This document shows positions 1-64,000 of a stretch of DNA of 64,000 bases, piece by piece. Position 1 is the first letter of the stretch. Each line of letters starts with the position of its first letter. The notes beneath the pieces are model-generated. The model was not told the DNA's origin. It saw only the letters and a list, made by a program, of their open reading frames with translations, and did no database searches. Source of the stretch: Sphingosinicella sp. (GTDB lineage Bacteria; Pseudomonadota; Alphaproteobacteria; Sphingomonadales; Sphingomonadaceae); NCBI RefSeq assembly GCF_013911755.1, contig NZ_JACESP010000015.1, positions 32,124 to 96,123 of the forward strand, given 5' to 3'. Position numbers and translations under genes: made by a program.

Positions 1-735
1 TCCGAATTCGCCGACATTGCGATCGTCTTCGATGCCACATCAGCGGGCGCGCACGCGAAGCACAACGAAGTCCTGCAAGCCCACGGCAAGCGCGTGATCG
101 ATCTCACCCCTGCCGCGATCGGTCCGTTCACGATCCCGCCGGTGAACGGCGACGCCAACCTCGATGAGCGCAACGTCAACATGGTGACGTGCGGCGGCCA
201 GGCGACGATCCCGATCGTAAACGCCGTGAACCGCGTCGCGAAGGTGCATTACGGTGAGATCGTCGCGTCGATCGCCTCCAAGTCCGCAGGTCCCGGCACG
301 CGCGCCAACATCGACGAGTTCACCGAAACCACGAGCCGCGCCATCGTCGAGGTCGGCGGTGCGACACGCGGCAAGGCGATCATCATCCTCAATCCCGCCG
401 AACCTCCGCTCATCATGCGCGACACCGTCTATTGTCTTGCCGAGGATGGCGACACCGCCGCGATCGAGGCGTCCGTCGAAGCGATGGTCGCCGAGGTGCA
501 GAAATACGTGCCCGGCTACCGCATGAAGCAGAAGGTGCAGTTCGAGCATATCGGCTCCAACCGTCCGCTGCGTATCCCCGAGATGGACGGCGAGTTCACC
601 GGCCTCAAGGTCAGCGTGTTCCTCGAAGTCGAAGGTGCGGCGCACTATCTCCCCGCCTACGCGGGCAATCTCGACATCATGACCTCCGCGGCATTGAAGA
701 CTGCCGAGAAGATCGCGGAAAGGATGGCGGCATGA
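1..735 (+). CDS. Acetaldehyde dehydrogenase (acylating), 5' end outside window
   Basis: The enzyme oxidises acetaldehyde to acetyl-CoA with NAD and CoA, as the last step of aromatic or steroid meta-cleavage pathways (MhpF/BphJ/HsaG family), normally in a channelling complex with the aldolase. The frame is open from base 1 and gives about 244 residues; the family is near 300-315, so roughly the first 60-70 residues, including the nucleotide-binding loop, lie to the left. The catalytic cysteine is in [10 protein letters not shown] (Cys codon 190..192), and the [12 protein letters not shown] segment is also typical. The stop overlaps the start of the aldolase (ATGA), so the two are translationally coupled. 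The family is clear; the pathway it serves is not. Confidence 0.95.
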
Positions 736-1763
736 GCTTCGACCCCACCAAGACCAAGCTCTACATTCAGGACGTCACGCTGCGCGACGGGATGCACGCC
801 ATCCGTCACCAATATGGTCTCGATCATGTGAAGACGATCGCGAAGGTACTCGACCGCGCCAAGGTCGATGCCATCGAAGTCGCGCACGGCGACGGGCTTT
901 CTGGCAGTTCCTTCAACTACGGCTTCGGCGCGCACACCGATTGGGACTGGATCGGCGCCGTCGCCGAGGTGCTGGAACACAGCGTGCTGACGACGCTGCT
1001 GCTGCCGGGCATCGGAACGATCCACGATCTCAAGCACGCCTACGATCTCGGCGTGCGCTCGGTGCGCGTCGCGACGCATTGCACCGAGGCGGACGTTTCC
1101 AAGCAGCACATCGAATACGCGCGCGGTCTCGGAATGGACGTCTCGGGTTTCCTGATGATGAGCCACATGTCCGAGCCCGAATCTCTCGCGAAACAGGCCA
1201 AGCTGATGGAGGATTACGGCGCGCACTGCGTCTACGTCACCGACAGCGGCGGCGCCATGACGATGGATCAGTATGCCGCGCGCCTGCAGGCTTACGACCG
1301 CGTGCTGAAGCCCGAAACGCAGCGCGGCGTCCACGCGCACCACAACCTCTCGCTCGGCGTCGCGAACTCCATCGTCGCCGTGCAGAACGGTGCGGTGCGT
1401 GTCGATGCAAGCCTTGCGGGCATGGGCGCAGGCGCGGGCAACGCCCCGCTCGAAGTGTTCATCGCCGCCGCCGATGTTCACGGCTGGAACCACGGCTGCG
1501 ATCTCTACGCGCTGATGGACGCCGCCGAAGATCTCGTCCGCCCGCTGCAGGACCGCCCCGTCCGCGTCGATCGCGAGACGCTCACGCTCGGCTACGCGGG
1601 CGTGTATTCAAGCTTCCTGCGCCACGCCGAAAAGGCCGCTGCCGAATACGGCCTCGATACGCGCGCGATCCTCGTCGAACTCGGCCGCCGCAAGATGGTC
1701 GGCGGTCAGGAAGACATGATCGTCGACGTCGCGCTCGACATGCTCAAGGAAAGCGCCGCCTAA
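732..1763 (+). CDS. 4-hydroxy-2-oxovalerate aldolase
   Basis: This class II pyruvate aldolase (MhpE/BphI/HsaF family) splits 4-hydroxy-2-oxovalerate-type acids into pyruvate and an aldehyde, which is handed to the acetaldehyde dehydrogenase encoded just upstream. The protein has 343 residues, full family length. N-terminal TLRDGMHA holds the catalytic Arg18 and metal-binding Asp19 with His22, and HAHHNL holds the two metal-binding histidines. The ATG at 732 overlaps the preceding stop by ATGA, which settles the start although the frame is open further upstream. Its last four bases overlap the convergent reductase gene. No aromatic-ring dioxygenase is visible in the window, so the upstream pathway is unknown. 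Confidence 0.95.
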
Positions 1764-2737
1764 AGCGCCACGACGATGCGCCCCCGCACCTTGCCCTGAA
1801 GAATGTCCCCCGCCGAGGGAATCACATCTTCGAGCGCGATCTCGCGGATCATGCTTTCAAGCTTCGCGGGATCAAGGTCACGGGCCAGGCGGCTCCACGC
1901 CTCCTCTCGATCCCCGCGCGGCGCCATTACGCTATCGACACCCGACAGCGTCACGTTGCGCAGGATGAACGGATAGAGCGTCGCCGGCAGGTCGATGCCC
2001 TGCGCGAGGCCCGTCGCCGCGACGATGCCCCCGTAGCGCATCTGCGCGCAGACGTTGACCAGCGTATGGCTCCCAACCGTGTCGATCGCGCCCGCCCAGC
2101 GTTCGGCCTGCATCGGTGCACCCGGCTCGGCGAGCGTATTGCGGTCGATGATCTCCGCCGCGCCAAGCGCTTTCAGATAATCCGCGCCCTCGGGCCTGCC
2201 CGTGGAGGCGGCGACGCGGTAGCCGAGTTTCGAAAGCACAGCGATGGCGACACTCCCGACCCCGCCGCTCGCGCCCGTCACGATAACCTCGCCGTCGCCG
2301 GGCTTCACACCCAGCTTCTCCAGCCGCAGCACGCACAGCATCGCGGCATATCCCGCCGTGCCGATCGCCATCGCCTGCCGCGTCGTGAACGCATCCGGCA
2401 GCCGCACCAGCCAGTCCCCATCCACGCGCGCCTTGCCCGCCAGCCCGCCCCAGTGCCGCTCGCCAACGCCCCAGCCGTTCAGCACCACCCGGTCGCCCGC
2501 TTTCCATTTGGCATGGTCGCTCGCCTCGACGACCCCGGCGAAGTCGATGCCCGGCACCATCGGAAAGCTCTGGATCAGCGGAATGGCGCCAGTGATCGCG
2601 AGCCCGTCCTTGAAGTTCACCGTGGAATATTCGACGCGAACGGTCACGTTCCCCGCGGGCAGATCGCTGTCGTCCAGCGTGTCGATCCGCGCCGCCTGTC
2701 CGGCGTCGGTCTTGTCGATGATGATGGCCTTGAACAT
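1760..2737 (-). CDS. AcuI/YhdH-type NADPH-dependent acrylyl-CoA reductase-like MDR protein
   Basis: A zinc-free medium-chain dehydrogenase/reductase of 325 residues, in the family that includes acryloyl-CoA reductase AcuI and YhdH. The N-terminal half has the family segments [13 protein letters not shown] and PGIDFAGVV; the Rossmann domain has [14 protein letters not shown] near residue 155, and the C-terminal [13 protein letters not shown] is typical. The likely role is reduction of an enoyl-CoA double bond in the cytoplasm. It is the last gene of a minus-strand run, 12 bp after the DUF1295-type gene, and its stop overlaps the convergent aldolase stop. The true substrate cannot be read from the sequence. 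Confidence 0.85.
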
Positions 2738-2749
2738 GCGGCGATACTC

Positions 2750-3523
2750 CTATGATTTCCGAAAGCGGTCGGCGATCGCGCGGCCGTTCAGCAGGCCCCA
2801 CGGGATCAGCAGCCCCGTCTTCGCCTTGTAGTCCGCCCAGCCCGGATGGCGCGAGATCGCGTGGTCCTTCTGGTACATGCGGGGCAGGAAGGTGGAGACG
2901 GTCGCGTAGATCACGATGGCCCACGCGATCCAGTGCTGCGCGAGCAGCGCATAGGCCGAATAGATCATGATCTCGCCGAGATAATTGGGATTGCGCGTGT
3001 ACGCATAAAGCCCGCCGGTGAAGAGCCCGGAGCGGTACTTCAGCGTGAAGTGCCGCTGGCCGTCCGCCGCGATCATCGTGACGACGCCAAGCGTATGGAG
3101 CGCGATCGCGGCGGCAAGCAGCGGCCCGGAAGGATCGATGTGCCGCGACAGGAACAACCACGGGATCAGCCAGTACCACGCCACCAGCATCACATACATG
3201 TTCACCGCGCCCCACCACGCCGTCGTGCGGTCGAGCTGATGGTCGCGAAAGCCGAGATCCTTGATCAGCCAGCAATAGCCGTAGCAGCCGTGCAGCGCGA
3301 GATAGACCCACGCCGCATCGCTGAAATTGCCCGTCACGCGCATCATCGCGAAGATGATGAACACCGTGAAGATCTTGTGCAGGTTCACCGCGGTGGCGAC
3401 CTTGATGCGCGGGCTGCCCTTCGCCTCGAAGATCAGGTGTGCATGAATCCACAGCATGAAGCGCGCCCACGCCGGAACCGGTTCGCGCTCCGTTTCCGCT
3501 CCGCCGATTGCCGTCGTCGCCAT
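2750..3523 (-). CDS. DUF1295 / steroid 5-alpha-reductase-like membrane protein
   Basis: An integral membrane protein of 257 residues with about six hydrophobic segments. The C-terminal YTRNPNYLGEIMIY, followed by HPGWADYKAKTG, is the signature shared by steroid 5-alpha-reductase C-terminal domains, DUF1295 proteins and isoprenylcysteine methyltransferases. This is consistent with a membrane reductase or methyltransferase that uses a nucleotide cofactor on a hydrophobic substrate. It lies between the DUF3237 gene (12 bp upstream) and the AcuI-like gene (12 bp downstream), so it belongs to the same operon. A lipid or steroid-like substrate would fit the neighbours, but that is inference. Confidence 0.75.
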   Translation of the reverse strand: MATTAIGGAETEREPVPAWARFMLWIHAHLIFEAKGSPRIKVATAVNLHKIFTVFIIFAMMRVTGNFSDAAWVYLALHGCYGYCWLIKDLGFRDHQLDRTTAWWGAVNMYVMLVAWYWLIPWLFLSRHIDPSGPLLAAAIALHTLGVVTMIAADGQRHFTLKYRSGLFTGGLYAYTRNPNYLGEIMIYSAYALLAQHWIAWAIVIYATVSTFLPRMYQKDHAISRHPGWADYKAKTGLLIPWGLLNGRAIADRFRKS

Positions 3524-3535
3524 CTCGCCCTCCCC

Positions 3536-4003
3536 TCAGAGTATCTCGTAGGTGCGGTATTGAACGCCGCCGTTCCCCGTGCTGCCGATCCCGACCGCGC
3601 AGATGCCGTTCAGCCACGCATAGGCCGGACTGCCGGTTTCGAAGAGAATGAGCGTGCGGAAATAATAGCGCGAAGGATCGACAGGCGCCGCGCTCGCCAC
3701 ATCCAGCACGGCGGGCAGCAATGCAGGATCGGCAACGATGCGCCCCGTATAGGTGAGATAGACGAAAGCGCCGTCATCGGTTTCCACCGTCGCGCGCACA
3801 TCGAGCGCGATCGATCCGTCCGAGCGCACCAGCGCCCAGTCGCCCCCCGGCGGCACGAAGCGGCCATTGATGCGCTCACCTTTGAGCGTGCCGCCGCCCA
3901 CCGGAAAGATCGCGCGCTGCCCATTCGGCGTCGCGCCGATCGTGATGGGCGCGGTGAGCGCGATGTCCGCGTCGTAAATGTGCCGGTATCGAAGCTCGGT
4001 CAT
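3536..4003 (-). CDS. DUF3237 domain protein
   Basis: A soluble protein of 155 residues of the DUF3237 family: it begins with a short beta-strand segment, then IGATPNGQRAIFPVGGGTLKGERINGRFVPPGGDW, split here by me into the typical FPVGGG and PPGGDW blocks, and ends with LNGICAVGIG and YRTYEIL. DUF3237 proteins are lipocalin-like barrels without a firmly established reaction, often found with SDRs and CoA-dependent enzymes of terpenoid or aromatic breakdown. The start codon overlaps the stop of the SDR gene by four bases (4000..4003), showing translational coupling. Function unknown. Confidence 0.8.
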   Translation of the reverse strand: MTELRYRHIYDADIALTAPITIGATPNGQRAIFPVGGGTLKGERINGRFVPPGGDWALVRSDGSIALDVRATVETDDGAFVYLTYTGRIVADPALLPAVLDVASAAPVDPSRYYFRTLILFETGSPAYAWLNGICAVGIGSTGNGGVQYRTYEIL

Positions 4004-4773
4004 GCCGCCGTGTACCCTCCGTCCACGATGAGTTCGCTTCCCGTCATGTACCGCGCATCGTCGCTGGCGAGAAACAGGATCGGCCCCGCGATTTCGTCAG
4101 GTACGGCAAAGCGCCCGATCGGGATGCGCGCCAGCGTTTCGGCGGCGAACGCCGCGCCTTCGTCGGCGGGCATCGATCCGATGGCGTCCGAAACCAGTAG
4201 CGTCTCGGTATAGCCCGGATGCATCGAGTTGACGCGGATCGGATAGGCCTTCCGCGCGCAGTGCAGCGCCGCGTTGCGCGTCAGCAGCTTCACCGCGCCC
4301 TTCGAAGCGTTATACGCCGCCAGCAGCGGCTCCCCGACATTGCCCGCGATCGAGGCAACGTTGATGATCGCCCCGCCCTTCTCCTTCATCGCGCCGATCG
4401 CCGCCTTGGTGCCGAGGAACACGCCCTCCACGTTCACCGCCATCGTCAATCGCCAGTCCGCGAGCGTGGTATCCTCCACCGACGCGATACGCGCGATCCC
4501 CGCATTGTTCACCAGCACGTCGAGGCGGCCGTGCCGATGGATCACGTCCGCGACGAGCCGGTCCCAGTCCGCCTCGCGCGTCACATCCTGCACCGCCGCC
4601 TCAACGGCCAGGCCCTCGCCTGAAAGCCGCTCTGCCTGCGCCTCGACCTCGCCCGCGAGCACGTCGGTGATGACAACCACCGCGCCCTCGCGCGCGAACC
4701 GCTCGGCGGAGGCGAGGCCGATGCCCCGCGCTCCGCCCGTGATGACGACGACCTTGCCTTCGAAACGCCGCAT
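4000..4773 (-). CDS. SDR family oxidoreductase
   Basis: A classical short-chain dehydrogenase/reductase of 257 residues. Seen motifs: TGGARGIG (cofactor loop) near residue 12, NNAGIA, catalytic serine in NVASIAG, and YNASKGAV giving the Tyr-x3-Lys pair; the C-terminus TGSELIVDGGYTAA is also typical. It probably oxidises an alcohol or reduces a ketone with NAD(P)(H). The frame stays open far upstream into the receptor gene, but MRRFEGKVVVITGG is the natural start. It is 14 bp downstream of the TonB receptor and coupled to DUF3237, so receptor, SDR, DUF3237, DUF1295 protein and reductase appear to be co-transcribed. Substrate unknown. Confidence 0.9.
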   Translation of the reverse strand: MRRFEGKVVVITGGARGIGLASAERFAREGAVVVITDVLAGEVEAQAERLSGEGLAVEAAVQDVTREADWDRLVADVIHRHGRLDVLVNNAGIARIASVEDTTLADWRLTMAVNVEGVFLGTKAAIGAMKEKGGAIINVASIAGNVGEPLLAAYNASKGAVKLLTRNAALHCARKAYPIRVNSMHPGYTETLLVSDAIGSMPADEGAAFAAETLARIPIGRFAVPDEIAGPILFLASDDARYMTGSELIVDGGYTAA

Positions 4774-4787
4774 GATCGCCTCCGCTC

Positions 4788-7367
<2,580 letters not shown>

Positions 7368-7414
7368 ATGATCCTCCCCTTGATCGTTTGTGCGGACAAA
7401 ACCCATCTGTTCCC

Positions 7415-7429
7415 GCCGAAGCATTCGGC
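7415..7429. repeat. Short inverted repeat upstream of the TonB receptor
   Basis: GCCGAA-GCA-TTCGGC, two perfect 6-base arms around 3 bases, lies 48 bp upstream of the receptor start, in the 123-bp gap after the saccharopine-dehydrogenase-like gene. It could be an operator or a short hairpin in the leader. No T-run follows on either strand, so it is not a simple terminator. Nothing else in the gap is recognisable. Confidence 0.35.
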
Positions 7430-7490
7430 AGGCCCTAACCTCTGTGATGATCTTTGGGGCTTCAGCCCCGCGCGCTATCGCGCCTTGCGA

Positions 7491-8600
7491 TCACGTCGCC
7501 TGCGCCTCCCACGTGTGATACCCATGCTCCGCCCATACGTTCAGGATGGTGCGGGCGCCGAAAGCCTTGGCCGGAGACTGGAAACCGGCGGCGAGAAGTT
7601 GTCCGCGCAGGATGCGGCGACAGGCTTCCGCCGCGAGCAGACCCGTCTGGATGTAAGGTGAATTGCCGCGCAGGATCACCGATACGCCGGACGTGTTGCC
7701 GCGCCCGATGCACGAGATCACCGATCGGTTGACGTCGGGGTTCTCGCGGTCGGGCTCGACCTGCGTCAATTGCCCGCCGAGTTCGTTGCAGATGCGCTCC
7801 TGCTCGGCGTCGGGCAGGTGGCTGTATTCCTTCTCGAACTTTTCCAGCGTGGCGATCACCGCGTCGAACATCACCTGGCTGCGGAAGCCGACGAGCGTCG
7901 AACAGTTGCTGACGCGCGCGTCGCCCTCGTACCACACCGGCTCGCCGCCGCCCGACCACGGCAGACCCCGGAACAGCCGGTGCGAATCCGGCGCCTTCAC
8001 GAGGTAGGACGTCGCCATCGGCCACACCGCGAGCTTGCGGTGCTCGATGTAATATTGCGGCCGCGTGCACATGCGCAGGAACGACTTCGTCGAAGCGACG
8101 CTGGTCGCTGAATCCGCGAGGTAGAGTATATCGAGCGAGTCGATGCCGGGGGTTTCGAGCGCGATCTCCGCAGCGATATTCCCCGCCGCCCACATGTAGG
8201 ACGTGGCGGGCGCAAGCAGCAGACCTTTCGCGGCGAACTTCGCGCCATAGGTCTCGCGGACGTGGCGCATCCAGTCCGCCTCGCCCGTGGTATCGAGATA
8301 ATGACACCCGGCTTCAAGACACGCCTGCACCACGGGGTCGCCAAGCTGCATGAACGGCCCTGTGACGTTGTAGACGACCTTCGCGCCCGCGAAGAGCTTG
8401 GCGAGCGACGCCGCGTCGTGCGAAACCGCGCGGCATTCGAAGTTCGCGCCCTTCAGCTCGGGCACGCGCGCCATCTGCTCTTCAAGCCGCTTCTGGTCGC
8501 GCCCGGCGGCGATGAACGGGATGCCCGCTTCCGCCAGATGCCAAGAGATCAGTTTGCCGGTGTAGCCACTGGCGCCGTAGACGATAACAGGTGCGCTCAT
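7491..8600 (-). CDS. Saccharopine dehydrogenase-like / trans-acting enoyl reductase family protein
   Basis: 369 residues with an N-terminal Rossmann fold (VIVYGASGYTGKLIS, residues 5-19), then AGRDQKRLEE and VVYNVTGPFMQLGDPVVQACLEAG (shown in part: NVTGPF, GDPVV), the pattern of the saccharopine dehydrogenase NADP-binding family, which also includes mycobacterial trans-acting enoyl reductases. A NAD(P)H-dependent reduction of a CoA- or lipid-linked intermediate is plausible. The ATG overlaps the stop of the acyl-CoA ligase gene by four bases, so it is coupled to that ligase and the thiolase-like gene before it. Not a lysine-biosynthesis enzyme by context. Substrate unknown. Confidence 0.8.
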   Translation of the reverse strand: MSAPVIVYGASGYTGKLISWHLAEAGIPFIAAGRDQKRLEEQMARVPELKGANFECRAVSHDAASLAKLFAGAKVVYNVTGPFMQLGDPVVQACLEAGCHYLDTTGEADWMRHVRETYGAKFAAKGLLLAPATSYMWAAGNIAAEIALETPGIDSLDILYLADSATSVASTKSFLRMCTRPQYYIEHRKLAVWPMATSYLVKAPDSHRLFRGLPWSGGGEPVWYEGDARVSNCSTLVGFRSQVMFDAVIATLEKFEKEYSHLPDAEQERICNELGGQLTQVEPDRENPDVNRSVISCIGRGNTSGVSVILRGNSPYIQTGLLAAEACRRILRGQLLAAGFQSPAKAFGARTILNVWAEHGYHTWEAQAT

Positions 8601-10225
8601 TGCGTCGCTCTCCCCAGGGTGATTGTGGTTGGCCCCGATGGGCCGAAGACTACCGCATCGGGCGCGCCCAGCATCGTGATGAGATGCCGGGCCTGCGGTT
8701 TTTCAGAGGCGGTTTTCGGAATTTCGCCGACGATCTGCACCAGCGAGGGCATCGACGCCGAACCGATCCGCTCCCGGCAGTGCGTGAAGACGGAGAGCGG
8801 GTCGAAATCCCCGGCAGGCACGATCGCCGCGACGACCTCTTTCTCGCCCGGCGCATTCTGCGCCGTGGCTGCGCCGTAGACGTGGACGTCCCCCACACCG
8901 TCCATCGCGGCGATCTCCGCCTCGATCTGCACGGCGTTTACAAAATCCCCGTTTCGCCGGATCGCGTCGCCCGCCCGGTGCGAGAAGAACACCCAGCCGT
9001 CCGCGTCCTTGTAGCCGATGTCGCCGGTGCGAAACCACCCGCCCCGCGTCTTCGCCGCCGACGCTTCGGGGTTGCGGAAATACTCGACCGCAGGCGTCTC
9101 GCCCCCCTCTGGCCGAAAGCACATCTCCCCCAGAACCCCGGGCGCGCAGTCTTTGTCGTCTTCGTCAAGGATCGCGCAGATAGTCCCGGCAGGCGGCTTC
9201 CCGATCGAACCAATAGGCCCGACGCCCGGAAGGTTGATGGTAAGCCCCCCTTCCGCCGCCCCGAAGAACTCCAGAACCTGGACCCCGAACCGCGCCTCGA
9301 AATCCCGCCACATCGCAGGCGGCATCCCCGCGCTCAGCACCATGCGCACTTTGTGCGCCCGGTCGCGCGGCGAAGGCGGCTCCGCGTAGATCGCCACCGC
9401 CATGCCGCCGAGCAGGTTGAACACCGTGCAGCCGTAATGCCCCAGGATTTCCCAAAGCCGCGACTTCGAAAAGCGCCGGCTGACCACCAGCGGAAGCTGC
9501 ATCGCAAGCGCGTTGCCGAGCGTGATGAGCTGCGCGTTCGCGTGCGTGAAGGAGAGCCCCGTATAAAGCTTGTCGTCGCCGCGCACCTGGAGCAGCGGCC
9601 CGAACGTGGAAACCGCGGCATAGCGCGCATAAGGCGCCAGGATCGCCTTGGGGTCTCCCGTCGTGCCGGACGTGTAGAGCATCTGCATCGGCCGCGCGAG
9701 GTCGGTGCCCGGATCGGCGGGCGCCGCCCCTGCCCCGGCAAGCACCTGCGCCAGCGTCGCGACCCGGACGCCGGGCAAAGGCTGCGATGTATCTCCCAGC
9801 ACCCACACCCAGCCGAGATCGGGCACGTCGGCAATCACCTCCGCGAGCGCGGGCAGGGCTTCGGGCGCCACGATCGCGCCCCGGCATCCGGCGAAGCGCA
9901 GCATGAACGCCAACCGCGCGCCGCGCGTTCTCGGGTCGATCGGCACGAAGATCGTCGCGGCAAGTTCGGAGCCGATCATCGCATCCACGAACTCGGGGTG
10001 GTTCGGCATCACAAGCGCGAAGCTGTCGCCCGACTTCATGCCCTCCCCCGCGAGCGCACCCGCGATGCGCGCGCCGTTCGCCAGGAGCTCACCGTAGCTC
10101 CGCGTCTCCTCGGCAAAGCGCCCGTCCGGCCCGATATCGACGAACGTCAGCATTGCCCCGTCGCGTACCCCCGCGCCGGCACGGAGCATCTGCACGGGCG
10201 TGCGCAAGGCGTGTACTTCACTCAC
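8597..10225 (-). CDS. AMP-dependent acyl-CoA ligase
   Basis: A class I adenylate-forming enzyme of 542 residues that should activate a carboxylic acid to its CoA thioester. Seen motifs: LYTSGTTGDPKAI (P-loop A3 motif), FFGAAEGG (A5), WFRTGDIGYKDADG (A7), HRAGDAIRRNGDFVN (A8) and PKTASEKPQ near the C-terminus, where the A10 lysine is expected. The start is GTG at 10225 inside a GTGA overlap with the stop of the thiolase-like gene; the stop overlaps the next gene by ATGA. Three genes are therefore translationally chained. Similar ligases serve cholate, terpenoid and fatty-acid catabolism; the substrate here is not clear. Confidence 0.92.
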   Translation of the reverse strand: MSEVHALRTPVQMLRAGAGVRDGAMLTFVDIGPDGRFAEETRSYGELLANGARIAGALAGEGMKSGDSFALVMPNHPEFVDAMIGSELAATIFVPIDPRTRGARLAFMLRFAGCRGAIVAPEALPALAEVIADVPDLGWVWVLGDTSQPLPGVRVATLAQVLAGAGAAPADPGTDLARPMQMLYTSGTTGDPKAILAPYARYAAVSTFGPLLQVRGDDKLYTGLSFTHANAQLITLGNALAMQLPLVVSRRFSKSRLWEILGHYGCTVFNLLGGMAVAIYAEPPSPRDRAHKVRMVLSAGMPPAMWRDFEARFGVQVLEFFGAAEGGLTINLPGVGPIGSIGKPPAGTICAILDEDDKDCAPGVLGEMCFRPEGGETPAVEYFRNPEASAAKTRGGWFRTGDIGYKDADGWVFFSHRAGDAIRRNGDFVNAVQIEAEIAAMDGVGDVHVYGAATAQNAPGEKEVVAAIVPAGDFDPLSVFTHCRERIGSASMPSLVQIVGEIPKTASEKPQARHLITMLGAPDAVVFGPSGPTTITLGRATQ

Positions 10226-11436
10226 CGCGACAGCACCGTCATCACCAGCGCCGCCGCATCCCGCCCAAGGAAGCCGCCGCCGTTCTCCGCAACCGCAAGC
10301 CGCGCCCCCTCCACCTGCCGCGCACCGGCACGACCGCGAAGCTGCTCGGTTAGTTCATATACTTGCGCAAGACCCGTCGCGCCGATCGGATGCCCCTTGC
10401 GGACAAGCCCCCCCGACGTGTTCACCGGCACCCGCCCGCCAAGCGCCGTCGCGCCGCTTTCGAGCAGCGCCACCCCCTCGTTGCGCGGACACAGCCCAAG
10501 GTATTCGTAGTACATCAGCTCGGCAGGCGACGTCGCGTCGTGAAGCTCGACACAGTCGATATCCTCGGCCGCGATCCCCGCCATCGCATAAGCCTCACTC
10601 GCCGCCCATTCGGTGATCCCCGGCGCGCCCGGCGCAGGCTCGAAGGCACTGGCGATCAGCGAGCTGCGCACATGCACCGGATCGGCGATCCCACGTCCGC
10701 GCGCGAACTTCGGCGACACAATCACCGCCGCCGCCGCGCCGTCGCCCAGCGGCGAACACATCGGCAGCGTCAGCGGCGCTGAGATAAGCGGCGCCGCCAG
10801 CACCGCGTCGGCATCGAGCACGTCACGAAACTGCGCGCGCGGGTTGAGGCTGCCGTGCAGCGAATTCTTCGCCGAAACTTCAGCGAAATGCCGCGCCGTC
10901 GCGCCGCTCCGCGCGCTGTAGTCGCGCGCCATGCGAGCATAGATATCCATGAACAGCGAACGCTGCCGGCCCGACTCATCGTTCGCAGAACGATCACCGT
11001 CGACATAAGCGTAAAGCTCTTCCGGCTTCTCGACGTCGACGGCGCCAAGGAACACGGCAAAGCTCTTCGCTTTGTCTTCGTGGAAGAGTTTCTCGACACC
11101 GAACGCCAGCACCACGTCATAAACGCCAAGCGTCACCATCGTGCACGCCTGCTGGAACGCCGTGGATGCGGTGGCGCAGGCGTTTTCCACGTTCACCACT
11201 GGAATACGCCCGACGCCCATGCCGCGCAGGATCGCCTGCCCCGCGATGCACGCCTGCCCGGTCACGAGCGGCGCGGCGGCATTCCCCGCCCATGCCGCCT
11301 CGATCTCGCGCGCCCCGACGTTCGCATCCTTGAGCGCCTCACCGATCGCCTCGTGCGCGAGGCTGGACAGGCTTCGGTCCAGATGCTTGCCGAAGCGGGT
11401 CATTCCGACACCGGCAATGATCGCGTTCTGCTTCAT
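10222..11436 (-). CDS. Thiolase-like protein (SCP2/lipid-transfer type)
   Basis: 404 residues of the thiolase superfamily. The nucleophile cysteine is in ENACATAS, and SGGLVRKGHPIGATG carries the conserved C-terminal histidine; ELHDATSPAEL is the counterpart of the usual Asn-Glu-Ala-Phe block. The second catalytic cysteine loop of true thiolases (CGGG) reads NGGGFLG here, as in many SCP2-type thiolases and aldolase-like Ltp proteins, so either thiolytic cleavage or retro-aldol side-chain removal with a DUF35 partner is possible; no DUF35 gene is seen nearby. The ATG at 11436 is chosen because it begins the conserved MKQNAIIAGVG; the frame is open upstream. Confidence 0.88.
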   Translation of the reverse strand: MKQNAIIAGVGMTRFGKHLDRSLSSLAHEAIGEALKDANVGAREIEAAWAGNAAAPLVTGQACIAGQAILRGMGVGRIPVVNVENACATASTAFQQACTMVTLGVYDVVLAFGVEKLFHEDKAKSFAVFLGAVDVEKPEELYAYVDGDRSANDESGRQRSLFMDIYARMARDYSARSGATARHFAEVSAKNSLHGSLNPRAQFRDVLDADAVLAAPLISAPLTLPMCSPLGDGAAAAVIVSPKFARGRGIADPVHVRSSLIASAFEPAPGAPGITEWAASEAYAMAGIAAEDIDCVELHDATSPAELMYYEYLGLCPRNEGVALLESGATALGGRVPVNTSGGLVRKGHPIGATGLAQVYELTEQLRGRAGARQVEGARLAVAENGGGFLGRDAAALVMTVLSR

Positions 11437-11464
11437 TCCATCCCCTCGGACAAACCTTCCCCGT

Positions 11465-11486
11465 CGGCCGAAAACCCGTTCGGCCG
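11465..11486. repeat. Inverted repeat between acyl-CoA dehydrogenase and thiolase-like genes
   Basis: CGGCCGAA-6 nt-TTCGGCCG, two perfect 8-base arms, then CACC and six T (11491..11496) on the plus strand. It lies in the 77-bp gap between two co-directional minus-strand genes. The T-run is on the wrong side for stopping minus-strand transcripts; it could be a leader hairpin or could block plus-strand read-through. Confidence 0.4.
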
Positions 11487-11513
11487 CACCTTTTTTACTC
11501 TGTGTTTCCGCCG

Positions 11514-12833
11514 TCAGCCGGGCAGCAGATCCGGATCGGTCAGCAGCATTCCCCCCTTGATCGCGATGACCTCGTTGCACCCGTCTTCGATGAGCGAGGC
11601 GCGGGCATCGCGGAACAGTTTTTCCATCGGATATTCGCGCGTCAGCCCGTTGCCGCCGAACATCTGCAACGCGTCGCTCGTCACCTCGAGCGCGTGCTGC
11701 GTCGACGTCACCTTGGAGAACATTGCCGCCTGAAGCGCGGGCATGGGGTTATTCATGTTGAACGCCGTCACCCGCCGCGCCAGCGCGCGCGAGATTTCCA
11801 CCTTGCGCGCCATATGAAACAGCCGCCGCGCCACGTCCTGATGCCGAATGAGCGGCACGCCGCCCTGTCGCCGCTCATGCGCATAGCTGTGAGCGAGTTC
11901 ATAGGCGGCGCGCGCACAGCCCGTGAACGTCGCGCCCATCAGGGCGTTCGCCTCGCTGTGGATCGCATAGACACCCTTCAGATAATCTTCGGGCGCCACC
12001 AGCAGATGGTCGATATCGAGCGTCACGTCGTTGAAGAAGATTTCGCCCTGCGGCAACGCGCGCTGGCCCATCTTCTCCAGCGGCTTGCCCTTCGATACGC
12101 CCGGCGCATCGAGCGGCACGATGACCACCGCGCCGCGTGCCGGATCGTAGCCCGATCCCGTCTCGGCCGCGCAGTAAAGGATGCAGAGGTCAGCGACCGG
12201 GCCGTTCGAAACCCACGCCGATTTCTGGCCGTTGATGACGATCTTGCCGTCAGATATCCGCGCAACGCAGTTCGGCCGGTTCGGCTTTCCCGCAGCGTGA
12301 GCCGCGTGCCCGCCGGGGTCGATCGAATCGCTCCCCCGGTCGGGCTCCGTGATGCCCCAGCTCCCGATCAGCGACTCAGGGTAGGTGCGGGCCACGAAAC
12401 CATTGCCGAATTTCGCCGCCATGTAATGCGGCAGCAGGCCGGCGCCTGCGGAAATGGCGAGACCGGAATCGCCCCAGCCAAGCTCTTCGAAGAGGATCGC
12501 GAACACGTGCGGCATCTCTTCGGCAGAGAAGGAGGCCAGCGTCTCCATGTTGATGCCAAGCTCGGCGTAGGCACGGCGGAATTCCCAGTAGCGCGAAGCC
12601 CTGTCGACGACCGCGTCCGCGCTAAGACGATCGAGTTCGGTACCGATCGGACGCATGACCTTCTCCGCGAAGCTGTGCAGCGACTTTTGGAGTTCGGCCG
12701 CAATCTCCGGAAGCGGCGGCTCCGCACCAAGCTGACCCAGCTTCACATGCGGGTTCGTATCCCACTGCGTGAAGGGGAGCGGTCCACCGCCAAGGGCGAT
12801 GTCGTGATCGACGACGGCAAGCTGATGGTTCAC
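11514..12833 (-). CDS. Acyl-CoA dehydrogenase family protein
   Basis: A FAD enzyme of 439 residues introducing a double bond into an acyl-CoA. Seen: N-terminal helical domain, GSWGITEPDRGSD (flavin/substrate segment), INGQKSAWVSNG, and the C-terminal helical part with QMFGGNGLTREYPMEKLFRDAR. In the region that usually carries the catalytic Glu (IYEGT type) the sequence is LIEDGCNEV, so the base may be shifted or be Asp; this is my alignment by eye. The start is GTG at 12833, favoured by an excellent GGAGGA ribosome site seven bases upstream. It is probably the first gene of the operon with thiolase, ligase and reductase, and is divergent from an AraC regulator. Confidence 0.9.
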   Translation of the reverse strand: MNHQLAVVDHDIALGGGPLPFTQWDTNPHVKLGQLGAEPPLPEIAAELQKSLHSFAEKVMRPIGTELDRLSADAVVDRASRYWEFRRAYAELGINMETLASFSAEEMPHVFAILFEELGWGDSGLAISAGAGLLPHYMAAKFGNGFVARTYPESLIGSWGITEPDRGSDSIDPGGHAAHAAGKPNRPNCVARISDGKIVINGQKSAWVSNGPVADLCILYCAAETGSGYDPARGAVVIVPLDAPGVSKGKPLEKMGQRALPQGEIFFNDVTLDIDHLLVAPEDYLKGVYAIHSEANALMGATFTGCARAAYELAHSYAHERRQGGVPLIRHQDVARRLFHMARKVEISRALARRVTAFNMNNPMPALQAAMFSKVTSTQHALEVTSDALQMFGGNGLTREYPMEKLFRDARASLIEDGCNEVIAIKGGMLLTDPDLLPG

Positions 12834-12986
12834 GATCTTCCTCCAAGGTCGGGCCGGATCGATCTTGTGTCATCCATTCCCGATGCTGCGATCAAAACAT
12901 GAAGCCGGGCATCATTGAATGTCGTCTCGCGCCAAGCTTTTGACTTTAACTGCCACGCCGCGCATGATGCGCAGCGGGAGGCAGTC

Positions 12987-14009
12987 ATGAAAATCGAACT
13001 GCTCGGCTCGATGCGGATGCCGAACCAGAGCGTCCGCATCATGCGCGCGGCGTTGGACGAGGCCGGGATCAATCCGCTGCCTTTGCTCGCAGACGCCGGC
13101 ATCGCGGCGGCCGAGGCCGACGACCCGCAGGGCGAGGTGTCGGGTCTTCAGGAATTGCGCTTTCAGGAGATCTTTGCCACCGCGACACGCGACGTTCCCG
13201 GCCTGTGGTTCCACACCGGAATGCGCTACCGGTTGATGACCTACGGCCCGCTCGGGCTTGCCGTGCTCTCCGCCGGAACCGTACACGACGGGCTGAAGGT
13301 GTTGGTGGCATTCCAGGCGCTCACCTATTCGCTCCTGCAATATCGGCTTTACGACGAAAGCGGCACGCTTGCGGGCATGGAGGCGGACGACAGCAACGTC
13401 GCGCCCGATCTTCGCGAATTCTGTCTCGTCCGCTCGCTCGGCTCGGCGACGACCTTCCTCAAGGACATGCGGCAGCCGTTTCCGCTGGCGCGCATCGAAT
13501 CGTCCGTTCCGCCGCGCAGCGACGGCATCGACTATGCGGCAGAGCTTGGCGTGCCCGTCGTGTTCGGCGCGCCGGTAACGCGTTGGGTGTTCCAGCCCGG
13601 CGCCGCCGATCTGGCGCTGCCGATGGCGAGTCCTCTCCTCGAACAGACCTATCAGCAGCTCTGCGCGCGGCTGATCGACGAGGCGCAGGTCAGCGACGAC
13701 ATGGTCGGGCGGCTCTACTCGCTGCTTGTCCGGTCGAGCCGAGGTTTCCCCTCGGCAGCAAAGGCCGCGGCGGAACTCGCGGTTTCGGAACGCACGCTGC
13801 ACCGCCGCCTTGCCAAGCAGAAGCTCGGTTTCGGTGATGTGCTCGATCAGGTCCGCGAGCAGCGCGCCTGCTACCTTCTCGATCGCTCGCACCTCTCGGT
13901 CGAAGCGATCGGCGAAATGCTCGGCTTTGCCGAAACCGCGAGCTTCTCCCGCGCCTTCAAGCGATGGACGGGCGTCTCACCCATCAAGTTCCGGCAGCGC
14001 CCGCGCTAA
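12987..14009 (+). CDS. AraC family transcriptional regulator (OruR-like)
   Basis: A 340-residue regulator with an N-terminal arabinose-binding-like domain of the OruR/VirS kind (residues about 15-210) and a C-terminal AraC helix-turn-helix pair (about 235-338: AAAELAVSERTLHRRL, EAIGEMLGFAETASFSRAF, RWTGVSPIKFR). The frame opens earlier with a TTG, but ATG 12987 has GGGAGG upstream and starts the conserved part. It is divergent from the acyl-CoA dehydrogenase operon with 153 bp between the starts, so it is the natural candidate regulator of that operon. I found no clear operator repeat in the shared gap. Confidence 0.9.
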   Translation: MKIELLGSMRMPNQSVRIMRAALDEAGINPLPLLADAGIAAAEADDPQGEVSGLQELRFQEIFATATRDVPGLWFHTGMRYRLMTYGPLGLAVLSAGTVHDGLKVLVAFQALTYSLLQYRLYDESGTLAGMEADDSNVAPDLREFCLVRSLGSATTFLKDMRQPFPLARIESSVPPRSDGIDYAAELGVPVVFGAPVTRWVFQPGAADLALPMASPLLEQTYQQLCARLIDEAQVSDDMVGRLYSLLVRSSRGFPSAAKAAAELAVSERTLHRRLAKQKLGFGDVLDQVREQRACYLLDRSHLSVEAIGEMLGFAETASFSRAFKRWTGVSPIKFRQRPR

Positions 14010-14017
14010 GCTTCGAT

Positions 14018-14959
14018 TTAAGGCACGCCGCCGGCAAGGATGATCGCAAGATGCGCCGCATCGAGATGCCCTCCCGAAACGATGCACACGACCGGTCCCG
14101 GATGCTCGCCCGCAAGTGCAGCGGCGACCGGAGCGGCGCCAGCGCCTTCCGCGATCACGTGATGACGCTCGGCGAGCATCCGCACAGCGGCGGCTGTTTC
14201 CGCTAGCGAGACGAACGCGCTCCCTTTCAGAAGGTTGCGTACCAGCGGCCACATGGCCGGGATTACGGTCGGGCCGCCCATGCCCGTGATGAAGGATGGC
14301 GCAAACGGTACCGTGACCGGCTCTCCGGCAGCAAACGCCGCGCGCACCGGCGCGCCTGCCTCGCTCTCGCTCGCGACAACCGCGGCCGCAGATCCATAGG
14401 CCTTGAGCGCTGCGGCAATACCGCAAGCGAGCCCGCCGCCGCCGTAGGGCGCGAGCACCGTCGCCACATCGGGCAGATCCTCGACGATCTCGGCGCCGAT
14501 CGTTGCGTTTCCGGCGAGCACCTCGCTCTCCATGACAGGATGGATGAACGCCGGATCGGCGGGGGGCTCGGCAAGCATCGCCCACCAGCGATCATAGGCA
14601 AGCGGCACCACGCGTGCGCCGAACCTCTGCAGCGCCTCCACCTTGCTGCGCGCCGCCGTATCCGGAACGTAGGACGTCACCGAAATGCCCCGCGCGCGTC
14701 CGGCATAGGCAAGGCCCTGCGCAAAATTCCCGGCGCTCGCCGTGAACACGCCACTGCGGCAGGAATCGCCGCGGCTGAGGAGCGCATTCGCCGCGCAGCG
14801 TATCTTGAAGGAGCCGACTGGCTGCAGCATTTCGAGCTTCAGATAGATATCATTCCGCGCGCCGCCCTGCAGCCGGATAAGCGGCGTGCGCACGGCAAGA
14901 TCGCGGATACGTTCGCGCGCCACGTCGATTGCCGCGCGATCCGGTATCACGGTGCTCAT
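14018..14959 (-). CDS. PLP-dependent threonine/serine dehydratase-like protein (1)
   Basis: A fold-type II PLP enzyme of 313 residues. Lys in SFKIRCAANAL binds PLP; PYGGGGLACG is the phosphate-binding glycine loop; FTASAGNFAQG is the substrate loop. No C-terminal ACT domain is present, so it is the short catabolic kind (TdcB, serine racemase or hydroxy-aspartate dehydratase type), expected to eliminate water from a beta-hydroxy amino acid and release ammonia. It is 113 bp downstream of a paralogue on the same strand (15073..16074), and both follow bapA. The exact amino acid cannot be read from the sequence. Confidence 0.85.
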   Translation of the reverse strand: MSTVIPDRAAIDVARERIRDLAVRTPLIRLQGGARNDIYLKLEMLQPVGSFKIRCAANALLSRGDSCRSGVFTASAGNFAQGLAYAGRARGISVTSYVPDTAARSKVEALQRFGARVVPLAYDRWWAMLAEPPADPAFIHPVMESEVLAGNATIGAEIVEDLPDVATVLAPYGGGGLACGIAAALKAYGSAAAVVASESEAGAPVRAAFAAGEPVTVPFAPSFITGMGGPTVIPAMWPLVRNLLKGSAFVSLAETAAAVRMLAERHHVIAEGAGAAPVAAALAGEHPGPVVCIVSGGHLDAAHLAIILAGGVP

Positions 14960-15072
14960 CGCGTCTTCGCCGGCGTCGAGGCGCAGCCCGAAATCATGGC
15001 CGATGCGCAGTGCATACTTGCCTCCTCCCTACGCTGATCAGTCTGTCCCCGCCGGAGCGCCGCCATGCTGTG

Positions 15073-16074
15073 CTATTGCAAGCCCGTGATGCGCTTTCCG
15101 GCCTCGACCTGTGCCGCGAACCCGGCGATGTCGATGTTCGCGCCGCAAACGATCACGCCCACCCGCTTGCCGCGCACGCGCTCTGCGAGCGGGCCCATCA
15201 GCGCGGCGGTCGCTGCCGCTGCCGCCGGCTCGACCGCAAGGCGCGCCTCTCGGAACAGCAGGTCCATGCCCGCGCGCAGCGCATCGTCGGAAACCAGCAC
15301 GATCTCCTCCACGGCCTCGCGGCACAGCCTAAAACTGTACGGCAACGAATAGGGCGGTCCCAGGCTGTCCGCGATCGTCGCGATTTTCGCGTTGGTGGCG
15401 GGCGCGCCTTGCGCGAAGCTGCGGTACATATTGTCCGCGCCTTCCGGCTCCACGCCGAACACCCGGCAATCGGGCATCAGCAGCCGGATTGCGGTCGCGA
15501 GCCCGCCGCAGAGTCCGCCCCCGCCGATCGGGCAGATCAGCACGTCGAGCGGTTCGGTCTGGCTTGCCCATTCAAGGCCGATGGTGGCGGTGCCGAGCGC
15601 CGTCAGCGGGCCTTCGAAAGGGTGCACGAAAACGCGACCTTCTTCGGCCTCGATCTGCTTCGCGCGCTCGAATGCCGCTGCACCGTCCGCCGCGATCTCC
15701 ACCTCCGCGCCGAGACGGCGGCAACGTTCGATGCGCGCCGGATTGGCTGTGGGCATCATGACCACCCGCGCCGAAATCCCCAGCGTCCGGGCGGCATAGG
15801 CGGTGGCGATCGCGTGATTGCCGGCGCTGACAGCCGTAACGCCGCGCGCACGCTGGGCCTCCGAAAGCGCCATCATCACGGTGAGCGCGCCACGGGGCTT
15901 GAACGTCCCCGTCCGCTGGAAGAGTTCAAGCTTCAGATTGACGCGCGTGTCAGGGCCCAGGCGGTCCCGAAGTTCGTCCGCCTCCCAGTCGAGCGTCGGG
16001 GTGGTGACGATGCGGGTGCCGAGGGCGGCGCGTGCATCGCGAATCGCATCAATCGTTATTGCAGGATCAGTCAT
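15073..16074 (-). CDS. PLP-dependent threonine/serine dehydratase-like protein (2)
   Basis: A 333-residue fold-type II PLP enzyme. Lys in TFKPRGALTV forms the Schiff base, CPIGGGGLCGG binds the phosphate, and VSAGNHAIATAYAA is the substrate loop (SxGNHxxA). There is no regulatory ACT domain. It starts 58 bp after the bapA stop on the same strand, so it may share the maoC-ligase-transporter-bapA transcript; the ribosome site is weak. Together with its neighbour it could deaminate amino acids set free by peptide hydrolysis, which is inference. Either dehydratase or racemase activity is possible within this family. Confidence 0.87.
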   Translation of the reverse strand: MTDPAITIDAIRDARAALGTRIVTTPTLDWEADELRDRLGPDTRVNLKLELFQRTGTFKPRGALTVMMALSEAQRARGVTAVSAGNHAIATAYAARTLGISARVVMMPTANPARIERCRRLGAEVEIAADGAAAFERAKQIEAEEGRVFVHPFEGPLTALGTATIGLEWASQTEPLDVLICPIGGGGLCGGLATAIRLLMPDCRVFGVEPEGADNMYRSFAQGAPATNAKIATIADSLGPPYSLPYSFRLCREAVEEIVLVSDDALRAGMDLLFREARLAVEPAAAAATAALMGPLAERVRGKRVGVIVCGANIDIAGFAAQVEAGKRITGLQ

Positions 16075-16132
16075 CCAGCGAGTTTTTGCATGTTTTCAAC
16101 CACAAGGAAGGCTGATTCTTCGCGAAACCGAC

Positions 16133-17341
16133 TTAGCGGCGAGGAAAGCGTGCCTTCATAATGCGTGTCAGCTGATCGTGCGGAATGCCGTAAACCTTCA
16201 CGTTGTTCGCGCCCGTCATGGTTTCGGACGCCACGAGCTGGTTCACAAGCGCTTCTTCCGTGGCGTGTACGACACCCGAAAACAGCGCGTTCATTGTCTC
16301 GCTGTCGGTATCGTTGATCATCGCCGGCAGGCGCGGAGGCCCGCCGAGCGGGATGATGTGACTCGTCGAGAAGGCGAGCGCGAATTCGCCGGAGAGCGCC
16401 CCGGCCGTGCTTCCGTTGCGGCCGACGCCGAGCGCGGCGCGGCGGGCAAGCCGCTCCAGCTGGTGCGGCATCAGCGGTGCGTCGGTTGCGATCACGATCA
16501 GCAGCGAGTTCTTGTCCTGCGGCTTTCCCGCATCGGGGCCGAGAACCGCCACGCCGTTCACCTCAGGCCATGCGCCCTTGATCTCCTTGCCGATCGGCAC
16601 ACCCGCGATGCGCAGATCGTCGCGGCTTCCGTGGTTCGCCTGCACCAGCACACCGACGGTATAACGTTTGTCGCCTGCCGAAACGACGCGCGACGATGTG
16701 CCGATGCCGCCCTTGAAGGTGTAGGCGATCATGCCCGTGCCGCCGCCGACATTGCCCTCGGCGACCGGGCCGCCTTTGGCGCCGTCGAGCGCTGCGAACA
16801 CGTGGTCGCGCGTAAGGCCGTGCCCGAAGACGTCGTTGAGCCGGCTGTCGAGCGTTTCGCCGACGACCGGGAGCACCCGAGAGAACAGCGCCTCTTCCGG
16901 CACCTTGCTGATCGACCAGTCCATCAGGCTCTGATGCACGAGGCCGACGTTGCCGGAACCGGTGAGCGCGATCGGCCCCAGGAACTGCCCGATCTCGTCG
17001 ACGAGATGCATTCCGGTCCATTCGCCGGTGCCGTTGATCACGGCCCTGCCCGCGGCCACACCGTCGATGCTGCCCTTGCCGAGCGGGTGAATGATCGTCA
17101 CGCCGGTGCGGTAAGGCCCCTTGCCGATCACCATCGGCCCATCGCCTGAAATCACGGTGGTGTGGCCGACTTCGACTCCCGCGACGTCCGTTATGGCATT
17201 CAGCGGCCCCGGCGTACCTTCGAACGGAACCCCCAGATCGCGGGCACGCGGCCCCGCGATCGACGCCGTCGCGGCGATCGAAACGATCAGCGCCGCCAGC
17301 AGCGGCAACGCACCGGACCACAGTCTTTGCATCGAAGTCAT
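16133..17341 (-). CDS. bapA: Beta-peptidyl aminopeptidase (BapA, P1/DmpA family, S58)
   Basis: A self-processing Ntn hydrolase that removes N-terminal beta-amino acids (beta-homo residues, beta-alanine) from peptides. The precursor has 402 residues. A signal peptide of about 29 residues (LLAALIV...TASIA) precedes GPRARDLGVPF, so it acts in the periplasm. DKNSLLIVIATDAPL places Asn278-Ser279; cleavage there makes alpha and beta chains, with Ser279 as nucleophile (Ser250 in mature numbering). ALSGEF gives Ser317 and Glu319, the mature Ser288/Glu290. Length, signal peptide and these positions agree with Sphingosinicella BapA as I remember it. The ATG overlaps the stop of the GPH transporter gene by four bases, so it is coupled to a transporter, acyl-CoA ligase and MaoC protein. 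Confidence 0.95.
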   Translation of the reverse strand: MTSMQRLWSGALPLLAALIVSIAATASIAGPRARDLGVPFEGTPGPLNAITDVAGVEVGHTTVISGDGPMVIGKGPYRTGVTIIHPLGKGSIDGVAAGRAVINGTGEWTGMHLVDEIGQFLGPIALTGSGNVGLVHQSLMDWSISKVPEEALFSRVLPVVGETLDSRLNDVFGHGLTRDHVFAALDGAKGGPVAEGNVGGGTGMIAYTFKGGIGTSSRVVSAGDKRYTVGVLVQANHGSRDDLRIAGVPIGKEIKGAWPEVNGVAVLGPDAGKPQDKNSLLIVIATDAPLMPHQLERLARRAALGVGRNGSTAGALSGEFALAFSTSHIIPLGGPPRLPAMINDTDSETMNALFSGVVHATEEALVNQLVASETMTGANNVKVYGIPHDQLTRIMKARFPRR

Positions 17342-18714
17342 GGCGTGATCTTTCCTGTCAAAAGGGTTTCATAGACGCGGCGGAACCGCAGGAGCAGCAG
17401 CAGGCTCGCCGCCACAAGCAGCGAGGGCAGAATTGCAAACGCAACACGAATACCTGTGAGCGCCGACTCCGGCTGCGTCACCACCGTTCCGCTCGATGCG
17501 ACGAAGCTTGTCCACGAGAGTACGGCGCCCGTCGCCAATCCGCCGAGCGCAAGGCCGAGTTTTTCGCCTGCCGTCCACAGCCCCGTGAACATGCCCTGCC
17601 GGTGGATACCCGTGGCGCGCGCGTCGGCATCGAGAACGTCGGGCAGCAGCGCGAAGGGAAACAGCTGCTGCCCAGCGAAGGCGAGACCCATCAGGCAGAC
17701 CTGCGCATAGAGAAGCGCATCGGGCGTTTCGCTGTCGCAGAACCAGAGTCCCGCAGTCGCAAGCACGAGCAGCACGCTCGATCCGATATAGGCGCGCACC
17801 TTGCCCACGCTTCGGGAAATGCGCACCCAGAGCGGCATGGCAACGATCGCCGAGACGTTGAGCGCAACGAACAGCAGCGTCACGGTCATCCCCGAACCCT
17901 CGCGGATATGCACGGCATAATAAGGCAAAGCGCCCGAGAAACAGCCGAGCCCCGCCAGTTGCAGCAGATAGGTGACGAGGAGCAGCAGAAACGGCTTGCA
18001 GGCCGCCGCCTGCCGAAGCCCCTGCCAGAACTGGAAATCCGCCGAAACCGATGCCGCCGCCCCCAGCCTGCGCGTCGCCGCCACGGGTACGAGCATTGCT
18101 ATGCCGCACACGATTCCAATCGTCAGCGCCATCGCGGCGTAACCGGCACGCCCGCCGCCCGCGAGATCGACAAGGAACGGCGCGCCTGCGCCGCCGAGCA
18201 GGATGCCGGCCATCGCAAATCCCATGCGGAACGACATCAATGTCGTGCGTTCCTCCGGGCTGCGAGATATCTCGGCGGGCATCGCGATATAAGGCACCGA
18301 GAACACCGCGTAAGCCGTGGCGCAGGCCATGTACGCGGCGGTCACGTAGACGAAGCTCTCGAGCGGCGTTTCGAACGCGGGGACCGAAAACAGCATCACG
18401 AAGAAAAGGCTCATCGTGATGCCGCCAACCAGCATATAGGGCCTCCGCCGACCCCAGCGGCTCTGCGTGCGGTCCGAAAACATCCCGATCATGGGGTCGA
18501 TCAGCACGTCCCAGAACTTCGGGATGAACACGGTAATGGCGGCGAGCGCCGGCGAAATGCCGAGAACGCTTGTCATGAAATAGAGCAGCAGCACGCTCGG
18601 CACGGTGGAGAACACGCCGGTTCCAAGCGAGCCGACGCCAAACGCCGCCATGGTGCCGATGGAGAGGCCGCGAGCGTCCACCGATGCCACCGCGCCGCCC
18701 ATGGCCTTGTTCAC
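17338..18714 (-). CDS. GPH-type MFS transporter
   Basis: An inner-membrane carrier of 458 residues with about twelve hydrophobic segments, in the glycoside-pentoside-hexuronide:cation symporter group of the major facilitator superfamily. Typical is FWDVLIDPMIGMFSDRT followed by RWGRRRPYMLVGG near residues 67-95. GPH proteins import sugars, but many sphingomonad members stand in non-sugar catabolic operons. Both ends overlap neighbours by ATGA (acyl-CoA ligase before, bapA after), so it probably imports the product released by BapA in the periplasm. That substrate link is inference from gene order only. Confidence 0.85.
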   Translation of the reverse strand: MNKAMGGAVASVDARGLSIGTMAAFGVGSLGTGVFSTVPSVLLLYFMTSVLGISPALAAITVFIPKFWDVLIDPMIGMFSDRTQSRWGRRRPYMLVGGITMSLFFVMLFSVPAFETPLESFVYVTAAYMACATAYAVFSVPYIAMPAEISRSPEERTTLMSFRMGFAMAGILLGGAGAPFLVDLAGGGRAGYAAMALTIGIVCGIAMLVPVAATRRLGAAASVSADFQFWQGLRQAAACKPFLLLLVTYLLQLAGLGCFSGALPYYAVHIREGSGMTVTLLFVALNVSAIVAMPLWVRISRSVGKVRAYIGSSVLLVLATAGLWFCDSETPDALLYAQVCLMGLAFAGQQLFPFALLPDVLDADARATGIHRQGMFTGLWTAGEKLGLALGGLATGAVLSWTSFVASSGTVVTQPESALTGIRVAFAILPSLLVAASLLLLLRFRRVYETLLTGKITP

Positions 18715-20327
18715 CGCGCGCCGCTCAACTGCCGCACTTCTTCGCGAAGCGCGTGCTTGTCCACCTTGCCGATCGGCAGCAGCGGCAGCGCCTCGCGGAC
18801 CAGGAAGGTCTTGGGCACCTTGTAGTTCGCAAGCCGCTCCGCAGCGAATGCGCGGAGCGTAGCCTCGTCGATCACCGCGCCCGGCGCGGGAATCACGAAT
18901 GCCCAGCCGACCTCGTCATAACGCGGATCGGCCACCGGGATCACGGCCGCCGCCGCGACGCCCGGATGCTCTTCGAGCGCGAGTTCGACCTCGCGCGGAT
19001 AAACGTTGTAACCGCCCGACTTGAACATCTCTACGCTGCGCCCGACGAAGCGCCAGTTGCCAGCCGGCAGCAACTCCACCTGATCGCCGGTGCGGAACCA
19101 GCCGTCCGCCGTGAAGGCCGCGGCAGTCGCCTCGGGATTGTTGAAATAGCCGAGCATCACGCCCGGCCCCTTGATCTGCACTTCGCCGATACCGTGCTCG
19201 GGAACGGGCTCGCCCCCCTCATCGACGACACGATAAGCGTTGTGGTGATCGTGGTGCCCGATCGTTTCCGTCAAAAGCGCGAAATCCGCGTCTGGCGGAT
19301 TGACGCTGTTGATCGACCCGCCTTCGGTGAGCCCATAGTGCAGCGAGAAGAAATAGCCCTTCCCCTCCAGCCGGCGGAGCAGCGGCGCAGGCATCGGCGC
19401 GCCGCCCCATGCGATCACCGATACGCTGGAGAGGTCGCGCCGCGCGGCATCGGGATGATCGAACACCGCCTGATGCATCAGCGGCAGCCCGCCGAGGATC
19501 GTGATCTTCTCGCGCTCCGTCGTCTCCAGAATTCCGGCTGGATCGAAGCTTTCCATGAACACGATCGTGCCGCCGTCGATCAGGCAGTTTCCACACACGT
19601 CGGACTGGCAGCCGACATGGTTGGTCGGCAGGTTGCAGATCACGCGGTGCCCGGCGCGCAGACGTTCGCGGCCCACGAACGATTCCGAAAGCGCCCGGTA
19701 CGAATGAAAAAAGCTGTCGTGCGAGAGCACGGCCCCCTTGGGCTTTCCGGTCGACCCCGAGGTGTAGACGATACTCACGGGATCGCGGCGCGAGGTGCGA
19801 TTCAATCGGCGCGCGACATCATCAAGGGCATCGCCGTCCGCGAGAAACGCATCGAGCGATCGGCCCATCCCATTCAGAACACCGCCGATGGTGACGAGGC
19901 TGACGCCCGCGACGACATCGCCCGCAAGATCTCGGAGGTCATCGTCATAGCGGCGTCCCGCCGGATCTTCGAGAATCGAAACCAGCAGTTTCGGCTGACA
20001 GTCCCCGAGCACATGGCGCATTTCCTCGCGCCTGTATTTCGGGTTCACGCCCACCCACACGGCACCCGCACGCATCGCGCCAAGCAGCATCAGCATGAAC
20101 TCGGGGCGCGGCGTCACGATCATGGCGACACGGTCGCCAACCGCCACGCCCGCAGCGATCAGCGCGCGCGCATAGCGATCGATCTCGCGGTCGAAATCCG
20201 CATAAGACAAGCGCTGATCGCCGAAGATGATCGCCTCGCGATCAGGAACCGTCCGCGCATAGGCGGCAACTGCGTCCGGCAGCCTCTCGATACTGGCGAC
20301 AAGCGCCGGACCGTGCGGCGCCTGCAT
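18711..20327 (-). CDS. AMP-dependent acyl-CoA ligase
   Basis: An adenylate-forming CoA ligase of 538 residues. Motifs: VYTSGSTGKPKGAVLSH (A3), HYGLTEGG (A5), WFRTGDQVELLPAGNW (A7), GRSVEMFKSGGYNVYPREVE (A8) and LPIGKVDKHALRE with the catalytic Lys (A10). The ATG at 20327 is preferred: it follows AGAGGCGGCCTG and overlaps the MaoC stop by one base; an ATG 33 bases upstream would lie inside the MaoC gene. It is coupled to the transporter gene by ATGA. In this operon it may activate an acid, perhaps a beta-amino acid, released by BapA; the sequence itself gives only the enzyme class. Confidence 0.92.
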   Translation of the reverse strand: MQAPHGPALVASIERLPDAVAAYARTVPDREAIIFGDQRLSYADFDREIDRYARALIAAGVAVGDRVAMIVTPRPEFMLMLLGAMRAGAVWVGVNPKYRREEMRHVLGDCQPKLLVSILEDPAGRRYDDDLRDLAGDVVAGVSLVTIGGVLNGMGRSLDAFLADGDALDDVARRLNRTSRRDPVSIVYTSGSTGKPKGAVLSHDSFFHSYRALSESFVGRERLRAGHRVICNLPTNHVGCQSDVCGNCLIDGGTIVFMESFDPAGILETTEREKITILGGLPLMHQAVFDHPDAARRDLSSVSVIAWGGAPMPAPLLRRLEGKGYFFSLHYGLTEGGSINSVNPPDADFALLTETIGHHDHHNAYRVVDEGGEPVPEHGIGEVQIKGPGVMLGYFNNPEATAAAFTADGWFRTGDQVELLPAGNWRFVGRSVEMFKSGGYNVYPREVELALEEHPGVAAAAVIPVADPRYDEVGWAFVIPAPGAVIDEATLRAFAAERLANYKVPKTFLVREALPLLPIGKVDKHALREEVRQLSGAR

Positions 20328-20797
20328 CAGGCCGCCTCTCTCGAAATCAGGCCGATCCATTCGGCTACGAGAGCCGGACGCTCCTGCCCCTCGATCTCGA
20401 TCGTGTTCTCGGAGGTGACAAGATAGGCGCCATCCTCGCGCTGCTCCACGCTCTTGATCACCATGCGGTTGCGGAAACGCGCGTTCACCGGAACCGGCGA
20501 AATGAAACGCACCCGGTTGAGCCCATAATTCAGATCATAGCCGGCGACGCCCCCGCCGTGGCGATAACGGATCGGCGAGCAGAGATGGCTGAGCATCGAC
20601 AGCGTCTGAAACCCGAACAATATGGTCTGGCCGAACGGGCTGTGTTCGCGCGCATAGTCGGGATCCATGTGCATGGGATCGATGTCGCGCGTCACCCTGC
20701 CGAAGGCGTCGATCTCGTCCTGCGAGAGCGATATCCAGTCGCTGACAAGTATCTCCTGCCCGACGAGCGACGACAGGGTTTCGACATCATATTCCAT
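20327..20797 (-). CDS. MaoC-like (hot-dog) dehydratase/hydratase
   Basis: A 156-residue single hot-dog domain. TRDIDPMHMDPDYA followed by SPFGQTILFGF is the R-hydratase signature (Asp and His of D-x-D-P-x-H are present; the usual IAHG reads ILFG). Such proteins hydrate enoyl-CoA, and hot-dog relatives also eliminate ammonia from beta-alanyl-CoA. ATG 20797 is chosen because it begins the conserved MEYDVETL; its ribosome site is poor. It is the first gene of the ligase-transporter-bapA operon and is divergent from a TetR gene, with a perfect AT-rich palindrome between them at 20910..20925. Confidence 0.88.
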   Translation of the reverse strand: MEYDVETLSSLVGQEILVSDWISLSQDEIDAFGRVTRDIDPMHMDPDYAREHSPFGQTILFGFQTLSMLSHLCSPIRYRHGGGVAGYDLNYGLNRVRFISPVPVNARFRNRMVIKSVEQREDGAYLVTSENTIEIEGQERPALVAEWIGLISREAA

Positions 20798-20909
20798 CGG
20801 TGTTACGCAGCCCTTCCGGTTTCGGAACGGGACGTCGGCACTTCGCATCGCAGAACGCCCGCGCACGAACGACGCACCCTTCCGTCTTGATACAGGCGGC
20901 TTAACACGA

Positions 20910-20925
20910 TTGAATTTAAATTCAA
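20910..20925. promoter_or_regulatory. Perfect 16-bp palindrome, proposed TetR operator (site 1)
   Basis: TTGAATTTAAATTCAA is a perfect palindrome in the 221-bp gap between the divergent MaoC operon (start 20797) and the TetR gene (start 21019). On the minus strand it reads AACTTGAATTTAAATTCAA. The same ACTTGAA-led element occurs upstream of the crotonase, both TonB receptors and the carboxyltransferase. In this GC-rich DNA so AT-rich a palindrome is conspicuous. That the adjacent TetR protein binds it is inference. Confidence 0.7.
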
Positions 20926-21018
20926 GTTTATAAATTGCCGTACGAGGCTATGATTAGAAATTGGTTTTAAGGCCGGTATCCGGTATCACGGGCGCAATCG
21001 AGGTTGATCAAGAGCGCA

Positions 21019-21774
21019 ATGGCAACAAAGAAAAAAGCCGTGGGCGAAAGGCCTGCCGTCGCACCGCTGGGCCGCAAGGAACGTCGCAACGCCGTCAGCA
21101 AGAAACCTGCCGCACCACAGACGCAGCGCGGCAATCAGACGCGCGAGAAGCTGAAGGAAGCGACCGTGCGCGTGCTGGAGCGGATCGGCTACCGCGCCAT
21201 GCGCCTTTCCGACATCGCATCCGAAGCCGGCGTCAACGTCAGCCTCCTCTACCACTATTTTTCGGGCAAGGCGGACCTCACCCACGAGATCCTTGTTGAA
21301 CTGCTCGATAGGCAGCGTTTCGACGACCTCTCCGGCATGCCGCCGACCAGTGACCCGTTCGATTCGATCGTGCGCGCCAACAAGGTCATGGTTTCCACCT
21401 ATTCGCGCACGCCAGGCCTGATGCGGTGCCTGCTCCACTTCGACGAGGAGGAGGCCGAGTTCTCCGAACTCTATCGCAAGGTGAGCGCGGACTGGAGCCT
21501 CAAGATCGCGAAGGACATCGCAAAGCGATGCCCCGGCGTGGCACTGGGCGAGGAGCAGCGGTTGATGATCGCCTATGCCCTCGGCGGCATGGTCGACAAC
21601 TTCCTGTTCGAGCTTTACGTCGATCGGAATCCGACGCTGGTGAAGGCCTTCTCGTCGCCGGAGGATGTGGCGCATTTCCTCGCGATTCTCTGGTACAGGG
21701 CGATTTACCTCGCAAATCCGCCCGCCGAGCAGTTGAAGGGCTATGAGGGCTTCACAAGCCTCAAGATGGCCTGA
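21019..21774 (+). CDS. TetR family transcriptional regulator with basic N-terminal arm
   Basis: 251 residues. The helix-turn-helix spans about 42-90 (TREKLKEATVRVLE, RLSDIASEAGVNVSLLYHYFSGKADL); the rest is the helical ligand-binding and dimerisation domain. About 40 residues before the domain are rich in Lys and Arg (MATKKK, GRKERRNAVSKK), longer than usual for TetR proteins. ATG 21019 is used; a TTG 15 bases earlier is possible. It is divergent from the MaoC-ligase-transporter-bapA operon and stands beside a perfect palindrome, so it probably represses itself and that operon, and perhaps the further genes carrying the same site. An acyl-CoA or acid ligand is a guess. Confidence 0.9.
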   Translation: MATKKKAVGERPAVAPLGRKERRNAVSKKPAAPQTQRGNQTREKLKEATVRVLERIGYRAMRLSDIASEAGVNVSLLYHYFSGKADLTHEILVELLDRQRFDDLSGMPPTSDPFDSIVRANKVMVSTYSRTPGLMRCLLHFDEEEAEFSELYRKVSADWSLKIAKDIAKRCPGVALGEEQRLMIAYALGGMVDNFLFELYVDRNPTLVKAFSSPEDVAHFLAILWYRAIYLANPPAEQLKGYEGFTSLKMA

Positions 21775-21783
21775 ACCAGGTCG

Positions 21784-23127
21784 TCAGTTTGCGGCTGCCG
21801 CGCGTGGGCGCGCGGCGCGCAGCAGGTCGATCGCCCAAATAGCGGGATTATGCCCCACCTGATTGAGCGTTCCGCCGAGGCTGATCCCCGTGCCCGGTTC
21901 ATAGAGCATGATCGCGCCCCAGAATCCGGTGTGTCCGAAATACGAGATGCCGTCGGGCGTCGTCAGTCGTGACACGCCAAGCCCACGTTCCACCGCGATA
22001 TCGCCGCGCATCTGGCGCCACTGAGGCGACGTCATCAGCGCCAGCGTTTCCTTTTTCTTGAACAGCCGCCCCTCGCCGAGCGCGCGGATGAAGCGGTTAA
22101 GTTCGTCGGCCGTTGAGACGACACCGCCGCCCGCCCAATCGAAGGAAATGTTGAAGCGCCCGGTGCGGCCGGCGAAATCCCCGATATAGAAATCCGCAGC
22201 GTTGCCCTCATAGGGCGTGGTCGCTGGCTTGGTCGCATATTCGAGATAGGTGTGCTTCAGCCCGAGCGGATCGAACAATCGCTTACGGTAGGCCTCATGC
22301 AGCGTGGCGCCGGTGAGCTTTTCGATCACCAGGCCGAGAATGATGTAGCCGGTATCGCTGTAGTGATACCCCTGCCCCGGCGCGAACAGTCCGTTCGTCG
22401 CGCCGCCGTTATAGCTGAGGTAGAAATTGAGGATGCCGGCCTGCGGATCATCCGGCCGTGACGGGTCCCACGGCGCCCATGTCTTTCCGGTTGCCAGCGT
22501 CGCGATATCGCATCCCGGCGTCTCGAGGCACTTGCGATGCGTGCCGAGCACGCCGAGCAGCACGCCGCCGAAGGACTCCGGCGCCGCCTGCCCCTGGCTT
22601 TGTTCCGACGTGAGCTTTGCGTCGTCCATGAAGACGTCGCGCATACCCGACTGGTGCGCCAGCAATTGCCGGATTGTCAGCCCGGCGCCATAGCTGCGCC
22701 CTTCAAACGTCATCAGGCGGTCGAGGACCGCGGGCGCGAGCACGCCGAGCGAACCGAGCGTCGTTTCGATCCCCTCCGGGCCAAGCTTCCCCTCTTCGGC
22801 GAGTTGCAGAATCACCGTCGCCGTCATCGTTTTGGTCACGCTCGCGATCGGGAACTGGTCGTGTGCCGTAATCGCGGCCGTACCGCCTTCGCGCGCGGGG
22901 CCGACGCCCTTTGCATAATAGAGCTTTTGCGCGGGATCCTCCACGACCACCGCCGCATTGTGCATGGCATCAGCGGGTGCGGGCGAAGACGATGCCAGCG
23001 GCAAGGCCTGCATCACGGCATCGAGGCGTGCCGCCTCGGGCGCCGCCGGTGCCGTGCCATGCGCGCACCCGGCCGCCATCAGCATTAAAGCGCCAGCGAT
23101 CGCGCAACCGGCTTTCCGTACCATCAT
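21784..23127 (-). CDS. Lipoprotein serine hydrolase of the beta-lactamase/class C esterase family
   Basis: A 447-residue beta-lactamase-fold hydrolase. The N-terminus is a lipoprotein signal peptide with LMAAGC, so the protein is probably lipid-anchored in the cell envelope. SVTK supplies the Ser-x-x-Lys pair; the Tyr motif reads YSD rather than Tyr-x-Asn; HTG stands in the KTG position. Such proteins act as esterases, D-aminopeptidases or amidases. The start lies in an ATGA overlap with the stop of the crotonase gene, with a second ATG directly after. Coupling to a crotonase implies a role in catabolism rather than antibiotic resistance. Substrate unknown. Confidence 0.85.
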   Translation of the reverse strand: MMVRKAGCAIAGALMLMAAGCAHGTAPAAPEAARLDAVMQALPLASSSPAPADAMHNAAVVVEDPAQKLYYAKGVGPAREGGTAAITAHDQFPIASVTKTMTATVILQLAEEGKLGPEGIETTLGSLGVLAPAVLDRLMTFEGRSYGAGLTIRQLLAHQSGMRDVFMDDAKLTSEQSQGQAAPESFGGVLLGVLGTHRKCLETPGCDIATLATGKTWAPWDPSRPDDPQAGILNFYLSYNGGATNGLFAPGQGYHYSDTGYIILGLVIEKLTGATLHEAYRKRLFDPLGLKHTYLEYATKPATTPYEGNAADFYIGDFAGRTGRFNISFDWAGGGVVSTADELNRFIRALGEGRLFKKKETLALMTSPQWRQMRGDIAVERGLGVSRLTTPDGISYFGHTGFWGAIMLYEPGTGISLGGTLNQVGHNPAIWAIDLLRAARPRAAAAN

Positions 23128-23945
23128 AGAGCCTCCGAACCTCGCACCTTGAATCCCGCCACACGGGCCGTCACTTCAGCATCGAGCAGGCTCGCGGCGA
23201 GGTTGATTGTTTCCTCCGCCATCGCCGCCTCGATACGGTCACGCTCAAGCAGGTTGATCGCCCGTTTCAGGTTGCGTACCGCCTTCGCCGGGCGCGACGC
23301 AATGCGCTGAGCGAGTGCGAATGCCGCTTCGAGATGCTGTCCGGTCGGCGCGATCTCGGTCACGAGCCCCGCCTCATTCAGCGCCTTCCCGTCCAGATGT
23401 TCGCCACCCATGATCCATCTGAACGCCCGCTGCGGGCCGATCAGACGCGGCAGCAGCGCGGTCACGCCGCCGCTCACGAACATGCCCCATTCGATCTCGG
23501 GGAAAAACGCGCGCGCTTCCTCGGACCAGATCACCGCGTCGCAGTTGATCGCCCATTCGAAGCCGCCGCCCACGGCCCAACCGTGCACGGCCGCGATCAC
23601 CGGCTTTACGCCGAACATGATCTCCCGGCTCACCTGCTGCATCACGTCCACACGTGCGCGCATCGTCATTTCGTCCACGTCCTCCGGCGCCTCGTGCGCG
23701 GTCAGGTCGTCGCCTGCGCAGAAGGCCTTGCCGCTCCCGTGAAGCACAATCGCCGCCGTCGCCTCGTCGGCATTGGCTTCGCGCAGCGCAGCGATGAACG
23801 CGCGGACCATCGGTTCGTTGATCGCATTGAGGCACGCGGGCCGATTGAGCGTGATGACGCTGGCCCGGCCCTGACGGGACAGAAGGACTTCCGGCGATTC
23901 AGTCAATTCTCGAACCCTCAAACACGACGCGTGCGGCGCCCTCAT
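23124..23945 (-). CDS. Enoyl-CoA hydratase/isomerase (crotonase) family protein
   Basis: A crotonase-fold protein of 273 residues (260 if TTG 23906 is used, which has GAGGG eight bases upstream and gives the more usual length). Seen: ITLNRPACLNAIN, AFCAGDDL, and the oxyanion-hole segment HGWAVGGGFEWAINCD. The usual catalytic Glu positions appear in PEIEWGMF. It may hydrate, isomerise or hydrolyse a CoA ester. The upstream gap is shared with a divergent TonB receptor and holds two ACTTGAA-led sites (23963..23978 and 24139..24154). The stop overlaps the lipoprotein hydrolase start by ATGA. Confidence 0.88.
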   Translation of the reverse strand: MRAPHASCLRVRELTESPEVLLSRQGRASVITLNRPACLNAINEPMVRAFIAALREANADEATAAIVLHGSGKAFCAGDDLTAHEAPEDVDEMTMRARVDVMQQVSREIMFGVKPVIAAVHGWAVGGGFEWAINCDAVIWSEEARAFFPEIEWGMFVSGGVTALLPRLIGPQRAFRWIMGGEHLDGKALNEAGLVTEIAPTGQHLEAAFALAQRIASRPAKAVRNLKRAINLLERDRIEAAMAEETINLAASLLDAEVTARVAGFKVRGSEAL

Positions 23946-23962
23946 TCTTTCGCTATTTGATT

Positions 23963-23978
23963 TTAAATTTAATTTCAA
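23963..23978. promoter_or_regulatory. ACTTGAA-type AT-rich site (site 2), upstream of crotonase
   Basis: TTAAATTTAATTTCAA on the plus strand (minus: TACTTGAAATTAAATTTAA) is one mismatch in the outer arms from TTGAA-N6-TTCAA. It lies 18 bp upstream of the crotonase ATG, in promoter or leader position. It is proposed as an operator of the TetR protein encoded at 21019..21774 because of its likeness to the palindrome next to that gene. Confidence 0.5.
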
Positions 23979-24138
23979 GTAAAGCTGCGGATAGTGATGG
24001 CGTCGTTTGGAGGGCGAGCCGGTTGGGAGGCGGCCCTGCACGCGGCCCATGCACCGCTATTGGGAGGGGCAGGTGTTTTGCTGAACTGGAATCAGGGGAA
24101 GGCTCCGGGCCTCCCGGTCACGAAGACCAACGCAAAAC

Positions 24139-24154
24139 TTGAATATGAATTTAT
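24139..24154. promoter_or_regulatory. ACTTGAA-type AT-rich site (site 3), upstream of TonB receptor
   Basis: TTGAATATGAATTTAT, preceded by AAAC, lies 33 bp upstream of the receptor start at 24188. The left half (AACTTGAA) is perfect, the right half degenerate (TTTAT for TTCAA). Position close to the start fits an operator overlapping the promoter. Same proposed regulator as site 1. Confidence 0.45.
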
Positions 24155-24187
24155 GTTCTATCAATCGATCTGAAAAAGGGGGAAGGA

Positions 24188-26404
24188 ATGTCGAAATCGG
24201 TTAACCCTGCACGTAACCTGTCCGTGCGCCAGCTGATGCGATCGGCCGCGGTGCTCGCGCTGCTCTCGCCCGTACCCGCGCTGGCGCAGGAAGACGCCTA
24301 TGGCATCGAGATCATCACCGTCACCGCCCAGAAGCGCACGGAAAGCGTGCAGGACGTGCCGATCGCCATCACCGCATACTCCGAAGCTGGCCTCACCGCG
24401 CGCGGCATCGACGGGCTAGGCGATCTCGCACAGAATACCCCGAGCCTCGGCTTCGGCAACTTTTCCGATCTCAAGCTCTCCCCCATCGCGCTGCGCGGCA
24501 TTTCCGCAAGCTCGGGCTCGGCCGGGCAAGACCCCGCCGTCGGCGTCTATGTCGACGAGGTGTTCATGGGCGGCGGCGTCGGCGCCAATATCGACATGGT
24601 CGATGTGGAGCGCGTCGAGGTTCTGCGCGGTCCGCAGGGCACGCTCTTCGGCCGCAATACCGTCGGCGGCGTGATCAGTATCACCACGAAGAAGCCGACC
24701 GACGAATTCGAAGGCTATGTCTCGGCTGGCTACGGCGACTACGACGCGGTCAACCTGCGCGGCGCCGTCAGCGGACCGATCATTGCCGACAAGCTGCTCG
24801 CCCGCATCTCGGGGCAATACGAGGACCGCAAAGGCTTCACGCGCAACGAGATCGACGGAACGCGCGGCGACGATTCCCACACATGGAGCCTGCGCGGCCA
24901 GCTGCTGATGCGGCCTACCGAGAATGCCGAGTTCGTGCTTACCGGCGAATATCGGAAGGTTGACCAGCGATCCAAGTATTTCGAAACCCTGGCCTACAAC
25001 CCCGACCAGTTGCTCCCGCAGCTGCTCGAACTGTTCGAACTTCCGCTCAACACCGACCCCTTCGACCGCCGCGTCTATTCGGACCTCGCGACGAAGGAAA
25101 CGCTGAAGGCGTGGGCCGTCTCGTTCAACGCGAATATCGATTTCGGCGGCGTCGATTTCACCAGCATCACGTCCTACCGCGAGCATGAATACGACAACAT
25201 CGGCGACACCGACATGTCGCCGCTGCGCTGGCTCTACGACGGCGACCCCGAAGACGTCTGGCGCTTCAGCCAGGAGCTGCGCCTCGCCTCGAAGGGCGAC
25301 ACGGCGCTCAGCTGGATCGCGGGCCTCTATTATTTCCACCAGACGAGCCGCAACCTCAGCTTCGTTCGCCTCGGACAGGATCTCGCCGATCTGCTCGAGG
25401 TGCCCGCGATGGACATCGGGTCCGACGCGGACATGAAACTCGATAGCTACGCGGCTTACGCGAACATCTCCTACAAGATCACCGATCAGCTCGAAGCGAC
25501 GCTCGGCGGCCGCTACACCTACGAAAAGAAGTCGATCCTCTATTCGCAGTTCGATCCGCTCGCGCTCCTCGGCGGTCAGGTGGACGGTCTGCAGGGCAAG
25601 GATACGTGGAAGGCGTTCACGCCCAGCTTCAACATCCGCTACCACTTCAACCCGTCGGCAATGGCCTATGCGACCGTCAGCCGCGGCTTCAAGAGTGGCG
25701 GCTTCAACGACGCGCTCGGCGACGCGAACGGCATCAGCTACGATCCCGAATATATCTGGAACTACGAGATCGGCGCGAAGATGAGCCTCCTCGAAAACCG
25801 CCTTCTCGTGAACGTCGCGGCGTTCGCGATGGAATGGACCGACATCCAGATTTCGGCGGACGATCCGAATACGCTCCCCTTCGATCCGCGCACCAGCAAC
25901 GCCGGCAAGGCGCACTCGCGCGGTGTCGAGCTCGAAGTCACAGCCGTGCCGATCCCGGCGCTCGAACTCGGCTTCAATCTCGCGCTCACCGATGCGGAAT
26001 ATGACGAAGGCACGGTACCCACAGCGCCCGGCAGCCCGGAAATCCCGCTCGCCGACCTCCCGCGCGCGCCGGAAACCCGCTTTGGCGTAAACGCGCAGTA
26101 CACCGTGCCGCTGGGCGAAATGTCGCTCACCCTGCGCGGCGACTATCTCTACGAGCGCGGCACCGACCTGCTGCCCATCAAGGATCCAGCAGCCCGCGTC
26201 GGCACCGTCGGGCTTCTTAACGGCCGCATCACGCTCGCCGGCGAGGAAGACCGCTGGTCGATCGCGCTCTGGGGCAAGAACCTTACCGACAAGACCTACA
26301 AGACCCGTCTGTTCGACCTCTCGAACCAGGCGCTTGTGGGGCAGCAGCTCATCGTGCTCGGCGCACCGCGCACGTTCGGCGTGGAGGCGCGATTCAACTT
26401 CTAG
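24188..26404 (+). CDS. TonB-dependent receptor
   Basis: An outer-membrane receptor of 738 residues. Signal peptide to about residue 33 (LLSPVPALAQ), then IITVTAQKR, plug with VEVLRGPQGTLFGRNTVGG near residue 140, and a beta-barrel ending in VEARFNF with terminal Phe. The ATG follows GGGGGAAGGA. It is divergent from the crotonase gene, with ACTTGAA-type sites in the gap, and is followed 110 bp later by an exported serine hydrolase on the same strand, which may process the imported ligand. No siderophore-specific feature or Fur-like box is visible, so an organic nutrient is more likely. Confidence 0.94.
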   Translation: MSKSVNPARNLSVRQLMRSAAVLALLSPVPALAQEDAYGIEIITVTAQKRTESVQDVPIAITAYSEAGLTARGIDGLGDLAQNTPSLGFGNFSDLKLSPIALRGISASSGSAGQDPAVGVYVDEVFMGGGVGANIDMVDVERVEVLRGPQGTLFGRNTVGGVISITTKKPTDEFEGYVSAGYGDYDAVNLRGAVSGPIIADKLLARISGQYEDRKGFTRNEIDGTRGDDSHTWSLRGQLLMRPTENAEFVLTGEYRKVDQRSKYFETLAYNPDQLLPQLLELFELPLNTDPFDRRVYSDLATKETLKAWAVSFNANIDFGGVDFTSITSYREHEYDNIGDTDMSPLRWLYDGDPEDVWRFSQELRLASKGDTALSWIAGLYYFHQTSRNLSFVRLGQDLADLLEVPAMDIGSDADMKLDSYAAYANISYKITDQLEATLGGRYTYEKKSILYSQFDPLALLGGQVDGLQGKDTWKAFTPSFNIRYHFNPSAMAYATVSRGFKSGGFNDALGDANGISYDPEYIWNYEIGAKMSLLENRLLVNVAAFAMEWTDIQISADDPNTLPFDPRTSNAGKAHSRGVELEVTAVPIPALELGFNLALTDAEYDEGTVPTAPGSPEIPLADLPRAPETRFGVNAQYTVPLGEMSLTLRGDYLYERGTDLLPIKDPAARVGTVGLLNGRITLAGEEDRWSIALWGKNLTDKTYKTRLFDLSNQALVGQQLIVLGAPRTFGVEARFNF

Positions 26405-26514
26405 GATCACGCCCGCAAATCGTGCCATCATCGGGGAGACGCCGCGACGGGACCGCGGCGGCTCGGCGATGGTGGCACCACTATGAAAGGACCATCTGAG
26501 TGAAGGAAGGTGTC

Positions 26515-27984
26515 ATGCACGAACTCATCTGTTCATCGAAGGCTCCGCGCGGCGAAGGCTGGCGCAGGGGCGTGCTCCCGCTTCTGGTCAGCGTCGCGCT
26601 GCTCGGCACCGATGCATTGCATTCGGAGGTGAAGGCCGAAGCGCTCGCGCCCGAAACCGCGTCCCGTATTGATGCAATCATCGCAAACCGCATGGAAGCG
26701 GCCCCCTTCCCCGGGCTCGCAATCGCGATCGAACGCAAGGGCGAACTCGTTTATGCGAAGGGGTTCGGCATGGCCGATCTGGAGCAGGACGTGCCGGTCA
26801 CGGTGGATACCGTCTTCCCGATCGGATCGATCACGAAATCCTTCACCGGCCTTGCGCTCGCGCAGCTTGCTGTGGACGGCAAGGTTTCGCTGGACGAGAC
26901 CGCGGGCCATTATCTGCCCGATCTGCCGGAGCCCGCGCGCAGCGTGAAGGTCCGCAATCTTCTCGATCACACCGGCGGCCTTGTGAACTACACCGACCTG
27001 CCGGAGTTTCCCTACAACTCCCGGAAGGAATTCACGCGCGAGGAGATGGTCGGCTACTTCGCGAGCAAGCCGCTGATGTTCAAGCCGGGAACGGCGTGGA
27101 GCTATTCGAACTCCGGCACTTATCTGATCGGCCTCATCATCGAGAAGGTTTCGGGCGTGACGTACGACGAATACGTCCGCACGCACATTCTCGAACCGTT
27201 CGGCATGTCGAAGTCGCTCTATACGGACTGGACCCGTCTCGTGCCGCACCGCGCGCAAGGCTACAAAAAGGGCAAGAACGGCTGGCAGAATGCACTGCAA
27301 TATGATCCCATCGTTCCATTCTCAGCCGGCGCGATCATGTCGACCGTCGGCGATCTTCTGAAATACCGCCGCGGTGTGTTCGCGTCGGACAAGACCAGCC
27401 AGGCCGTGCGCGATCTCATTCTGAAGCGCGACAAGCTCGAGGACGGAACCGAGCTTCTTTACACGCTCGGCTGCCTCGTCACGACGAACTTCGAAGGCCA
27501 CCGCAAGATATCCCACGCGGGCGATATCTACGGCTTCTCGGCATACTACGCTTATTATCCCGATGACGACGTGGTCATCACCATCACCACCAACAATCAG
27601 GGCGGTGCTTTTCCGCCGCTCAGCGTCGAACAGAAGATCGCGCGCGAGATACTTGGCGTGCCGCAGCCGGTCGTCAAAGCATTGCCGGTTCCCGCCGATC
27701 TCGGCACCCGCGTCTCGGGCGATTACTATTTCGCGCCCTACCGCTTCGGGCCGGAGGTGCACGGCTTCTCCTTCAAGGACGGCCAGCTCTACCTGAATTT
27801 CGGTGGAACCAAATCGGGCGGCCCTGTGCTGCCGCTGCTCTACCAGGGCGCAAACCGCTTCGTGTCGGCCGTCGACGACGAGCACAACGTCGTCTTCAAA
27901 CCCGGGAAACGCGGCAAACCGGCAACGCTGACGATGGAGTATTACGGCGGCAGGTTCAGCGCACAGCAGACCCCCGCGAAGTAA
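26515..27984 (+). CDS. Exported serine hydrolase of the beta-lactamase family
   Basis: 489 residues with a hydrophobic signal segment near the N-terminus (GVLPLLVSVALLG). The beta-lactamase-fold motifs are SITK (Ser-x-x-Lys), YSN (Tyr-x-Asn) and HAG in place of KTG, typical of class C-like esterases and D-aminopeptidases. A C-terminal domain of about 110 residues follows the catalytic domain. ATG 26515 has AAGGAAGG close upstream; a GTG at 26500 with AAAGGA eight bases away is an equally real alternative. It follows the TonB receptor and ends before a bidirectional terminator. A periplasmic esterase or peptidase working on the receptor ligand is plausible; the substrate is unknown. Confidence 0.87.
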   Translation: MHELICSSKAPRGEGWRRGVLPLLVSVALLGTDALHSEVKAEALAPETASRIDAIIANRMEAAPFPGLAIAIERKGELVYAKGFGMADLEQDVPVTVDTVFPIGSITKSFTGLALAQLAVDGKVSLDETAGHYLPDLPEPARSVKVRNLLDHTGGLVNYTDLPEFPYNSRKEFTREEMVGYFASKPLMFKPGTAWSYSNSGTYLIGLIIEKVSGVTYDEYVRTHILEPFGMSKSLYTDWTRLVPHRAQGYKKGKNGWQNALQYDPIVPFSAGAIMSTVGDLLKYRRGVFASDKTSQAVRDLILKRDKLEDGTELLYTLGCLVTTNFEGHRKISHAGDIYGFSAYYAYYPDDDVVITITTNNQGGAFPPLSVEQKIAREILGVPQPVVKALPVPADLGTRVSGDYYFAPYRFGPEVHGFSFKDGQLYLNFGGTKSGGPVLPLLYQGANRFVSAVDDEHNVVFKPGKRGKPATLTMEYYGGRFSAQQTPAK

Positions 27985-28006
27985 TCAGGCCAAGTACAAA
28001 AAAGAA

Positions 28007-28040
28007 GAGGCCGGGGAAACAATTCCCCGGCCTCCTTTTT
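28007..28040. terminator. Bidirectional rho-independent terminator
   Basis: A perfect 12-bp stem (GAGGCCGGGGAA / TTCCCCGGCCTC) with an ACAA loop lies between the convergent serine hydrolase (stop 27984) and TonB receptor (stop 28059). On the plus strand the stem is followed by CTTTTT; on the minus strand by CTTCTTTTTT. It should end transcripts from both sides and is the clearest terminator in the window. Confidence 0.92.
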
Positions 28041-28058
28041 GGTCTGACGGTTCAGCCC

Positions 28059-30206
28059 CTAGAACTTGAAGCGTGCCTCAACGCCATACGTGCGCGGCGC
28101 GGAGAGAGACTGCACGGCCTGCCCGCCGATAATCACGCCATCGTCGCGGTAGAGCGCGTAGTCCTTGTTCGTCAGGTTGCGGCCCCACAGGAACAGCGAC
28201 CAGCCCTGTTCGCTGCCGATACCGATACGCCCGTTGAGCAGCGTCACATCGCCTTGCGAATAGTCGTTGTCCGGCCCGAAGAAGATCCGGCTGCGATGCG
28301 TCAGATCACCGCGCAGCGTCAGCGAGAGCGTGTCGGTAAGTGGCGCCTCGTATTGCGCGCCCACGCTGATGTTGTGCTTCGGCGCCTTCACCATCGTGTT
28401 GCCGGTGAAGTCGTCGCCACCCGGCGTGGCGCCTGCATAATCGAGGAACTTCGCATCGAGATAACTGTAGTTCACCGTAACGTCGAAGCCGTTAACGGGC
28501 CGTGCCGTGAGTTCGAGTTCGACACCCTTGCTGCGCGCGCGCGCAGCGTTCGAGGTCTGGAATTGCGGCAGACCGCCCACCAGCTCGAGCTGGTTCACCT
28601 GCAGGTCCTTGTAACGCAGATAATATGCCGAGGCGTTGAAACGCAGACGGTTGTCGAGCAGATCGGATTTCAGGCCAATCTCATAGCTTGTCACGAATTC
28701 CGGTTCATACTCGGCATCGTCCGTGGGCGTCACAGAAAACACGTTGTAACCGCCCGATTTGAAGCCCCGGCTGACGGTCGCGTAGGTCAGAACCTTGTCG
28801 TTCCACTTGTAATTGAGGCTGAGCGACGGAGAGAAATCATCCTCCGATCGGCCGAACCGACGTTCCGGCATCGTTGCAAGCAGCAATCCGAACGGATCGC
28901 CGTTCTGGCTGTGAATGACGTCCTTCTTTTCCCACGTATAGCGCAGTCCGGCAGTAATGCTGAACTGGTCCGTCACGCGATAGACGGCTTGACCGAATCC
29001 GGCGATGCTTTCGGATTTAATGGTCGCGAAAATGTTTCCGGTCACGGCCTCGGGATAGATGCCGAGGTCCGCGCCGATCACCGCAGCCGAATTTGTCTCA
29101 AGCCGCTGGTGGAAATAATAGACACCGAACACATACGTCAGCGGGCCGCTGTCAGGCGAGGCAAAACGCAGTTCCTGGCTGAACTGGTTCTGGTCCTCGC
29201 TGATACCCGAAGCGAGCAGGTCGAGCGCCGTGTAGTCATTGTCCGCGAGGTTATACCACTGGAACTCACGGTAAGCCGTGATGCTCGTCAGCTTCCCGCC
29301 GCCGAGCGACCAGTTGATCTCGCCAGAGGCGCCGAACGTGTCGCGGTTCTGAACCGTGTCCCTGTTCTGCACAACCTGACGGTCCCAACCGCTCGCGTCC
29401 GCAAGCGGTGTTCCGGTAAGATCGCCGTTGTCGGTGATGTCGATGGACCCGGAATTGGTCCGATCACGCGACGCATCGACACGCGCAACGAGTTCGAAAT
29501 CCTCGTTCTCGCTGTAAACCGCCGTCAGACGGCCCGAAAGCGAATCGACGTCGTCGAGGTCGGTTCCGGTCAGCAGGTTTTTCACCAGCCCGTCGCGGCG
29601 GTCGATGCCGCCCGAAACGCCGACATAGAACTTGCCCGGAACCACCGGCCCGCTGATCGAGGCGCTTGCCCGGATGGCTTCATAATTGCCGTAGCTCGCG
29701 CTGATGTCGCCGCGAAGTTCGTCGCCAGGCTTCCTCGTGATGAAGTTGATCGCGCCAGCGATCGTATTCTTGCCGTAAAGCGTGCCCTGCGGCCCGCGCA
29801 GCACCTCGATGCGTTCAAGGTCATAGAGGCTGTTGTTGATCGTCGTCGGGCGGCCCATGTAGACGCCGTCGACGTAAACGCCGACACCCTGATCGACGCC
29901 GGGGTTGTTCGTTTCCGAAACGATACCGCGAATCGAGATCGACGTGCCGCGCAGCTCGCGCATGTCGATGTAGACGCTGGGTAGCGAGGTCGCGAAATCC
30001 TCGATACGGCCGATGCCCTGATCCCGGATCGCTTCCGCCGACAGCGCGGAAACCGAAATCGGCACATCCTGGATCGATTCCGCCCGCTTCTGCGCGGTGA
30101 CGATGATCTCTTCCAGCTCGGCGGACTGTGCCAGAGCGGGCGCGGCCACGCCGGCACCGCCCACGCAAACCGCCGAACACAAAAGCGCGCGCTTCAAAAC
30201 ATGCAT
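28059..30206 (-). CDS. TonB-dependent receptor
   Basis: A 715-residue outer-membrane receptor. Signal peptide to about residue 26 (GVAAPALAQ), IIVTAQKR segment, plug with IEVLRGPQGTLYGKNTIAG, and a barrel ending in VEARFKF. ATG 30206 is preferred because AAGGGGAAACGAA precedes it; the frame is open 13 codons further. It is divergent from the DUF1611 gene, and a TTGAA-N6-TTCAA site (30317..30332) lies in the 201-bp gap. Its N-terminal half resembles the receptor at 24188..26404, so the two may handle related ligands. Ligand unknown. Confidence 0.94.
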   Translation of the reverse strand: MHVLKRALLCSAVCVGGAGVAAPALAQSAELEEIIVTAQKRAESIQDVPISVSALSAEAIRDQGIGRIEDFATSLPSVYIDMRELRGTSISIRGIVSETNNPGVDQGVGVYVDGVYMGRPTTINNSLYDLERIEVLRGPQGTLYGKNTIAGAINFITRKPGDELRGDISASYGNYEAIRASASISGPVVPGKFYVGVSGGIDRRDGLVKNLLTGTDLDDVDSLSGRLTAVYSENEDFELVARVDASRDRTNSGSIDITDNGDLTGTPLADASGWDRQVVQNRDTVQNRDTFGASGEINWSLGGGKLTSITAYREFQWYNLADNDYTALDLLASGISEDQNQFSQELRFASPDSGPLTYVFGVYYFHQRLETNSAAVIGADLGIYPEAVTGNIFATIKSESIAGFGQAVYRVTDQFSITAGLRYTWEKKDVIHSQNGDPFGLLLATMPERRFGRSEDDFSPSLSLNYKWNDKVLTYATVSRGFKSGGYNVFSVTPTDDAEYEPEFVTSYEIGLKSDLLDNRLRFNASAYYLRYKDLQVNQLELVGGLPQFQTSNAARARSKGVELELTARPVNGFDVTVNYSYLDAKFLDYAGATPGGDDFTGNTMVKAPKHNISVGAQYEAPLTDTLSLTLRGDLTHRSRIFFGPDNDYSQGDVTLLNGRIGIGSEQGWSLFLWGRNLTNKDYALYRDDGVIIGGQAVQSLSAPRTYGVEARFKF

Positions 30207-30316
30207 TTCGTTTCCCCTTTTTCTCGCGCGCCGATTCCGGCCCACGCATTCCCGTCACCAAGCTCCGCCGTATGCCTGTGCTGGCACCGTCGGTACGATC
30301 AGGATCATTCTTCATT

Positions 30317-30332
30317 TTGAAATTGAATTCAA
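30317..30332. promoter_or_regulatory. TTGAA-N6-TTCAA site (site 4) between TonB receptor and DUF1611 gene
   Basis: TTGAAATTGAATTCAA has both outer arms perfect (TTGAA...TTCAA); on the minus strand it reads AACTTGAATTCAATTTCAA. It lies 110 bp upstream of the TonB receptor start (30206) and 75 bp upstream of the DUF1611 start (30408), so it could govern both. It is the second-best copy of the proposed operator after site 1. Confidence 0.6.
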
Positions 30333-30407
30333 GTTGATTATTGTCGAATAAGGAACATCGTTTCCAAAAGATCAACAAACGCACCGCTGAAGGACACTGG
30401 ACAGCCC

Positions 30408-31421
30408 ATGGTAGACCTGCCGTCACCCTATCTCCTCTTTCTGGGTGACACCCGGAGCGAGACCTATGCCAAGACCGCATTCGGCCTGCGCGACTGGGCG
30501 CCTGACGCGGTGATCGGCGAGTATGCCATGCCGGAAGCGACGGTGACCCTGGGACTCGAAAGGCTCACGCCCACTGCCGCGGCGTCGCGCGGCGCGCGTG
30601 CGCTGCTTCTCGGCATTGCGCCGGTCGGCGGCGCCATCCCGGCCCACTGGCTGCCCGAGCTCATCGCCGCGCTGGAAGCCGGGCTCGACATCGTCGCCGG
30701 GCTCCACCAGCGGCTTGCAGACATCCCGGAGCTGGCAGCGACCGCGCGACGCCTTGGCCGCACGTTGTTCGACGTCCGTCACCCAACCGTCAGCTTCAGC
30801 GCGGGCACCGGTCTCCCCCGCTCGGGCAAGCGACTGCTTACCGTGGGCACGGACTGCGCACTCGGCAAGAAATACACGGCGCTTGCCATTGCGAAGCGGT
30901 GGCAGGCACTCGGCGGCAATGCGGATTTCCGGGCAACGGGGCAGACCGGCATCATGATCGCCGGTCACGGCGTCGCCATCGATGCCGTCGTCGCCGACTT
31001 CATCGCAGGCGCAGCCGAATGGCTGAGCCCGGCGAACGCGCCCGATCATTGGGACATCATCGAGGGCCAGGGCTCGCTTTATCACCCCGCCTTCGCGGGC
31101 GTGACGCTCGGCCTCCTGCACGGCGCGCAGCCCGACCTGTTCGTGCTCTGCCACGATCCGACGCGCGCCGCGATCTACGGCTACCCACACATTCCCATGC
31201 CCGACCTTGCCGAAGCGATCGCGCTTTACACGCAGCTCGGACGGCTGACGAACCCGGCCATCGCCTGCGCGGGGATCAGCATCAACAGTTCGAAGATGGG
31301 CGAGGCTGATCGCGCCGACTGGATCGCGCGGACAGCAGACCGGCTCGGCCTGCCCGTCGCCGATCCGCTGCGCGACGGCGTCGACGGGTTCATCCAGAAG
31401 ATGCAAGCCGTCAGGGCATGA
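30408..31421 (+). CDS. DUF1611 P-loop protein (DgcN-like)
   Basis: A soluble protein of 337 residues. An N-terminal domain of about 130 residues is followed by a P-loop-like GTDCALGKKYTA near residue 147, FRATGQTGIMIAG, and EGQGSLYHPAF, the pattern of the DUF1611 family. Some members (DgcN) have been described as D-glutamate N-acetyltransferases; the DgcA partner, an enolase-superfamily dehydratase/racemase, is not seen here, so that activity is only a possibility. It is divergent from a TonB receptor across a shared TTGAA-N6-TTCAA site. Its last 11 bases overlap the convergent carboxyltransferase gene. Confidence 0.8.
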   Translation: MVDLPSPYLLFLGDTRSETYAKTAFGLRDWAPDAVIGEYAMPEATVTLGLERLTPTAAASRGARALLLGIAPVGGAIPAHWLPELIAALEAGLDIVAGLHQRLADIPELAATARRLGRTLFDVRHPTVSFSAGTGLPRSGKRLLTVGTDCALGKKYTALAIAKRWQALGGNADFRATGQTGIMIAGHGVAIDAVVADFIAGAAEWLSPANAPDHWDIIEGQGSLYHPAFAGVTLGLLHGAQPDLFVLCHDPTRAAIYGYPHIPMPDLAEAIALYTQLGRLTNPAIACAGISINSSKMGEADRADWIARTADRLGLPVADPLRDGVDGFIQKMQAVRA

Positions 31422-32967
31422 CCCCGTGCCGCATCGCGGGCTGCGCGGACGCCGTCCGCCGCGTCAGCGTCTGATCGAGCACCCGGATCAGGCGCGGGCG
31501 TGTCTCGCGCGGGTCAATGACGTCGTCGATGTTCAGCTTCGACGCCGCGTGGAATGGCCCGGCGCAGCGCGCGTAGTTCGCCGTCAGGTCGCGGATCAGC
31601 GCCTGCGGGTCTTCCGCGGACTCGATCTCCTTCGAATGCGCCGCCAGCACCGATCCGCCGGGCGGCAGCGAACCGAAATCCGCCGTCGGCCAGGCAAGAA
31701 TCATCGCCTGCTGTGCCTCCGCGCCGCCCATCGCCACCGCACCGAAGCCGAATGCCTTGCGAATGACGACGGTAATGCGCGGCACCGCCGACCATGAGAT
31801 CGCATAGCTGAGCGCAAGCCCTGCGCGCAGCGTCCCCTCCTGCTCCGCCTTCGGCCCCGGCATCACGCCCGGCACGTCCTGCAGGAAGATGATCGGGATG
31901 TGATAGGCCGAGCACAGGTCCACGAAATGCCGCGCTTTGTTCGCCGCCTGCGCGGTGATAGCGCCCGCCGAAACCATCGGCTGGTTCGCGATAATTCCAA
32001 CCGAATGGCCGCCCAGCCGGGCAAGCCCGGTCACGATCATGCGCGCGTGGTCCGGCTTGATCTCGAAGAAGCTGTCCCGATCGACGACGCTGTGGATCAG
32101 GTCTTTCACGTCATACGGCAGGCGCGGGTTTTCAGGGATTAGGCTCACCAGCCGTTCGTCCATCCGGTCGGCGGGATCATCGCAGGCCAACCGCTCGGGA
32201 TATTCGTAAGCGTTGCGCGGAAAATAGGAGAGGAATCGCTGCGCCATCGCGATCGCCGCCTCTTCGGTTGGTGCCGCATTGTCGGCCACCCCGGAGATCC
32301 GGCAATGCACGCCCGCGCCGCCAAGCTCTTCGGGCGACACGCTCTGCCCGGTCGCGGATTTCACCACTGGCGGCCCGGCGGCGGCAAGCATTGCGGTGCC
32401 CTCCACCATGATGATGAATTCGGCAAGGCTGCTGAGCAGCGCCGAATCCCCAGCGCTCGGCCCCATCACGATCGCGACCTGCGGTGCGATGCCGGAAAGG
32501 CGCGCAAGCGTGATGAGATGCGAGGCCTCCGGCAGTCCCTCCCCGATCATCTCCTGCGCGCGCGCCCCCGCGCCGTCCTGCAGCCAGATGATGGGCATCC
32601 GCTCGCGCAGCGCGATGTCGGCGATGCGGTGTTTCTTCCGCCCGTGGTGGAGGCCATAGGTGCCGCCGTGCACGGTGAAATCCTCAGCCGCAACGCACAC
32701 GGGCCGTCCGTCGATCGTCCCCGTTCCGATGATCACCCCGTCCGCGGGGGTCACCTCGTCCACGGTTTGCGCGTAGCCGATCGGGCTCGCGTGCGAGGCA
32801 AGCTGGCCGTATTCGAGGAAGCTGTCTGGATCGAGCAGCATGGCGATACGTTCGCGCGCCGTGCCCTTGCCGCGATCCCGCTGCCGGCGGACCTTGTCCT
32901 CCCCGCCCATCGCCAGCGCGCGCGCGCGCCGCGCCTGCAATTCCTCGATCGCTTCAGCCATGCCCAT
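31411..32967 (-). CDS. Acyl-CoA carboxylase carboxyltransferase subunit
   Basis: 518 residues of the propionyl/methylcrotonyl-CoA carboxylase beta family, which moves CO2 from biotin to an acyl-CoA. N-terminal half: GKGTARERIAMLLD and DFTVHGGTYGLHHGRK; LQDGAGARAQE is the acyl-CoA oxyanion segment. C-terminal half: FLQDVPGVMPGPKAEQEG and ITVVIRKAFGFGAVAMGG. The ATG at 32967 has GGAG eight bases upstream. No biotin carboxylase/biotin carrier subunit is next to it, which is unusual: the partner must be elsewhere, or the protein acts as a decarboxylase-type carboxyltransferase. An ACTTGAA-type site lies 40 bp upstream. Confidence 0.9.
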   Translation of the reverse strand: MGMAEAIEELQARRARALAMGGEDKVRRQRDRGKGTARERIAMLLDPDSFLEYGQLASHASPIGYAQTVDEVTPADGVIIGTGTIDGRPVCVAAEDFTVHGGTYGLHHGRKKHRIADIALRERMPIIWLQDGAGARAQEMIGEGLPEASHLITLARLSGIAPQVAIVMGPSAGDSALLSSLAEFIIMVEGTAMLAAAGPPVVKSATGQSVSPEELGGAGVHCRISGVADNAAPTEEAAIAMAQRFLSYFPRNAYEYPERLACDDPADRMDERLVSLIPENPRLPYDVKDLIHSVVDRDSFFEIKPDHARMIVTGLARLGGHSVGIIANQPMVSAGAITAQAANKARHFVDLCSAYHIPIIFLQDVPGVMPGPKAEQEGTLRAGLALSYAISWSAVPRITVVIRKAFGFGAVAMGGAEAQQAMILAWPTADFGSLPPGGSVLAAHSKEIESAEDPQALIRDLTANYARCAGPFHAASKLNIDDVIDPRETRPRLIRVLDQTLTRRTASAQPAMRHGVMP

Positions 32968-33007
32968 TGTCGTTGCTCCACTGGTGACGGCAACGGGCTC
33001 ACATCAA

Positions 33008-33023
33008 TTTAACTTAAATTCAA
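33008..33023. promoter_or_regulatory. ACTTGAA-type AT-rich site (site 5), upstream of carboxyltransferase
   Basis: TTTAACTTAAATTCAA on the plus strand; the minus strand reads AACTTGAATTTAAGTTAAA. The proximal arm is perfect and the distal arm has two mismatches. It lies 40 bp upstream of the carboxyltransferase start and 30 bp before the stop of the next upstream gene. Proposed as a member of the same operator set as site 1. Confidence 0.5.
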
Positions 33024-33053
33024 GTTCTATTATTGAGAGGACAGGCAGCAACC

Positions 33054-33359
33054 CTAGCTGTTGCCGCGCTTGCGCCGGGTTTCCCAACCCTTCTTCGCCG
33101 CTGCCGAGCGCTCCGCTGCACTCCGTCCGGCGGATGCCGCACCGCCTTTGCGGCCGCCTTTGCGGGACGAGGCGTGGTTCTCCGTCTTGCCGCGGCCCGA
33201 ACCGGATTTCTTGCCGCCACCCGATTCCTTGTTCACGGTCGCCCAGGCACGTCGTTCGGCTTCCGTCTTGCTGACGCCTCGGTCCTCATAGCCCTCTTCG
33301 ATATGCTCGGCCTTGCGCTTCTGCTTGTCGGTGTAGCTGCTCTTGTCACCACGGGGCAT
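33054..33359 (-). CDS. Small basic KGG-repeat-like protein
   Basis: A highly charged protein of 101 residues. The N-terminal part (YTDKQKRKAEHIEEGYEDRG, KTEAERRAWATVNKE) is shared by many proteobacterial proteins labelled plasmid stabilisation protein, a label with little functional backing; the C-terminal part is Lys/Gly/Ala-rich with RKGGRKGGAASAGR and KKGWETRRKRG, like KGG stress-protein repeats. GGAGA five bases before ATG 33359 supports the start. DNA binding or desiccation/stress protection would fit the composition. It stands alone beside soxR; no antitoxin partner is present. Confidence 0.75.
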   Translation of the reverse strand: MPRGDKSSYTDKQKRKAEHIEEGYEDRGVSKTEAERRAWATVNKESGGGKKSGSGRGKTENHASSRKGGRKGGAASAGRSAAERSAAAKKGWETRRKRGNS

Positions 33360-33432
33360 CGGTCTCTCCTGCTGCACGCCCCCAACCGCAAGCCTCTCAA
33401 CGCTGCCCGGCGATTTTGGTTCAAGGTCCGGG

Positions 33433-33894
33433 TCAGTCCGCGAAATCCTCGGCGTTGTCGCCCATCAGGAATCGCGGCCCTGCTCCGGCGCGGGCTGCGC
33501 GGTCGCCGGGATTGTAGAGCGCGCAGCGCTGCAGCGAGAGGCACCCGCAGCCGATGCAGCCGTCGAGAAGATCGCGCGTGCGCTCGAGCATGGCGATCCG
33601 AGTGTCGAGCACCTTGCGCATCCTCCGGCTGATCCGCGTCCAGTCCGCCTGTGTCGGCACGCGGCCACCCGGTAGCGTCGCGAGTTCCGCCTCGATCTCC
33701 GCCAGCGTCAAGCCCAGTCGCTGCGCAATCAGCGCGAACGAAAGCCGCCGGATGTCGGAGCGGAGAAAGCGGCGCTGGTTGCCGCCGGTACGGATCGGGC
33801 TCACGAGCCCGCGCTCCTCATAGAAGCGGATCGCAGAGACGCTCAGCCCCGTGCGCTGGGCCAGTTCGCCGATGGTGAGTGTCGTTTGCGCCAT
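33433..33894 (-). CDS. soxR: Redox-sensitive transcriptional activator SoxR
   Basis: A MerR-family sensor of 153 residues. N-terminal winged helix (TIGELAQRTGLSVSAIRFYEERGL), a dimerisation helix, and the [2Fe-2S] cluster motif CIGCGCLSLQRC near residues 114-125 with all four cysteines. Oxidation of the cluster by redox-cycling compounds or superoxide activates transcription. A near-perfect sox box lies in the divergent promoter region at 33923..33940, so it probably activates the VOC gene next to it and controls itself. No soxS is expected outside enterobacteria. Confidence 0.95.
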   Translation of the reverse strand: MAQTTLTIGELAQRTGLSVSAIRFYEERGLVSPIRTGGNQRRFLRSDIRRLSFALIAQRLGLTLAEIEAELATLPGGRVPTQADWTRISRRMRKVLDTRIAMLERTRDLLDGCIGCGCLSLQRCALYNPGDRAARAGAGPRFLMGDNAEDFAD

Positions 33895-33922
33895 GCTGCG
33901 GGCCTTCGAAAATCAAGCTTGA

Positions 33923-33940
33923 CCTAAAGTTAACTTGAGG
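33923..33940. promoter_or_regulatory. Sox box (SoxR operator)
   Basis: CCTAAAGTTAACTTGAGG differs at one position from the canonical palindrome CCTCAAGTTAACTTGAGG. It lies between soxR (start 33894) and the VOC gene (start 33995). TTGACC at 33919..33924 can serve as -35 for the plus strand, and TACGAC about 19 bases later as a weak -10; the over-long spacer is what SoxR-activated promoters need. The box lies within that spacer. Confidence 0.88.
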
Positions 33941-33994
33941 TTGTACGACTCGCAAGGACTGGCGCTATCCGGCGCGCAGACCATGGAGAAAATC

Positions 33995-34375
33995 ATGAGT
34001 TTCCCGAGAATTGAGCACGTCAACGTCACCGTCACGGACCCCGAGCGAACTGCACGACTGATGGAAACGCTGTTCGGCTGGAAGATTCGCTGGAAAGGCC
34101 CCGCACGCGATGGTGGCCGATCGATTCACGTCGGTTCGGACACGCATTACATCGCGCTCTACACCGGCGCGAACGCCGCCTACACCGAAGAGGATTTCGC
34201 GAAGGGCCGACCGCTCAACCACATCGGCGTCGAGGTCGACGATCTCGATGCGACGGAAGAGCGCGTGTTCGCCGCCGGGCTGGTGCCGTTCAATCACGAC
34301 GACTACGAGCCCGGCCGGCGCTTCTATTTTTTCGATCCCGACGGCATCGAATATGAAATCGTCAGCTACGGCTGA
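33995..34375 (+). CDS. VOC (glyoxalase-fold) protein, probable SoxR target
   Basis: A 126-residue vicinal-oxygen-chelate protein. The two beta-alpha-beta-beta-beta repeats are visible: HVNVTVTDPERTARLMETLFGW and HIGVEVDDLDATEERVFAAG, ending in RFYFFDPDGIEYEIV. His in the first repeat, His in the second and Glu near the end are the usual metal ligands. ATG 33995 is used because GGAG lies six bases before; ATG 33983 is an alternative. The promoter contains a sox box, so it is probably induced by redox-active compounds and may detoxify them; lyase, dioxygenase or drug-binding roles are all possible in this fold. Confidence 0.88.
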   Translation: MSFPRIEHVNVTVTDPERTARLMETLFGWKIRWKGPARDGGRSIHVGSDTHYIALYTGANAAYTEEDFAKGRPLNHIGVEVDDLDATEERVFAAGLVPFNHDDYEPGRRFYFFDPDGIEYEIVSYG

Positions 34376-34425
34376 AGTGGAGAACTGCAAGGGAGCCGAG
34401 CGGCGCGCGATGCGTTGTGGCTCCC

Positions 34426-35421
34426 ATGCAGAACGGCCTTCGCTATGTTGAGGATACGGAACCTGGCTACACGCGAAGACGCTGCGGGCGGGGCTGGGGT
34501 TATTTCGATGCGGAAGGCGCGCGCCTCGCCGATCGGGACGAGATCGATCGGCTGAACCGTCTGGCACTGCCCCCGGCCTACGTGCGCACCTGGTTCTGCC
34601 GGGATCCGCACGGACACCTGCAAGCCACGGGCTATGACGCGCGCGGACGCAAACAATATCGCTACCATGCGGCGTACCGCGCGCATCGTGACGCGAAAAA
34701 ATTCGCGTCGCTCGCAGCCTTCGGCCGCGCCCTGCCCGCCCTTCGGGCACAGGTGGAGCGCGATCTTCGCAAGCGGGGTCTCCGCCGCGACAAGGCTGTC
34801 GCGGCGGTGGTCCGTCTCCTCGACGGCGGCGAGGTCCGCGTCGGTAACGACGATTACGCGCGGACGAATGGCAGCTACGGCGCAACGACGCTACGAAACC
34901 GGCACGTCGCGATCAGCGGCCATACGATTGCCCTGCGCTTCAAGGGGAAATCGGGGAAAACCCACAGCTTCAGCCGAGCCGATCGGCTGCTTTGCAGTGC
35001 CGTGCGTCGGTGCCAGGATCTACCGGGTCAGCGCCTGTTCGCCTATCTCGATGATGCCGGCGACGTGCATCCAGTTACCTCGCAGGATGTGAACGCCTAC
35101 ATCCGCGCTGCCACCCAGGCCGACTACAGCGCCAAGCATTTTCGCACGTGGCGCGCGAGCGTCATCGCGCTCGGCGTTATCGCGGCGCGTGAAGAGGAAA
35201 TCATCCCGCAGAAGGAAATTCTGGAGCCGGTCAGCGCCGCCCTCGGCAACACGCCGGCAATCGCACGATCCGCCTATATCCATCCCGGTCTTCTGGATCT
35301 CGCCGCCGCGCCGGAACGGAGAAAGCGAATGAAACTGCCCACGCGGCGGGCGACGAAATATCTCAGCGCCACCGAACGCACGCTGATCGACATTCTCGAC
35401 AAACTGGCGAAGCGCCGCTGA
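34426..35421 (+). CDS. DNA topoisomerase IB
   Basis: A poxvirus-type type IB topoisomerase of 331 residues that relaxes supercoils through a 3'-phosphotyrosine. N-terminal domain with LALPPAYVRTWFCRDPHGHLQATGYDARGR, shown here by its blocks PPAYV and QATGYDARGR; QYRYH follows; catalytic domain with LLDGGEVRVGN, KHFRTWRAS (Arg), and SAYIHPGLLD, in which Tyr is the nucleophile. A GTG nine bases earlier is an alternative start. It lies near ku and ligD, so it may belong to the same stationary-phase or damage-resistance set; no shared operon is evident. Confidence 0.93.
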   Translation: MQNGLRYVEDTEPGYTRRRCGRGWGYFDAEGARLADRDEIDRLNRLALPPAYVRTWFCRDPHGHLQATGYDARGRKQYRYHAAYRAHRDAKKFASLAAFGRALPALRAQVERDLRKRGLRRDKAVAAVVRLLDGGEVRVGNDDYARTNGSYGATTLRNRHVAISGHTIALRFKGKSGKTHSFSRADRLLCSAVRRCQDLPGQRLFAYLDDAGDVHPVTSQDVNAYIRAATQADYSAKHFRTWRASVIALGVIAAREEEIIPQKEILEPVSAALGNTPAIARSAYIHPGLLDLAAAPERRKRMKLPTRRATKYLSATERTLIDILDKLAKRR

Positions 35422-35460
35422 GCGTGCCGCCGGGGTGATCCGGCGGCACGCGTGCGGCAG

Positions 35461-36060
35461 TCAGCTGCCGGTCTTCGTCTTGTCGCTGTCTCCCGACGCC
35501 GCCTTTTGGGCGGAAGACATCATGGGGTTGCCGGTGTCTGTCGCTGTCGTCGACTGCCGCGTGTTGCGCCATTCGTCGAAATCGGAATTGAAGCGGTCCT
35601 GTCGTTCGGCAAGATACTCCTGATAATCCTGATCGAACCGCGTCATCTGATTCTGGCGCCACCGGGCATATTCGCGGTCGTAGGCGGCTTGCCGTCCGCT
35701 ATCACGTCCCTCGCCGCTCTCCTGACGATAACCCGCCCGGCCATAATCTTCGCCGCGATCCGCGCCCTGATAACTGGAGTGCGGGTCGTGGCCGCCCCAG
35801 CCGGCGCGCCCGCGTCCACGGTAGCCGCTGTCGCCGCGCTCATCGCCGCGATCATTGCTCCGGTGCTGGCGTGGCTGGTCTCTCCGGGTCCGATCATCAC
35901 GTTCATAGGTGTCGGTCATCGAGGGTCCGAACGCGCCGGGGTATCGCCGTTCGTCTTCATGATCTTCGGAATCCCGTTGTTCAGAAAATCGAGCGGGCCC
36001 GCGGCCCTGCCGATCGGTGTAGGGTTCATAGTCGCTGCCATAGCGTTCGCGTGATGCCAT
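35461..36060 (-). CDS. Hydrophilic, charge-rich protein of unknown function (SWFGD-like)
   Basis: 199 residues, almost without hydrophobic stretches and rich in Arg, Asp, Gly, Tyr and Gln. The middle (about residues 20-125) looks disordered, with repeated RGDERGD/GYRGRGR-like pieces; the C-terminal part (YARWRQNQMTRFDQDYQEYLAERQDRF) is probably helical and resembles the tail of sphingomonad SWFGD-type proteins, although no SWFGD block is present. GGAAGGA seven bases before ATG 36060 is a good ribosome site. It lies between topoisomerase IB and ku, divergent from ku. I do not recognise a function; a stress- or desiccation-related role is a guess from composition. Confidence 0.7.
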   Translation of the reverse strand: MASRERYGSDYEPYTDRQGRGPARFSEQRDSEDHEDERRYPGAFGPSMTDTYERDDRTRRDQPRQHRSNDRGDERGDSGYRGRGRAGWGGHDPHSSYQGADRGEDYGRAGYRQESGEGRDSGRQAAYDREYARWRQNQMTRFDQDYQEYLAERQDRFNSDFDEWRNTRQSTTATDTGNPMMSSAQKAASGDSDKTKTGS

Positions 36061-36211
36061 TGCGTGATCCTTCCGGGGTCCTGAGTCGCACTCTCCTTCC
36101 AACGGCTCCGTCCGGTCTTGGTTTCCCCGAATGCGATGAAACGACAACCGCCGAGGAACCGCCTGCCTCGCCTGCAAGTTATGCAAACGGTTGAAACGCA
36201 GGAGGCACGGA

Positions 36212-37087
36212 ATGGCCGCACGTCCCTATTGGCGCGGACAGATCCGCCTGGCGCTCGTTTCGATCCCCGTCGAGATCTACACAGCTGTAAAAAGCGGCGC
36301 GCAGATCAGCTTCCGCCAGATCCACGAGCCGTCGGGCAAGCCCATACGCTACGAAAAGGTCGTGCCCGGCATCGGCCCGGTGAAGGCGGAGGACATTCTC
36401 AAGGGCTATGAGATCGGCAAGGGCGAATACGTCCTGCTGGAGCAGGACGAAATCGACGCCGTGAAGCTGGAGAGCCGCAAGACGCTGGAGCTCACGCAGT
36501 TCGTCGACGTTACCGAGATCGACCTCCTCTATTACGAAAAGCCCTATTTCGTCGTTCCCGCAGACGATCTCGCAGAAGAGGCTTTTGTGGTCCTCCGCGA
36601 AGCGCTGCGCCGCACGCGCAAGGTCGGTCTCGGCCAGATCGCGATGCGCGGCCGCGAATATGCGGTATGCCTCCGCCCCTGCGGGCGCGGACTGATGCTG
36701 GAAACGCTGCGCTATGCCGACGAGGTGAACCGCGCCGCGTCCTATTTCCGCGACATCGACGACATCAAACCCGACAGCGAACTGCTCGAACTCGCCGAAA
36801 CGCTGATCGACAAGAAAACGGCGCCGTTCGACGCCAAGGTCTTCGAGGATCGCTATATCGAGGCGTTGGAAGGCCTGATCGAGAAGAAGCGGCGCTCGCG
36901 GGGCCGCAAGATCATCGAGGATGCCGACGAAGAGCGGCCGCGTGGCGGCAATGTGATCGACCTGATGGCTGCACTCCGCAAGTCGGTCGATACGCCGGCG
37001 CGCAAGGCCAAGCCGCAGAGTCGCAAGACCGCCAGCAAGCCGAAAAAAAGCCCCGCGACCAAGTCTCCGGCGCGTAAGCGGGCTTGA
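36212..37087 (+). CDS. ku: Non-homologous end joining protein Ku
   Basis: A bacterial Ku homodimer subunit of 291 residues that binds double-strand DNA ends and recruits LigD. It starts with RPYWRGQIRLALVSIPVEIY, typical of Ku, followed by RQIHEPSGKPIRYEK and the central beta-barrel. The C-terminus is a Lys/Arg/Ala-rich tail (about residues 245-291), which in other Ku proteins aids DNA binding. AGGAGG six bases before ATG 36212 fixes the start. The ligD gene begins two bases after its stop, so both are expressed together. Confidence 0.96.
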   Translation: MAARPYWRGQIRLALVSIPVEIYTAVKSGAQISFRQIHEPSGKPIRYEKVVPGIGPVKAEDILKGYEIGKGEYVLLEQDEIDAVKLESRKTLELTQFVDVTEIDLLYYEKPYFVVPADDLAEEAFVVLREALRRTRKVGLGQIAMRGREYAVCLRPCGRGLMLETLRYADEVNRAASYFRDIDDIKPDSELLELAETLIDKKTAPFDAKVFEDRYIEALEGLIEKKRRSRGRKIIEDADEERPRGGNVIDLMAALRKSVDTPARKAKPQSRKTASKPKKSPATKSPARKRA

Positions 37088-37089
37088 CG

Positions 37090-39597
37090 ATGGCACGCCG
37101 CGGGGACCCGCTCAAAGATTACAACGCCCGGCGTGATTTCAAGAAGACGCCCGAACCCGCCGGTACGCCGGGGCGCGCGGCGGGCAACAGTTTCGTGGTG
37201 CAGAAGCACGCCGCAACCCGCCTGCACTACGACTTCCGTCTCGAGCTTGACGGCGTTCTCAAGAGCTGGGCGGTCACGCGCGGCCCCAGCCTCAACCCCG
37301 ACGACAAGCGCCTGGCGGTGCGCACGGAAGACCACCCGCTCAGCTACGGCGGCTTCGAAGGCAACATCCCCAAAGGCGAATACGGCGGCGGCACGGTGAT
37401 GCTGTGGGACGAAGGCACGTGGGAGCCCGTTCCGGGGAAGGATCCCCGCCAAACGCTCAAGGACGGACACCTGCATTTCACCCTCCATGGCAAGCGCATG
37501 AAAGGCGAATGGCTGCTCGTGCGCATGAACGCGCGTGCGGGGGAGAAGCGGGAGAACTGGCTGCTGCGGAAGATCGACGATGCCCACGCAGGCGGGTCGG
37601 ACGAGCTTGTCGAAACGGTGCTGACAAGCGTCGAGACAGGACGGTCGATGGCGCAGATCGCGGCGGGTGCGCCTGCGGTCTCCCTGAAAGGCAAGCGCGG
37701 CAAGGCCTTCACCCGCGCCATGAACGAGGCGCGGAGCGCGACCGTGCGCGCGAAACCCAAGAGCGCAAAGCCCGGCCGCCTGCCCGCCTTTCGTCCGCCC
37801 CAGCTTGCGACTCTCGTTGATCACGTGCCCACGGGCACCGAGTGGATGCACGAGATCAAGTTCGACGGCTACCGCTGCCTGCTCGCCGCAAACGGCGATA
37901 AGGCGCGCATCTCCACGCGCGCGGGGCTTGATTGGTCGGATCGGTTCGCGCCGCTCGTTGAAGCTGCGGCGACGCTCGACCTGCCGCCGTGTCTGATCGA
38001 CGGCGAGATCGTGGTGATGGACCGGGACGGCAATCCCAGCTTCAGCGCGTTGCAGAAGGCGCTCACGGAGGGCAGCGACGGCTTCGTTCTGTTCGGCTTC
38101 GACCTGCTCGAACTGGACGGCGAAGACCTGGCGCCCCTTCCCAATATCGCGCGCAAGCAGAGACTTTTGGGGCTGCTGCCCGCGGACGGCGCCATTCGTT
38201 ACGCCGATCACGTCGTGGGCGCCGGTGAAAAGCTCTATGAAGCGATGTGCGGCGCCGCGCAGGAAGGGATCATCTGCAAGCGCGTCGATGCGCGCTACGC
38301 GGGGCGGCGCACGAAAAACTGGCTGAAGGTGAAATGCACGCGCCGTCAGGAATTCGTGATCGTCGGCTGGACCACGAGCAGCGCGAAGGCGCGGCCGTTC
38401 GCATCGCTGCTGCTGGCGCAGAACCGTGCAGGCCGGCTCGCCTATGCAGGCAAGGTCGGAACGGGTTTCGATACGGCTACGCTCGCCATGCTCGAAGGCA
38501 AGCTGCGTCCCCTCGCACGCAAGACGCCGCCGGTCGAGGTTCCGCGCGTAGAGGCGCGCGGCGCGAACTGGGTGACGCCGAAACTTGTCGCCGAAATTGC
38601 CTTTGCCGAATTCACGTCCGATGATCGTCTGCGCCATGCAAGTTTCATCGGGTTGCGGGAGGACAAGATGCCGGATGATGTCGTGCCCGAAATCCTGGCC
38701 TCGGCCCCGGTCAGCAAGGGCGATGGGAGTAGGGATGACGACATAAGGATCACAAATCCCGACCGCGTCATCTTTCCCGAAGCGAAGATCACCAAGGGCG
38801 AGCTGGCCGATTATTATCGGCAGGTCGGCGCCATCATGCTGCCGTGGCTGGCGCACCGCCCGGCAAGCCTCGTCCGCTGCCCGCAGGGTCGTGCGCGTCA
38901 GTGCTTCTTCCAGAAACACGACAGCGGCAGCTTCGGGCCGGCCGTGCACCACATCCCCATCGTCGAGAAGAGCGGCAAGCCGGACGATTATCTCTATGTC
39001 GAGGACACGCAGGGCATCCTCGCCTGCGTCCAGATGGGCACGATCGAGTTCCACGGCTGGGGCGCCCGCGTCGAGGATGTCGAGCGGCCTGACCGGATGG
39101 TTTTCGATCTCGACCCGGACGAGGCGATCGGCTTCGACGTCGTGAAAAACGCTGCGCAAGATCTGCGCAGGCATATATCCGAAATCGGTCTCGCGAGCTT
39201 CCCGATGCTTACCGGCGGCAAGGGCATCCATGTCGTCGTGCCGCTCACGCCCGGCGCGGACTGGAACGCAGTGAAGGATTTCGCCGAACGCTTCGCGCGC
39301 GCGCTCGCCGAACTGGAACCCGATCGGTTCACGGCCACGATGTCGAAGGCGAAACGCAAGGGACGCATCTTCATCGATTGGCTGCGCAACCAGCGCGGCT
39401 CCACCGCGATCATGCCCTACAGCGCGCGTGCAAGGCCCGGAGCCCCCGTGGCTGCGCCAATCTCATGGAAAGAGCTCGACGGCATCGAAAAGGCCGGCAC
39501 CTTCACCGTGAAGGACGCGAAAAAACTCCTGAAACGTGCCGGCAGCCGCGATCTCGCCGGATGGGGCGTCGCCGCGCAGCATCTACCGGGTGTCTAG
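37090..39597 (+). CDS. ligD: Multifunctional non-homologous end joining ligase LigD
   Basis: An 835-residue ATP-dependent ligase with three modules in the order phosphoesterase - ligase - polymerase, as in Pseudomonas LigD. Phosphoesterase (about 1-165): VVQKHAATRLHYDFRLE. Ligase (about 225-520): EIKFDGYR with the adenylated Lys257, DGEIVVMD, EGIICKR and KVKCTRRQEFVIVG. Polymerase/primase (about 555-835): RPASLVRCPQG and the metal-binding MVFDLDPDE. It processes and seals broken ends held by Ku, the product of the gene two bases upstream. The stop overlaps the convergent nucleotidyltransferase gene by four bases. Confidence 0.97.
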   Translation: MARRGDPLKDYNARRDFKKTPEPAGTPGRAAGNSFVVQKHAATRLHYDFRLELDGVLKSWAVTRGPSLNPDDKRLAVRTEDHPLSYGGFEGNIPKGEYGGGTVMLWDEGTWEPVPGKDPRQTLKDGHLHFTLHGKRMKGEWLLVRMNARAGEKRENWLLRKIDDAHAGGSDELVETVLTSVETGRSMAQIAAGAPAVSLKGKRGKAFTRAMNEARSATVRAKPKSAKPGRLPAFRPPQLATLVDHVPTGTEWMHEIKFDGYRCLLAANGDKARISTRAGLDWSDRFAPLVEAAATLDLPPCLIDGEIVVMDRDGNPSFSALQKALTEGSDGFVLFGFDLLELDGEDLAPLPNIARKQRLLGLLPADGAIRYADHVVGAGEKLYEAMCGAAQEGIICKRVDARYAGRRTKNWLKVKCTRRQEFVIVGWTTSSAKARPFASLLLAQNRAGRLAYAGKVGTGFDTATLAMLEGKLRPLARKTPPVEVPRVEARGANWVTPKLVAEIAFAEFTSDDRLRHASFIGLREDKMPDDVVPEILASAPVSKGDGSRDDDIRITNPDRVIFPEAKITKGELADYYRQVGAIMLPWLAHRPASLVRCPQGRARQCFFQKHDSGSFGPAVHHIPIVEKSGKPDDYLYVEDTQGILACVQMGTIEFHGWGARVEDVERPDRMVFDLDPDEAIGFDVVKNAAQDLRRHISEIGLASFPMLTGGKGIHVVVPLTPGADWNAVKDFAERFARALAELEPDRFTATMSKAKRKGRIFIDWLRNQRGSTAIMPYSARARPGAPVAAPISWKELDGIEKAGTFTVKDAKKLLKRAGSRDLAGWGVAAQHLPGV

Positions 39598-40343
39598 GAC
39601 GCTCCGCGCCAGCCCGCGGTGAGTTTCTGCCCGACGGGAACATCCTCGGGGAAATCGACCTCTCCCCATTCGAGCCCCTCGATCGACGTGACGAGCACCG
39701 TCGATTCCGGGTCCGCCGCGATGTGGTGGATCGCGCGCAGATACCAGCTCCGCGTGCCTTCGGGAGAATGCATCATCCGTTCCACCTCGGCGCGGAAACG
39801 CGCCGCGCCTTCGGTATTGAACCGCAGGAAGCCGATGGATTCGGCGTTGCTTTCCTCCGCCGTCAGCCGCTTGCCGATGTCAAGCAGCCGCTCGCCCTCG
39901 CGGCGGACCTTCATGTCGTCGAGGTCGTATTCGTCCTTCACGTCAACCGTGATGCGGATCGGCGCGTCGGGCGCGGCGAGCACGCGGTCCACGATCTCAC
40001 GCGAAACGAGCGTATCGCCGTTCAGGATCACGAAAGGCCGGTCCATCAGTTCGCGCGCCAGCCACACCGAGCCGAGATTGTCCGCGACCTGATAGAAGGG
40101 GTTGAACAGCGTCCGCACGGAAACACCCTGGTCACTACGGCGCGCGATGGCGGCGTCCACCATGTCCGCGTTGAAGCCGACCACGATGGTGATGTCGTCG
40201 ATGCCGCCCGCGATCAGCATGTCGAGCTGCCAGTCGAGCAGCGTGCGTCCCGAAAATTCGATCAGGCATTTTGGCCGGTCGGCGGTCAGCGGCAGCAGGC
40301 GCGAGCCCTGCCCTGCACTCAGGATGATGGCGCGTTTGGTCAT
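39594..40343 (-). CDS. Sugar-phosphate/phosphocholine-type nucleotidyltransferase
   Basis: A 249-residue nucleotidyltransferase of the NTP_transferase fold. The N-terminal signature ILSAGQGSRLLPLTADRPKCL binds the NTP; VILNGDTLV carries the metal-binding Asp. It should make a CDP- or other NDP-activated alcohol or sugar; the closest remembered kind is the phosphocholine/inositol-phosphate cytidylyltransferase group. A second nucleotidyltransferase gene lies 9 bp upstream on the same strand, so the two are co-transcribed. No CDP-alcohol transferase or kinase is seen beside them, so the product is unknown. Confidence 0.82.
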   Translation of the reverse strand: MTKRAIILSAGQGSRLLPLTADRPKCLIEFSGRTLLDWQLDMLIAGGIDDITIVVGFNADMVDAAIARRSDQGVSVRTLFNPFYQVADNLGSVWLARELMDRPFVILNGDTLVSREIVDRVLAAPDAPIRITVDVKDEYDLDDMKVRREGERLLDIGKRLTAEESNAESIGFLRFNTEGAARFRAEVERMMHSPEGTRSWYLRAIHHIAADPESTVLVTSIEGLEWGEVDFPEDVPVGQKLTAGWRGAS

Positions 40344-40352
40344 TTCGCGCGC

Positions 40353-41216
40353 CTAGCCCGGAAATGTGGCAGGATGTGGAATGCGTTCGGCAAGGATCGC
40401 GCTCGCGATGGCATGGTCTTCCACCTTGTCCACGTCGATGCAGGCTTCCGGCCGCGCAAGCAGCACCGGCGCCGCCGTCACCCCGAGCCGTGCCCCGGCG
40501 CGCGCCAGCGCCCCTTCCACGCGCATCGCGCGGAGCAGATAGCCCGCAAGGAGGCCGGGGCCGAACGCACGGGCGATCGCCCGCACCTTCTTGCGTTCGC
40601 TTTCCACGCGCTCCCAGAAGCGCACGGCGGAAAGCGCCGCCGGCCGCGCGAGAAAGAAAAGGTTCGCGCCGGAATAAGCGCCGCCCCGGAACGTCAGCCA
40701 CGTCCGCCGCGCATCCGGATAGGCGCGTGCGAACACGTCTCGCGAAACGAGGCCCACCGCGACATCCGTACCGCGTGTCTCCGCCCCGGCGATGAAATCG
40801 CTCAGTGTTTCCGCGTCCAGCAGCACGTTGTCCGCCGTGGTGACGAGGAAGGGCCAGCCGTCAGGACTGGCTTCGAGCGCGCCCGCCACGGCCGCGCTTA
40901 CCGAATTCCCGCCTGCGAGCACACCGATCCGCGCGTCCGTCGCCATCCACGCCGTGCCGGGATGCGCGAGCAGCCGTTCGGGTGCCTGCGCCAACACAAT
41001 GGTGCGCGCAACATCGGGATGATCCGCCAGCACGCGTGCCACACGAGAGAGCATCGGTTCGTCGGCAACCGGGATCAGCGCCTTGTCCTCGACGCCAAAA
41101 TGCGCGGCGAGCGGGTCGATACCCGGCCGCCGGCCCGCGACGAGAAGTGCCGTAACCTGCCGTCTCTGCCCCGTTTCCAACGCGTCCGTCCTTGTCGCAA
41201 AATCGCAACACAGCAT
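40353..41216 (-). CDS. NTP transferase domain protein
   Basis: A 287-residue protein with a MobA-like NTP transferase fold: TALLVAGRRPGIDPLA near residues 22-37 is a variant of the LAGGxGxR loop, DKALIPVADEPMLSRV binds the substrate, and TTADNVLLD carries the metal-binding Asp. ATG 41216 has no good ribosome site; a TTG at 41180 (AAGGA eight bases upstream) would give 275 residues and may be the true start. It is transcribed ahead of the nucleotidyltransferase at 39594..40343. Activation of a sugar or polyol phosphate is likely, identity unknown. Confidence 0.78.
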   Translation of the reverse strand: MLCCDFATRTDALETGQRRQVTALLVAGRRPGIDPLAAHFGVEDKALIPVADEPMLSRVARVLADHPDVARTIVLAQAPERLLAHPGTAWMATDARIGVLAGGNSVSAAVAGALEASPDGWPFLVTTADNVLLDAETLSDFIAGAETRGTDVAVGLVSRDVFARAYPDARRTWLTFRGGAYSGANLFFLARPAALSAVRFWERVESERKKVRAIARAFGPGLLAGYLLRAMRVEGALARAGARLGVTAAPVLLARPEACIDVDKVEDHAIASAILAERIPHPATFPG

Positions 41217-41323
41217 ACCCGACGCGGCCTATGGCCAAATGCGTTCGAAGTCCATGCTTGGCGGACGGCCCGCTTTGGTAGACAAGATCGGGCCACGGGG
41301 GCGTGCGTTCGAGGAAATCGTCG

Positions 41324-41881
41324 ATGCGTCGTTTTATCGTGCCCCTGCTGCTTCTCGCGACCTTCCCGTCACCCGCCGCCGCGCAGGCCGCGCCCGGAGA
41401 GAAAGACAAGCCGACGCTGAACCGCGCGCTCGATGCCGCCGCGCAGCCGGTCGAGGACGTCAATCTGAAGAAGGACGAGATTCCGCAGGATCTGCTCGAC
41501 ATCCTCGATGATCCCTATTCGCTAAAGGGCATCCGCAAATGTTCGGAGGTGCGCGCGGCGGTGGAAAGGCTTGATGCGGTTCTCGGCGCCGATCTCGATG
41601 TCGAGATCGCCGAGGACCGGGGCAAGAAGCGCGCGGATACCGTTCTGCGCCTCTCCGGCAACTTCCTCTCCAACCTGATCCTGCCCTTCCGCGGCATCGT
41701 GCGCGAGATATCCGGCAGCGCGGAGAACCAGCGGCGCTACCGGGCCGCCGTCATCACCGGCGTCGCGCGGCGCAGTTTCCTCAAGGGCTATGGCGCCTCA
41801 AAGGGCTGCAAGCCACCCGCCGCGCCGCTGCCGGTAAGCGCAACGCAGATCGAAGCTCAGGCGAGCCGCAAATCCTCCTGA
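41324..41881 (+). CDS. Exported protein of unknown function
   Basis: 185 residues with a clear signal peptide (FIVPLLLLATFPSPAAAQA, cleavage near residue 21). The mature part is mixed helical: a segment with LDILDDPYSLKGIRKCSEV, then LDAVLGADLDVEIAED and a moderately hydrophobic FLSNLILPFRGIVREISG; two cysteines could pair. GAGGAAAT precedes ATG 41324. I do not recognise a family beyond a conserved-hypothetical look. It is divergent from the NTP transferase gene, and its last 25 bases overlap the convergent amidase gene. Confidence 0.75.
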   Translation: MRRFIVPLLLLATFPSPAAAQAAPGEKDKPTLNRALDAAAQPVEDVNLKKDEIPQDLLDILDDPYSLKGIRKCSEVRAAVERLDAVLGADLDVEIAEDRGKKRADTVLRLSGNFLSNLILPFRGIVREISGSAENQRRYRAAVITGVARRSFLKGYGASKGCKPPAAPLPVSATQIEAQASRKSS

Positions 41882-42546
41882 GGCGTCTTCAGCAGCAGCC
41901 CGAGCAGGATCGCGCGCGTCTCACCGTCGACCACGCCGTCAATGTTTGAAGGCCGGAACCGGCGTTGGAACGCGACAACCGCAGCCGGACCGTCGCTCAC
42001 GTCATAGCCGTAGCGCTCGAGCGCCAGGACCATGCCCGCGTCGGTCCAGTGGGGGTCGGCGATCGCATCGGGTACCGCAGCCGCGAGTCCGAGGCGGGCG
42101 AGGCGCGGCCAGTCGAAAAGTTCGCCGGGATCGGCCTTGCGCGCAGGCGCGATGTCGCTGTGGCCGACGACGTTGCCGGGCCGGATGCCATGCCGCTTCA
42201 CGATCTCGGCGAGAAGCGGGATCAACGCGTCCATCTGCGCCTCCGGGAATGGCCGGTAGCCGAGCTCGTGACCGGGATTGACGATCTCGATGCCGATACT
42301 CGCCGAGTTCACGTCGGTGATCCCGCGCCAGAACGATTTGCCCGCGTGCCAGGCACGCCGGTCCTCGTCGACGAGACGGAGCACGTTGCCGTCCTCCGCG
42401 ATCATGTAGTGCGACGAAACCTTCGCCTCCGCATCGGTCAGGCGCTGCAGCGCCGCCGTCGCGGACTGCATTCCCGTGTAGTGCAGCACCACCATCGAAA
42501 CCGGCAGCGTCCGCGCGTCATGGTTGGGTGAAGGGCAGTCGATCAT
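41857..42546 (-). CDS. N-acetylmuramoyl-L-alanine amidase (AmiD type)
   Basis: A zinc amidase of 229 residues that cleaves the bond between MurNAc and the stem peptide. Amidase_2 domain (about 1-165): His in VVLHYTG, WHAG, and GHSDIAPARKADPG with the second zinc His and the catalytic Lys region. A C-terminal peptidoglycan-binding-like segment (FQRRFRPSNIDGVVDGET) follows. There is no signal peptide, so it is probably cytoplasmic recycling AmpD-like or uses another export route. ATG 42546 overlaps the stop of the DMT permease gene by ATGA; amidase, permease and TerB/DnaJ gene are translationally chained. Confidence 0.9.
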   Translation of the reverse strand: MIDCPSPNHDARTLPVSMVVLHYTGMQSATAALQRLTDAEAKVSSHYMIAEDGNVLRLVDEDRRAWHAGKSFWRGITDVNSASIGIEIVNPGHELGYRPFPEAQMDALIPLLAEIVKRHGIRPGNVVGHSDIAPARKADPGELFDWPRLARLGLAAAVPDAIADPHWTDAGMVLALERYGYDVSDGPAAVVAFQRRFRPSNIDGVVDGETRAILLGLLLKTPQEDLRLA

Positions 42547-43445
42547 CGCTTCACCTCGCGCGTCCATTCCTTCACCAGCCCCTCATCGGCCTTCTGCGTC
42601 GCGCTCCGCCACGTCACGACCGCGACGCCGACGAAGGTGATGAGCGCCCCGACCACGAACTCGAAACTGATCGGCGTGTCATACACCATGATCGCGATGA
42701 TCACCGAGATCAGCGGTGTCGGCAAGGTGAGCGGCGCCACCGTCGTCACCGGATAGCGCTGCAGCAGCCAACTCATCCCGACATGACCCACGATCGACGA
42801 GCCGACCGCCGCATAGATCAGCCAGCCCCACACGTGCGTGTCCGCTTCCGCGGCGCGGGCGATCCCGCCGGGCTCGAACCACAGCGCGGCGGCGAGCAGC
42901 AGCGGCACGCTCACGAACGCCAGCCATGCGTGGATGGTGAGCGGGTTCACGCCCTGCAGGCGGCGGAACAACATCGAGCCGACCGCCCACATGAACGACG
43001 CGAGGATGGTCAGGCTCACGCCGAGCCGTTCGTCCCATATCGCCGGGTCGAAGCCCATGATGACGATACCGACGAACGAGGCCGCAGTGCCGACGATACG
43101 GATCCAGCGGATCGTCTCGCCGAGGAAGATCACCGCGAGGATCAGGCTGAACGGCACGCCGAGCTGCCCCGCGATGGAAAGCGCCGCGACGTTTTCGGTG
43201 AGCGCGAAGCTGAGGCCGCCGAGCCCCATGAAGATCGCGCCCGACACGATCCCCGCGATCACGATGTCGCGCATCCGGCCCTCCACGAGGCGAAGCCACG
43301 GCAACGTCACCAGCAGGACGATCACATAGCGCAGGAACACGCCCGTCATCGGGCCCAGCGCGTCGATGATCTCCTTCACCGCGACGACGTTCATCGCCCA
43401 GAGGAGGTCGATGAACAGGATGAAGGCGAGGTGCGCGGGCTTCAT
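42543..43445 (-). CDS. DMT superfamily (EamA) permease
   Basis: An inner-membrane protein of 300 residues with ten predicted hydrophobic segments in two EamA repeats. The first starts HLAFILFIDLLWAMNVVAVK; the second begins near residue 150 and ends LPTPLISVIIAIMVYDTPISF, split across the last helices. Typical DMT exporters move amino acids or small metabolites out of the cell. Both ends overlap neighbours by ATGA (TerB/DnaJ gene before, amidase after). The substrate is not predictable. Confidence 0.88.
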   Translation of the reverse strand: MKPAHLAFILFIDLLWAMNVVAVKEIIDALGPMTGVFLRYVIVLLVTLPWLRLVEGRMRDIVIAGIVSGAIFMGLGGLSFALTENVAALSIAGQLGVPFSLILAVIFLGETIRWIRIVGTAASFVGIVIMGFDPAIWDERLGVSLTILASFMWAVGSMLFRRLQGVNPLTIHAWLAFVSVPLLLAAALWFEPGGIARAAEADTHVWGWLIYAAVGSSIVGHVGMSWLLQRYPVTTVAPLTLPTPLISVIIAIMVYDTPISFEFVVGALITFVGVAVVTWRSATQKADEGLVKEWTREVKR

Positions 43446-44149
43446 GACGACATGATCGTTCGGTACGCCGCGTTGATCTCCGCCATGCGCAGGTCGGCGA
43501 CGCGGATGAATTCGGCGGGCGTCCCTTCCGCGTAGTGGCGGTCGGGGTGGTGCCGTTTCACAAGCGCAAGGTAGGCGCGGCGCACGGTTTCCCGGTCCGC
43601 GCCCGGCGCAACGCCGAGCACGACATAGGGGTCATCCGGGTCCGGCGCCACATAGCGCGTCTTGATCCGCGCGAAGTCGGCATCGGCGATGGCGAACTCA
43701 CGGCGCACGCGGTCGACGTATTCAAGCTCCTCGCGCGTCACCCCGTCGGCGACCGCGATCATCAGCAGCGCCTCGATCAGATCCTCCAGCACGGGCGACC
43801 CCGTACCGATGATGCTCCGCACCTGCCGCGCATAGCTTTCGAAGCCGTCGGTCGATCGCTTGGCAAGATTGTAGAAGCGCTCGGCATTCGCGCGCTCCGC
43901 CGCTTCCACCTGGAACAACCGCTCGAACACCGCGAACTCGTCGGCGGAGGCATAGCCGTCCGCGCGGGCCATCTTGGCGGAGAGCGCGATCGCCGCGATC
44001 GTGAAGGCGACCTGCGCGCGCTCGCCGCGCCCGAGCCGCGCTGCGCCCACATCGATCGCGTGCCCGGCCGCAAGACCCGCAAGCGCGCCCAGCGGGCCAC
44101 CGATGGCGAGACCGACAGCGGTGCCCAGAATCTTGCCCCAGATCGACAT
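43442..44149 (-). CDS. TerB-DnaJ domain protein (DjlA-like)
   Basis: 235 residues. A glycine-rich hydrophobic N-terminal segment (about 8-32, possible membrane anchor) is followed by a TerB-like helical domain (about 45-155, with KMARADGYASADE and IAVADGVTREE) and a C-terminal J domain (about 170-235) with the HPD motif in KRHHPDRH. This is the DjlA layout: a membrane-attached co-chaperone that stimulates DnaK. It starts the three-gene chain with the permease and amidase, coupled by ATGA. Which clients it serves is unknown. Confidence 0.88.
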   Translation of the reverse strand: MSIWGKILGTAVGLAIGGPLGALAGLAAGHAIDVGAARLGRGERAQVAFTIAAIALSAKMARADGYASADEFAVFERLFQVEAAERANAERFYNLAKRSTDGFESYARQVRSIIGTGSPVLEDLIEALLMIAVADGVTREELEYVDRVRREFAIADADFARIKTRYVAPDPDDPYVVLGVAPGADRETVRRAYLALVKRHHPDRHYAEGTPAEFIRVADLRMAEINAAYRTIMSS

Positions 44150-44191
44150 GCGCCGCTGTCTAGACGCTGTTGGGGCCGGATGGAACCGCGA

Positions 44192-45043
44192 TCAGACCGC
44201 GCGTGCGAAAGCCGGCGGTTGAACGCCCGAAGGCTCATAGAGCCCCCGGTTCTGCCAATCCGGCACGAATGCGTCGCTCACGCCGAGCACGGTTTCGGCC
44301 GCGCCGAGCACAAGTCGCCCGTCGGGGCTCAGCTGGCGGTGGATGCGCGCGAGAACATCCTGCTTGCAGGCGTGCGCGAGGTACATGAGCACGTTGCGGC
44401 AAAGGATGATGTCGAACGGCGCACCCAGCGTCCAGGGGCCGAGCAGATTGAGCGGCTGGAAGCGCACCCTGGCGCGAATCTCCGGGCTCAGCGCCCAGTG
44501 TTCGCCGGCTTTCTCGAAGTGCGCCATCAGGCGGTGGATGCTGAGGCCGCGCTGCACCTCGAACTGCGAATAGAGTCCGCTTCGCGCCCGCGCGATCGCG
44601 CGGCGGGAGATATCGGTGCCGACGATGTCAATCGTCCAGCCTTCCCAGCTTTCGCGGTCCTCGGCGAACAGCATCGCCAACGAATAGGCTTCCTGCCCTG
44701 TTGATGCCGCCGCGCTCCAGATGCGGATGCGGCGCGAAGCCGCCCGCGCGGCGCGCAGCTGCGGCAGAATGCGGTCCTTCAGCATATCGAACGGCTGGAT
44801 ATCGCGGAAGAAGAACGTCTCGTTGTTCAGCATCGCCTCAACGAGATCGGTCGCCAGCGCGTCCCCTATGCCGCCCCGGGCAAGGCTTTGCAGGAACGCG
44901 GAAACGGTCACGAAGCCGTGCGCGCGCGCCAGCGGGCCCAGCCGCGATTCGACGAGATAGGTCTTCGTTCGCGCCAGCTCGATGCCCGCACGGGCGCGCA
45001 GCAGCGAGGAGAGACAGTCGAAGCCGGGGTCAGGCGCCGTCAT
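44192..45043 (-). CDS. cheR: Chemotaxis protein methyltransferase CheR
   Basis: An S-adenosylmethionine-dependent methyltransferase of 283 residues that adds methyl groups to glutamates of chemoreceptors. N-terminal helical domain (NNETFFFRDIQPF), then the SAM-binding domain with IWSAAASTGQEAYSLAM, VGTDISRRAI, and FDIILCRNVLMYL. ATG 45043 overlaps the cheB stop by ATGA and replaces an earlier in-frame ATG inside cheB. It is the last gene of the chpT-cheA-cheW-cheY-cheB-cheR run. No chemoreceptor gene is in the window. Confidence 0.95.
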   Translation of the reverse strand: MTAPDPGFDCLSSLLRARAGIELARTKTYLVESRLGPLARAHGFVTVSAFLQSLARGGIGDALATDLVEAMLNNETFFFRDIQPFDMLKDRILPQLRAARAASRRIRIWSAAASTGQEAYSLAMLFAEDRESWEGWTIDIVGTDISRRAIARARSGLYSQFEVQRGLSIHRLMAHFEKAGEHWALSPEIRARVRFQPLNLLGPWTLGAPFDIILCRNVLMYLAHACKQDVLARIHRQLSPDGRLVLGAAETVLGVSDAFVPDWQNRGLYEPSGVQPPAFARAV

Positions 45044-46152
45044 CGCCCCGCGTCCAGCAGACAACCGATCGCCGAGGCGAGCCCGCTGACAGGAAGCATT
45101 TCGGCGGCAAGGCCCGCCTTCACCACCGCGCCCGGCATTCCCCAGACGACCGAACTCGCCTGATCCTGCGCGAGCATCGTGCCGCCCGCCGCAACCACTG
45201 CGCGCGCACCGTCGAGTCCGTCAGACCCCATGCCGGTCAGCATCACGCCGAGCGTCGCGGCGCCCCACACATTTGCCGCCGTGCGCAGCATCGGATTGAC
45301 CGAGGGGCGGCAGAAATTCTCAGGGAGAGCGTCCGTCAGGCGCAGCCGCACGACGCCGCCCGCGCGCACCACCTCCATGTGCCGCCCGCCCGGCGCTACG
45401 TAGACGACGCCCGGCTGCACGGGCATCCGGTCCACCGCCTCGAACGCCTGCACGCTGCCGCGCCGCGCCATGTGCTCGGCAAGGATCGCGGTGAACGTCG
45501 GCGGCATGTGCTGCGTCACAATGATGGGCACGCGCAGGGGCTTGGGGAGTTGCTCGATCAGCTCGAACAGCGCATTGGGCCCGCCCGTCGAGGCACCGAT
45601 GGCGATGACCCGCGGAACAGCGCGCGAAGGCTCCGCCCGCGTGTAGGGCGCCGGTGCGCTGACGGGCACGCGGCGCGGCCTCGCCCGTGGGCGTTCGATC
45701 TCGCCGAGCGCGCGCACCTTGCGCACGAACTCATCACGGAATTCGGGTCCGGCGGCGGTCGCCCATCCGCTGCGCGGCTTCGCGATGGCGTCGGTCGCGC
45801 CGAGGTTCAGCGCCTCGAACGTCACGCGCGCGCCGCGCGTCGTCAGCGTGGAGGCCATCAGGATGCGGGCACCGGGCGCGGCTTCCACAAGCCTTGGAAG
45901 CGCGGCGATCCCGTCCATGCCGGGCATTTCGACATCGAGCACGATCACGTCGACCGGATGTGCCTTGGCCGCAGCGATGGCGTCGGCACCGTTCGCGGCG
46001 GTCGCGACCACCCGGATGCCGGGATCGTCGTGGAGCCACTGCGCCATCAGCGCGCGGCTGACACCGGAATCATCGACGAGAAGCACACGGATAGAAGGCG
46101 AGGCCGCATCCGGGGCCGATGTCGGTGTGATGGGAGCGGACGCTCTGGTCAT
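45040..46152 (-). CDS. cheB: Chemotaxis protein-glutamate methylesterase CheB
   Basis: 370 residues: an N-terminal receiver domain (about 20-140) with phospho-acceptor Asp in VIVLDVEMPGMDG, a Pro/Arg-rich linker, and a C-terminal methylesterase domain (about 182-365) with catalytic Ser in GASTGGPNAL, His in VTQHMPP and Asp in TGMGSDGLDG. It removes methyl groups from receptors when phosphorylated by CheA, opposing CheR. The receiver is 19 bp downstream of the cheY-like gene and its end overlaps cheR. Confidence 0.96.
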   Translation of the reverse strand: MTRASAPITPTSAPDAASPSIRVLLVDDSGVSRALMAQWLHDDPGIRVVATAANGADAIAAAKAHPVDVIVLDVEMPGMDGIAALPRLVEAAPGARILMASTLTTRGARVTFEALNLGATDAIAKPRSGWATAAGPEFRDEFVRKVRALGEIERPRARPRRVPVSAPAPYTRAEPSRAVPRVIAIGASTGGPNALFELIEQLPKPLRVPIIVTQHMPPTFTAILAEHMARRGSVQAFEAVDRMPVQPGVVYVAPGGRHMEVVRAGGVVRLRLTDALPENFCRPSVNPMLRTAANVWGAATLGVMLTGMGSDGLDGARAVVAAGGTMLAQDQASSVVWGMPGAVVKAGLAAEMLPVSGLASAIGCLLDAGR

Positions 46153-46171
46153 GGCTCGGAGCCCCGAGCGC

Positions 46172-46537
46172 CTAGAGTGCGCCGACCTGTATGAGCTTGG
46201 CTTCGATCACGTCCCGGTCGAAGGGCTTCATGATATACTCGTCTGCCCCCGCGTCGATCGCGGCGCGGATGTGCGCCATATCGTTTTCGGTGGTGCAGAA
46301 GACGACGACGGGCCGCTTCCCCTCCTCTTCGGAACGCAGCACTGAGAGGAACTCCATCCCGCTCATCACCGGCATGTTCCAGTCGAGCAGGATCACGTCA
46401 GGTATCGCCTGCCGACACTGATCCAGCGCATCACGCCCGTCGACGGCCTCTTCCGCCGCAAAGCTCAGGTCTTCAAGGATGCGCCGCGCAACCTTGCGGA
46501 TGACCTTGGAGTCGTCGACGATGAGACACGATTTCAT
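46172..46537 (-). CDS. CheY-like single-domain response regulator
   Basis: A 121-residue receiver domain. Acidic pair in LIVDDSKVIRK, phospho-acceptor Asp in VILLDWNMPVMSG, Thr in FCTTEND and Lys in IMKPFDRD are all present. ATG 46537 starts the conserved MKSCLIVDD; the frame opens five codons earlier. It lies between cheW and cheB, so the CheA of this operon is the likely phosphodonor; the output could be the flagellar motor or another target, as no flagellar gene is in the window. The Arg/Lys-rich alpha-1 (KVIRKVARRI) is common in alphaproteobacterial CheY proteins. Confidence 0.92.
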   Translation of the reverse strand: MKSCLIVDDSKVIRKVARRILEDLSFAAEEAVDGRDALDQCRQAIPDVILLDWNMPVMSGMEFLSVLRSEEEGKRPVVVFCTTENDMAHIRAAIDAGADEYIMKPFDRDVIEAKLIQVGAL

Positions 46538-46599
46538 CACAGGCTCTCGCACGGAGGGTTACGCCAATTGTTTCATGACGTGAAAATCTTGCATTCGCG

Positions 46600-47037
46600 T
46601 TAAGCGGCGACCGCAAGGTCGGCATCCATGATCGCCCGCACGCTGGCGAGGACCATCAGCACATCCAGTTTCACGATACCGTCCGAAACCTGTTGCCAGC
46701 GGCGATCGAGCGTCGGTGGATTGGGCTCGATCTGTTCGGGATCGACATCGATCACATCGCCGACATCGTCCACGATGAAGCCATAAGGCTCGCCCTTATG
46801 CTCGACCACGACGCACATCGATCCGGCGCGGTCCTGCCGCGGCGAAAGGCCGAAGCGCGCGCGAAGGTCGATCGCGGTGACGATGCGGCCGCGCAGGTTC
46901 ATCACGCCGGCGATCCAGCGCGGCGCCAGCGGCACAGGGCTCACCGCGCCCAGCCGGATCACGTCCTGCACCTGCGTGACATCGATCCCGAGCAGCTGCC
47001 CGCCGAGTACGACCGTAACAAGCTTCGCCGGAATCAT
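46600..47037 (-). CDS. cheW: Chemotaxis coupling protein CheW
   Basis: A 145-residue CheW domain: LVTVVLGGQLLGIDVTQVQDV, shown by its parts FGIDV-like LLGIDV and VQDVIRL, then GVMNLRGRIVTAIDLRARFGL and YGFIVDDVGDVIDVD. It links receptors to CheA. ATG 47037 overlaps the cheA stop by ATGA, so the two proteins are made together. A 62-bp gap separates it from the cheY-like gene. No unusual feature. Confidence 0.94.
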   Translation of the reverse strand: MIPAKLVTVVLGGQLLGIDVTQVQDVIRLGAVSPVPLAPRWIAGVMNLRGRIVTAIDLRARFGLSPRQDRAGSMCVVVEHKGEPYGFIVDDVGDVIDVDPEQIEPNPPTLDRRWQQVSDGIVKLDVLMVLASVRAIMDADLAVAA

Positions 47038-49490
47038 GCGGCTTCTCCCTTGAACTGGCGGGCGACCGCATCGAGCAGCCGCGACCGGTCGAACTTGGCG
47101 ACATATTGGTCGAACCCCGCGGCCTCGCCCTGACGGACATGTTCCTCACCCGCGAGCGAAGAGAGCGCGACGAGCGGCGTTTCGCGCCAGCGGTCGTCGC
47201 CGCGCACGGCGCGCGCGAAATCGACGCCCGAAAGGCCGGGCATCTCGATATCGGAAAGGATGAGGTCAAAACATTCGCCGGACTCGCGGAGCGCCAGTGC
47301 CTCGTCCGCGCTCGCCGCCGTCATCGCGCGGTAGCCGGCCGAAGCGAGCAGCGGCTTCAGCATGTTGCGGAAGAAGGCGCTGTCGTCGACGATCAGCACG
47401 CGGCGGCCACCCTTGTCCTCGGCGGGGGCGGCTGTGCTGCCCGCCCGCGAAAGATAGTGCGCAACGTCGAGGATTTCCGTCGCCCGGCCCGCGATAACGG
47501 CCGTCCCGAGCCGCGCCGGAAGATCGCTCGTCATGCAGATGTCGACGTGCGTATCGACGATGTCGAGCACCTCGTCGACCATCAGAGCCACAAGGCTCGT
47601 GCCGTCGTCGAAGATCAGCGCGGGCTGGCGCCCCTCCACGCGCGGGGTCAGGGTGCCGTCGACCGCGAGCAGCGGTACCAGCGCATCGCGATATTGCACG
47701 ACCGGGCGGCCTTCACTCCATTCGATGGCAGCGGCATCGAACTCCTCGAGCCGCGCAACGAGCGACAGCGGCACGGCCTTGGGATGCGGGCTGCCCGCGC
47801 GGAACAGCAGCATCGCGTCGGTTTCCTGGGCAGCATCGCGCACCGGCGCTTCAAGTGCATCGCTGACATCGCTTTCTCCAGCGATTCCAAGGCTTGCTGC
47901 GATTCCGTTCGCATCAAGGATCATGATCACGGCGCCGTCGCCCAGAATGGCGTTCCCCGAATAGACACTCAGCGTCTTCAGGATCGGCGCCACCGGCTTC
48001 ACCACAACCTCCTCGGTGTCGAAGATGTTGTCGACGATCAGCCCGAAGCTGATGTTCCCGGCACGCGCGATCAGCACATAGTCGCCCCCGCCGCGACCGT
48101 CGCCGATGCCGAGCAGCGTGCCGAGGTGGATCAGCGGCAGCAGCCGTCCGCGCAGGCGCATCACCGCCGCGTTGTTCACATATTCGACGATATGCTCGCT
48201 GTTGGCGCCCACACGGACCAGCTCGACAACCGCCATCTGCGGCACCGCGAAGCGCTGGCCGCCCGATGCCACGATCAACGCGGGCAGGATCGCGAGGGTG
48301 AGCGGAATGCGGATCGTGAACTGCGTGCCTTTGCCCGCTGTCGATTCGATGTCGATCGCCCCGCCGATTTTCTCGATGTTCGCGCGCACCACGTCCATGC
48401 CGACGCCGCGCCCGGATACGGAGGTCACCTCGTCGGCGGTCGAAAGCCCGGGGTGGAACACCAGTCGCTGCGCCTGCTGCGCGGAAAGCTGCGCCGCGTC
48501 GGTTTCCGTCAACAGGCGGAGCGCGACGGCCTTCGCCTTCAGCCGGGCGACATCGATGCCGCGTCCGTCGTCGGCGAGCGTGATGACGATGTGCCCGCCT
48601 TCCTGCGCCGCTTTCAGCACGATACGGCCGCGCGCGTCCTTGCCCGAGGCCTTGCGCTGCTCGGCCGCTTCGATGCCGTGGTCGGCCGCATTCCGCACCA
48701 TGTGCGCGAGCGGGTCCTTGATGAGTTCCAGCAGTTGCCGGTCGAGTTCGGTTTCACCGCCCTGCATGTCGAGTTCGATGGGCTTGCCGAGTTCGACCGA
48801 AAGGCTCCGCACCAGCCGCGGCAGCACGTTCCAGGCGTTGCTGATCGGCTGCATACGCGTGCGCATCACGCTTTCCTGCAGCTCACCGACCTGCGCCGAC
48901 AGCCGCTGCAGCGGCACCGCGAGGCGGTCGTCCTTCAGCGTCCGCAGGTGCTGCAGCAGTTCGTTGCGCGTCAGCACCAGCTCGGAAACCGTGGTCATCA
49001 GCTGTTCGAGCAGCGCGACCGACACGCGGATCGACTGGACGCCCCGGCCGGCAGCGGCGTCCTGCTCCAGGGAGGGAACGGCCTCCGGCGCGAACTCCGC
49101 TTTGGGCGCTTCCGGCGCTGCGATGGCGGCATTGAGCCGCGCGATCTGCGCCTCGTCGTCGCCTGCCGGTTCCTTGCCCGATGCCTCCAGCGCCGCGAGG
49201 ATCACCTTGATGCCGTCGATTGCCGACAGCGTCTCGCTGACCACGGCGGGGGTCACTTGGGCCTGGCCGTCGCGCACCTTGCCGAGCACGGTTTCGGCGG
49301 CGTGCGCCAGCCGTTCGAGGCGAGGCAGATTGAGGAAGCCGCACGTGCCCTTGATGGTGTGGACCAGCCGGAAGATGTTGTTGAGCACGTCGCGGTTGCC
49401 CGGATCGCGCTCGAACAGCACGATCTCATTGTCCACGGTTTGCAGATTTTCGGCCGTTTCGGTCAGAAAATCGCCAAGCAACTCGTCCAT
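47034..49490 (-). CDS. cheA: Hybrid chemotaxis histidine kinase CheA with C-terminal receiver
   Basis: An 818-residue kinase. HPt domain with His44 in VHTIKGTCGFL; dimerisation helices (LLEQLMTTVSELVLTRNEL region, about 165-230); HATPase with MVRNAADHGIE (N box) and DDGRGID and GRGVGMD glycine boxes; a CheW-like domain (about 415-550); a second, weaker CheW-like domain (about 560-685, from AMLLFRAG to ILDVAHYL); and a receiver domain (about 695-815) with VLIVDDSAFF and phospho-acceptor Asp in LILSDIEMPG. The P2 CheY-binding domain is not apparent. The receiver may act as phosphate sink or feed ChpT. It is 57 bp downstream of chpT and coupled to cheW. Confidence 0.96.
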   Translation of the reverse strand: MDELLGDFLTETAENLQTVDNEIVLFERDPGNRDVLNNIFRLVHTIKGTCGFLNLPRLERLAHAAETVLGKVRDGQAQVTPAVVSETLSAIDGIKVILAALEASGKEPAGDDEAQIARLNAAIAAPEAPKAEFAPEAVPSLEQDAAAGRGVQSIRVSVALLEQLMTTVSELVLTRNELLQHLRTLKDDRLAVPLQRLSAQVGELQESVMRTRMQPISNAWNVLPRLVRSLSVELGKPIELDMQGGETELDRQLLELIKDPLAHMVRNAADHGIEAAEQRKASGKDARGRIVLKAAQEGGHIVITLADDGRGIDVARLKAKAVALRLLTETDAAQLSAQQAQRLVFHPGLSTADEVTSVSGRGVGMDVVRANIEKIGGAIDIESTAGKGTQFTIRIPLTLAILPALIVASGGQRFAVPQMAVVELVRVGANSEHIVEYVNNAAVMRLRGRLLPLIHLGTLLGIGDGRGGGDYVLIARAGNISFGLIVDNIFDTEEVVVKPVAPILKTLSVYSGNAILGDGAVIMILDANGIAASLGIAGESDVSDALEAPVRDAAQETDAMLLFRAGSPHPKAVPLSLVARLEEFDAAAIEWSEGRPVVQYRDALVPLLAVDGTLTPRVEGRQPALIFDDGTSLVALMVDEVLDIVDTHVDICMTSDLPARLGTAVIAGRATEILDVAHYLSRAGSTAAPAEDKGGRRVLIVDDSAFFRNMLKPLLASAGYRAMTAASADEALALRESGECFDLILSDIEMPGLSGVDFARAVRGDDRWRETPLVALSSLAGEEHVRQGEAAGFDQYVAKFDRSRLLDAVARQFKGEAA

Positions 49491-49547
49491 GTTCCATCCC
49501 GGTCTGTGCGCGCTGCGCCACCTTGACCGGAAGTGGTTAATGCCGCG

Positions 49548-50183
49548 CTAAACGGAGAGGCGCGTTCCGAACACGAGAACGCCTTCGTCGGGCTCGGAAA
49601 TCTGCAGGCTGCTGCCGGTTTCCTCGAGCAGTAGATGGACAAGATAGGCCGCCGCCGCGCGCGGCGTGAGCTGCGTGACGGGGGTTTCGCCGCCAAGCGC
49701 CGCGCGAAGCTCGGGGTCGAGCAGCATCCGCGGGCCTTCGGCGCGCACCGCAAGCTCCACGCCTTCGCCCGTCTGTTCGGCCGCGACGCGCAGTTCGCCG
49801 CCGCGCAGCAGCGCATCACCGCCGATCATCGCGAGGTTGAGCAGCAGCTTCACCGCGTCCTTGGGCAGCGCCGGGTTCCCGATCATCCACTGCACCGCCA
49901 CGCGGCGTTCCGCGCCGAACAGGCCTTCGAGCGCCGCCTGCGCCTCACGCGTGTCGACCTGATCGCCGAAGCCGCCCGCCGCACCGAAGGCGAGCCGGAA
50001 GAACTTCAGCTTGTTCGCGGTCTGCCGCGCGCTGTCGGAAAGCAGCTCCATGCAGCGGGCGCGCATTTCCGGATCGTGCTCGTCGACGAGAAGTTCGACG
50101 CCGTTGTAAAGCGCGCCGACGGGCCCGACGAGATCATGGCAAAGCCGGGAGCACAACAGGCTCGCGAAATCGGCCGAATTCAT
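49548..50183 (-). CDS. chpT: ChpT-like histidine phosphotransferase
   Basis: A 211-residue protein with the dimerising helical hairpin SRLCHDLVGPVGALYNGVELL, whose His16 is the phosphate carrier, followed by a degenerate HATPase-like domain without ATP-binding glycine boxes. This is the pattern of Caulobacter ChpT, which passes phosphate from CckA to CtrA and CpdR. ATG 50183 starts the conserved MNSADFASLLCSRLCHD part. It lies 57 bp before cheA on the same strand, an unusual place that could join cell-cycle and chemosensory phosphorelays; that is inference. Confidence 0.88.
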   Translation of the reverse strand: MNSADFASLLCSRLCHDLVGPVGALYNGVELLVDEHDPEMRARCMELLSDSARQTANKLKFFRLAFGAAGGFGDQVDTREAQAALEGLFGAERRVAVQWMIGNPALPKDAVKLLLNLAMIGGDALLRGGELRVAAEQTGEGVELAVRAEGPRMLLDPELRAALGGETPVTQLTPRAAAAYLVHLLLEETGSSLQISEPDEGVLVFGTRLSV

Positions 50184-50248
50184 CCTTTTGCCGCTCCCTC
50201 TGGCGTCTTTCTTTCCGCCTAACCCCTCGCAAGCCGGCACGCAAGCGT

Positions 50249-50485
50249 TCACGGTGCGGCGGATTCATCCGAAGACGCCTCGATAATCCGCACGCCCATC
50301 GCCGATGTGCGGCCATCGGCAAGTTGCGTCAGCTCGAATTCGACGCATTGGCCGTCCTCAAGCGCGGAGATGTTCGATTGATGCAGAGCCGAAACATGTA
50401 CGAATACATCGCGCGTGCCGACATCGGGCCTGATGAAACCGAAGCCTTTCTTCCGATTGAACCATTTGACTTCACCGCGTGCCAA
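50249..50485 (-). CDS. Cold-shock domain protein (CspA family), TTG start
   Basis: A 78-residue OB-fold RNA/DNA-binding protein. RNP1 (KGFGFIRPD) and RNP2 (VFVHVSAL) are present, after GEVKWFNRKK. No ATG precedes the domain in frame; TTG 50485 with GAGGGA six bases upstream gives MARGEVKWFN and is the likely start. It lies ten bases after the stop of the JAMM-protein gene, so both are probably co-transcribed. It likely melts mRNA structure during cold or growth shifts. Confidence 0.9.
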   Translation of the reverse strand: MARGEVKWFNRKKGFGFIRPDVGTRDVFVHVSALHQSNISALEDGQCVEFELTQLADGRTSAMGVRIIEASSDESAAP

Positions 50486-50495
50486 CGCCTGTCCC

Positions 50496-50900
50496 TCAGA
50501 TTTCTTGCACGACCACCGCTTCGAACCGTCCATATATGGGGCCGTTTGCGACGACACGGTAGGCCTTTTCGCCGTCCTGCCCAAGGATGAGCCAGACCCA
50601 ACCCGCATCGAGAGCCCGCTCCGCGTCGAGCCGCGAAGGAAACGCCGGCGCCTCCGGGTGCGAATGGTAGCAGCCGAGCAAAGGCACCCCCCCGCTCCGC
50701 GCATCACGGTGCGTCGCAAACAGTGCGGCAGGGTCGATCTCGAAGTGCCGCAGCCGTTCGTCCGCGACATTCCGGGCCGCGAGGCTGCTTTCGACATAGG
50801 CGTCACGCCCCAGCAACAGCCCGCAGGCTTCCTCCGGTGCCCGCGCGGCACAATCGGCGCGAATTTCCGCAAGCGTCTGCCTTGCAATTCGAAGCATCAT
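50496..50900 (-). CDS. JAMM/MPN (Mov34-PAD1) metalloprotease family protein
   Basis: A 134-residue JAB-fold protein. CYHSHPEAPAFPSRLDAE fits the JAMM motif His-x-His-x7-Ser-x2-Asp exactly, and Glu in PEEACGLLLG is the expected upstream acid, so zinc binding is intact. Bacterial relatives cut isopeptide bonds or C-terminal residues from ubiquitin-like sulfur carriers, for example in cysteine biosynthesis. No ThiS/CysO-like carrier or E1 gene is seen here. The start is uncertain (ATG at 50900, 50897 or 50918); the last would touch the divergent rluD start. Substrate unknown. Confidence 0.85.
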   Translation of the reverse strand: MMLRIARQTLAEIRADCAARAPEEACGLLLGRDAYVESSLAARNVADERLRHFEIDPAALFATHRDARSGGVPLLGCYHSHPEAPAFPSRLDAERALDAGWVWLILGQDGEKAYRVVANGPIYGRFEAVVVQEI

Positions 50901-50917
50901 GCCAACATCGCTATCCA

Positions 50918-51868
50918 ATGAGCGGGGGCAAGTCGAACATAAGCGTCATCCTTCCGGCCGAGGCCGCGGGGCAGCGGCTCGACCGTGCGCTCGCCGATGC
51001 CGTGCCGAGCCTGTCGCGTGAGCGTCTGAAGGCGCTCATGCTGGAAGGCGCGGTCACGGTCGCGGGCAAGCGCCCCACCCCTTCCCTGCGTGTCGTCGGC
51101 GGCGAAGAGGTAAGCGTCTCGATTCCCGAAGCCGCGCCCGCCACCGCGCAGGCCCAGCAGATTCCCCTTGCCATCGTCTATGAGGATGCCGAGCTCATCA
51201 TCGTCGACAAGCCCGCGGGCCTCGTCGTCCATCCGGCTGCGGGCAACCCGGACGGCACGCTCGTGAACGCCCTCCTGCACCACTGCGCGGGGCAGCTTTC
51301 CGGCATCGGCGGGGTCGCCCGCCCCGGCATCGTCCACCGCATCGACAAAGACACCTCCGGGCTGCTCGTGATCGCCAAGACCGACCTTGCCCACGAAGGC
51401 CTCGCCAAACAGTTCGCCACGCACAGCATCGGTCGTCGCTACATCGCCGTCGTCGCCGGTCGACCCTCGCCCCCCGCCGGTCGAATCGAAGGTGCGATCG
51501 GCCGCCATCCGGTGCACCGGAAAAAAATGGACATCGTTTCCCCCGGCAAGGGCAAGCACGCGGTCACGCACTACCGCACGCTCCAGCCGCTGAAGGACGC
51601 CGCGCTCGTCGAATGCCGGCTCGAAACAGGGCGCACGCACCAGGTGCGCGTTCATATGGCGTCAAGCGGGCATCCGCTACTCGGGGATCCACTCTATGGC
51701 CGCACGCGCGCAAGTCACCGCGATGTCCTCAAATCGCTCGGTTTCGCAAGGCAGGCGCTCCATGCCCGCTCGCTGCAACTTGTGCATCCGCGCACCCAAG
51801 AAAATCTCGCTTTCGAAAGCACCGTCCCGTCTGATATTCAGGAACTCATAGAGGCGCTTGCCGTTTGA
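50918..51868 (+). CDS. 23S rRNA pseudouridine synthase RluD family
   Basis: 316 residues: N-terminal S4 RNA-binding domain (about 15-75, RLDRALADAVPSLSRERLKALM region) and a pseudouridine synthase domain with catalytic Asp in HRIDKDTSGLLV. LHARSLQLVHP near the C-terminus is also typical of RluA/RluD proteins. It isomerises uridines of helix 69 in 23S rRNA if it is a true RluD. ATG 50918 is chosen; the frame is open far upstream through the antisense JAMM gene. The stop overlaps a TTG of the rpoH frame (TTGA). Confidence 0.93.
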   Translation: MSGGKSNISVILPAEAAGQRLDRALADAVPSLSRERLKALMLEGAVTVAGKRPTPSLRVVGGEEVSVSIPEAAPATAQAQQIPLAIVYEDAELIIVDKPAGLVVHPAAGNPDGTLVNALLHHCAGQLSGIGGVARPGIVHRIDKDTSGLLVIAKTDLAHEGLAKQFATHSIGRRYIAVVAGRPSPPAGRIEGAIGRHPVHRKKMDIVSPGKGKHAVTHYRTLQPLKDAALVECRLETGRTHQVRVHMASSGHPLLGDPLYGRTRASHRDVLKSLGFARQALHARSLQLVHPRTQENLAFESTVPSDIQELIEALAV

Positions 51869-51927
51869 CTCCTGCGCGCCCCACCCAAATACTCGCAGAA
51901 ATCCTGCCTTCACCGAAAGTCGCAGCC

Positions 51928-52836
51928 ATGGCCGAAGCCAAAGTCCCCGCCACCATTCCCGCCCTCGGCGGCGAAGCCTCGCTCAATCGCTATCTGTCGG
52001 AAATCCGCAAATTTCCGATCCTCGCGCCCGAGGAGGAATTCATGCTGGCGAAGCGCTGGCGCGAGCATCAGGATACCGAAGCCGCTCACCGGCTGGTGAC
52101 GAGCCACCTCCGCCTCGTCTCCAAGATCGCCATGGGCTATCGCGGCTACGGCCTGCCGGTCAGTGAGCTGATCGCGGAGGGCAACATCGGCCTGATGCAG
52201 GGCGTGAAGAAGTTCGAGCCCGACAAGGGCTTCCGCCTCGCCACCTACGCGATGTGGTGGATCAGGGCCTCCATCCAGGAGTTCATCCTGCGCTCGTGGA
52301 GCCTCGTGAAGATCGGCACCACGGCAGCGCAGAAGAAGCTCTTCTTCAACCTCCGCCGCATGAAGAGCCAGATCGGCGCGCTGGAGGAAGGCGACCTGAA
52401 GCCCGAAGTCGTCGAGAAGATCGCACACGACCTCAACGTCACGACCGACGAGGTCATCTCGATGAACCGCCGCATGGCGATGGGCGGCGACGCCAGCCTG
52501 AACGCGCCGCTGCGCGCCGATACCGACGGCGACGGCCAGTGGCAGGACTGGTTGACCGATGAAGGCCCGATCCAGGACGAGATCGTCGCCGAGCGCGAGG
52601 AGAGCAGCCTCCGCGCTGCGCTGCTCGCCGAAGCGATGGCGGTGCTCAATGAGCGCGAGCGACACATCCTCACGGAGCGTCGCCTCGCCGAGGAGCCGAA
52701 GACACTCGAAGAGCTGAGTCAGGAATACGACATCAGTCGCGAACGCGTCCGCCAGATCGAGGTGCGTGCGTTCGAGAAGCTGCAGAAGGCGATCCGCAAG
52801 CTCGCGAGCGAACGCCACCTGCTCGAAGACGCTTGA
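51928..52836 (+). CDS. rpoH: RNA polymerase sigma-32 factor RpoH
   Basis: A heat-shock sigma factor of 302 residues. Region 1.2/2 runs from SLNRYLSEIRKFPIL to TYAMWWIRASIQEFILRSW; QKKLFFNLRRMK is the RpoH box typical of sigma-32; region 4 ends with LSQEYDISRERVRQIEVRAFEKL, the -35-binding helix-turn-helix. ATG 51928 begins the usual N-terminus; a TTG at 51865, overlapping the rluD stop, would add 21 residues. The ribosome site before ATG 51928 is poor, so translation may be coupled or temperature-dependent. It is the first part of a run followed by mtgA. Confidence 0.95.
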   Translation: MAEAKVPATIPALGGEASLNRYLSEIRKFPILAPEEEFMLAKRWREHQDTEAAHRLVTSHLRLVSKIAMGYRGYGLPVSELIAEGNIGLMQGVKKFEPDKGFRLATYAMWWIRASIQEFILRSWSLVKIGTTAAQKKLFFNLRRMKSQIGALEEGDLKPEVVEKIAHDLNVTTDEVISMNRRMAMGGDASLNAPLRADTDGDGQWQDWLTDEGPIQDEIVAEREESSLRAALLAEAMAVLNERERHILTERRLAEEPKTLEELSQEYDISRERVRQIEVRAFEKLQKAIRKLASERHLLEDA

Positions 52837-52868
52837 AGCGAGACATGACACCGGGCTAGACGGGCCCG

Positions 52869-53573
52869 GTGGAGGGCAAAGCACGACGGAGAAAACCATC
52901 CTGGGTGGTCCGGTTCATTATCCGGCCGCTGCTTTACGTGCTTGCCTTCACGCTGGTCTGGGTTCTCCTCTACCGCTTCATTCCCGTGCCGTTCACCGTG
53001 CCGATGGCGAAGGATTTCTTCGCGGGCAAGGACGTGAAGCGCGACTGGACATCGTTTTCAAATATCGATCCTGATCTGCCGCGCGCCGTGATCGCGGGCG
53101 AGGACGGCAAATTCTGCTCGCACTTCGGTTTCGATGCCGAGGCAATCACCAACGCGGTCGAGGCGAATATGAAGGGCCGCAAGCTCCGCGGTGGCTCCAC
53201 CGTCAGCCAGCAGGTCGCCAAGAACGCCTTCCTCTGGCCTGGCCGCTCCTGGCTCCGCAAGGGGCTTGAGGCCTACTTCACCGTCCTCATCGAGTTGATG
53301 TGGGACAAGAAGCGGATCATGGAAGTCTATCTGAACGTTGCCGAATTTGGTATCGGCGTTTATGGCGCCGAAGCGGCGGCGCAGCACTACTTCGACAAGA
53401 GCGCAAAATCGCTGACACGGCGCGAGGCGGCGCGGCTTGTCGCCGTGCTCCCCTCACCCATCAAGCGCGACGCGCGCAACCCGCGCGGCTACACCGCCCG
53501 CTACGCCAAGCGCATCGAGCGGTGGACGCGGGTGGTCGACAACGAAGGGTTCGACGCCTGTCTCGGCATCTGA
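52869..53573 (+). CDS. mtgA: Monofunctional peptidoglycan transglycosylase MtgA
   Basis: A 234-residue GT51 glycosyltransferase that polymerises lipid II. One transmembrane anchor (about residues 15-40, FIIRPLLYVLAFTLVWVLLY) and the catalytic domain with Glu in AGEDGKFCSHFGFD and GGSTVSQQVAKN, then LNVAEFGIGVYGAEAAAQHYF. It lacks a transpeptidase domain and has full MtgA length. The start is GTG 52869 in GGTGGAGGG; no better codon is available. It follows rpoH by 32 bp and ends just before a 27-bp inverted repeat. Confidence 0.94.
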   Translation: MEGKARRRKPSWVVRFIIRPLLYVLAFTLVWVLLYRFIPVPFTVPMAKDFFAGKDVKRDWTSFSNIDPDLPRAVIAGEDGKFCSHFGFDAEAITNAVEANMKGRKLRGGSTVSQQVAKNAFLWPGRSWLRKGLEAYFTVLIELMWDKKRIMEVYLNVAEFGIGVYGAEAAAQHYFDKSAKSLTRREAARLVAVLPSPIKRDARNPRGYTARYAKRIERWTRVVDNEGFDACLGI

Positions 53574-53580
53574 CGGGTTG

Positions 53581-53663
53581 TGCGTCCCTCGACTTCGCTC
53601 GGGATGATGCCCGCTCTTACCAAGTACAAAGTTCTGTCATCCCGAGCGAAGTCGAGGGACGCA
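53581..53663. repeat. 27-bp perfect inverted repeat (REP-like), 3' of mtgA
   Basis: Arms at 53581..53607 and 53637..53663 are perfect reverse complements (27 bases each) around a 29-base centre. The arm contains CCCTCGACTTCGCTCGGGAT, a sequence I associate with dispersed intergenic repeats of sphingomonads, though I cannot count copies here. It lies between the convergent mtgA (stop 53573) and FAD oxidoreductase (stop 53671), so it can also act as a transcription stop or mRNA 3'-end stabiliser. No T-run follows. Confidence 0.85.
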
Positions 53664-53670
53664 CCCACGT

Positions 53671-55281
53671 CTACGCCCGCCGCAGCAGCCTGCCGAGGAC
53701 GGTGTTGTCCGCCAGAATCTCGCGCGCGGCATTGTGCCCCGGCGCGCCGGTCACACCGCCGCCCGGATGCGTACCCGCGCCGCACATGTAGAGGCCTTTC
53801 AGAGGCCCCCGATAAGCGCCGTGCCCCAGCATCGGCCGCGCCGACCACAATTGGTCGAGCGACATGTTGCCGTGCATGATGTCGCCGCCGACGAGCCCGA
53901 ATTTGCGCTCCAGATCGAGCGGCGAGTGGATCTGCCGCGCGATCACCGAAGCTTTGAAGCCCGGCGCATAGGCCTCCACCGTATCGACGATCACGTCCGC
54001 CGCCGTCTCGCGCTCGTCATCCCAGCTTCGCCCGTCCGGAAGCTCGGGCGCGAACTGCTGGCAGAACAGGCTCGCGACGTGCTGACCCGCCGGCGCGAGG
54101 CTGTCGTCGACGATCGACGGGATCAGCATCTCGACGATCGGCCTCTTCGACATGCCGAACTGCTTGGCGTCGAGGAAGGCGCGGTCCATGTAATCGAGCG
54201 TCGGCGCGATGATGATGCCGCTCTGCAGATGCTCGCCCGGCTCGGGGAGGCTCGAAAAGCGTGGCAGTTCGGAAAGCGCCACGTTCATGCGGAACGTGCC
54301 TGACCCAGCCTTGAAGGTGCGGATGCGGCGCAGGAAGTCGGCCGGCAGGTCGCTGGCGTCGATCATGCGGTCGTAAAGCAGCTTCGGCCCGACGTTGGCG
54401 ATAACGCGGTCGGCCGCAATCTCCTCGCCGCCGATGAGGCGCACGCCCGTCGCCGTGCCGCCGTCCACCAGTACCTTCTCGACCGGCGTCTCGAGACTGA
54501 TCTCCACGCCGAGGTCGCGGCACACCTTCGCCATGATCTCGGTGATCTTGCCCATGCCGCCGATGCTGTGGCCCCATGCACCCTTCTTGCCGTTTACCTC
54601 GCCGAACACATGGTGGAGCAGCACGTAGGCCGAACCGGGCGTATCGGGGGAGGCATAGTTGCCGACGACCGCGTCGAAGCCGAATGCCGCCTTCACCGCT
54701 TCGCTTTCGAACCATGAATCGAGAAAACTGCGCGCCGACTTCACGAACAGGTCGAGCACGTCGCGCTGCTTCTCCAAGGGCAGGCCCGCAAGCCGCCGCC
54801 CCTGCCGCGCGGCATCGATCAGCGTCTTGACGCCGTCACCGACGTTGGGCGGTGCCTTCAGCGACAGGTCGCGCAGCACGTCCGCCACGGTTTCGAGCGC
54901 GTCGTAATATTGGGGCAGCACGTCCGCGTCACGGTTGGAAAACTTGCGGAACTCGGTCTGCGTCTTCTCCAGCCCGCCACCCAGCAGCAGGTAGCGGCCG
55001 TCGTCCTGCGGCAGGAAGTTCGAATAGGGCCGCTCGATCACGCGGTAGCCGTGGTCGGCAAGCCGCATGTCGGCAATCACCTTGGGGTTCAAGAGGCTGA
55101 CCGTGTAGCTCGCCACCGAGTTGCGGAAACCGGGATGGAACTCCTCGGTCACAGCCGCGCCGCCGATCACGCCGCGGCGTTCGAGCACGCGCACCTTGAG
55201 GCCCGCACGCGCGAGGTAGAAGGCGCAAACAAGGCCGTTGTGGCCGCCGCCGATGATGACGGCGTCATAGCGTTTGGTCAT
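53671..55281 (-). CDS. FAD-dependent oxidoreductase, phytoene desaturase/PYROXD2-like
   Basis: 536 residues. N-terminal dinucleotide-binding fold YDAVIIGGGHNGLVCAFYLARAG (seen as GGGHNGLV and LERRGVIGGAAVTEE) and a C-terminal FAD segment GLYMCGAGTHPGGGVTGAPGHNAA, the carotenoid-desaturase/amine-oxidase type. No carotenoid genes are nearby; instead a Rieske oxygenase gene is 39 bp upstream on the same strand, which suggests a catabolic dehydrogenation step. Substrate unknown. Its 3' end faces mtgA across the long inverted repeat. Confidence 0.88.
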   Translation of the reverse strand: MTKRYDAVIIGGGHNGLVCAFYLARAGLKVRVLERRGVIGGAAVTEEFHPGFRNSVASYTVSLLNPKVIADMRLADHGYRVIERPYSNFLPQDDGRYLLLGGGLEKTQTEFRKFSNRDADVLPQYYDALETVADVLRDLSLKAPPNVGDGVKTLIDAARQGRRLAGLPLEKQRDVLDLFVKSARSFLDSWFESEAVKAAFGFDAVVGNYASPDTPGSAYVLLHHVFGEVNGKKGAWGHSIGGMGKITEIMAKVCRDLGVEISLETPVEKVLVDGGTATGVRLIGGEEIAADRVIANVGPKLLYDRMIDASDLPADFLRRIRTFKAGSGTFRMNVALSELPRFSSLPEPGEHLQSGIIIAPTLDYMDRAFLDAKQFGMSKRPIVEMLIPSIVDDSLAPAGQHVASLFCQQFAPELPDGRSWDDERETAADVIVDTVEAYAPGFKASVIARQIHSPLDLERKFGLVGGDIMHGNMSLDQLWSARPMLGHGAYRGPLKGLYMCGAGTHPGGGVTGAPGHNAAREILADNTVLGRLLRRA

Positions 55282-55320
55282 TGCAGCAACCCCTCTGGTC
55301 TTTTGGCTTTTTTGGTATTT

Positions 55321-56508
55321 TCAGTGCGCAGCGTGCGGGCGCCGGCTCCACCCCGGCGGCGGCGAACGGTGCTGGCGCGCCTCCGGGATCAGGTTCCGGA
55401 TCTTGCGGCAGAAGTTGCGGAGCGCGACCTCCGTTTCCGCGAGCGGCCCGACCGTGAAGCTTTCGGAGGCCATGCCGTCCTGCACGCGGTTGATGAGCCA
55501 CGTGTCCTCGGCATTCACCTGCCGGTTGATGCGCCAGTTGAGGTAGCGCGCGGCCTTCATCTCGCGGCGATCGTCGGGCACGGCATAGCTGATCTCGCGG
55601 ATCAGCGTCTCGGTCGGGGAGATCGGCAGCCACTGCATGAAATCGACCTGATCGGGATAGATATCGAAGGCGACGTTCGGCCACAGCTTGAAATAGGTCC
55701 ACAGCTTCTGCCGGTTCTCGGGCAGGTAGGGCACGTGCGGCAGGTACTTCTGATACGCCTTCTCGGACGGGTTGTTCGAAAGCCGCTCCCGGATCGGCCC
55801 CCACATCTTGTCGACGTTCTCCTGCGCCTCGACGCCGTAGCCGCTTCCCATCAGCCGCGTGAGGCCGGGGTGCGCGACGGGGATGTGAAGCCCGTCCGAA
55901 TAATTGTCGCCGACGTTCTTCCAGTTCACGCGGCGCGGACGCAGCGTGACGCGGCCGAACGCTTTCAGGTCCTCGAACCGGTAAGGCTGCACCTCATGGT
56001 CATAAGGCGCGATCATCTCCGCGACCGAGGGCCCGCCGTCGTTTTCGAGCCGCACGAAGATGAAGCCGCGCCAGATTTCGAGGTCAACGGGCACGAGGCC
56101 GTGCTTCGATTGGTCGAGCCCCGGATAGGTCTGCTTCAGCGGCACGCCGACGAGCTTGCCTTCAAGATCGAACGACCAGGCGTGATACGGGCAGGTCAGC
56201 TTCTTCGCGACCGCACAGCCCGAAGGACCGTCGACCAGCCGCGCGCCGCGATGGCGGCAGACGTTCGTAAAGGCACGGACCGCCTCGTCCTGCCCGCGCA
56301 CGACGACGATGCTTTCGCCGAGATATTCGAGCGTGTGATAGTCGCCGATGTTCGGCACATCGCTCAGGTGGCACACGACCTGCCACGACGGGCGCATCAC
56401 GCGCCGCATCTCGACCGCGAAGAACTCCGGGTCCGAATAGGTCCACGCCGGCAGGCTCCAGCCCGCATCGGGGTCCGCGTCGATCGTCGCTGCCGCCTTG
56501 GTCGCCAT
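55321..56508 (-). CDS. Rieske non-heme iron oxygenase, alpha subunit type
   Basis: A 395-residue ring-hydroxylating-type oxygenase. Rieske [2Fe-2S] motif CRHRGARL...CPYHAW (Cys-x-His, Cys-x2-His) near residues 83-109; mononuclear iron site in NYSDGLHIPVAHPGL (Asp-x2-His-x4-His) with a later Asp in AFDIYPDQVDF. It hydroxylates or demethylates an aromatic, steroid or quaternary-amine substrate with O2 and electrons from a separate reductase; neither reductase nor ferredoxin is encoded nearby. A 19-bp motif at 56526..56544 lies 18 bp upstream of the start and recurs before the transporter/amidohydrolase pair. Confidence 0.92.
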   Translation of the reverse strand: MATKAAATIDADPDAGWSLPAWTYSDPEFFAVEMRRVMRPSWQVVCHLSDVPNIGDYHTLEYLGESIVVVRGQDEAVRAFTNVCRHRGARLVDGPSGCAVAKKLTCPYHAWSFDLEGKLVGVPLKQTYPGLDQSKHGLVPVDLEIWRGFIFVRLENDGGPSVAEMIAPYDHEVQPYRFEDLKAFGRVTLRPRRVNWKNVGDNYSDGLHIPVAHPGLTRLMGSGYGVEAQENVDKMWGPIRERLSNNPSEKAYQKYLPHVPYLPENRQKLWTYFKLWPNVAFDIYPDQVDFMQWLPISPTETLIREISYAVPDDRREMKAARYLNWRINRQVNAEDTWLINRVQDGMASESFTVGPLAETEVALRNFCRKIRNLIPEARQHRSPPPGWSRRPHAAH

Positions 56509-56525
56509 CCCGCCTCCACACTATA

Positions 56526-56544
56526 TTGGACACGTGTATAACAG
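56526..56544. promoter_or_regulatory. Repeated upstream motif, copy A (before Rieske oxygenase)
   Basis: TTGGACACGTGTATAACAG, with the palindromic core ACACGTGT, lies 18 bp upstream of the oxygenase start in the 59-bp gap after the transporter gene. It matches copy B at 57718..57736 in 16 of 19 positions. Such a repeat in front of two sets of functionally linked genes looks like an operator for a common regulator; no candidate regulator gene is adjacent. Confidence 0.5.
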
Positions 56545-56567
56545 AGATGTGCGCCTGGCAAGCCTTT

Positions 56568-57704
56568 TCAAAGCGGCTGGGCAAGCGGCATCCGGCGTCG
56601 GAGCGCGACGAGCAGCACGAGCGTCTGCACCGTGTAGAGCCCCGCAAGCCACAGCGGCAGGCCCCGGGGCGTTACCTCCATCAGCGCCGCGGCGGCGGGC
56701 GGCCCCACCATCGCACCCACGGCATAGGCGAAGACAAGGCCACTGCCGATCTCCACGCGCTCTTCACGGGTCGCGGTGTCGTTGCCGAGCGCCACGAGCA
56801 GGCCGTAGAGCGGCAGCAGGCAGCCGCCGAGAACGAAGCTCCCGGCGAGCGCCGCGGCAAGGGCCGGCCGCGCTGGAAGGCCGAGCGCCGCGCCCGCGAT
56901 CACCGTGCCGACCGCACCGAGCAGGATCGCGCGCCGCCGGTCGATCCGGTCGGACAGCCAGCCGAGCGGCCACTGCGCGAGCGCCGCGCCGAGCAGGACC
57001 GCCGTCATGAAGGCCGAAACCTCGCGCACGCTCATCCCGTTCGCCTGCGCGTAGACCGGGCCGAGCGCGTACAGCGAGGCTTCGCCAAGGCCGTAGATCA
57101 CGCAGCCCGCCATCGCCACGGGCGCGGCGCGGATCACGCGCAGCGGCCGCAACCGCCCTGCCGCAGGCAGCACGGCCCCCACGGGCACCCTCAGCCGCAC
57201 GACCGCCGCCAGCGCGACCACGCCCGACGCCAGCACGAACGGCGCCCAGCCGCTCACCCCGAGCAGCCCCACAGCGAACTGGCCGGTGATGAGCGCCGCC
57301 TTGCTCGCGATCATGTAGAGCGAGAGCAGCCGCCCGCGTCCGGCGTTGTCCACTTCGGCGTTCAATCCCGCCTCGGCGAGGATGTAGAGCAGCGCGAAGC
57401 CGGTGCCAGAGACGAAGCGGATCGCGGCCCATGCCGCGGGGTGCGGAAACAGCGGCAGCGCGATGATGCCGCCGAGCGCCAGCAGCGCGGCGACCGCAAA
57501 GGCGCGCCCGCTGCCCAATCGCTGCACCAGCGGCGGGGCAAGCCAGGGCCCGATCAGGAAGCCCACATAATAAATGCCGGCGATCCAACCGATATGGTGC
57601 GGCGTGAAGCCGAGGCCGGTCGCGTACAGGGGGACGAGCGTCGTCATCACGCCGATGGCGATGAGCGCGAGCGATATGCTTGCGATGAGCCCCCCGATGA
57701 TCAT
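56568..57704 (-). CDS. MFS transporter (YcaD/major facilitator type)
   Basis: An inner-membrane carrier of 378 residues with about twelve hydrophobic segments. The first loop motif reads HHIGWIAGIYYVGFLIGP, with the conserved second loop WLSDRIDRRRAILLGA near residue 240. The start ATG 57704 gives the natural N-terminus MIIGGLIASISLALIA; the frame is open further but would add a charged, poorly conserved leader. It is followed by the Rieske oxygenase and FAD oxidoreductase on the same strand and is divergent from an exported amidohydrolase, so it may import that enzyme's product. Confidence 0.86.
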   Translation of the reverse strand: MIIGGLIASISLALIAIGVMTTLVPLYATGLGFTPHHIGWIAGIYYVGFLIGPWLAPPLVQRLGSGRAFAVAALLALGGIIALPLFPHPAAWAAIRFVSGTGFALLYILAEAGLNAEVDNAGRGRLLSLYMIASKAALITGQFAVGLLGVSGWAPFVLASGVVALAAVVRLRVPVGAVLPAAGRLRPLRVIRAAPVAMAGCVIYGLGEASLYALGPVYAQANGMSVREVSAFMTAVLLGAALAQWPLGWLSDRIDRRRAILLGAVGTVIAGAALGLPARPALAAALAGSFVLGGCLLPLYGLLVALGNDTATREERVEIGSGLVFAYAVGAMVGPPAAAALMEVTPRGLPLWLAGLYTVQTLVLLVALRRRMPLAQPL

Positions 57705-57717
57705 CCGCGAATTCCTA

Positions 57718-57736
57718 TTTGACGCGTGTATAATAG
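57718..57736. promoter_or_regulatory. Repeated upstream motif, copy B (transporter/amidohydrolase gap)
   Basis: TTTGACGCGTGTATAATAG lies 14 bp upstream of the transporter start (57704) and 33 bp upstream of the amidohydrolase start (57770). It matches copy A (56526..56544) in 16 of 19 positions, including CGTGTATAA. TTGACG and TATAAT are only four bases apart here, so it is not a sigma-70 promoter in itself. A shared operator is proposed. Confidence 0.5.
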
Positions 57737-57769
57737 TCCAGCAGGATACGCGCGGACAGGGAGGGACGG

Positions 57770-59053
57770 ATGACGATTCTGCAACGGATTTCTTGCGCGC
57801 TGCTCGCGGCCGGGCTGCTCGCCGCGCCCGTGCTCGCGGAAACCTCATACGTGCGCGCCGGGCGCCTCGTCGACACCGAAAGCGGCAAGGTCCTTGCCGA
57901 CCGGCTAATCCGCATCGAGGACGGGCGCGTCGCCGCCGTCACGCCCTACGCGCCGCCTCCCGAAGGCGCGAAGATGCTCGACTGGTCCGGCTTCACCGTC
58001 CTCCCCGGCCTTATCGACATGCACACGCACCTCTCCGACTGGGGCCAGACGAACAACGTCGCCGAACCGCTGCTCCACTCGGCGGAGGACATCGCATTCG
58101 TTGCCGCGAAGAACGCGCGCGACACGCTGAACGCGGGCTTCACCAGCGTGCGCGACGTCGGCACGTTCCGTGCCTTCGGCGACGTGTCGTTGCGGAACGC
58201 CATCGACGCTGGGTCCATTGAAGGCCCGCGCATGGCGGTTGCCGGCGCCTATCTCACCGTTCCGGGCGGCGGCGGCGAAGTGACGGGCATGGCGCCCGAC
58301 GTCGAAATTCCCGCCATCATGCGCATGGGGGTCGCATCCGGCCCTGACGAAATGAAGACGAAGGCACGCATGCTCTTCCAGCGCGGCGCCGACTTCCTGA
58401 AGCTGATCGCCACCGGCGCCGTCCTCGCCGCCGGCACCGAGCCCGGCGCCCCGGAGATGACCGAGGCGGAGGTCCGCGCTGCCGTCGACGAAGCCGCGCG
58501 CTACGGCAGTTATGCGACCGCCCACGCGCACGGGGCCGAGGGCATCAAGATCGCGCTGAACGGCGGCGTCCGCTCGATCGAGCACGCCTCGCTGATCGAC
58601 GAGGAAGCCATCCAGCTTGCGAAGAAGAAGGGCGCGTGGCTGGTGATGGACATCTACAACGGCGACTTCATCAAGGAGATGGGCAAGGCGGAGAACTGGC
58701 CCGCCGAGATCATGCGCAAGAACGACGAGACGACGGACGCGCAGCGCATCGGCTTTCGCAAGGCGGTCTCGGCAGGGGTGAGGATCGCCTACGGCACGGA
58801 CGCTGGCGTCTTCCCGCACGGCCTCAATGCGCAGCAGTTCAAGTATATGGTCCGCTACGGCATGACCCCGATGCAGGCGATCCAGTCGGCAACGACGAGC
58901 GCGGCGGCCCTGATGGGCAAGTCGGCGGAGGTCGGCGTCATCGCGCCCGGCCGCTACGCCGATCTCGTCGCCGTTGCCGCCGATCCGCTGGCGGATATCA
59001 GCGCGCTGGAGCGCGTCGACCATGTCATGAAGGGCGGCAAACTCATCCGCTGA
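57770..59053 (+). CDS. Exported metal-dependent amidohydrolase (Xaa-Pro dipeptidase-like)
   Basis: A 427-residue amidohydrolase with a signal peptide ending near residue 23 (LLAAPVLAE). Metal site: His-x-His in DMHTHLSDW, Lys in FLKLIATGAV (probably carboxylated), His in TAHAHGAEG and SIEHAS, and Asp in YGTDAGVFPHG; all are present. Relatives split Xaa-Pro or Xaa-Arg/Lys dipeptides and N-acyl amino acids; some act on organophosphates or mycotoxins. Probably periplasmic. It is divergent from an MFS transporter across the repeated motif copy B, so hydrolysis outside and import of the product is a fair reading, but inferred. Confidence 0.92.
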   Translation: MTILQRISCALLAAGLLAAPVLAETSYVRAGRLVDTESGKVLADRLIRIEDGRVAAVTPYAPPPEGAKMLDWSGFTVLPGLIDMHTHLSDWGQTNNVAEPLLHSAEDIAFVAAKNARDTLNAGFTSVRDVGTFRAFGDVSLRNAIDAGSIEGPRMAVAGAYLTVPGGGGEVTGMAPDVEIPAIMRMGVASGPDEMKTKARMLFQRGADFLKLIATGAVLAAGTEPGAPEMTEAEVRAAVDEAARYGSYATAHAHGAEGIKIALNGGVRSIEHASLIDEEAIQLAKKKGAWLVMDIYNGDFIKEMGKAENWPAEIMRKNDETTDAQRIGFRKAVSAGVRIAYGTDAGVFPHGLNAQQFKYMVRYGMTPMQAIQSATTSAAALMGKSAEVGVIAPGRYADLVAVAADPLADISALERVDHVMKGGKLIR

Positions 59054-59115
59054 GCCCGCAACCTTCCCGGCCCCGCCGCGTTCAGGGAACGAGCGGGGAT
59101 GATGAGGAGGGTTTC

Positions 59116-59319
59116 ATGGAAGACCGGAAATCAAATCTGAAGCTGGAAGGCGAAGGCAGTTACGAAGGCGCGCGCGAATATCAGGCCGCGCAGCAGGAAT
59201 TCGCAAAATCGGGCAAGGTGGACGCCAAGGCCCGCGAAGCCGCCGATGCCGTCGATGGTGCCGAAGCTGCCGAGCTGGAAGCCGCGCGCAAGGCCGCCGC
59301 CCGCGGCAAGACCGCCTGA
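59116..59319 (+). CDS. Small hydrophilic alanine/glutamate-rich protein
   Basis: A 67-residue acidic protein, mostly helical by composition: NLKLEGEGSYEGAREYQAA, then an Ala/Glu/Lys-rich repeat-like tail. GAGGAGG five bases before ATG 59116 is a strong ribosome site, which supports a real gene despite the small size. It follows the amidohydrolase by 62 bp and precedes a small membrane protein by 21 bp. Similar small proteins are common in sphingomonads and other alphaproteobacteria without known function. Confidence 0.78.
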   Translation: MEDRKSNLKLEGEGSYEGAREYQAAQQEFAKSGKVDAKAREAADAVDGAEAAELEAARKAAARGKTA

Positions 59320-59340
59320 ATCCGCAATAAGGAAAACAAT

Positions 59341-59529
59341 ATGGAATATGGACTGATCGGGCTCGTCATTCTGGCCCTCGACATCTGGGCGGTGCTGAGC
59401 GTCTGGGGCAGCGGCGCCTCAACCGGTGCCAAGGTCGCCTGGACCATCGGCATTATCATCTTCCCGGTGGTGGGCCTTGTTGTCTGGTTCCTTGCCGGCC
59501 CGCGTGGAAGCAAGACGGCAGTGCTTTAG
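59341..59529 (+). CDS. Small membrane protein, PLDc_N-like
   Basis: A 62-residue protein with two hydrophobic helices (LIGLVILALDIWAVLSVWG and VAWTIGIIIFPVVGLVVWFL) ending in AGPRGSK. This is the layout of the PLDc_N domain found at the N-terminus of cardiolipin synthases and as stand-alone proteins. TAAGGAAAACAAT precedes the ATG. It ends four bases inside the convergent DUF3501 gene. Function unknown; probably inner membrane. Confidence 0.8.
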   Translation: MEYGLIGLVILALDIWAVLSVWGSGASTGAKVAWTIGIIIFPVVGLVVWFLAGPRGSKTAVL

Positions 59530-60119
59530 GCGAAATCCCGGGCCAGTTCCGCGCGCATATCCGGGCCGATGATCGCCATATGGCCGTAGTAGGGATGGTC
59601 GATTCCGAAGATCACCGTGCCACGGCCGCTCCTCCACTCGGCAATCTGAGCGTCCGTGAACGGAAAATGCAGGAAATGCACCGACGACGCCTTGCCATCC
59701 TCGCGGCTGCGCTCGACGTCCCCTTCCGGCACCGCGGCGATGCGCGTCTCGCCGAGGTGAAGGTAGATGTGCTCCTCCACTCCACCGAGCCGGCCCAGAA
59801 TCGAGGCGCGCAGCTTGGGATCGTCGATTTCGAACATCAGCGTCGCGGTCAGCTCGTGGCCGTTCGGGATCATCGGATTGTACGCGGCAAGCTCGTCCGG
59901 AATCTGCTCGGCCCCGCCCCGCTCGATGTACAGCATTTCATGAATTTGCAGCCACATGCTATCATACGACTCGAAGAAGACGGTAACATGTGGTCCCACT
60001 GAAAGGCGGCGCTTTTTCTTCGCCTCGACCTGCCCCAGCCGTAATGCTTTCCGCTGCTCGCCATAGGCGCGCATGTCCATGATGTCGGTGGCTTCGATGG
60101 CACGGATTTCGCGGGTCAT
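59526..60119 (-). CDS. DUF3501 family protein
   Basis: A 197-residue soluble protein with the DUF3501 pattern: ATDIMDMRAYGEQR, RRLSVGPHVTVFFES and MLYIERGG, then ELTATLMFEI. No reaction is established. It normally occurs with a heterodisulfide-reductase-like Fe-S protein and a rubrerythrin, and does so here: the Fe-S gene ends 14 bp upstream and the rubrerythrin lies beyond it. ATG 60119 starts the conserved part; the frame is open upstream through the Fe-S gene. The module is thought to serve oxidative-stress or sulfur-redox protection. Confidence 0.87.
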   Translation of the reverse strand: MTREIRAIEATDIMDMRAYGEQRKALRLGQVEAKKKRRLSVGPHVTVFFESYDSMWLQIHEMLYIERGGAEQIPDELAAYNPMIPNGHELTATLMFEIDDPKLRASILGRLGGVEEHIYLHLGETRIAAVPEGDVERSREDGKASSVHFLHFPFTDAQIAEWRSGRGTVIFGIDHPYYGHMAIIGPDMRAELARDFA

Positions 60120-60133
60120 GGGCTTTCTCGATT

Positions 60134-61471
60134 CTAGAGACCGTAGGCTTTCGCCAGCAGTTCGATGGGATGCGGCACCTGCTCTGGAACGCCTTCGCCG
60201 CCCTCCCGCTCCATCACCTGCTTGAGGTGGGGTCCGGCGAGCGGGCATTCGGAAACCATGAAGGCGGCGTTCGTCTTCAGCATGGCGCGGCCCGCCGGCT
60301 TGCCGATCTTGAGCGCGGTGGCGAAGTTTTCCTTGAACATGCCCCACTTGCCGCCGTGGCCCGAGCAGCGCTCGACGACACCGACCTTCGCTTCGGGGAT
60401 CAGTCGCAGCATCTCCGCGCCCTTCTGCCCCATGTTCTGCGCGCGGCTGTGGCAGGGCAGATGGATCGCGATGTCGCCGCCGAGCGGTTGCATACCGGGT
60501 GCGAGCCCCTCTTTTTTCGCGATGTCGACCACATATTCGGTGATGTCGAACGTCGCCCCGGCAAGCTTCGCAACCAGCGGATCGGAGGGCAGCATGAGCG
60601 GCCATTCGAACTTCAGCATCAGCGCGCACGAGGGCGTCACCGCCACAACGTCGAAGCCTTCATCAATCAAGGGCGCGAAGGCCGCCGCAACGCTCCGTGC
60701 CTGCTCGGCGACCGCCGCAAGATCACCGTTCTCCAGCTTGGGCATCCCGCAGCAGCCGGGATACACGACACGCGTCTCGACGCCGTTCGCCTTCAGCACC
60801 TTCAACGCAGCCTCGCCCGGCCCGGGCATGTTCCAGTTCGCGAAACATGTCGCATAGAGCGCCGCCTTGCGCCCGGCAGCGGGGGCAGCCGCGTCCACGT
60901 CAATCCGGTCCAGATCGGCACGGCGGTCGAGCGGCGTGTCGGCGAACGGTGGCAGCCACGCCTCACGATCAATACCCGCCGTCTTTTCCATCACGGTGCG
61001 CGTCAGGCCGTTTCCGCTATCCGTCGCCCAGTTGGCGAGCGGTGACAGGAACGTCGCGAGCTTGCCGTTGCGATCGGTCTTTGCAAGTTCCCGGTCGGGA
61101 AGGCCGATCTTGCCGTTCTTGTGCTCCACGGCGCGCGCGCGAAGCATCAGGTGCGGCACATCGAGCGCCCATTCGTGCGGCGGCACGTAAGGACACTTGG
61201 TCATGAAGCACATGTCGCAGAGCGTGCAGGCGTCCACGACCGGCTTGTAATCGGTCTTCGGATCGAGCCCGTCGATCTCGCCGCTTGGCGATTCGTCGAT
61301 CAGGTCGAACAGGATCGGGAAGCTGTCGCACAGGTTGAAGCAGCGGCGGCAACCGTGGCAGATGTCGAACGCGCGCGTCAGCTCGGCTTCGAGCTTCGCC
61401 TCGTCGTAGAAATCGGGGTTTTCCCAATCGATCGGATGGCGCGTCGGCGCCTCCAGACTGCCCTCACGCAT
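60134..61471 (-). CDS. Heterodisulfide reductase-related Fe-S oxidoreductase (GlpC/HdrD-like)
   Basis: A 445-residue protein. The N-terminal part has two [4Fe-4S] motifs, CHGCRRCFNLC and CTLCDMCFMTKCP; the C-terminal part has two cysteine-rich CCG-type domains, the first with YPGCCGMPKLENG, the second with HLPCHSRAQ and ERCSGHGGKWGM, where the usual second Cys of CCG reads Ser-Gly. It should carry electrons between the membrane or flavoproteins and a partner, perhaps rubrerythrin. GGGGGA close to ATG 61471 supports the start. The rubrerythrin gene is 246 bp upstream, and DUF3501 follows after 14 bp. Confidence 0.92.
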   Translation of the reverse strand: MREGSLEAPTRHPIDWENPDFYDEAKLEAELTRAFDICHGCRRCFNLCDSFPILFDLIDESPSGEIDGLDPKTDYKPVVDACTLCDMCFMTKCPYVPPHEWALDVPHLMLRARAVEHKNGKIGLPDRELAKTDRNGKLATFLSPLANWATDSGNGLTRTVMEKTAGIDREAWLPPFADTPLDRRADLDRIDVDAAAPAAGRKAALYATCFANWNMPGPGEAALKVLKANGVETRVVYPGCCGMPKLENGDLAAVAEQARSVAAAFAPLIDEGFDVVAVTPSCALMLKFEWPLMLPSDPLVAKLAGATFDITEYVVDIAKKEGLAPGMQPLGGDIAIHLPCHSRAQNMGQKGAEMLRLIPEAKVGVVERCSGHGGKWGMFKENFATALKIGKPAGRAMLKTNAAFMVSECPLAGPHLKQVMEREGGEGVPEQVPHPIELLAKAYGL

Positions 61472-61647
61472 CGGCGTCCCCCAACGGTTCTGGCTTCAAA
61501 GAACATATCCGTTTCTTGAAAGCGCCCGGTCGGACGCACGGCACGAATTCCCACACGAAACGTGTACGCCTGTCCCTCGAAGCGGCGACGGGAACTGACG
61601 CCGTGCGTCCGAACGGACGCTCGCAACGCTGTTTTGGAGGCTACGGG

Positions 61648-61679
61648 AGGGGCGGCTCCGGTCCCGCGGACCCGCCCCT
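61648..61679. repeat. GC-rich hairpin between rubrerythrin and Fe-S oxidoreductase genes
   Basis: AGGGGCGG / CCGCCCCT plus TCCG / CGGA form a 13-position stem with one C-C mismatch and a six-base loop, in the 246-bp gap 3' of rubrerythrin. There is no T-run on either side, so it is more likely an mRNA-end stabiliser or attenuator that lets rubrerythrin be made in excess over the downstream genes. The rest of the gap shows nothing recognisable. Confidence 0.5.
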
Positions 61680-61717
61680 CGCCTCCCACAGCGGACACTC
61701 TTGCCGCTCTTGCCCTC

Positions 61718-62137
61718 TCAGGCGTCGAGCGTGTCGAGTGTCTTCTGAAACTTGCCGGCGTGGCTTTTTTCGGCCTTGGCGAGCGTCTCGAACCAGTCGG
61801 CGATCTCGTCGAAGCCCTCGTCACGCGCGGTGCGCGCCATGCCGGGGTACATGTCGGTATATTCGTGCGTCTCGCCCGCGATTGCCGACTTCAGATTGTC
61901 GGACGTCGAGCCGATGGCGAGGCCCGTGGCCGGATCGCCCACCTCTTCAAGATATTCGAGGTGACCGTGCGCGTGGCCCGTCTCGCCTTCCGCCGTCGAG
62001 CGGAACACGGCAGCGACATCGTTGTAGCCTTCGACATCGGCCTTCTGCGCGAAATAGAGATAGCGGCGGTTCGCCTGGCTCTCACCCGCGAAAGCAGCCT
62101 TCAGATTGTCCTCGGTCTTCGTGCCCTTGAGTCCCAT
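61718..62137 (-). CDS. Rubrerythrin family protein (no rubredoxin domain)
   Basis: A 139-residue ferritin-like diiron protein. Iron ligands: Glu in [14 protein letters not shown], Glu-x-x-His in [14 protein letters not shown], Glu in [10 protein letters not shown] and Glu-x-x-His in AEKSHAGKF. The C-terminal rubredoxin domain of classical rubrerythrin is missing, so electrons must come from elsewhere, possibly the Fe-S oxidoreductase encoded downstream. It reduces hydrogen peroxide. AAGGAGATGGATC before ATG 62137 is an ideal ribosome site, pointing to strong expression. Two ATCGAT copies at 62260..62274 lie in its upstream region. Confidence 0.92.
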
Positions 62138-62259
62138 GATCCATCTCCTTCCCCAATGATCGATCGCGAAAACCAGCGCGGCGCGGACGCGGCCTGATTT
62201 CAGCATCAAAGCTATCGACCGCCACGCGCAACCGCCAACGCATTTTCTGCGTGAAGCTG

Positions 62260-62274
62260 ATCGATCCGATCGAT
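62260..62274. promoter_or_regulatory. ATCGAT-CCG-ATCGAT repeat in the rubrerythrin upstream region
   Basis: Two ATCGAT hexamers three bases apart, 123 bp upstream of the rubrerythrin start, in the 310-bp gap 62138..62447 shared with a divergent TonB receptor. It could be a regulator site for the peroxide-defence module. Besides this and the Fur-like box at 62301..62315, I see only AT-rich sequence and no further gene in that gap. Confidence 0.3.
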
Positions 62275-62300
62275 AAATAGCACGCGACTTATCAAGGTAA

Positions 62301-62315
62301 TGCAAATCATTCGCA
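62301..62315. promoter_or_regulatory. Fur-like 7-1-7 box upstream of TonB receptor
   Basis: TGCAAATCATTCGCA is an inverted repeat of 7-1-7 form (TGCAAAT / ATTCGCA, six of seven positions paired), and contains AAATCATT as alphaproteobacterial Fur boxes do. It lies 132 bp upstream of the receptor start at 62448 and on the promoter side of rubrerythrin. Iron control of the receptor is likely if the box is real. Confidence 0.55.
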
Positions 62316-62447
62316 GCAATTCAGCAACGCCCCCGATCTGCAATGGGGCTTACAAAAAAGCTTCATATCAATCACATAGCGCCGTCACACGCGGCGCCTA
62401 GGCCTCCCGCCGCCAACCGCGTTTTACCGCACTTATTGGGGGATTTC

Positions 62448-64000
62448 ATGCGTTCGACTTGCGCCGTGTTGCTGGCCGCCAGCAGCCTTTTCGTGCTTTC
62501 CACTTCCGCTTTCGCGCAAACGGGCGAAGCTGCCGCCGCTGACGCCGCGCTCGATGAAGAGATTGTCGTGTTCGGCTCCGGCCAGACGCGGCAGGTGCAG
62601 GAACTCGACGCCGCCGACATCGCACTGCTCGCGCCCGGCACGAGCCCGCTCAAGTCGATCGAAAAGCTGCCTTCGGTGAACTTCCAGTCGGCGGACGCAT
62701 TCGGCGCCTATGAATGGTCGCAGCGGCTTTCGATCCGCGGTTTCAATCAGAACCAGCTCGGCTTCACGCTCGATGGCATCCCGCTCGGCGATCACAGCTA
62801 CGGCAACGTCAACGGCCTGCACGTCAATCGCGCGATCAGCCCGGAAAACCTTGGCCTCACGCGCGTTTCGCAGGGCTCGGGCGGGCTCGGCACGCAGGCG
62901 ACCAACAACCTCGGCGGCACCGTCGAGTTCTTCTCGCGCGCGCCGGCGCCTGATTTCGGCCTCGACGTGTCGGGCAGCTACGGCACCGAGAACACGATCC
63001 GCGCCTTCGCCCGACTCGAGAGCGGCGAGATCGGCGGCGCCGAAGGCACGGGCGCTTACATCTCCTATGGCTATCTTGGCATGGATAAGTGGAAGGGCGT
63101 CGGCGAGCAGCGCCATCACATGCTGAACGCCAAGGCGGTCGCCGCGCTCGGCGACGCGCGCGTCACCGCGACGCTCAGCGTCTCCGACCGCCGCGAGAAC
63201 GACTATCAGGACATGTCCAAGGAGATGATCGGTCGTCTCGGATATAACTGGGACAATATTTCGGGTGACTACCGCCTCGCGGTTCAGGTCGCCGATGCCT
63301 ATTGGGCCGGGGAGGATCTTCCGGCCCCCTTCGCGACGGTCGACGACGCGTATTTCGATGCCGCCGGTCTCCGCAAAGACTATGTCGCCGCATTGGGTAT
63401 CGAAGCGCCGGTTTCCGAAACCGTCAGCGTCGCGCTCAAGGGCTATTGGCACAACAACGAAGGCCAGGGCATCTGGTACACGCCCTACGTGCAGACCCCG
63501 GGCGGTGCGCCGCTCTCCATCCGCACCACCGAATACGACATCGACCGGAAGGGTCTGTTCGGCAGCATCACCGGAGAAATCGCCTTCAACGAAATCACCG
63601 TGGGCGCCTGGTACGAGAAGAACGACTTCCAGCAGGCGCGCCGCTTCTACGGCCTCACCGATCGCCTGAGCCCATCGCGGAATTCGCTCAAGTTCCAGAC
63701 GAATCCGTTCTTCACGCAGTGGGAATCGGATTTCGACACCGAGACGATGCAGTATCACGTCGAAGACCGCATCACGCTTGGTGCGGCGACGATCACGCTC
63801 GGTTGGAAGGGCTTCAAGGTCACGAACACGGCGACGCCGATTGTCGTCAGCGCCTTTGCACAGGGCAAGATCAAGGCCGAAGACTGGTTCCAGCCGCACG
63901 CCGGTTTTGCCTATGAAATCAATGACTACGTCGAAATGTTCGGCGGGTTCACGCAGGTTGCGCGCGCCTTCACCGCCTCATCCACCGGCGGCCCCTTCGG
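62448..64000 (+). CDS. TonB-dependent receptor, 3' end outside window
   Basis: The frame is open to the window edge (517 complete codons); receptors of this type have 700-900 residues, so part of the barrel is missing. Signal peptide to about residue 24 (LSTSAFAQ); then EEIVVFGSGQTRQVQ, the plug with SIRGFNQNQLGFTLDGIPLG and NNLGGTVEFFSR (instead of the VLRGPQGTLYG seen in the other three receptors). TGGGGGATTTC before ATG 62448 is a usable ribosome site. This different plug sequence and the upstream Fur-like box at 62301..62315 suggest iron-chelate uptake, unlike the other receptors of the window. Ligand not certain. Confidence 0.92.
   Translation, partial: MRSTCAVLLAASSLFVLSTSAFAQTGEAAAADAALDEEIVVFGSGQTRQVQELDAADIALLAPGTSPLKSIEKLPSVNFQSADAFGAYEWSQRLSIRGFNQNQLGFTLDGIPLGDHSYGNVNGLHVNRAISPENLGLTRVSQGSGGLGTQATNNLGGTVEFFSRAPAPDFGLDVSGSYGTENTIRAFARLESGEIGGAEGTGAYISYGYLGMDKWKGVGEQRHHMLNAKAVAALGDARVTATLSVSDRRENDYQDMSKEMIGRLGYNWDNISGDYRLAVQVADAYWAGEDLPAPFATVDDAYFDAAGLRKDYVAALGIEAPVSETVSVALKGYWHNNEGQGIWYTPYVQTPGGAPLSIRTTEYDIDRKGLFGSITGEIAFNEITVGAWYEKNDFQQARRFYGLTDRLSPSRNSLKFQTNPFFTQWESDFDTETMQYHVEDRITLGAATITLGWKGFKVTNTATPIVVSAFAQGKIKAEDWFQPHAGFAYEINDYVEMFGGFTQVARAFTASSTGGPF

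Follow-up and report, generated by a model that had tools for sequence, protein, structure and literature searches.

The TetR-family regulator encoded at 21019..21774 probably acts as a local, self-regulating repressor whose 22-bp operators bring genes for peptide uptake and breakdown around bapA under joint control, a reading to which we assign a probability of about 0.82. The window, a 64-kb stretch of Sphingosinicella sp. DNA, carries five of these operators (Table 1). We found that they are conserved in relatives, specific at the scale of the genome and associated with this clade of TetR proteins. The local regulon that they outline would be new, though of a familiar type.

Table 1. Operators and genes of the proposed regulon, in window coordinates.
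Feature	Position	Strand	Evidence and remarks
Operator 1, TTGAATTTAAATTCAAGTTTAT	20910..20931	.	Between maoC operon and tetR; 19/22 columns identical, 5 genomes, two genera
Operator 2, TTGATTTTAAATTTAATTTCAA	23957..23978	.	5′ of enoyl-CoA hydratase gene; 22/22 columns identical, 4 genomes
Operator 3, TTGAATATGAATTTATGTTCTA	24139..24160	.	5′ of TonB receptor B; 18/22 columns identical, 4 genomes
Operator 4, TTGAAATTGAATTCAAGTTGAT	30317..30338	.	Between TonB receptor C and dgcN-like gene; 22/22 columns identical, 3 genomes
Operator 5, TTTAACTTAAATTCAAGTTCTA	33008..33029	.	5′ of carboxyltransferase; 19/22 columns identical, 3 genomes
Second PLP-dependent dehydratase-like enzyme	14018..14959	-	PF00291; NCBIfam matches below cut-off
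PLP-dependent threonine/serine dehydratase-like enzyme	15073..16074	-	PF00291; NCBIfam threonine ammonia-lyase below cut-off
bapA, beta-peptidyl aminopeptidase (S58)	16133..17341	-	PF03576; 765 bits to PDB 3n2w over 373 residues
MFS_2/GPH-type transporter	17338..18714	-	PF13347
Acyl-CoA ligase	18711..20360	-	PF00501; overlaps neighbour genes
MaoC-like hydratase, first gene of bapA operon	20327..20797	-	PF01575; ORF listed 20327-20866, ATG at 20797
TetR-family regulator, 251 aa	21019..21774	+	PF00440, E=1.2e-12, 47.8 bits (cut-off 24); recognition helix VNVSLLYHYF
Beta-lactamase-fold (S12-type) serine hydrolase 1	21784..23127	-	PF00144; overlaps crotonase gene
Enoyl-CoA hydratase/crotonase	23124..23906	-	PF00378; start uncertain, probably TTG at 23906
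TonB-dependent receptor B	24188..26404	+	PF00593, PF07715
Beta-lactamase-fold serine hydrolase 2	26500..27984	+	PF00144
TonB-dependent receptor C	28059..30206	-	PF00593, PF07715
DUF1611/DgcN-like protein (D-glutamate catabolism family)	30408..31421	+	PF07755
Acyl-CoA carboxylase carboxyltransferase subunit	31411..32967	-	PF01039

Sequence and layout of the operators

A pattern search of the window recovered the five AT-rich sites that a preliminary description had placed upstream of genes, together with the perfect 16-bp palindrome TTGAATTTAAATTCAA that it had seen beside tetR, in operator 1. The pattern WNAWNWTDAATTHAWNWTNW has five matches in the window, every one 5′ of an annotated gene and some overlapping longer, mechanically called ORFs, and none in 100 shuffles; since it was derived from the five sites themselves, the lack of further matches is the informative part. 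The heptamer ACTTGAA, with which the sites had been said to begin, occurs nine times in the window (shuffle mean 2.29; none of 100 shuffles reached nine), and five of these copies belong to the sites first listed. The other four, at 19019, 28064, 47850 and 58838, all sit within long ORFs, namely the ligase gene, TonB receptor C (at its end) and two that carry no annotation here, and they lack the AT-rich second half, so that the statement that no copy lies inside genes holds for the whole motif and fails for the 7-mer. The sites themselves are real, but their register and their length of 16-18 bp had to be revised, as the ACTTGAA-led alignment mixes outer and inner half-sites. A single 22-bp element, TTGAAnTTGAATTCAAnTTCAA, describes them better; it is made of four half-sites or, put differently, of two 16-bp palindromes offset by 6 bp.

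Being longer than one dimer site and made of overlapping palindromes, this element would fall in the class of operators bound by two dimers. Operator 1 does contain a perfect 16-bp palindrome, and one-dimer binding occurs in several TetR proteins according to the available part of PMC4150764; nevertheless, we consider it unlikely that the operator is a plain 16-bp site for a single dimer, with the outer half-sites as functionless AT-rich flank. The four-half-site model fits 137 of 160 positions over eight sites, whereas a simulation with AT-rich flanks topped out at 124/160 (best of three sets of 4000), and at operator 3 the conserved block stops at the 22-bp borders in four genomes. The same part of PMC4150764 presents CprB and QacR as TetR-family repressors that bind as two dimers, and describes a crystal in which CprB, a weak sequence relative of the window TetR, occupies a 22-bp operator as a dimer of dimers. 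The window TetR shares with these proteins the TetR-family helix-turn-helix and, with CprB, the operator length; however, the likeness lies mainly in the DNA-binding end, the operator sequence and the genes are others, and two-dimer binding, crystallised for CprB, is deduced from sequence for the window TetR.

The placement of the operators also bears on the sign of regulation. The distance to the start codon is about 110 nt both for operator 1 (maoC) and for the receptor-C operator, which would leave room for an activator or dual regulator instead of a repressor. This alternative is quite improbable, given that operators 2, 3 and 5 lie closer, at about 27-50 nt from the start codons adopted here, and that, in the parallel system of genus g95 described below, the amidohydrolase operators overlap the ORF start codons in G212 and G163; operators near or on start codons suit repression.

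Conservation, specificity and the probable regulator

The expectation that the sites would be kept in relatives with this TetR was borne out. All five syntenic sites are present in G150 and in G201 (S. microcystinivorans DSM 19791), G056 has three syntenic sites and two additional ones, and in G277 the single site that its short contig can show is present. Identical columns make up 91% of the operators (100 of 110) and 45% of the ungapped columns around them (295 of 659; Fisher p 2e-21), the orthologous sites coming from few lineages and not being independent observations. In G056, bapA is split from the transporter gene and preceded by an operator of its own; a further operator stands before a peptidase gene of the M81/MlrC family, at a site that the strict pattern misses.

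The genome-wide scan likewise clustered at these genes, as had been proposed. The strict pattern occurs at six places in the 3.63-Mb genome, all just 5′ of a gene; five are the window operators and the sixth, C15:17151-17172, lies at the promoter of a D-aminoacylase-type amidohydrolase on contig C15. Zero matches were found in eight of the nine searched genomes without a detected orthologue of the window TetR, and a single one in G242, 5′ of an M20-type gene, no such TetR having been found in this 83%-complete assembly. At bapA-cluster promoters, 22-bp sites occur only in genomes with this TetR (14 genomes compared). Looser patterns were less selective. One gave scattered matches in genomes without the TetR (two in G001, one in G003 and four in G005), and its backward-pattern control gave 10 strand matches against 7. 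A loose 16-bp pattern with two mismatches gave 99 strand matches over the genome, many of which are noise, its backward control giving 43; it was therefore left out of the counting. The backward control of the 22-bp pattern gave two matches per strand in the window's genome and in G201 and one per strand in G150 and G056; both matches in the window fall on operators 2 and 5. We observed that a backward control is not clean for near-palindromes.

The protein encoded at 21019..21774 has an N-terminal TetR_N helix-turn-helix. Its best NCBIfam match is an ScbR-type model (2.5e-9, under the cut-off of that model), CprB is among its weak PDB matches (2.2e-6), and its predicted structure is all-helical but poor (mean pLDDT 54, pTM 0.44, alignment of only 8 sequences). 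The palindrome TTGAATTTAAATTCAA lies at the gene's own promoter in all five loci, that is, in the window and in four orthologues. Among TetR homologues with the recognition helix V[NA][VI][SG]LxYHYF, orthologues included, an upstream TTGAAN6TTCAA with at most one mismatch is found in 15 of 16 loci, as against none of 15 loci with other helices. At locus L097 (TetR 49% identity, helix VNISLVYHYF), such a site was looked for and is absent. The contig scan for TetR homologues comprised eight loci, with L069 (Firmicutes, 30%) excluded, and in four loci, including L101, the helix and the upstream region were read individually and not by script. The own-promoter palindrome and the association between recognition helix and operator support the window TetR as the probable binder of the sites.

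Another regulator could read them partly, wholly or jointly, and one candidate is a paralogous TetR on contig C5 (38% identical), which has sites of the TTGAAN6TTCAA type at its own promoter and 5′ of a TonB receptor and whose helix, VAVGLFYHYF, resembles that of the window TetR. Moreover, G242 has a TetR of this C5 type and no detected orthologue of the window TetR, yet shows one 22-bp match. However, the palindromes of the C5 operators are, by eye, about 15 bp apart instead of 6 and none fits the 22-bp pattern, whereas operator 1 is fixed at the window TetR's own promoter and the bapA-cluster sites keep, among the 14 genomes compared, to those that have this gene, so that we regard the involvement of another regulator as very unlikely. 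That the sites are AT-rich promoter or architectural elements (UP elements, nucleoid-protein sites) is hardly credible: they do stand out as AT-rich in a window whose GC content is 65%, but they are sequence-specific, near-palindromic, limited to six strict copies and missing from eight of the nine searched genomes without a detected orthologue of the TetR, and a promoter-like scan of the region stayed near chance (four matches; shuffles averaged 2.3, sd 1.5). Three of these four matches overlap operator 1 or 4, which speaks for the TetR reading, although their number is near chance.

Genes at the operators and a proposed mechanism

The five operators would serve about seven transcription units: maoC-ligase-MFS-bapA-two PLP dehydratases; tetR; crotonase-serine hydrolase; TonB receptor B-serine hydrolase; TonB receptor C; the dgcN-like gene; and the carboxyltransferase gene. 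The second PLP dehydratase-like gene is the probable end of the bapA operon. The S58 domain and a full-length match to BapA of Sphingosinicella xenopeptidilytica, the source of PDB 3n2w as given in the available parts of PMC9570944 and PMC10531186, both identify the product of 16133..17341 as BapA. The PDB matches of serine hydrolase 2 include alkaline D-peptidase and D-Ala-D-Ala carboxypeptidases as well as many class C beta-lactamases and esterases. By its sequence, the protein at 30408..31421 belongs to the DgcN family, although its score against the NCBIfam DgcN equivalog (453.9 bits over 325 of 326 model positions) is under the curated cut-off of 480.

The proposal that these genes form one catabolic regulon is supported, with amendments: the operator is 22 bp long, the C15 promoter probably belongs to it, and one neighbouring block probably does not. 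This acyl-CoA dehydrogenase-thiolase-ligase block behind bapA (4788-12833) is unproven as a member; it has no operator match, faces an AraC-type gene (12915-14009) and finds only weak or partial matches on the 45-kb contig of G056.

The C15-type amidohydrolase site is present in the window's genome and weaker in G201, and a search for the operator upstream of the amidohydrolase orthologues in G150, G277 and G242 found none. A distant TetR of genus g95 (33-36% identity) goes with a different repeated operator, CTGATRTCAG..., that marks the same kinds of genes: tetR/maoC, a TonB receptor, a serine hydrolase, bapA and an amidohydrolase. The operator-marked amidohydrolases of this genus share 65% and 62% identity with the C15 enzyme, which supports the sixth site, and the regulon probably extends to it. 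By eye, the g95 operators seem to have the same 6-bp-offset layout of several half-sites, with CTGAT as half-site instead of TTGAA.

Most likely, one repressor switches on as a unit the genes for uptake and breakdown of peptides with beta- and D-amino acids. We infer that TetR would bind TTGAAnTTGAATTCAAnTTCAA, probably as two dimers placed 6 bp apart, at the window operators and at a sixth operator controlling the C15 amidohydrolase. The repressor would be freed by a small effector, for which the acid or CoA-thioester produced by the operon's ligase is the likeliest candidate, so that uptake, hydrolysis of the amide bonds of D-/beta-amino acids and acyl-CoA catabolism would be induced together. 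The peptides themselves would thereby be catabolised.

Known systems and a possible natural setting of BapA

As far as the available part of PMC13273656 shows, PheR of Sphingobium sp. SHPJ-2 is a repressor whose deletion raises the expression of catabolic genes and, in transcriptomes, of TonB receptors. It would resemble the window TetR as a sphingomonad repressor over genes of these two kinds, but it is discussed alongside IclR-family regulators, its GC-rich operator has a GCAACG core and its substrate is phenanthrene (PMC13273656). BapA appears as a biocatalyst or protease example in the parts available of PMC9570944 and PMC10531186; a description of bapA regulation was absent among the literature matches listed, most subscription papers lying outside their coverage.

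The mlr pathway degrades microcystin with MlrB, a serine hydrolase, and MlrC, an enzyme of the M81 family, and regulons of the window type likewise include serine hydrolases and, in G056, the M81 gene with this operator. However, a PF07364 search of the window's genome found no M81 enzyme, and in G201, which has four M81 genes, the 22-bp matches lie elsewhere; we therefore rejected an mlr reading for the window genome.

To our knowledge, the natural substrate of BapA has not been established. A tentative reading, which we hold at somewhat less than even odds, is that these genes form a pathway devoted to the consumption of peptides with a high content of beta- and D-amino acids, similar to nonribosomal peptides, and that this is the natural setting of BapA, the gene set having persisted in different genera while the TetR and the operator half-site were swapped or co-diverged. 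In this reading the persisting set would comprise a TonB receptor, a D-peptidase-like serine hydrolase, BapA, a D-aminoacylase, MaoC and a CoA ligase. With their different operators at the same kinds of target genes, the two parallel regulons provide a small, well-defined example of co-evolution between a TetR and its operator. The regulon also hints at the natural function of an enzyme that has been investigated until now chiefly as a catalyst for laboratory use: as a common operator links BapA to specific receptors, to D-peptidase-like hydrolases, to a D-aminoacylase and to enzymes of acyl-CoA metabolism, the purpose of BapA becomes a question of induction and growth.

Predicted operators in the window and the genome

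The five ACTTGAA-led, AT-rich sites that the preliminary description had placed around bapA are all present at the positions it claimed. The pattern WNAWNWTDAATTHAWNWTNW has five matches in the 64 kb, each lying upstream of an annotated gene, whereas 100 shuffles of the window contained no match. That no copy lies inside genes holds for this full motif (5/5) but fails for the ACTTGAA 7-mer alone, which has four further copies, without the second half, within long ORFs of the window. The preliminary description is correct in substance.

The predicted operator motif is 22 bp long. When four intergenic regions were aligned across species, conserved blocks with sharp borders were seen, and identical columns made up 100/110 positions inside the five 22-bp elements compared with 295/659 of the other ungapped columns (Fisher p = 2.2e-21). 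In four genomes the operator 3 block runs from TTGAA to TTCTA. Eight distinct sites (the five window operators, one on contig C15 of the same genome and two extra in G056, a genome of a different genus) each agree with TTGAAnTTGAATTCAAnTTCAA in 16-18 of its 20 positions, and the AATT at the centre is invariant. Their summed fit was 137/160 against a simulated maximum of 124/160, when the best 16-bp palindrome score of each site was kept and the remainder randomised with AT-rich letters, the register being freely chosen (three AT settings, 4000 runs each). The predicted layout is that of two 16-bp palindromes with a 6 bp offset. For CprB, a 22-bp operator occupied by a dimer of dimers has been described, as with QacR (PMC4150764).

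Searched genome-wide with at most two mismatches, the looser pattern ACTTGAAWTNAAWTTNAA found operators 1, 2, 4 and 5 and one place on C15, operator 3 having three mismatches; the backward version, run as a control, had 10 strand hits versus 7 for the pattern itself. The strict 22-bp pattern matched at just six places across the 3.63 Mb, namely the reported five and C15:17152, which supports the proposed regulon. Since it was drawn from the window sites, recovering them is by construction, and the informative result is that no other matches were found in this genome. Its backward control gave two hits per strand, those in the window being operators 2 and 5 themselves.

Two neighbouring elements were also observed. 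A further conserved block, ATTAGAAATTGGTTTTAA, separates operator 1 from tetR and is largely retained in G056 too; it may belong to a promoter or form a second, weak site. Between a SoxR/MerR-type gene and a VOC-like gene lies ACCTAAAGTTAACTTGAGGTT, whose G201 counterpart is the perfect ACCTCAAGTTAACTTGAGGT; the element resembles the classical SoxR box. Although it contains ACTTGA, ACCTAAAGTTAACTTGAGGTT is outside the TetR regulon.

Coordinates of the features (window positions unless a contig or locus is named)
Feature	Position	Strand
Operator 1	20910-20931	
Operator 2	23957-23978	
Operator 3	24139-24160	
Operator 4	30317-30338	
Operator 5	33008-33029	
AraC-flanked block	4788-14009	
AraC-type regulator	12915-14009	
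PLP gene	15073-16074	
bapA (S58)	16133-17341	-
Block ATTAGAAATTGGTTTTAA	20953-20970	
tetR	21019-21774	+
Serine hydrolase 2	26500-27984	+
TonB receptor C	28059-30206	-
dgcN (DUF1611)	30408-31421	+
SoxR/MerR-type gene	33433-33894	
ACCTAAAGTTAACTTGAGGTT	33922-33942	
Penicillin-amidase family genes	L032:10939-15978	
C5 paralogue module	L031 (G000:C5:40001-60000)	
Third TetR module	L033 (G000:C15:46001-66000)	
22-bp match in G242	L061:6881-6902 (G242:C100)	
M81/MlrC-family gene and TetR homologue	G201:C5:7137-8929 (L021, L076)	

Conservation in relatives and a parallel system

TetR orthologues (82-93% identity) occur in four other genomes among the 298 family genomes searched, three of the four falling among the five other genomes of the genus. 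The sites are conserved in relatives retaining TetR, as had been anticipated: G150 and G201 keep all five operators and G056 keeps operators 1-3. Cluster order is kept in G150 and G201 apart from single absences (dgcN in G150, the PLP gene in G201), and in both genomes the identity of TonB receptor C is no more than 65-66%. In G056, bapA lies apart from the transporter gene and has an operator to itself. Another site is found ahead of an M81/MlrC_C gene, after which comes serine hydrolase 2; the homologue of TonB receptor C, at a contig end, has no good site. The M81 protein scores 392 bits against NCBIfam MlrC, far under the 999 cut-off.

The 22-bp scan covered 14 genomes, the window's own and 13 others. 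Matches were found at five places in G150 (all in the cluster), six in G201 (five in the cluster, one at the amidohydrolase), four in G056 (in the cluster) and one in G277 (on a short contig); G085 and seven other members of the family had no match. G242 has one, upstream of an M20-type gene; no orthologue of the window TetR was found in this assembly, which is 83% complete.

Immediately downstream of the C15 site is a D-aminoacylase-related amidohydrolase gene with an apparent TTG start. The site is retained in a weaker form at the G201 orthologue and absent upstream of those of G150, G277 and G242. Two penicillin-amidase family genes adjoin this amidohydrolase gene.

BapA orthologues with 71-72% identity occur in another genus, g95 (G163 and G212), where their neighbours are a TetR (33-36% identity to the window's), MaoC, ligase, TonB receptors, a serine hydrolase and an amidohydrolase whose identity to that on C15 is 65% in G212 and 62% in G163. 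The putative repeated operator there, AAAnCTGATRTCAGYATCATnTTT, is different from the window's. Seeded from the tetR promoter and counted at a score of at least 16/22, it occurs at five places in the 20 kb of G212 and four in that of G163, all just upstream or at the start of cluster genes, and in none of 40 shuffles of each locus. One place is upstream of bapA itself in G163, and in both genomes one overlaps the start of the amidohydrolase ORF. Exact core matches genome-wide are all within the cluster (3/3 in G212, 2/2 in G163); one mismatch adds seven in the two genomes together, and just one of these, at bapA, falls within the cluster. A single exact core match occurs in G201, outside its cluster. 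The C15 site is supported because the amidohydrolase is the apparent target in both systems.

The AraC-type regulator is transcribed away from an acyl-CoA dehydrogenase-thiolase-ligase-DUF5938-TonB receptor block. G150, G201 and G277 retain this arrangement, and the G056 contig has only weak matches to it. This AraC-flanked block is probably a separate catabolic module, and 4788-12833 is not counted in the TetR regulon.

The candidate binder and its paralogues

Helix and upstream sequence were compared at 31 loci with TetR homologues (22, plus 9 from a later search), which are not independent points because they represent about three lineages: the window TetR, relatives of 46-49% identity to it from another family, and a paralogue on contig C5. 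The helix V[NA][VI][SG]LxYHYF is present at 16 of the 31, and TTGAAN6TTCAA (at most one mismatch) lies upstream in 15 of these 16, L097 being the sole exception, versus 0/15 loci with other helices. The structure model of TetR, all-helical and poor (mean pLDDT 54), was used as evidence for nothing.

The C5 paralogue has differently spaced TTGAAN6TTCAA-type sites and appears to read the same half-site at another spacing. Next to it are genes for a TonB receptor, a serine hydrolase of the beta-lactamase fold and a MaoC-like protein, and this locus is a second module built like the window's. At a third TetR module, tblastn found a TonB receptor, two serine hydrolases, ligase, thiolase and MFS genes; TCAAGTATAAACTTGA and CCAAGGATAAACTTGA, in the tetR-receptor gap, are perhaps this module's own operator. 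In G201 (S. microcystinivorans), an M81/MlrC-family gene directly adjoins a distant TetR homologue.

Gene content and likely substrate

The window BapA matches 3n2w at 765 bits; BapA is described as cleaving peptides bearing N-terminal beta-amino acids (PMC10531186). Serine hydrolase 2 has many beta-lactamase-fold matches, alkaline D-peptidase and D-Ala-D-Ala carboxypeptidases among them, the C15 amidohydrolase is similar to D-aminoacylases, and the DUF1611 protein is similar to DgcN, which is linked to D-glutamate catabolism (PMC12363236). The G056 cluster additionally has a D-aminopeptidase (M55), a D-serine dehydratase-domain protein and M81. TonB receptors, ligase, hydratases and carboxyltransferase make up the remainder; start codons are partly guessed, that of the crotonase being probably TTG. 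Microcystin is disfavoured as the substrate because the genome to which the window belongs lacks an M81 gene.

From this gene set we infer that the common thread would be amide bonds of D- and beta-amino acids together with an acyl chain. No published description of the operator or the gene set was found in the literature searched. The predicted system is of an ordinary kind, a local TetR regulon, and offers a context for BapA that can be tested.
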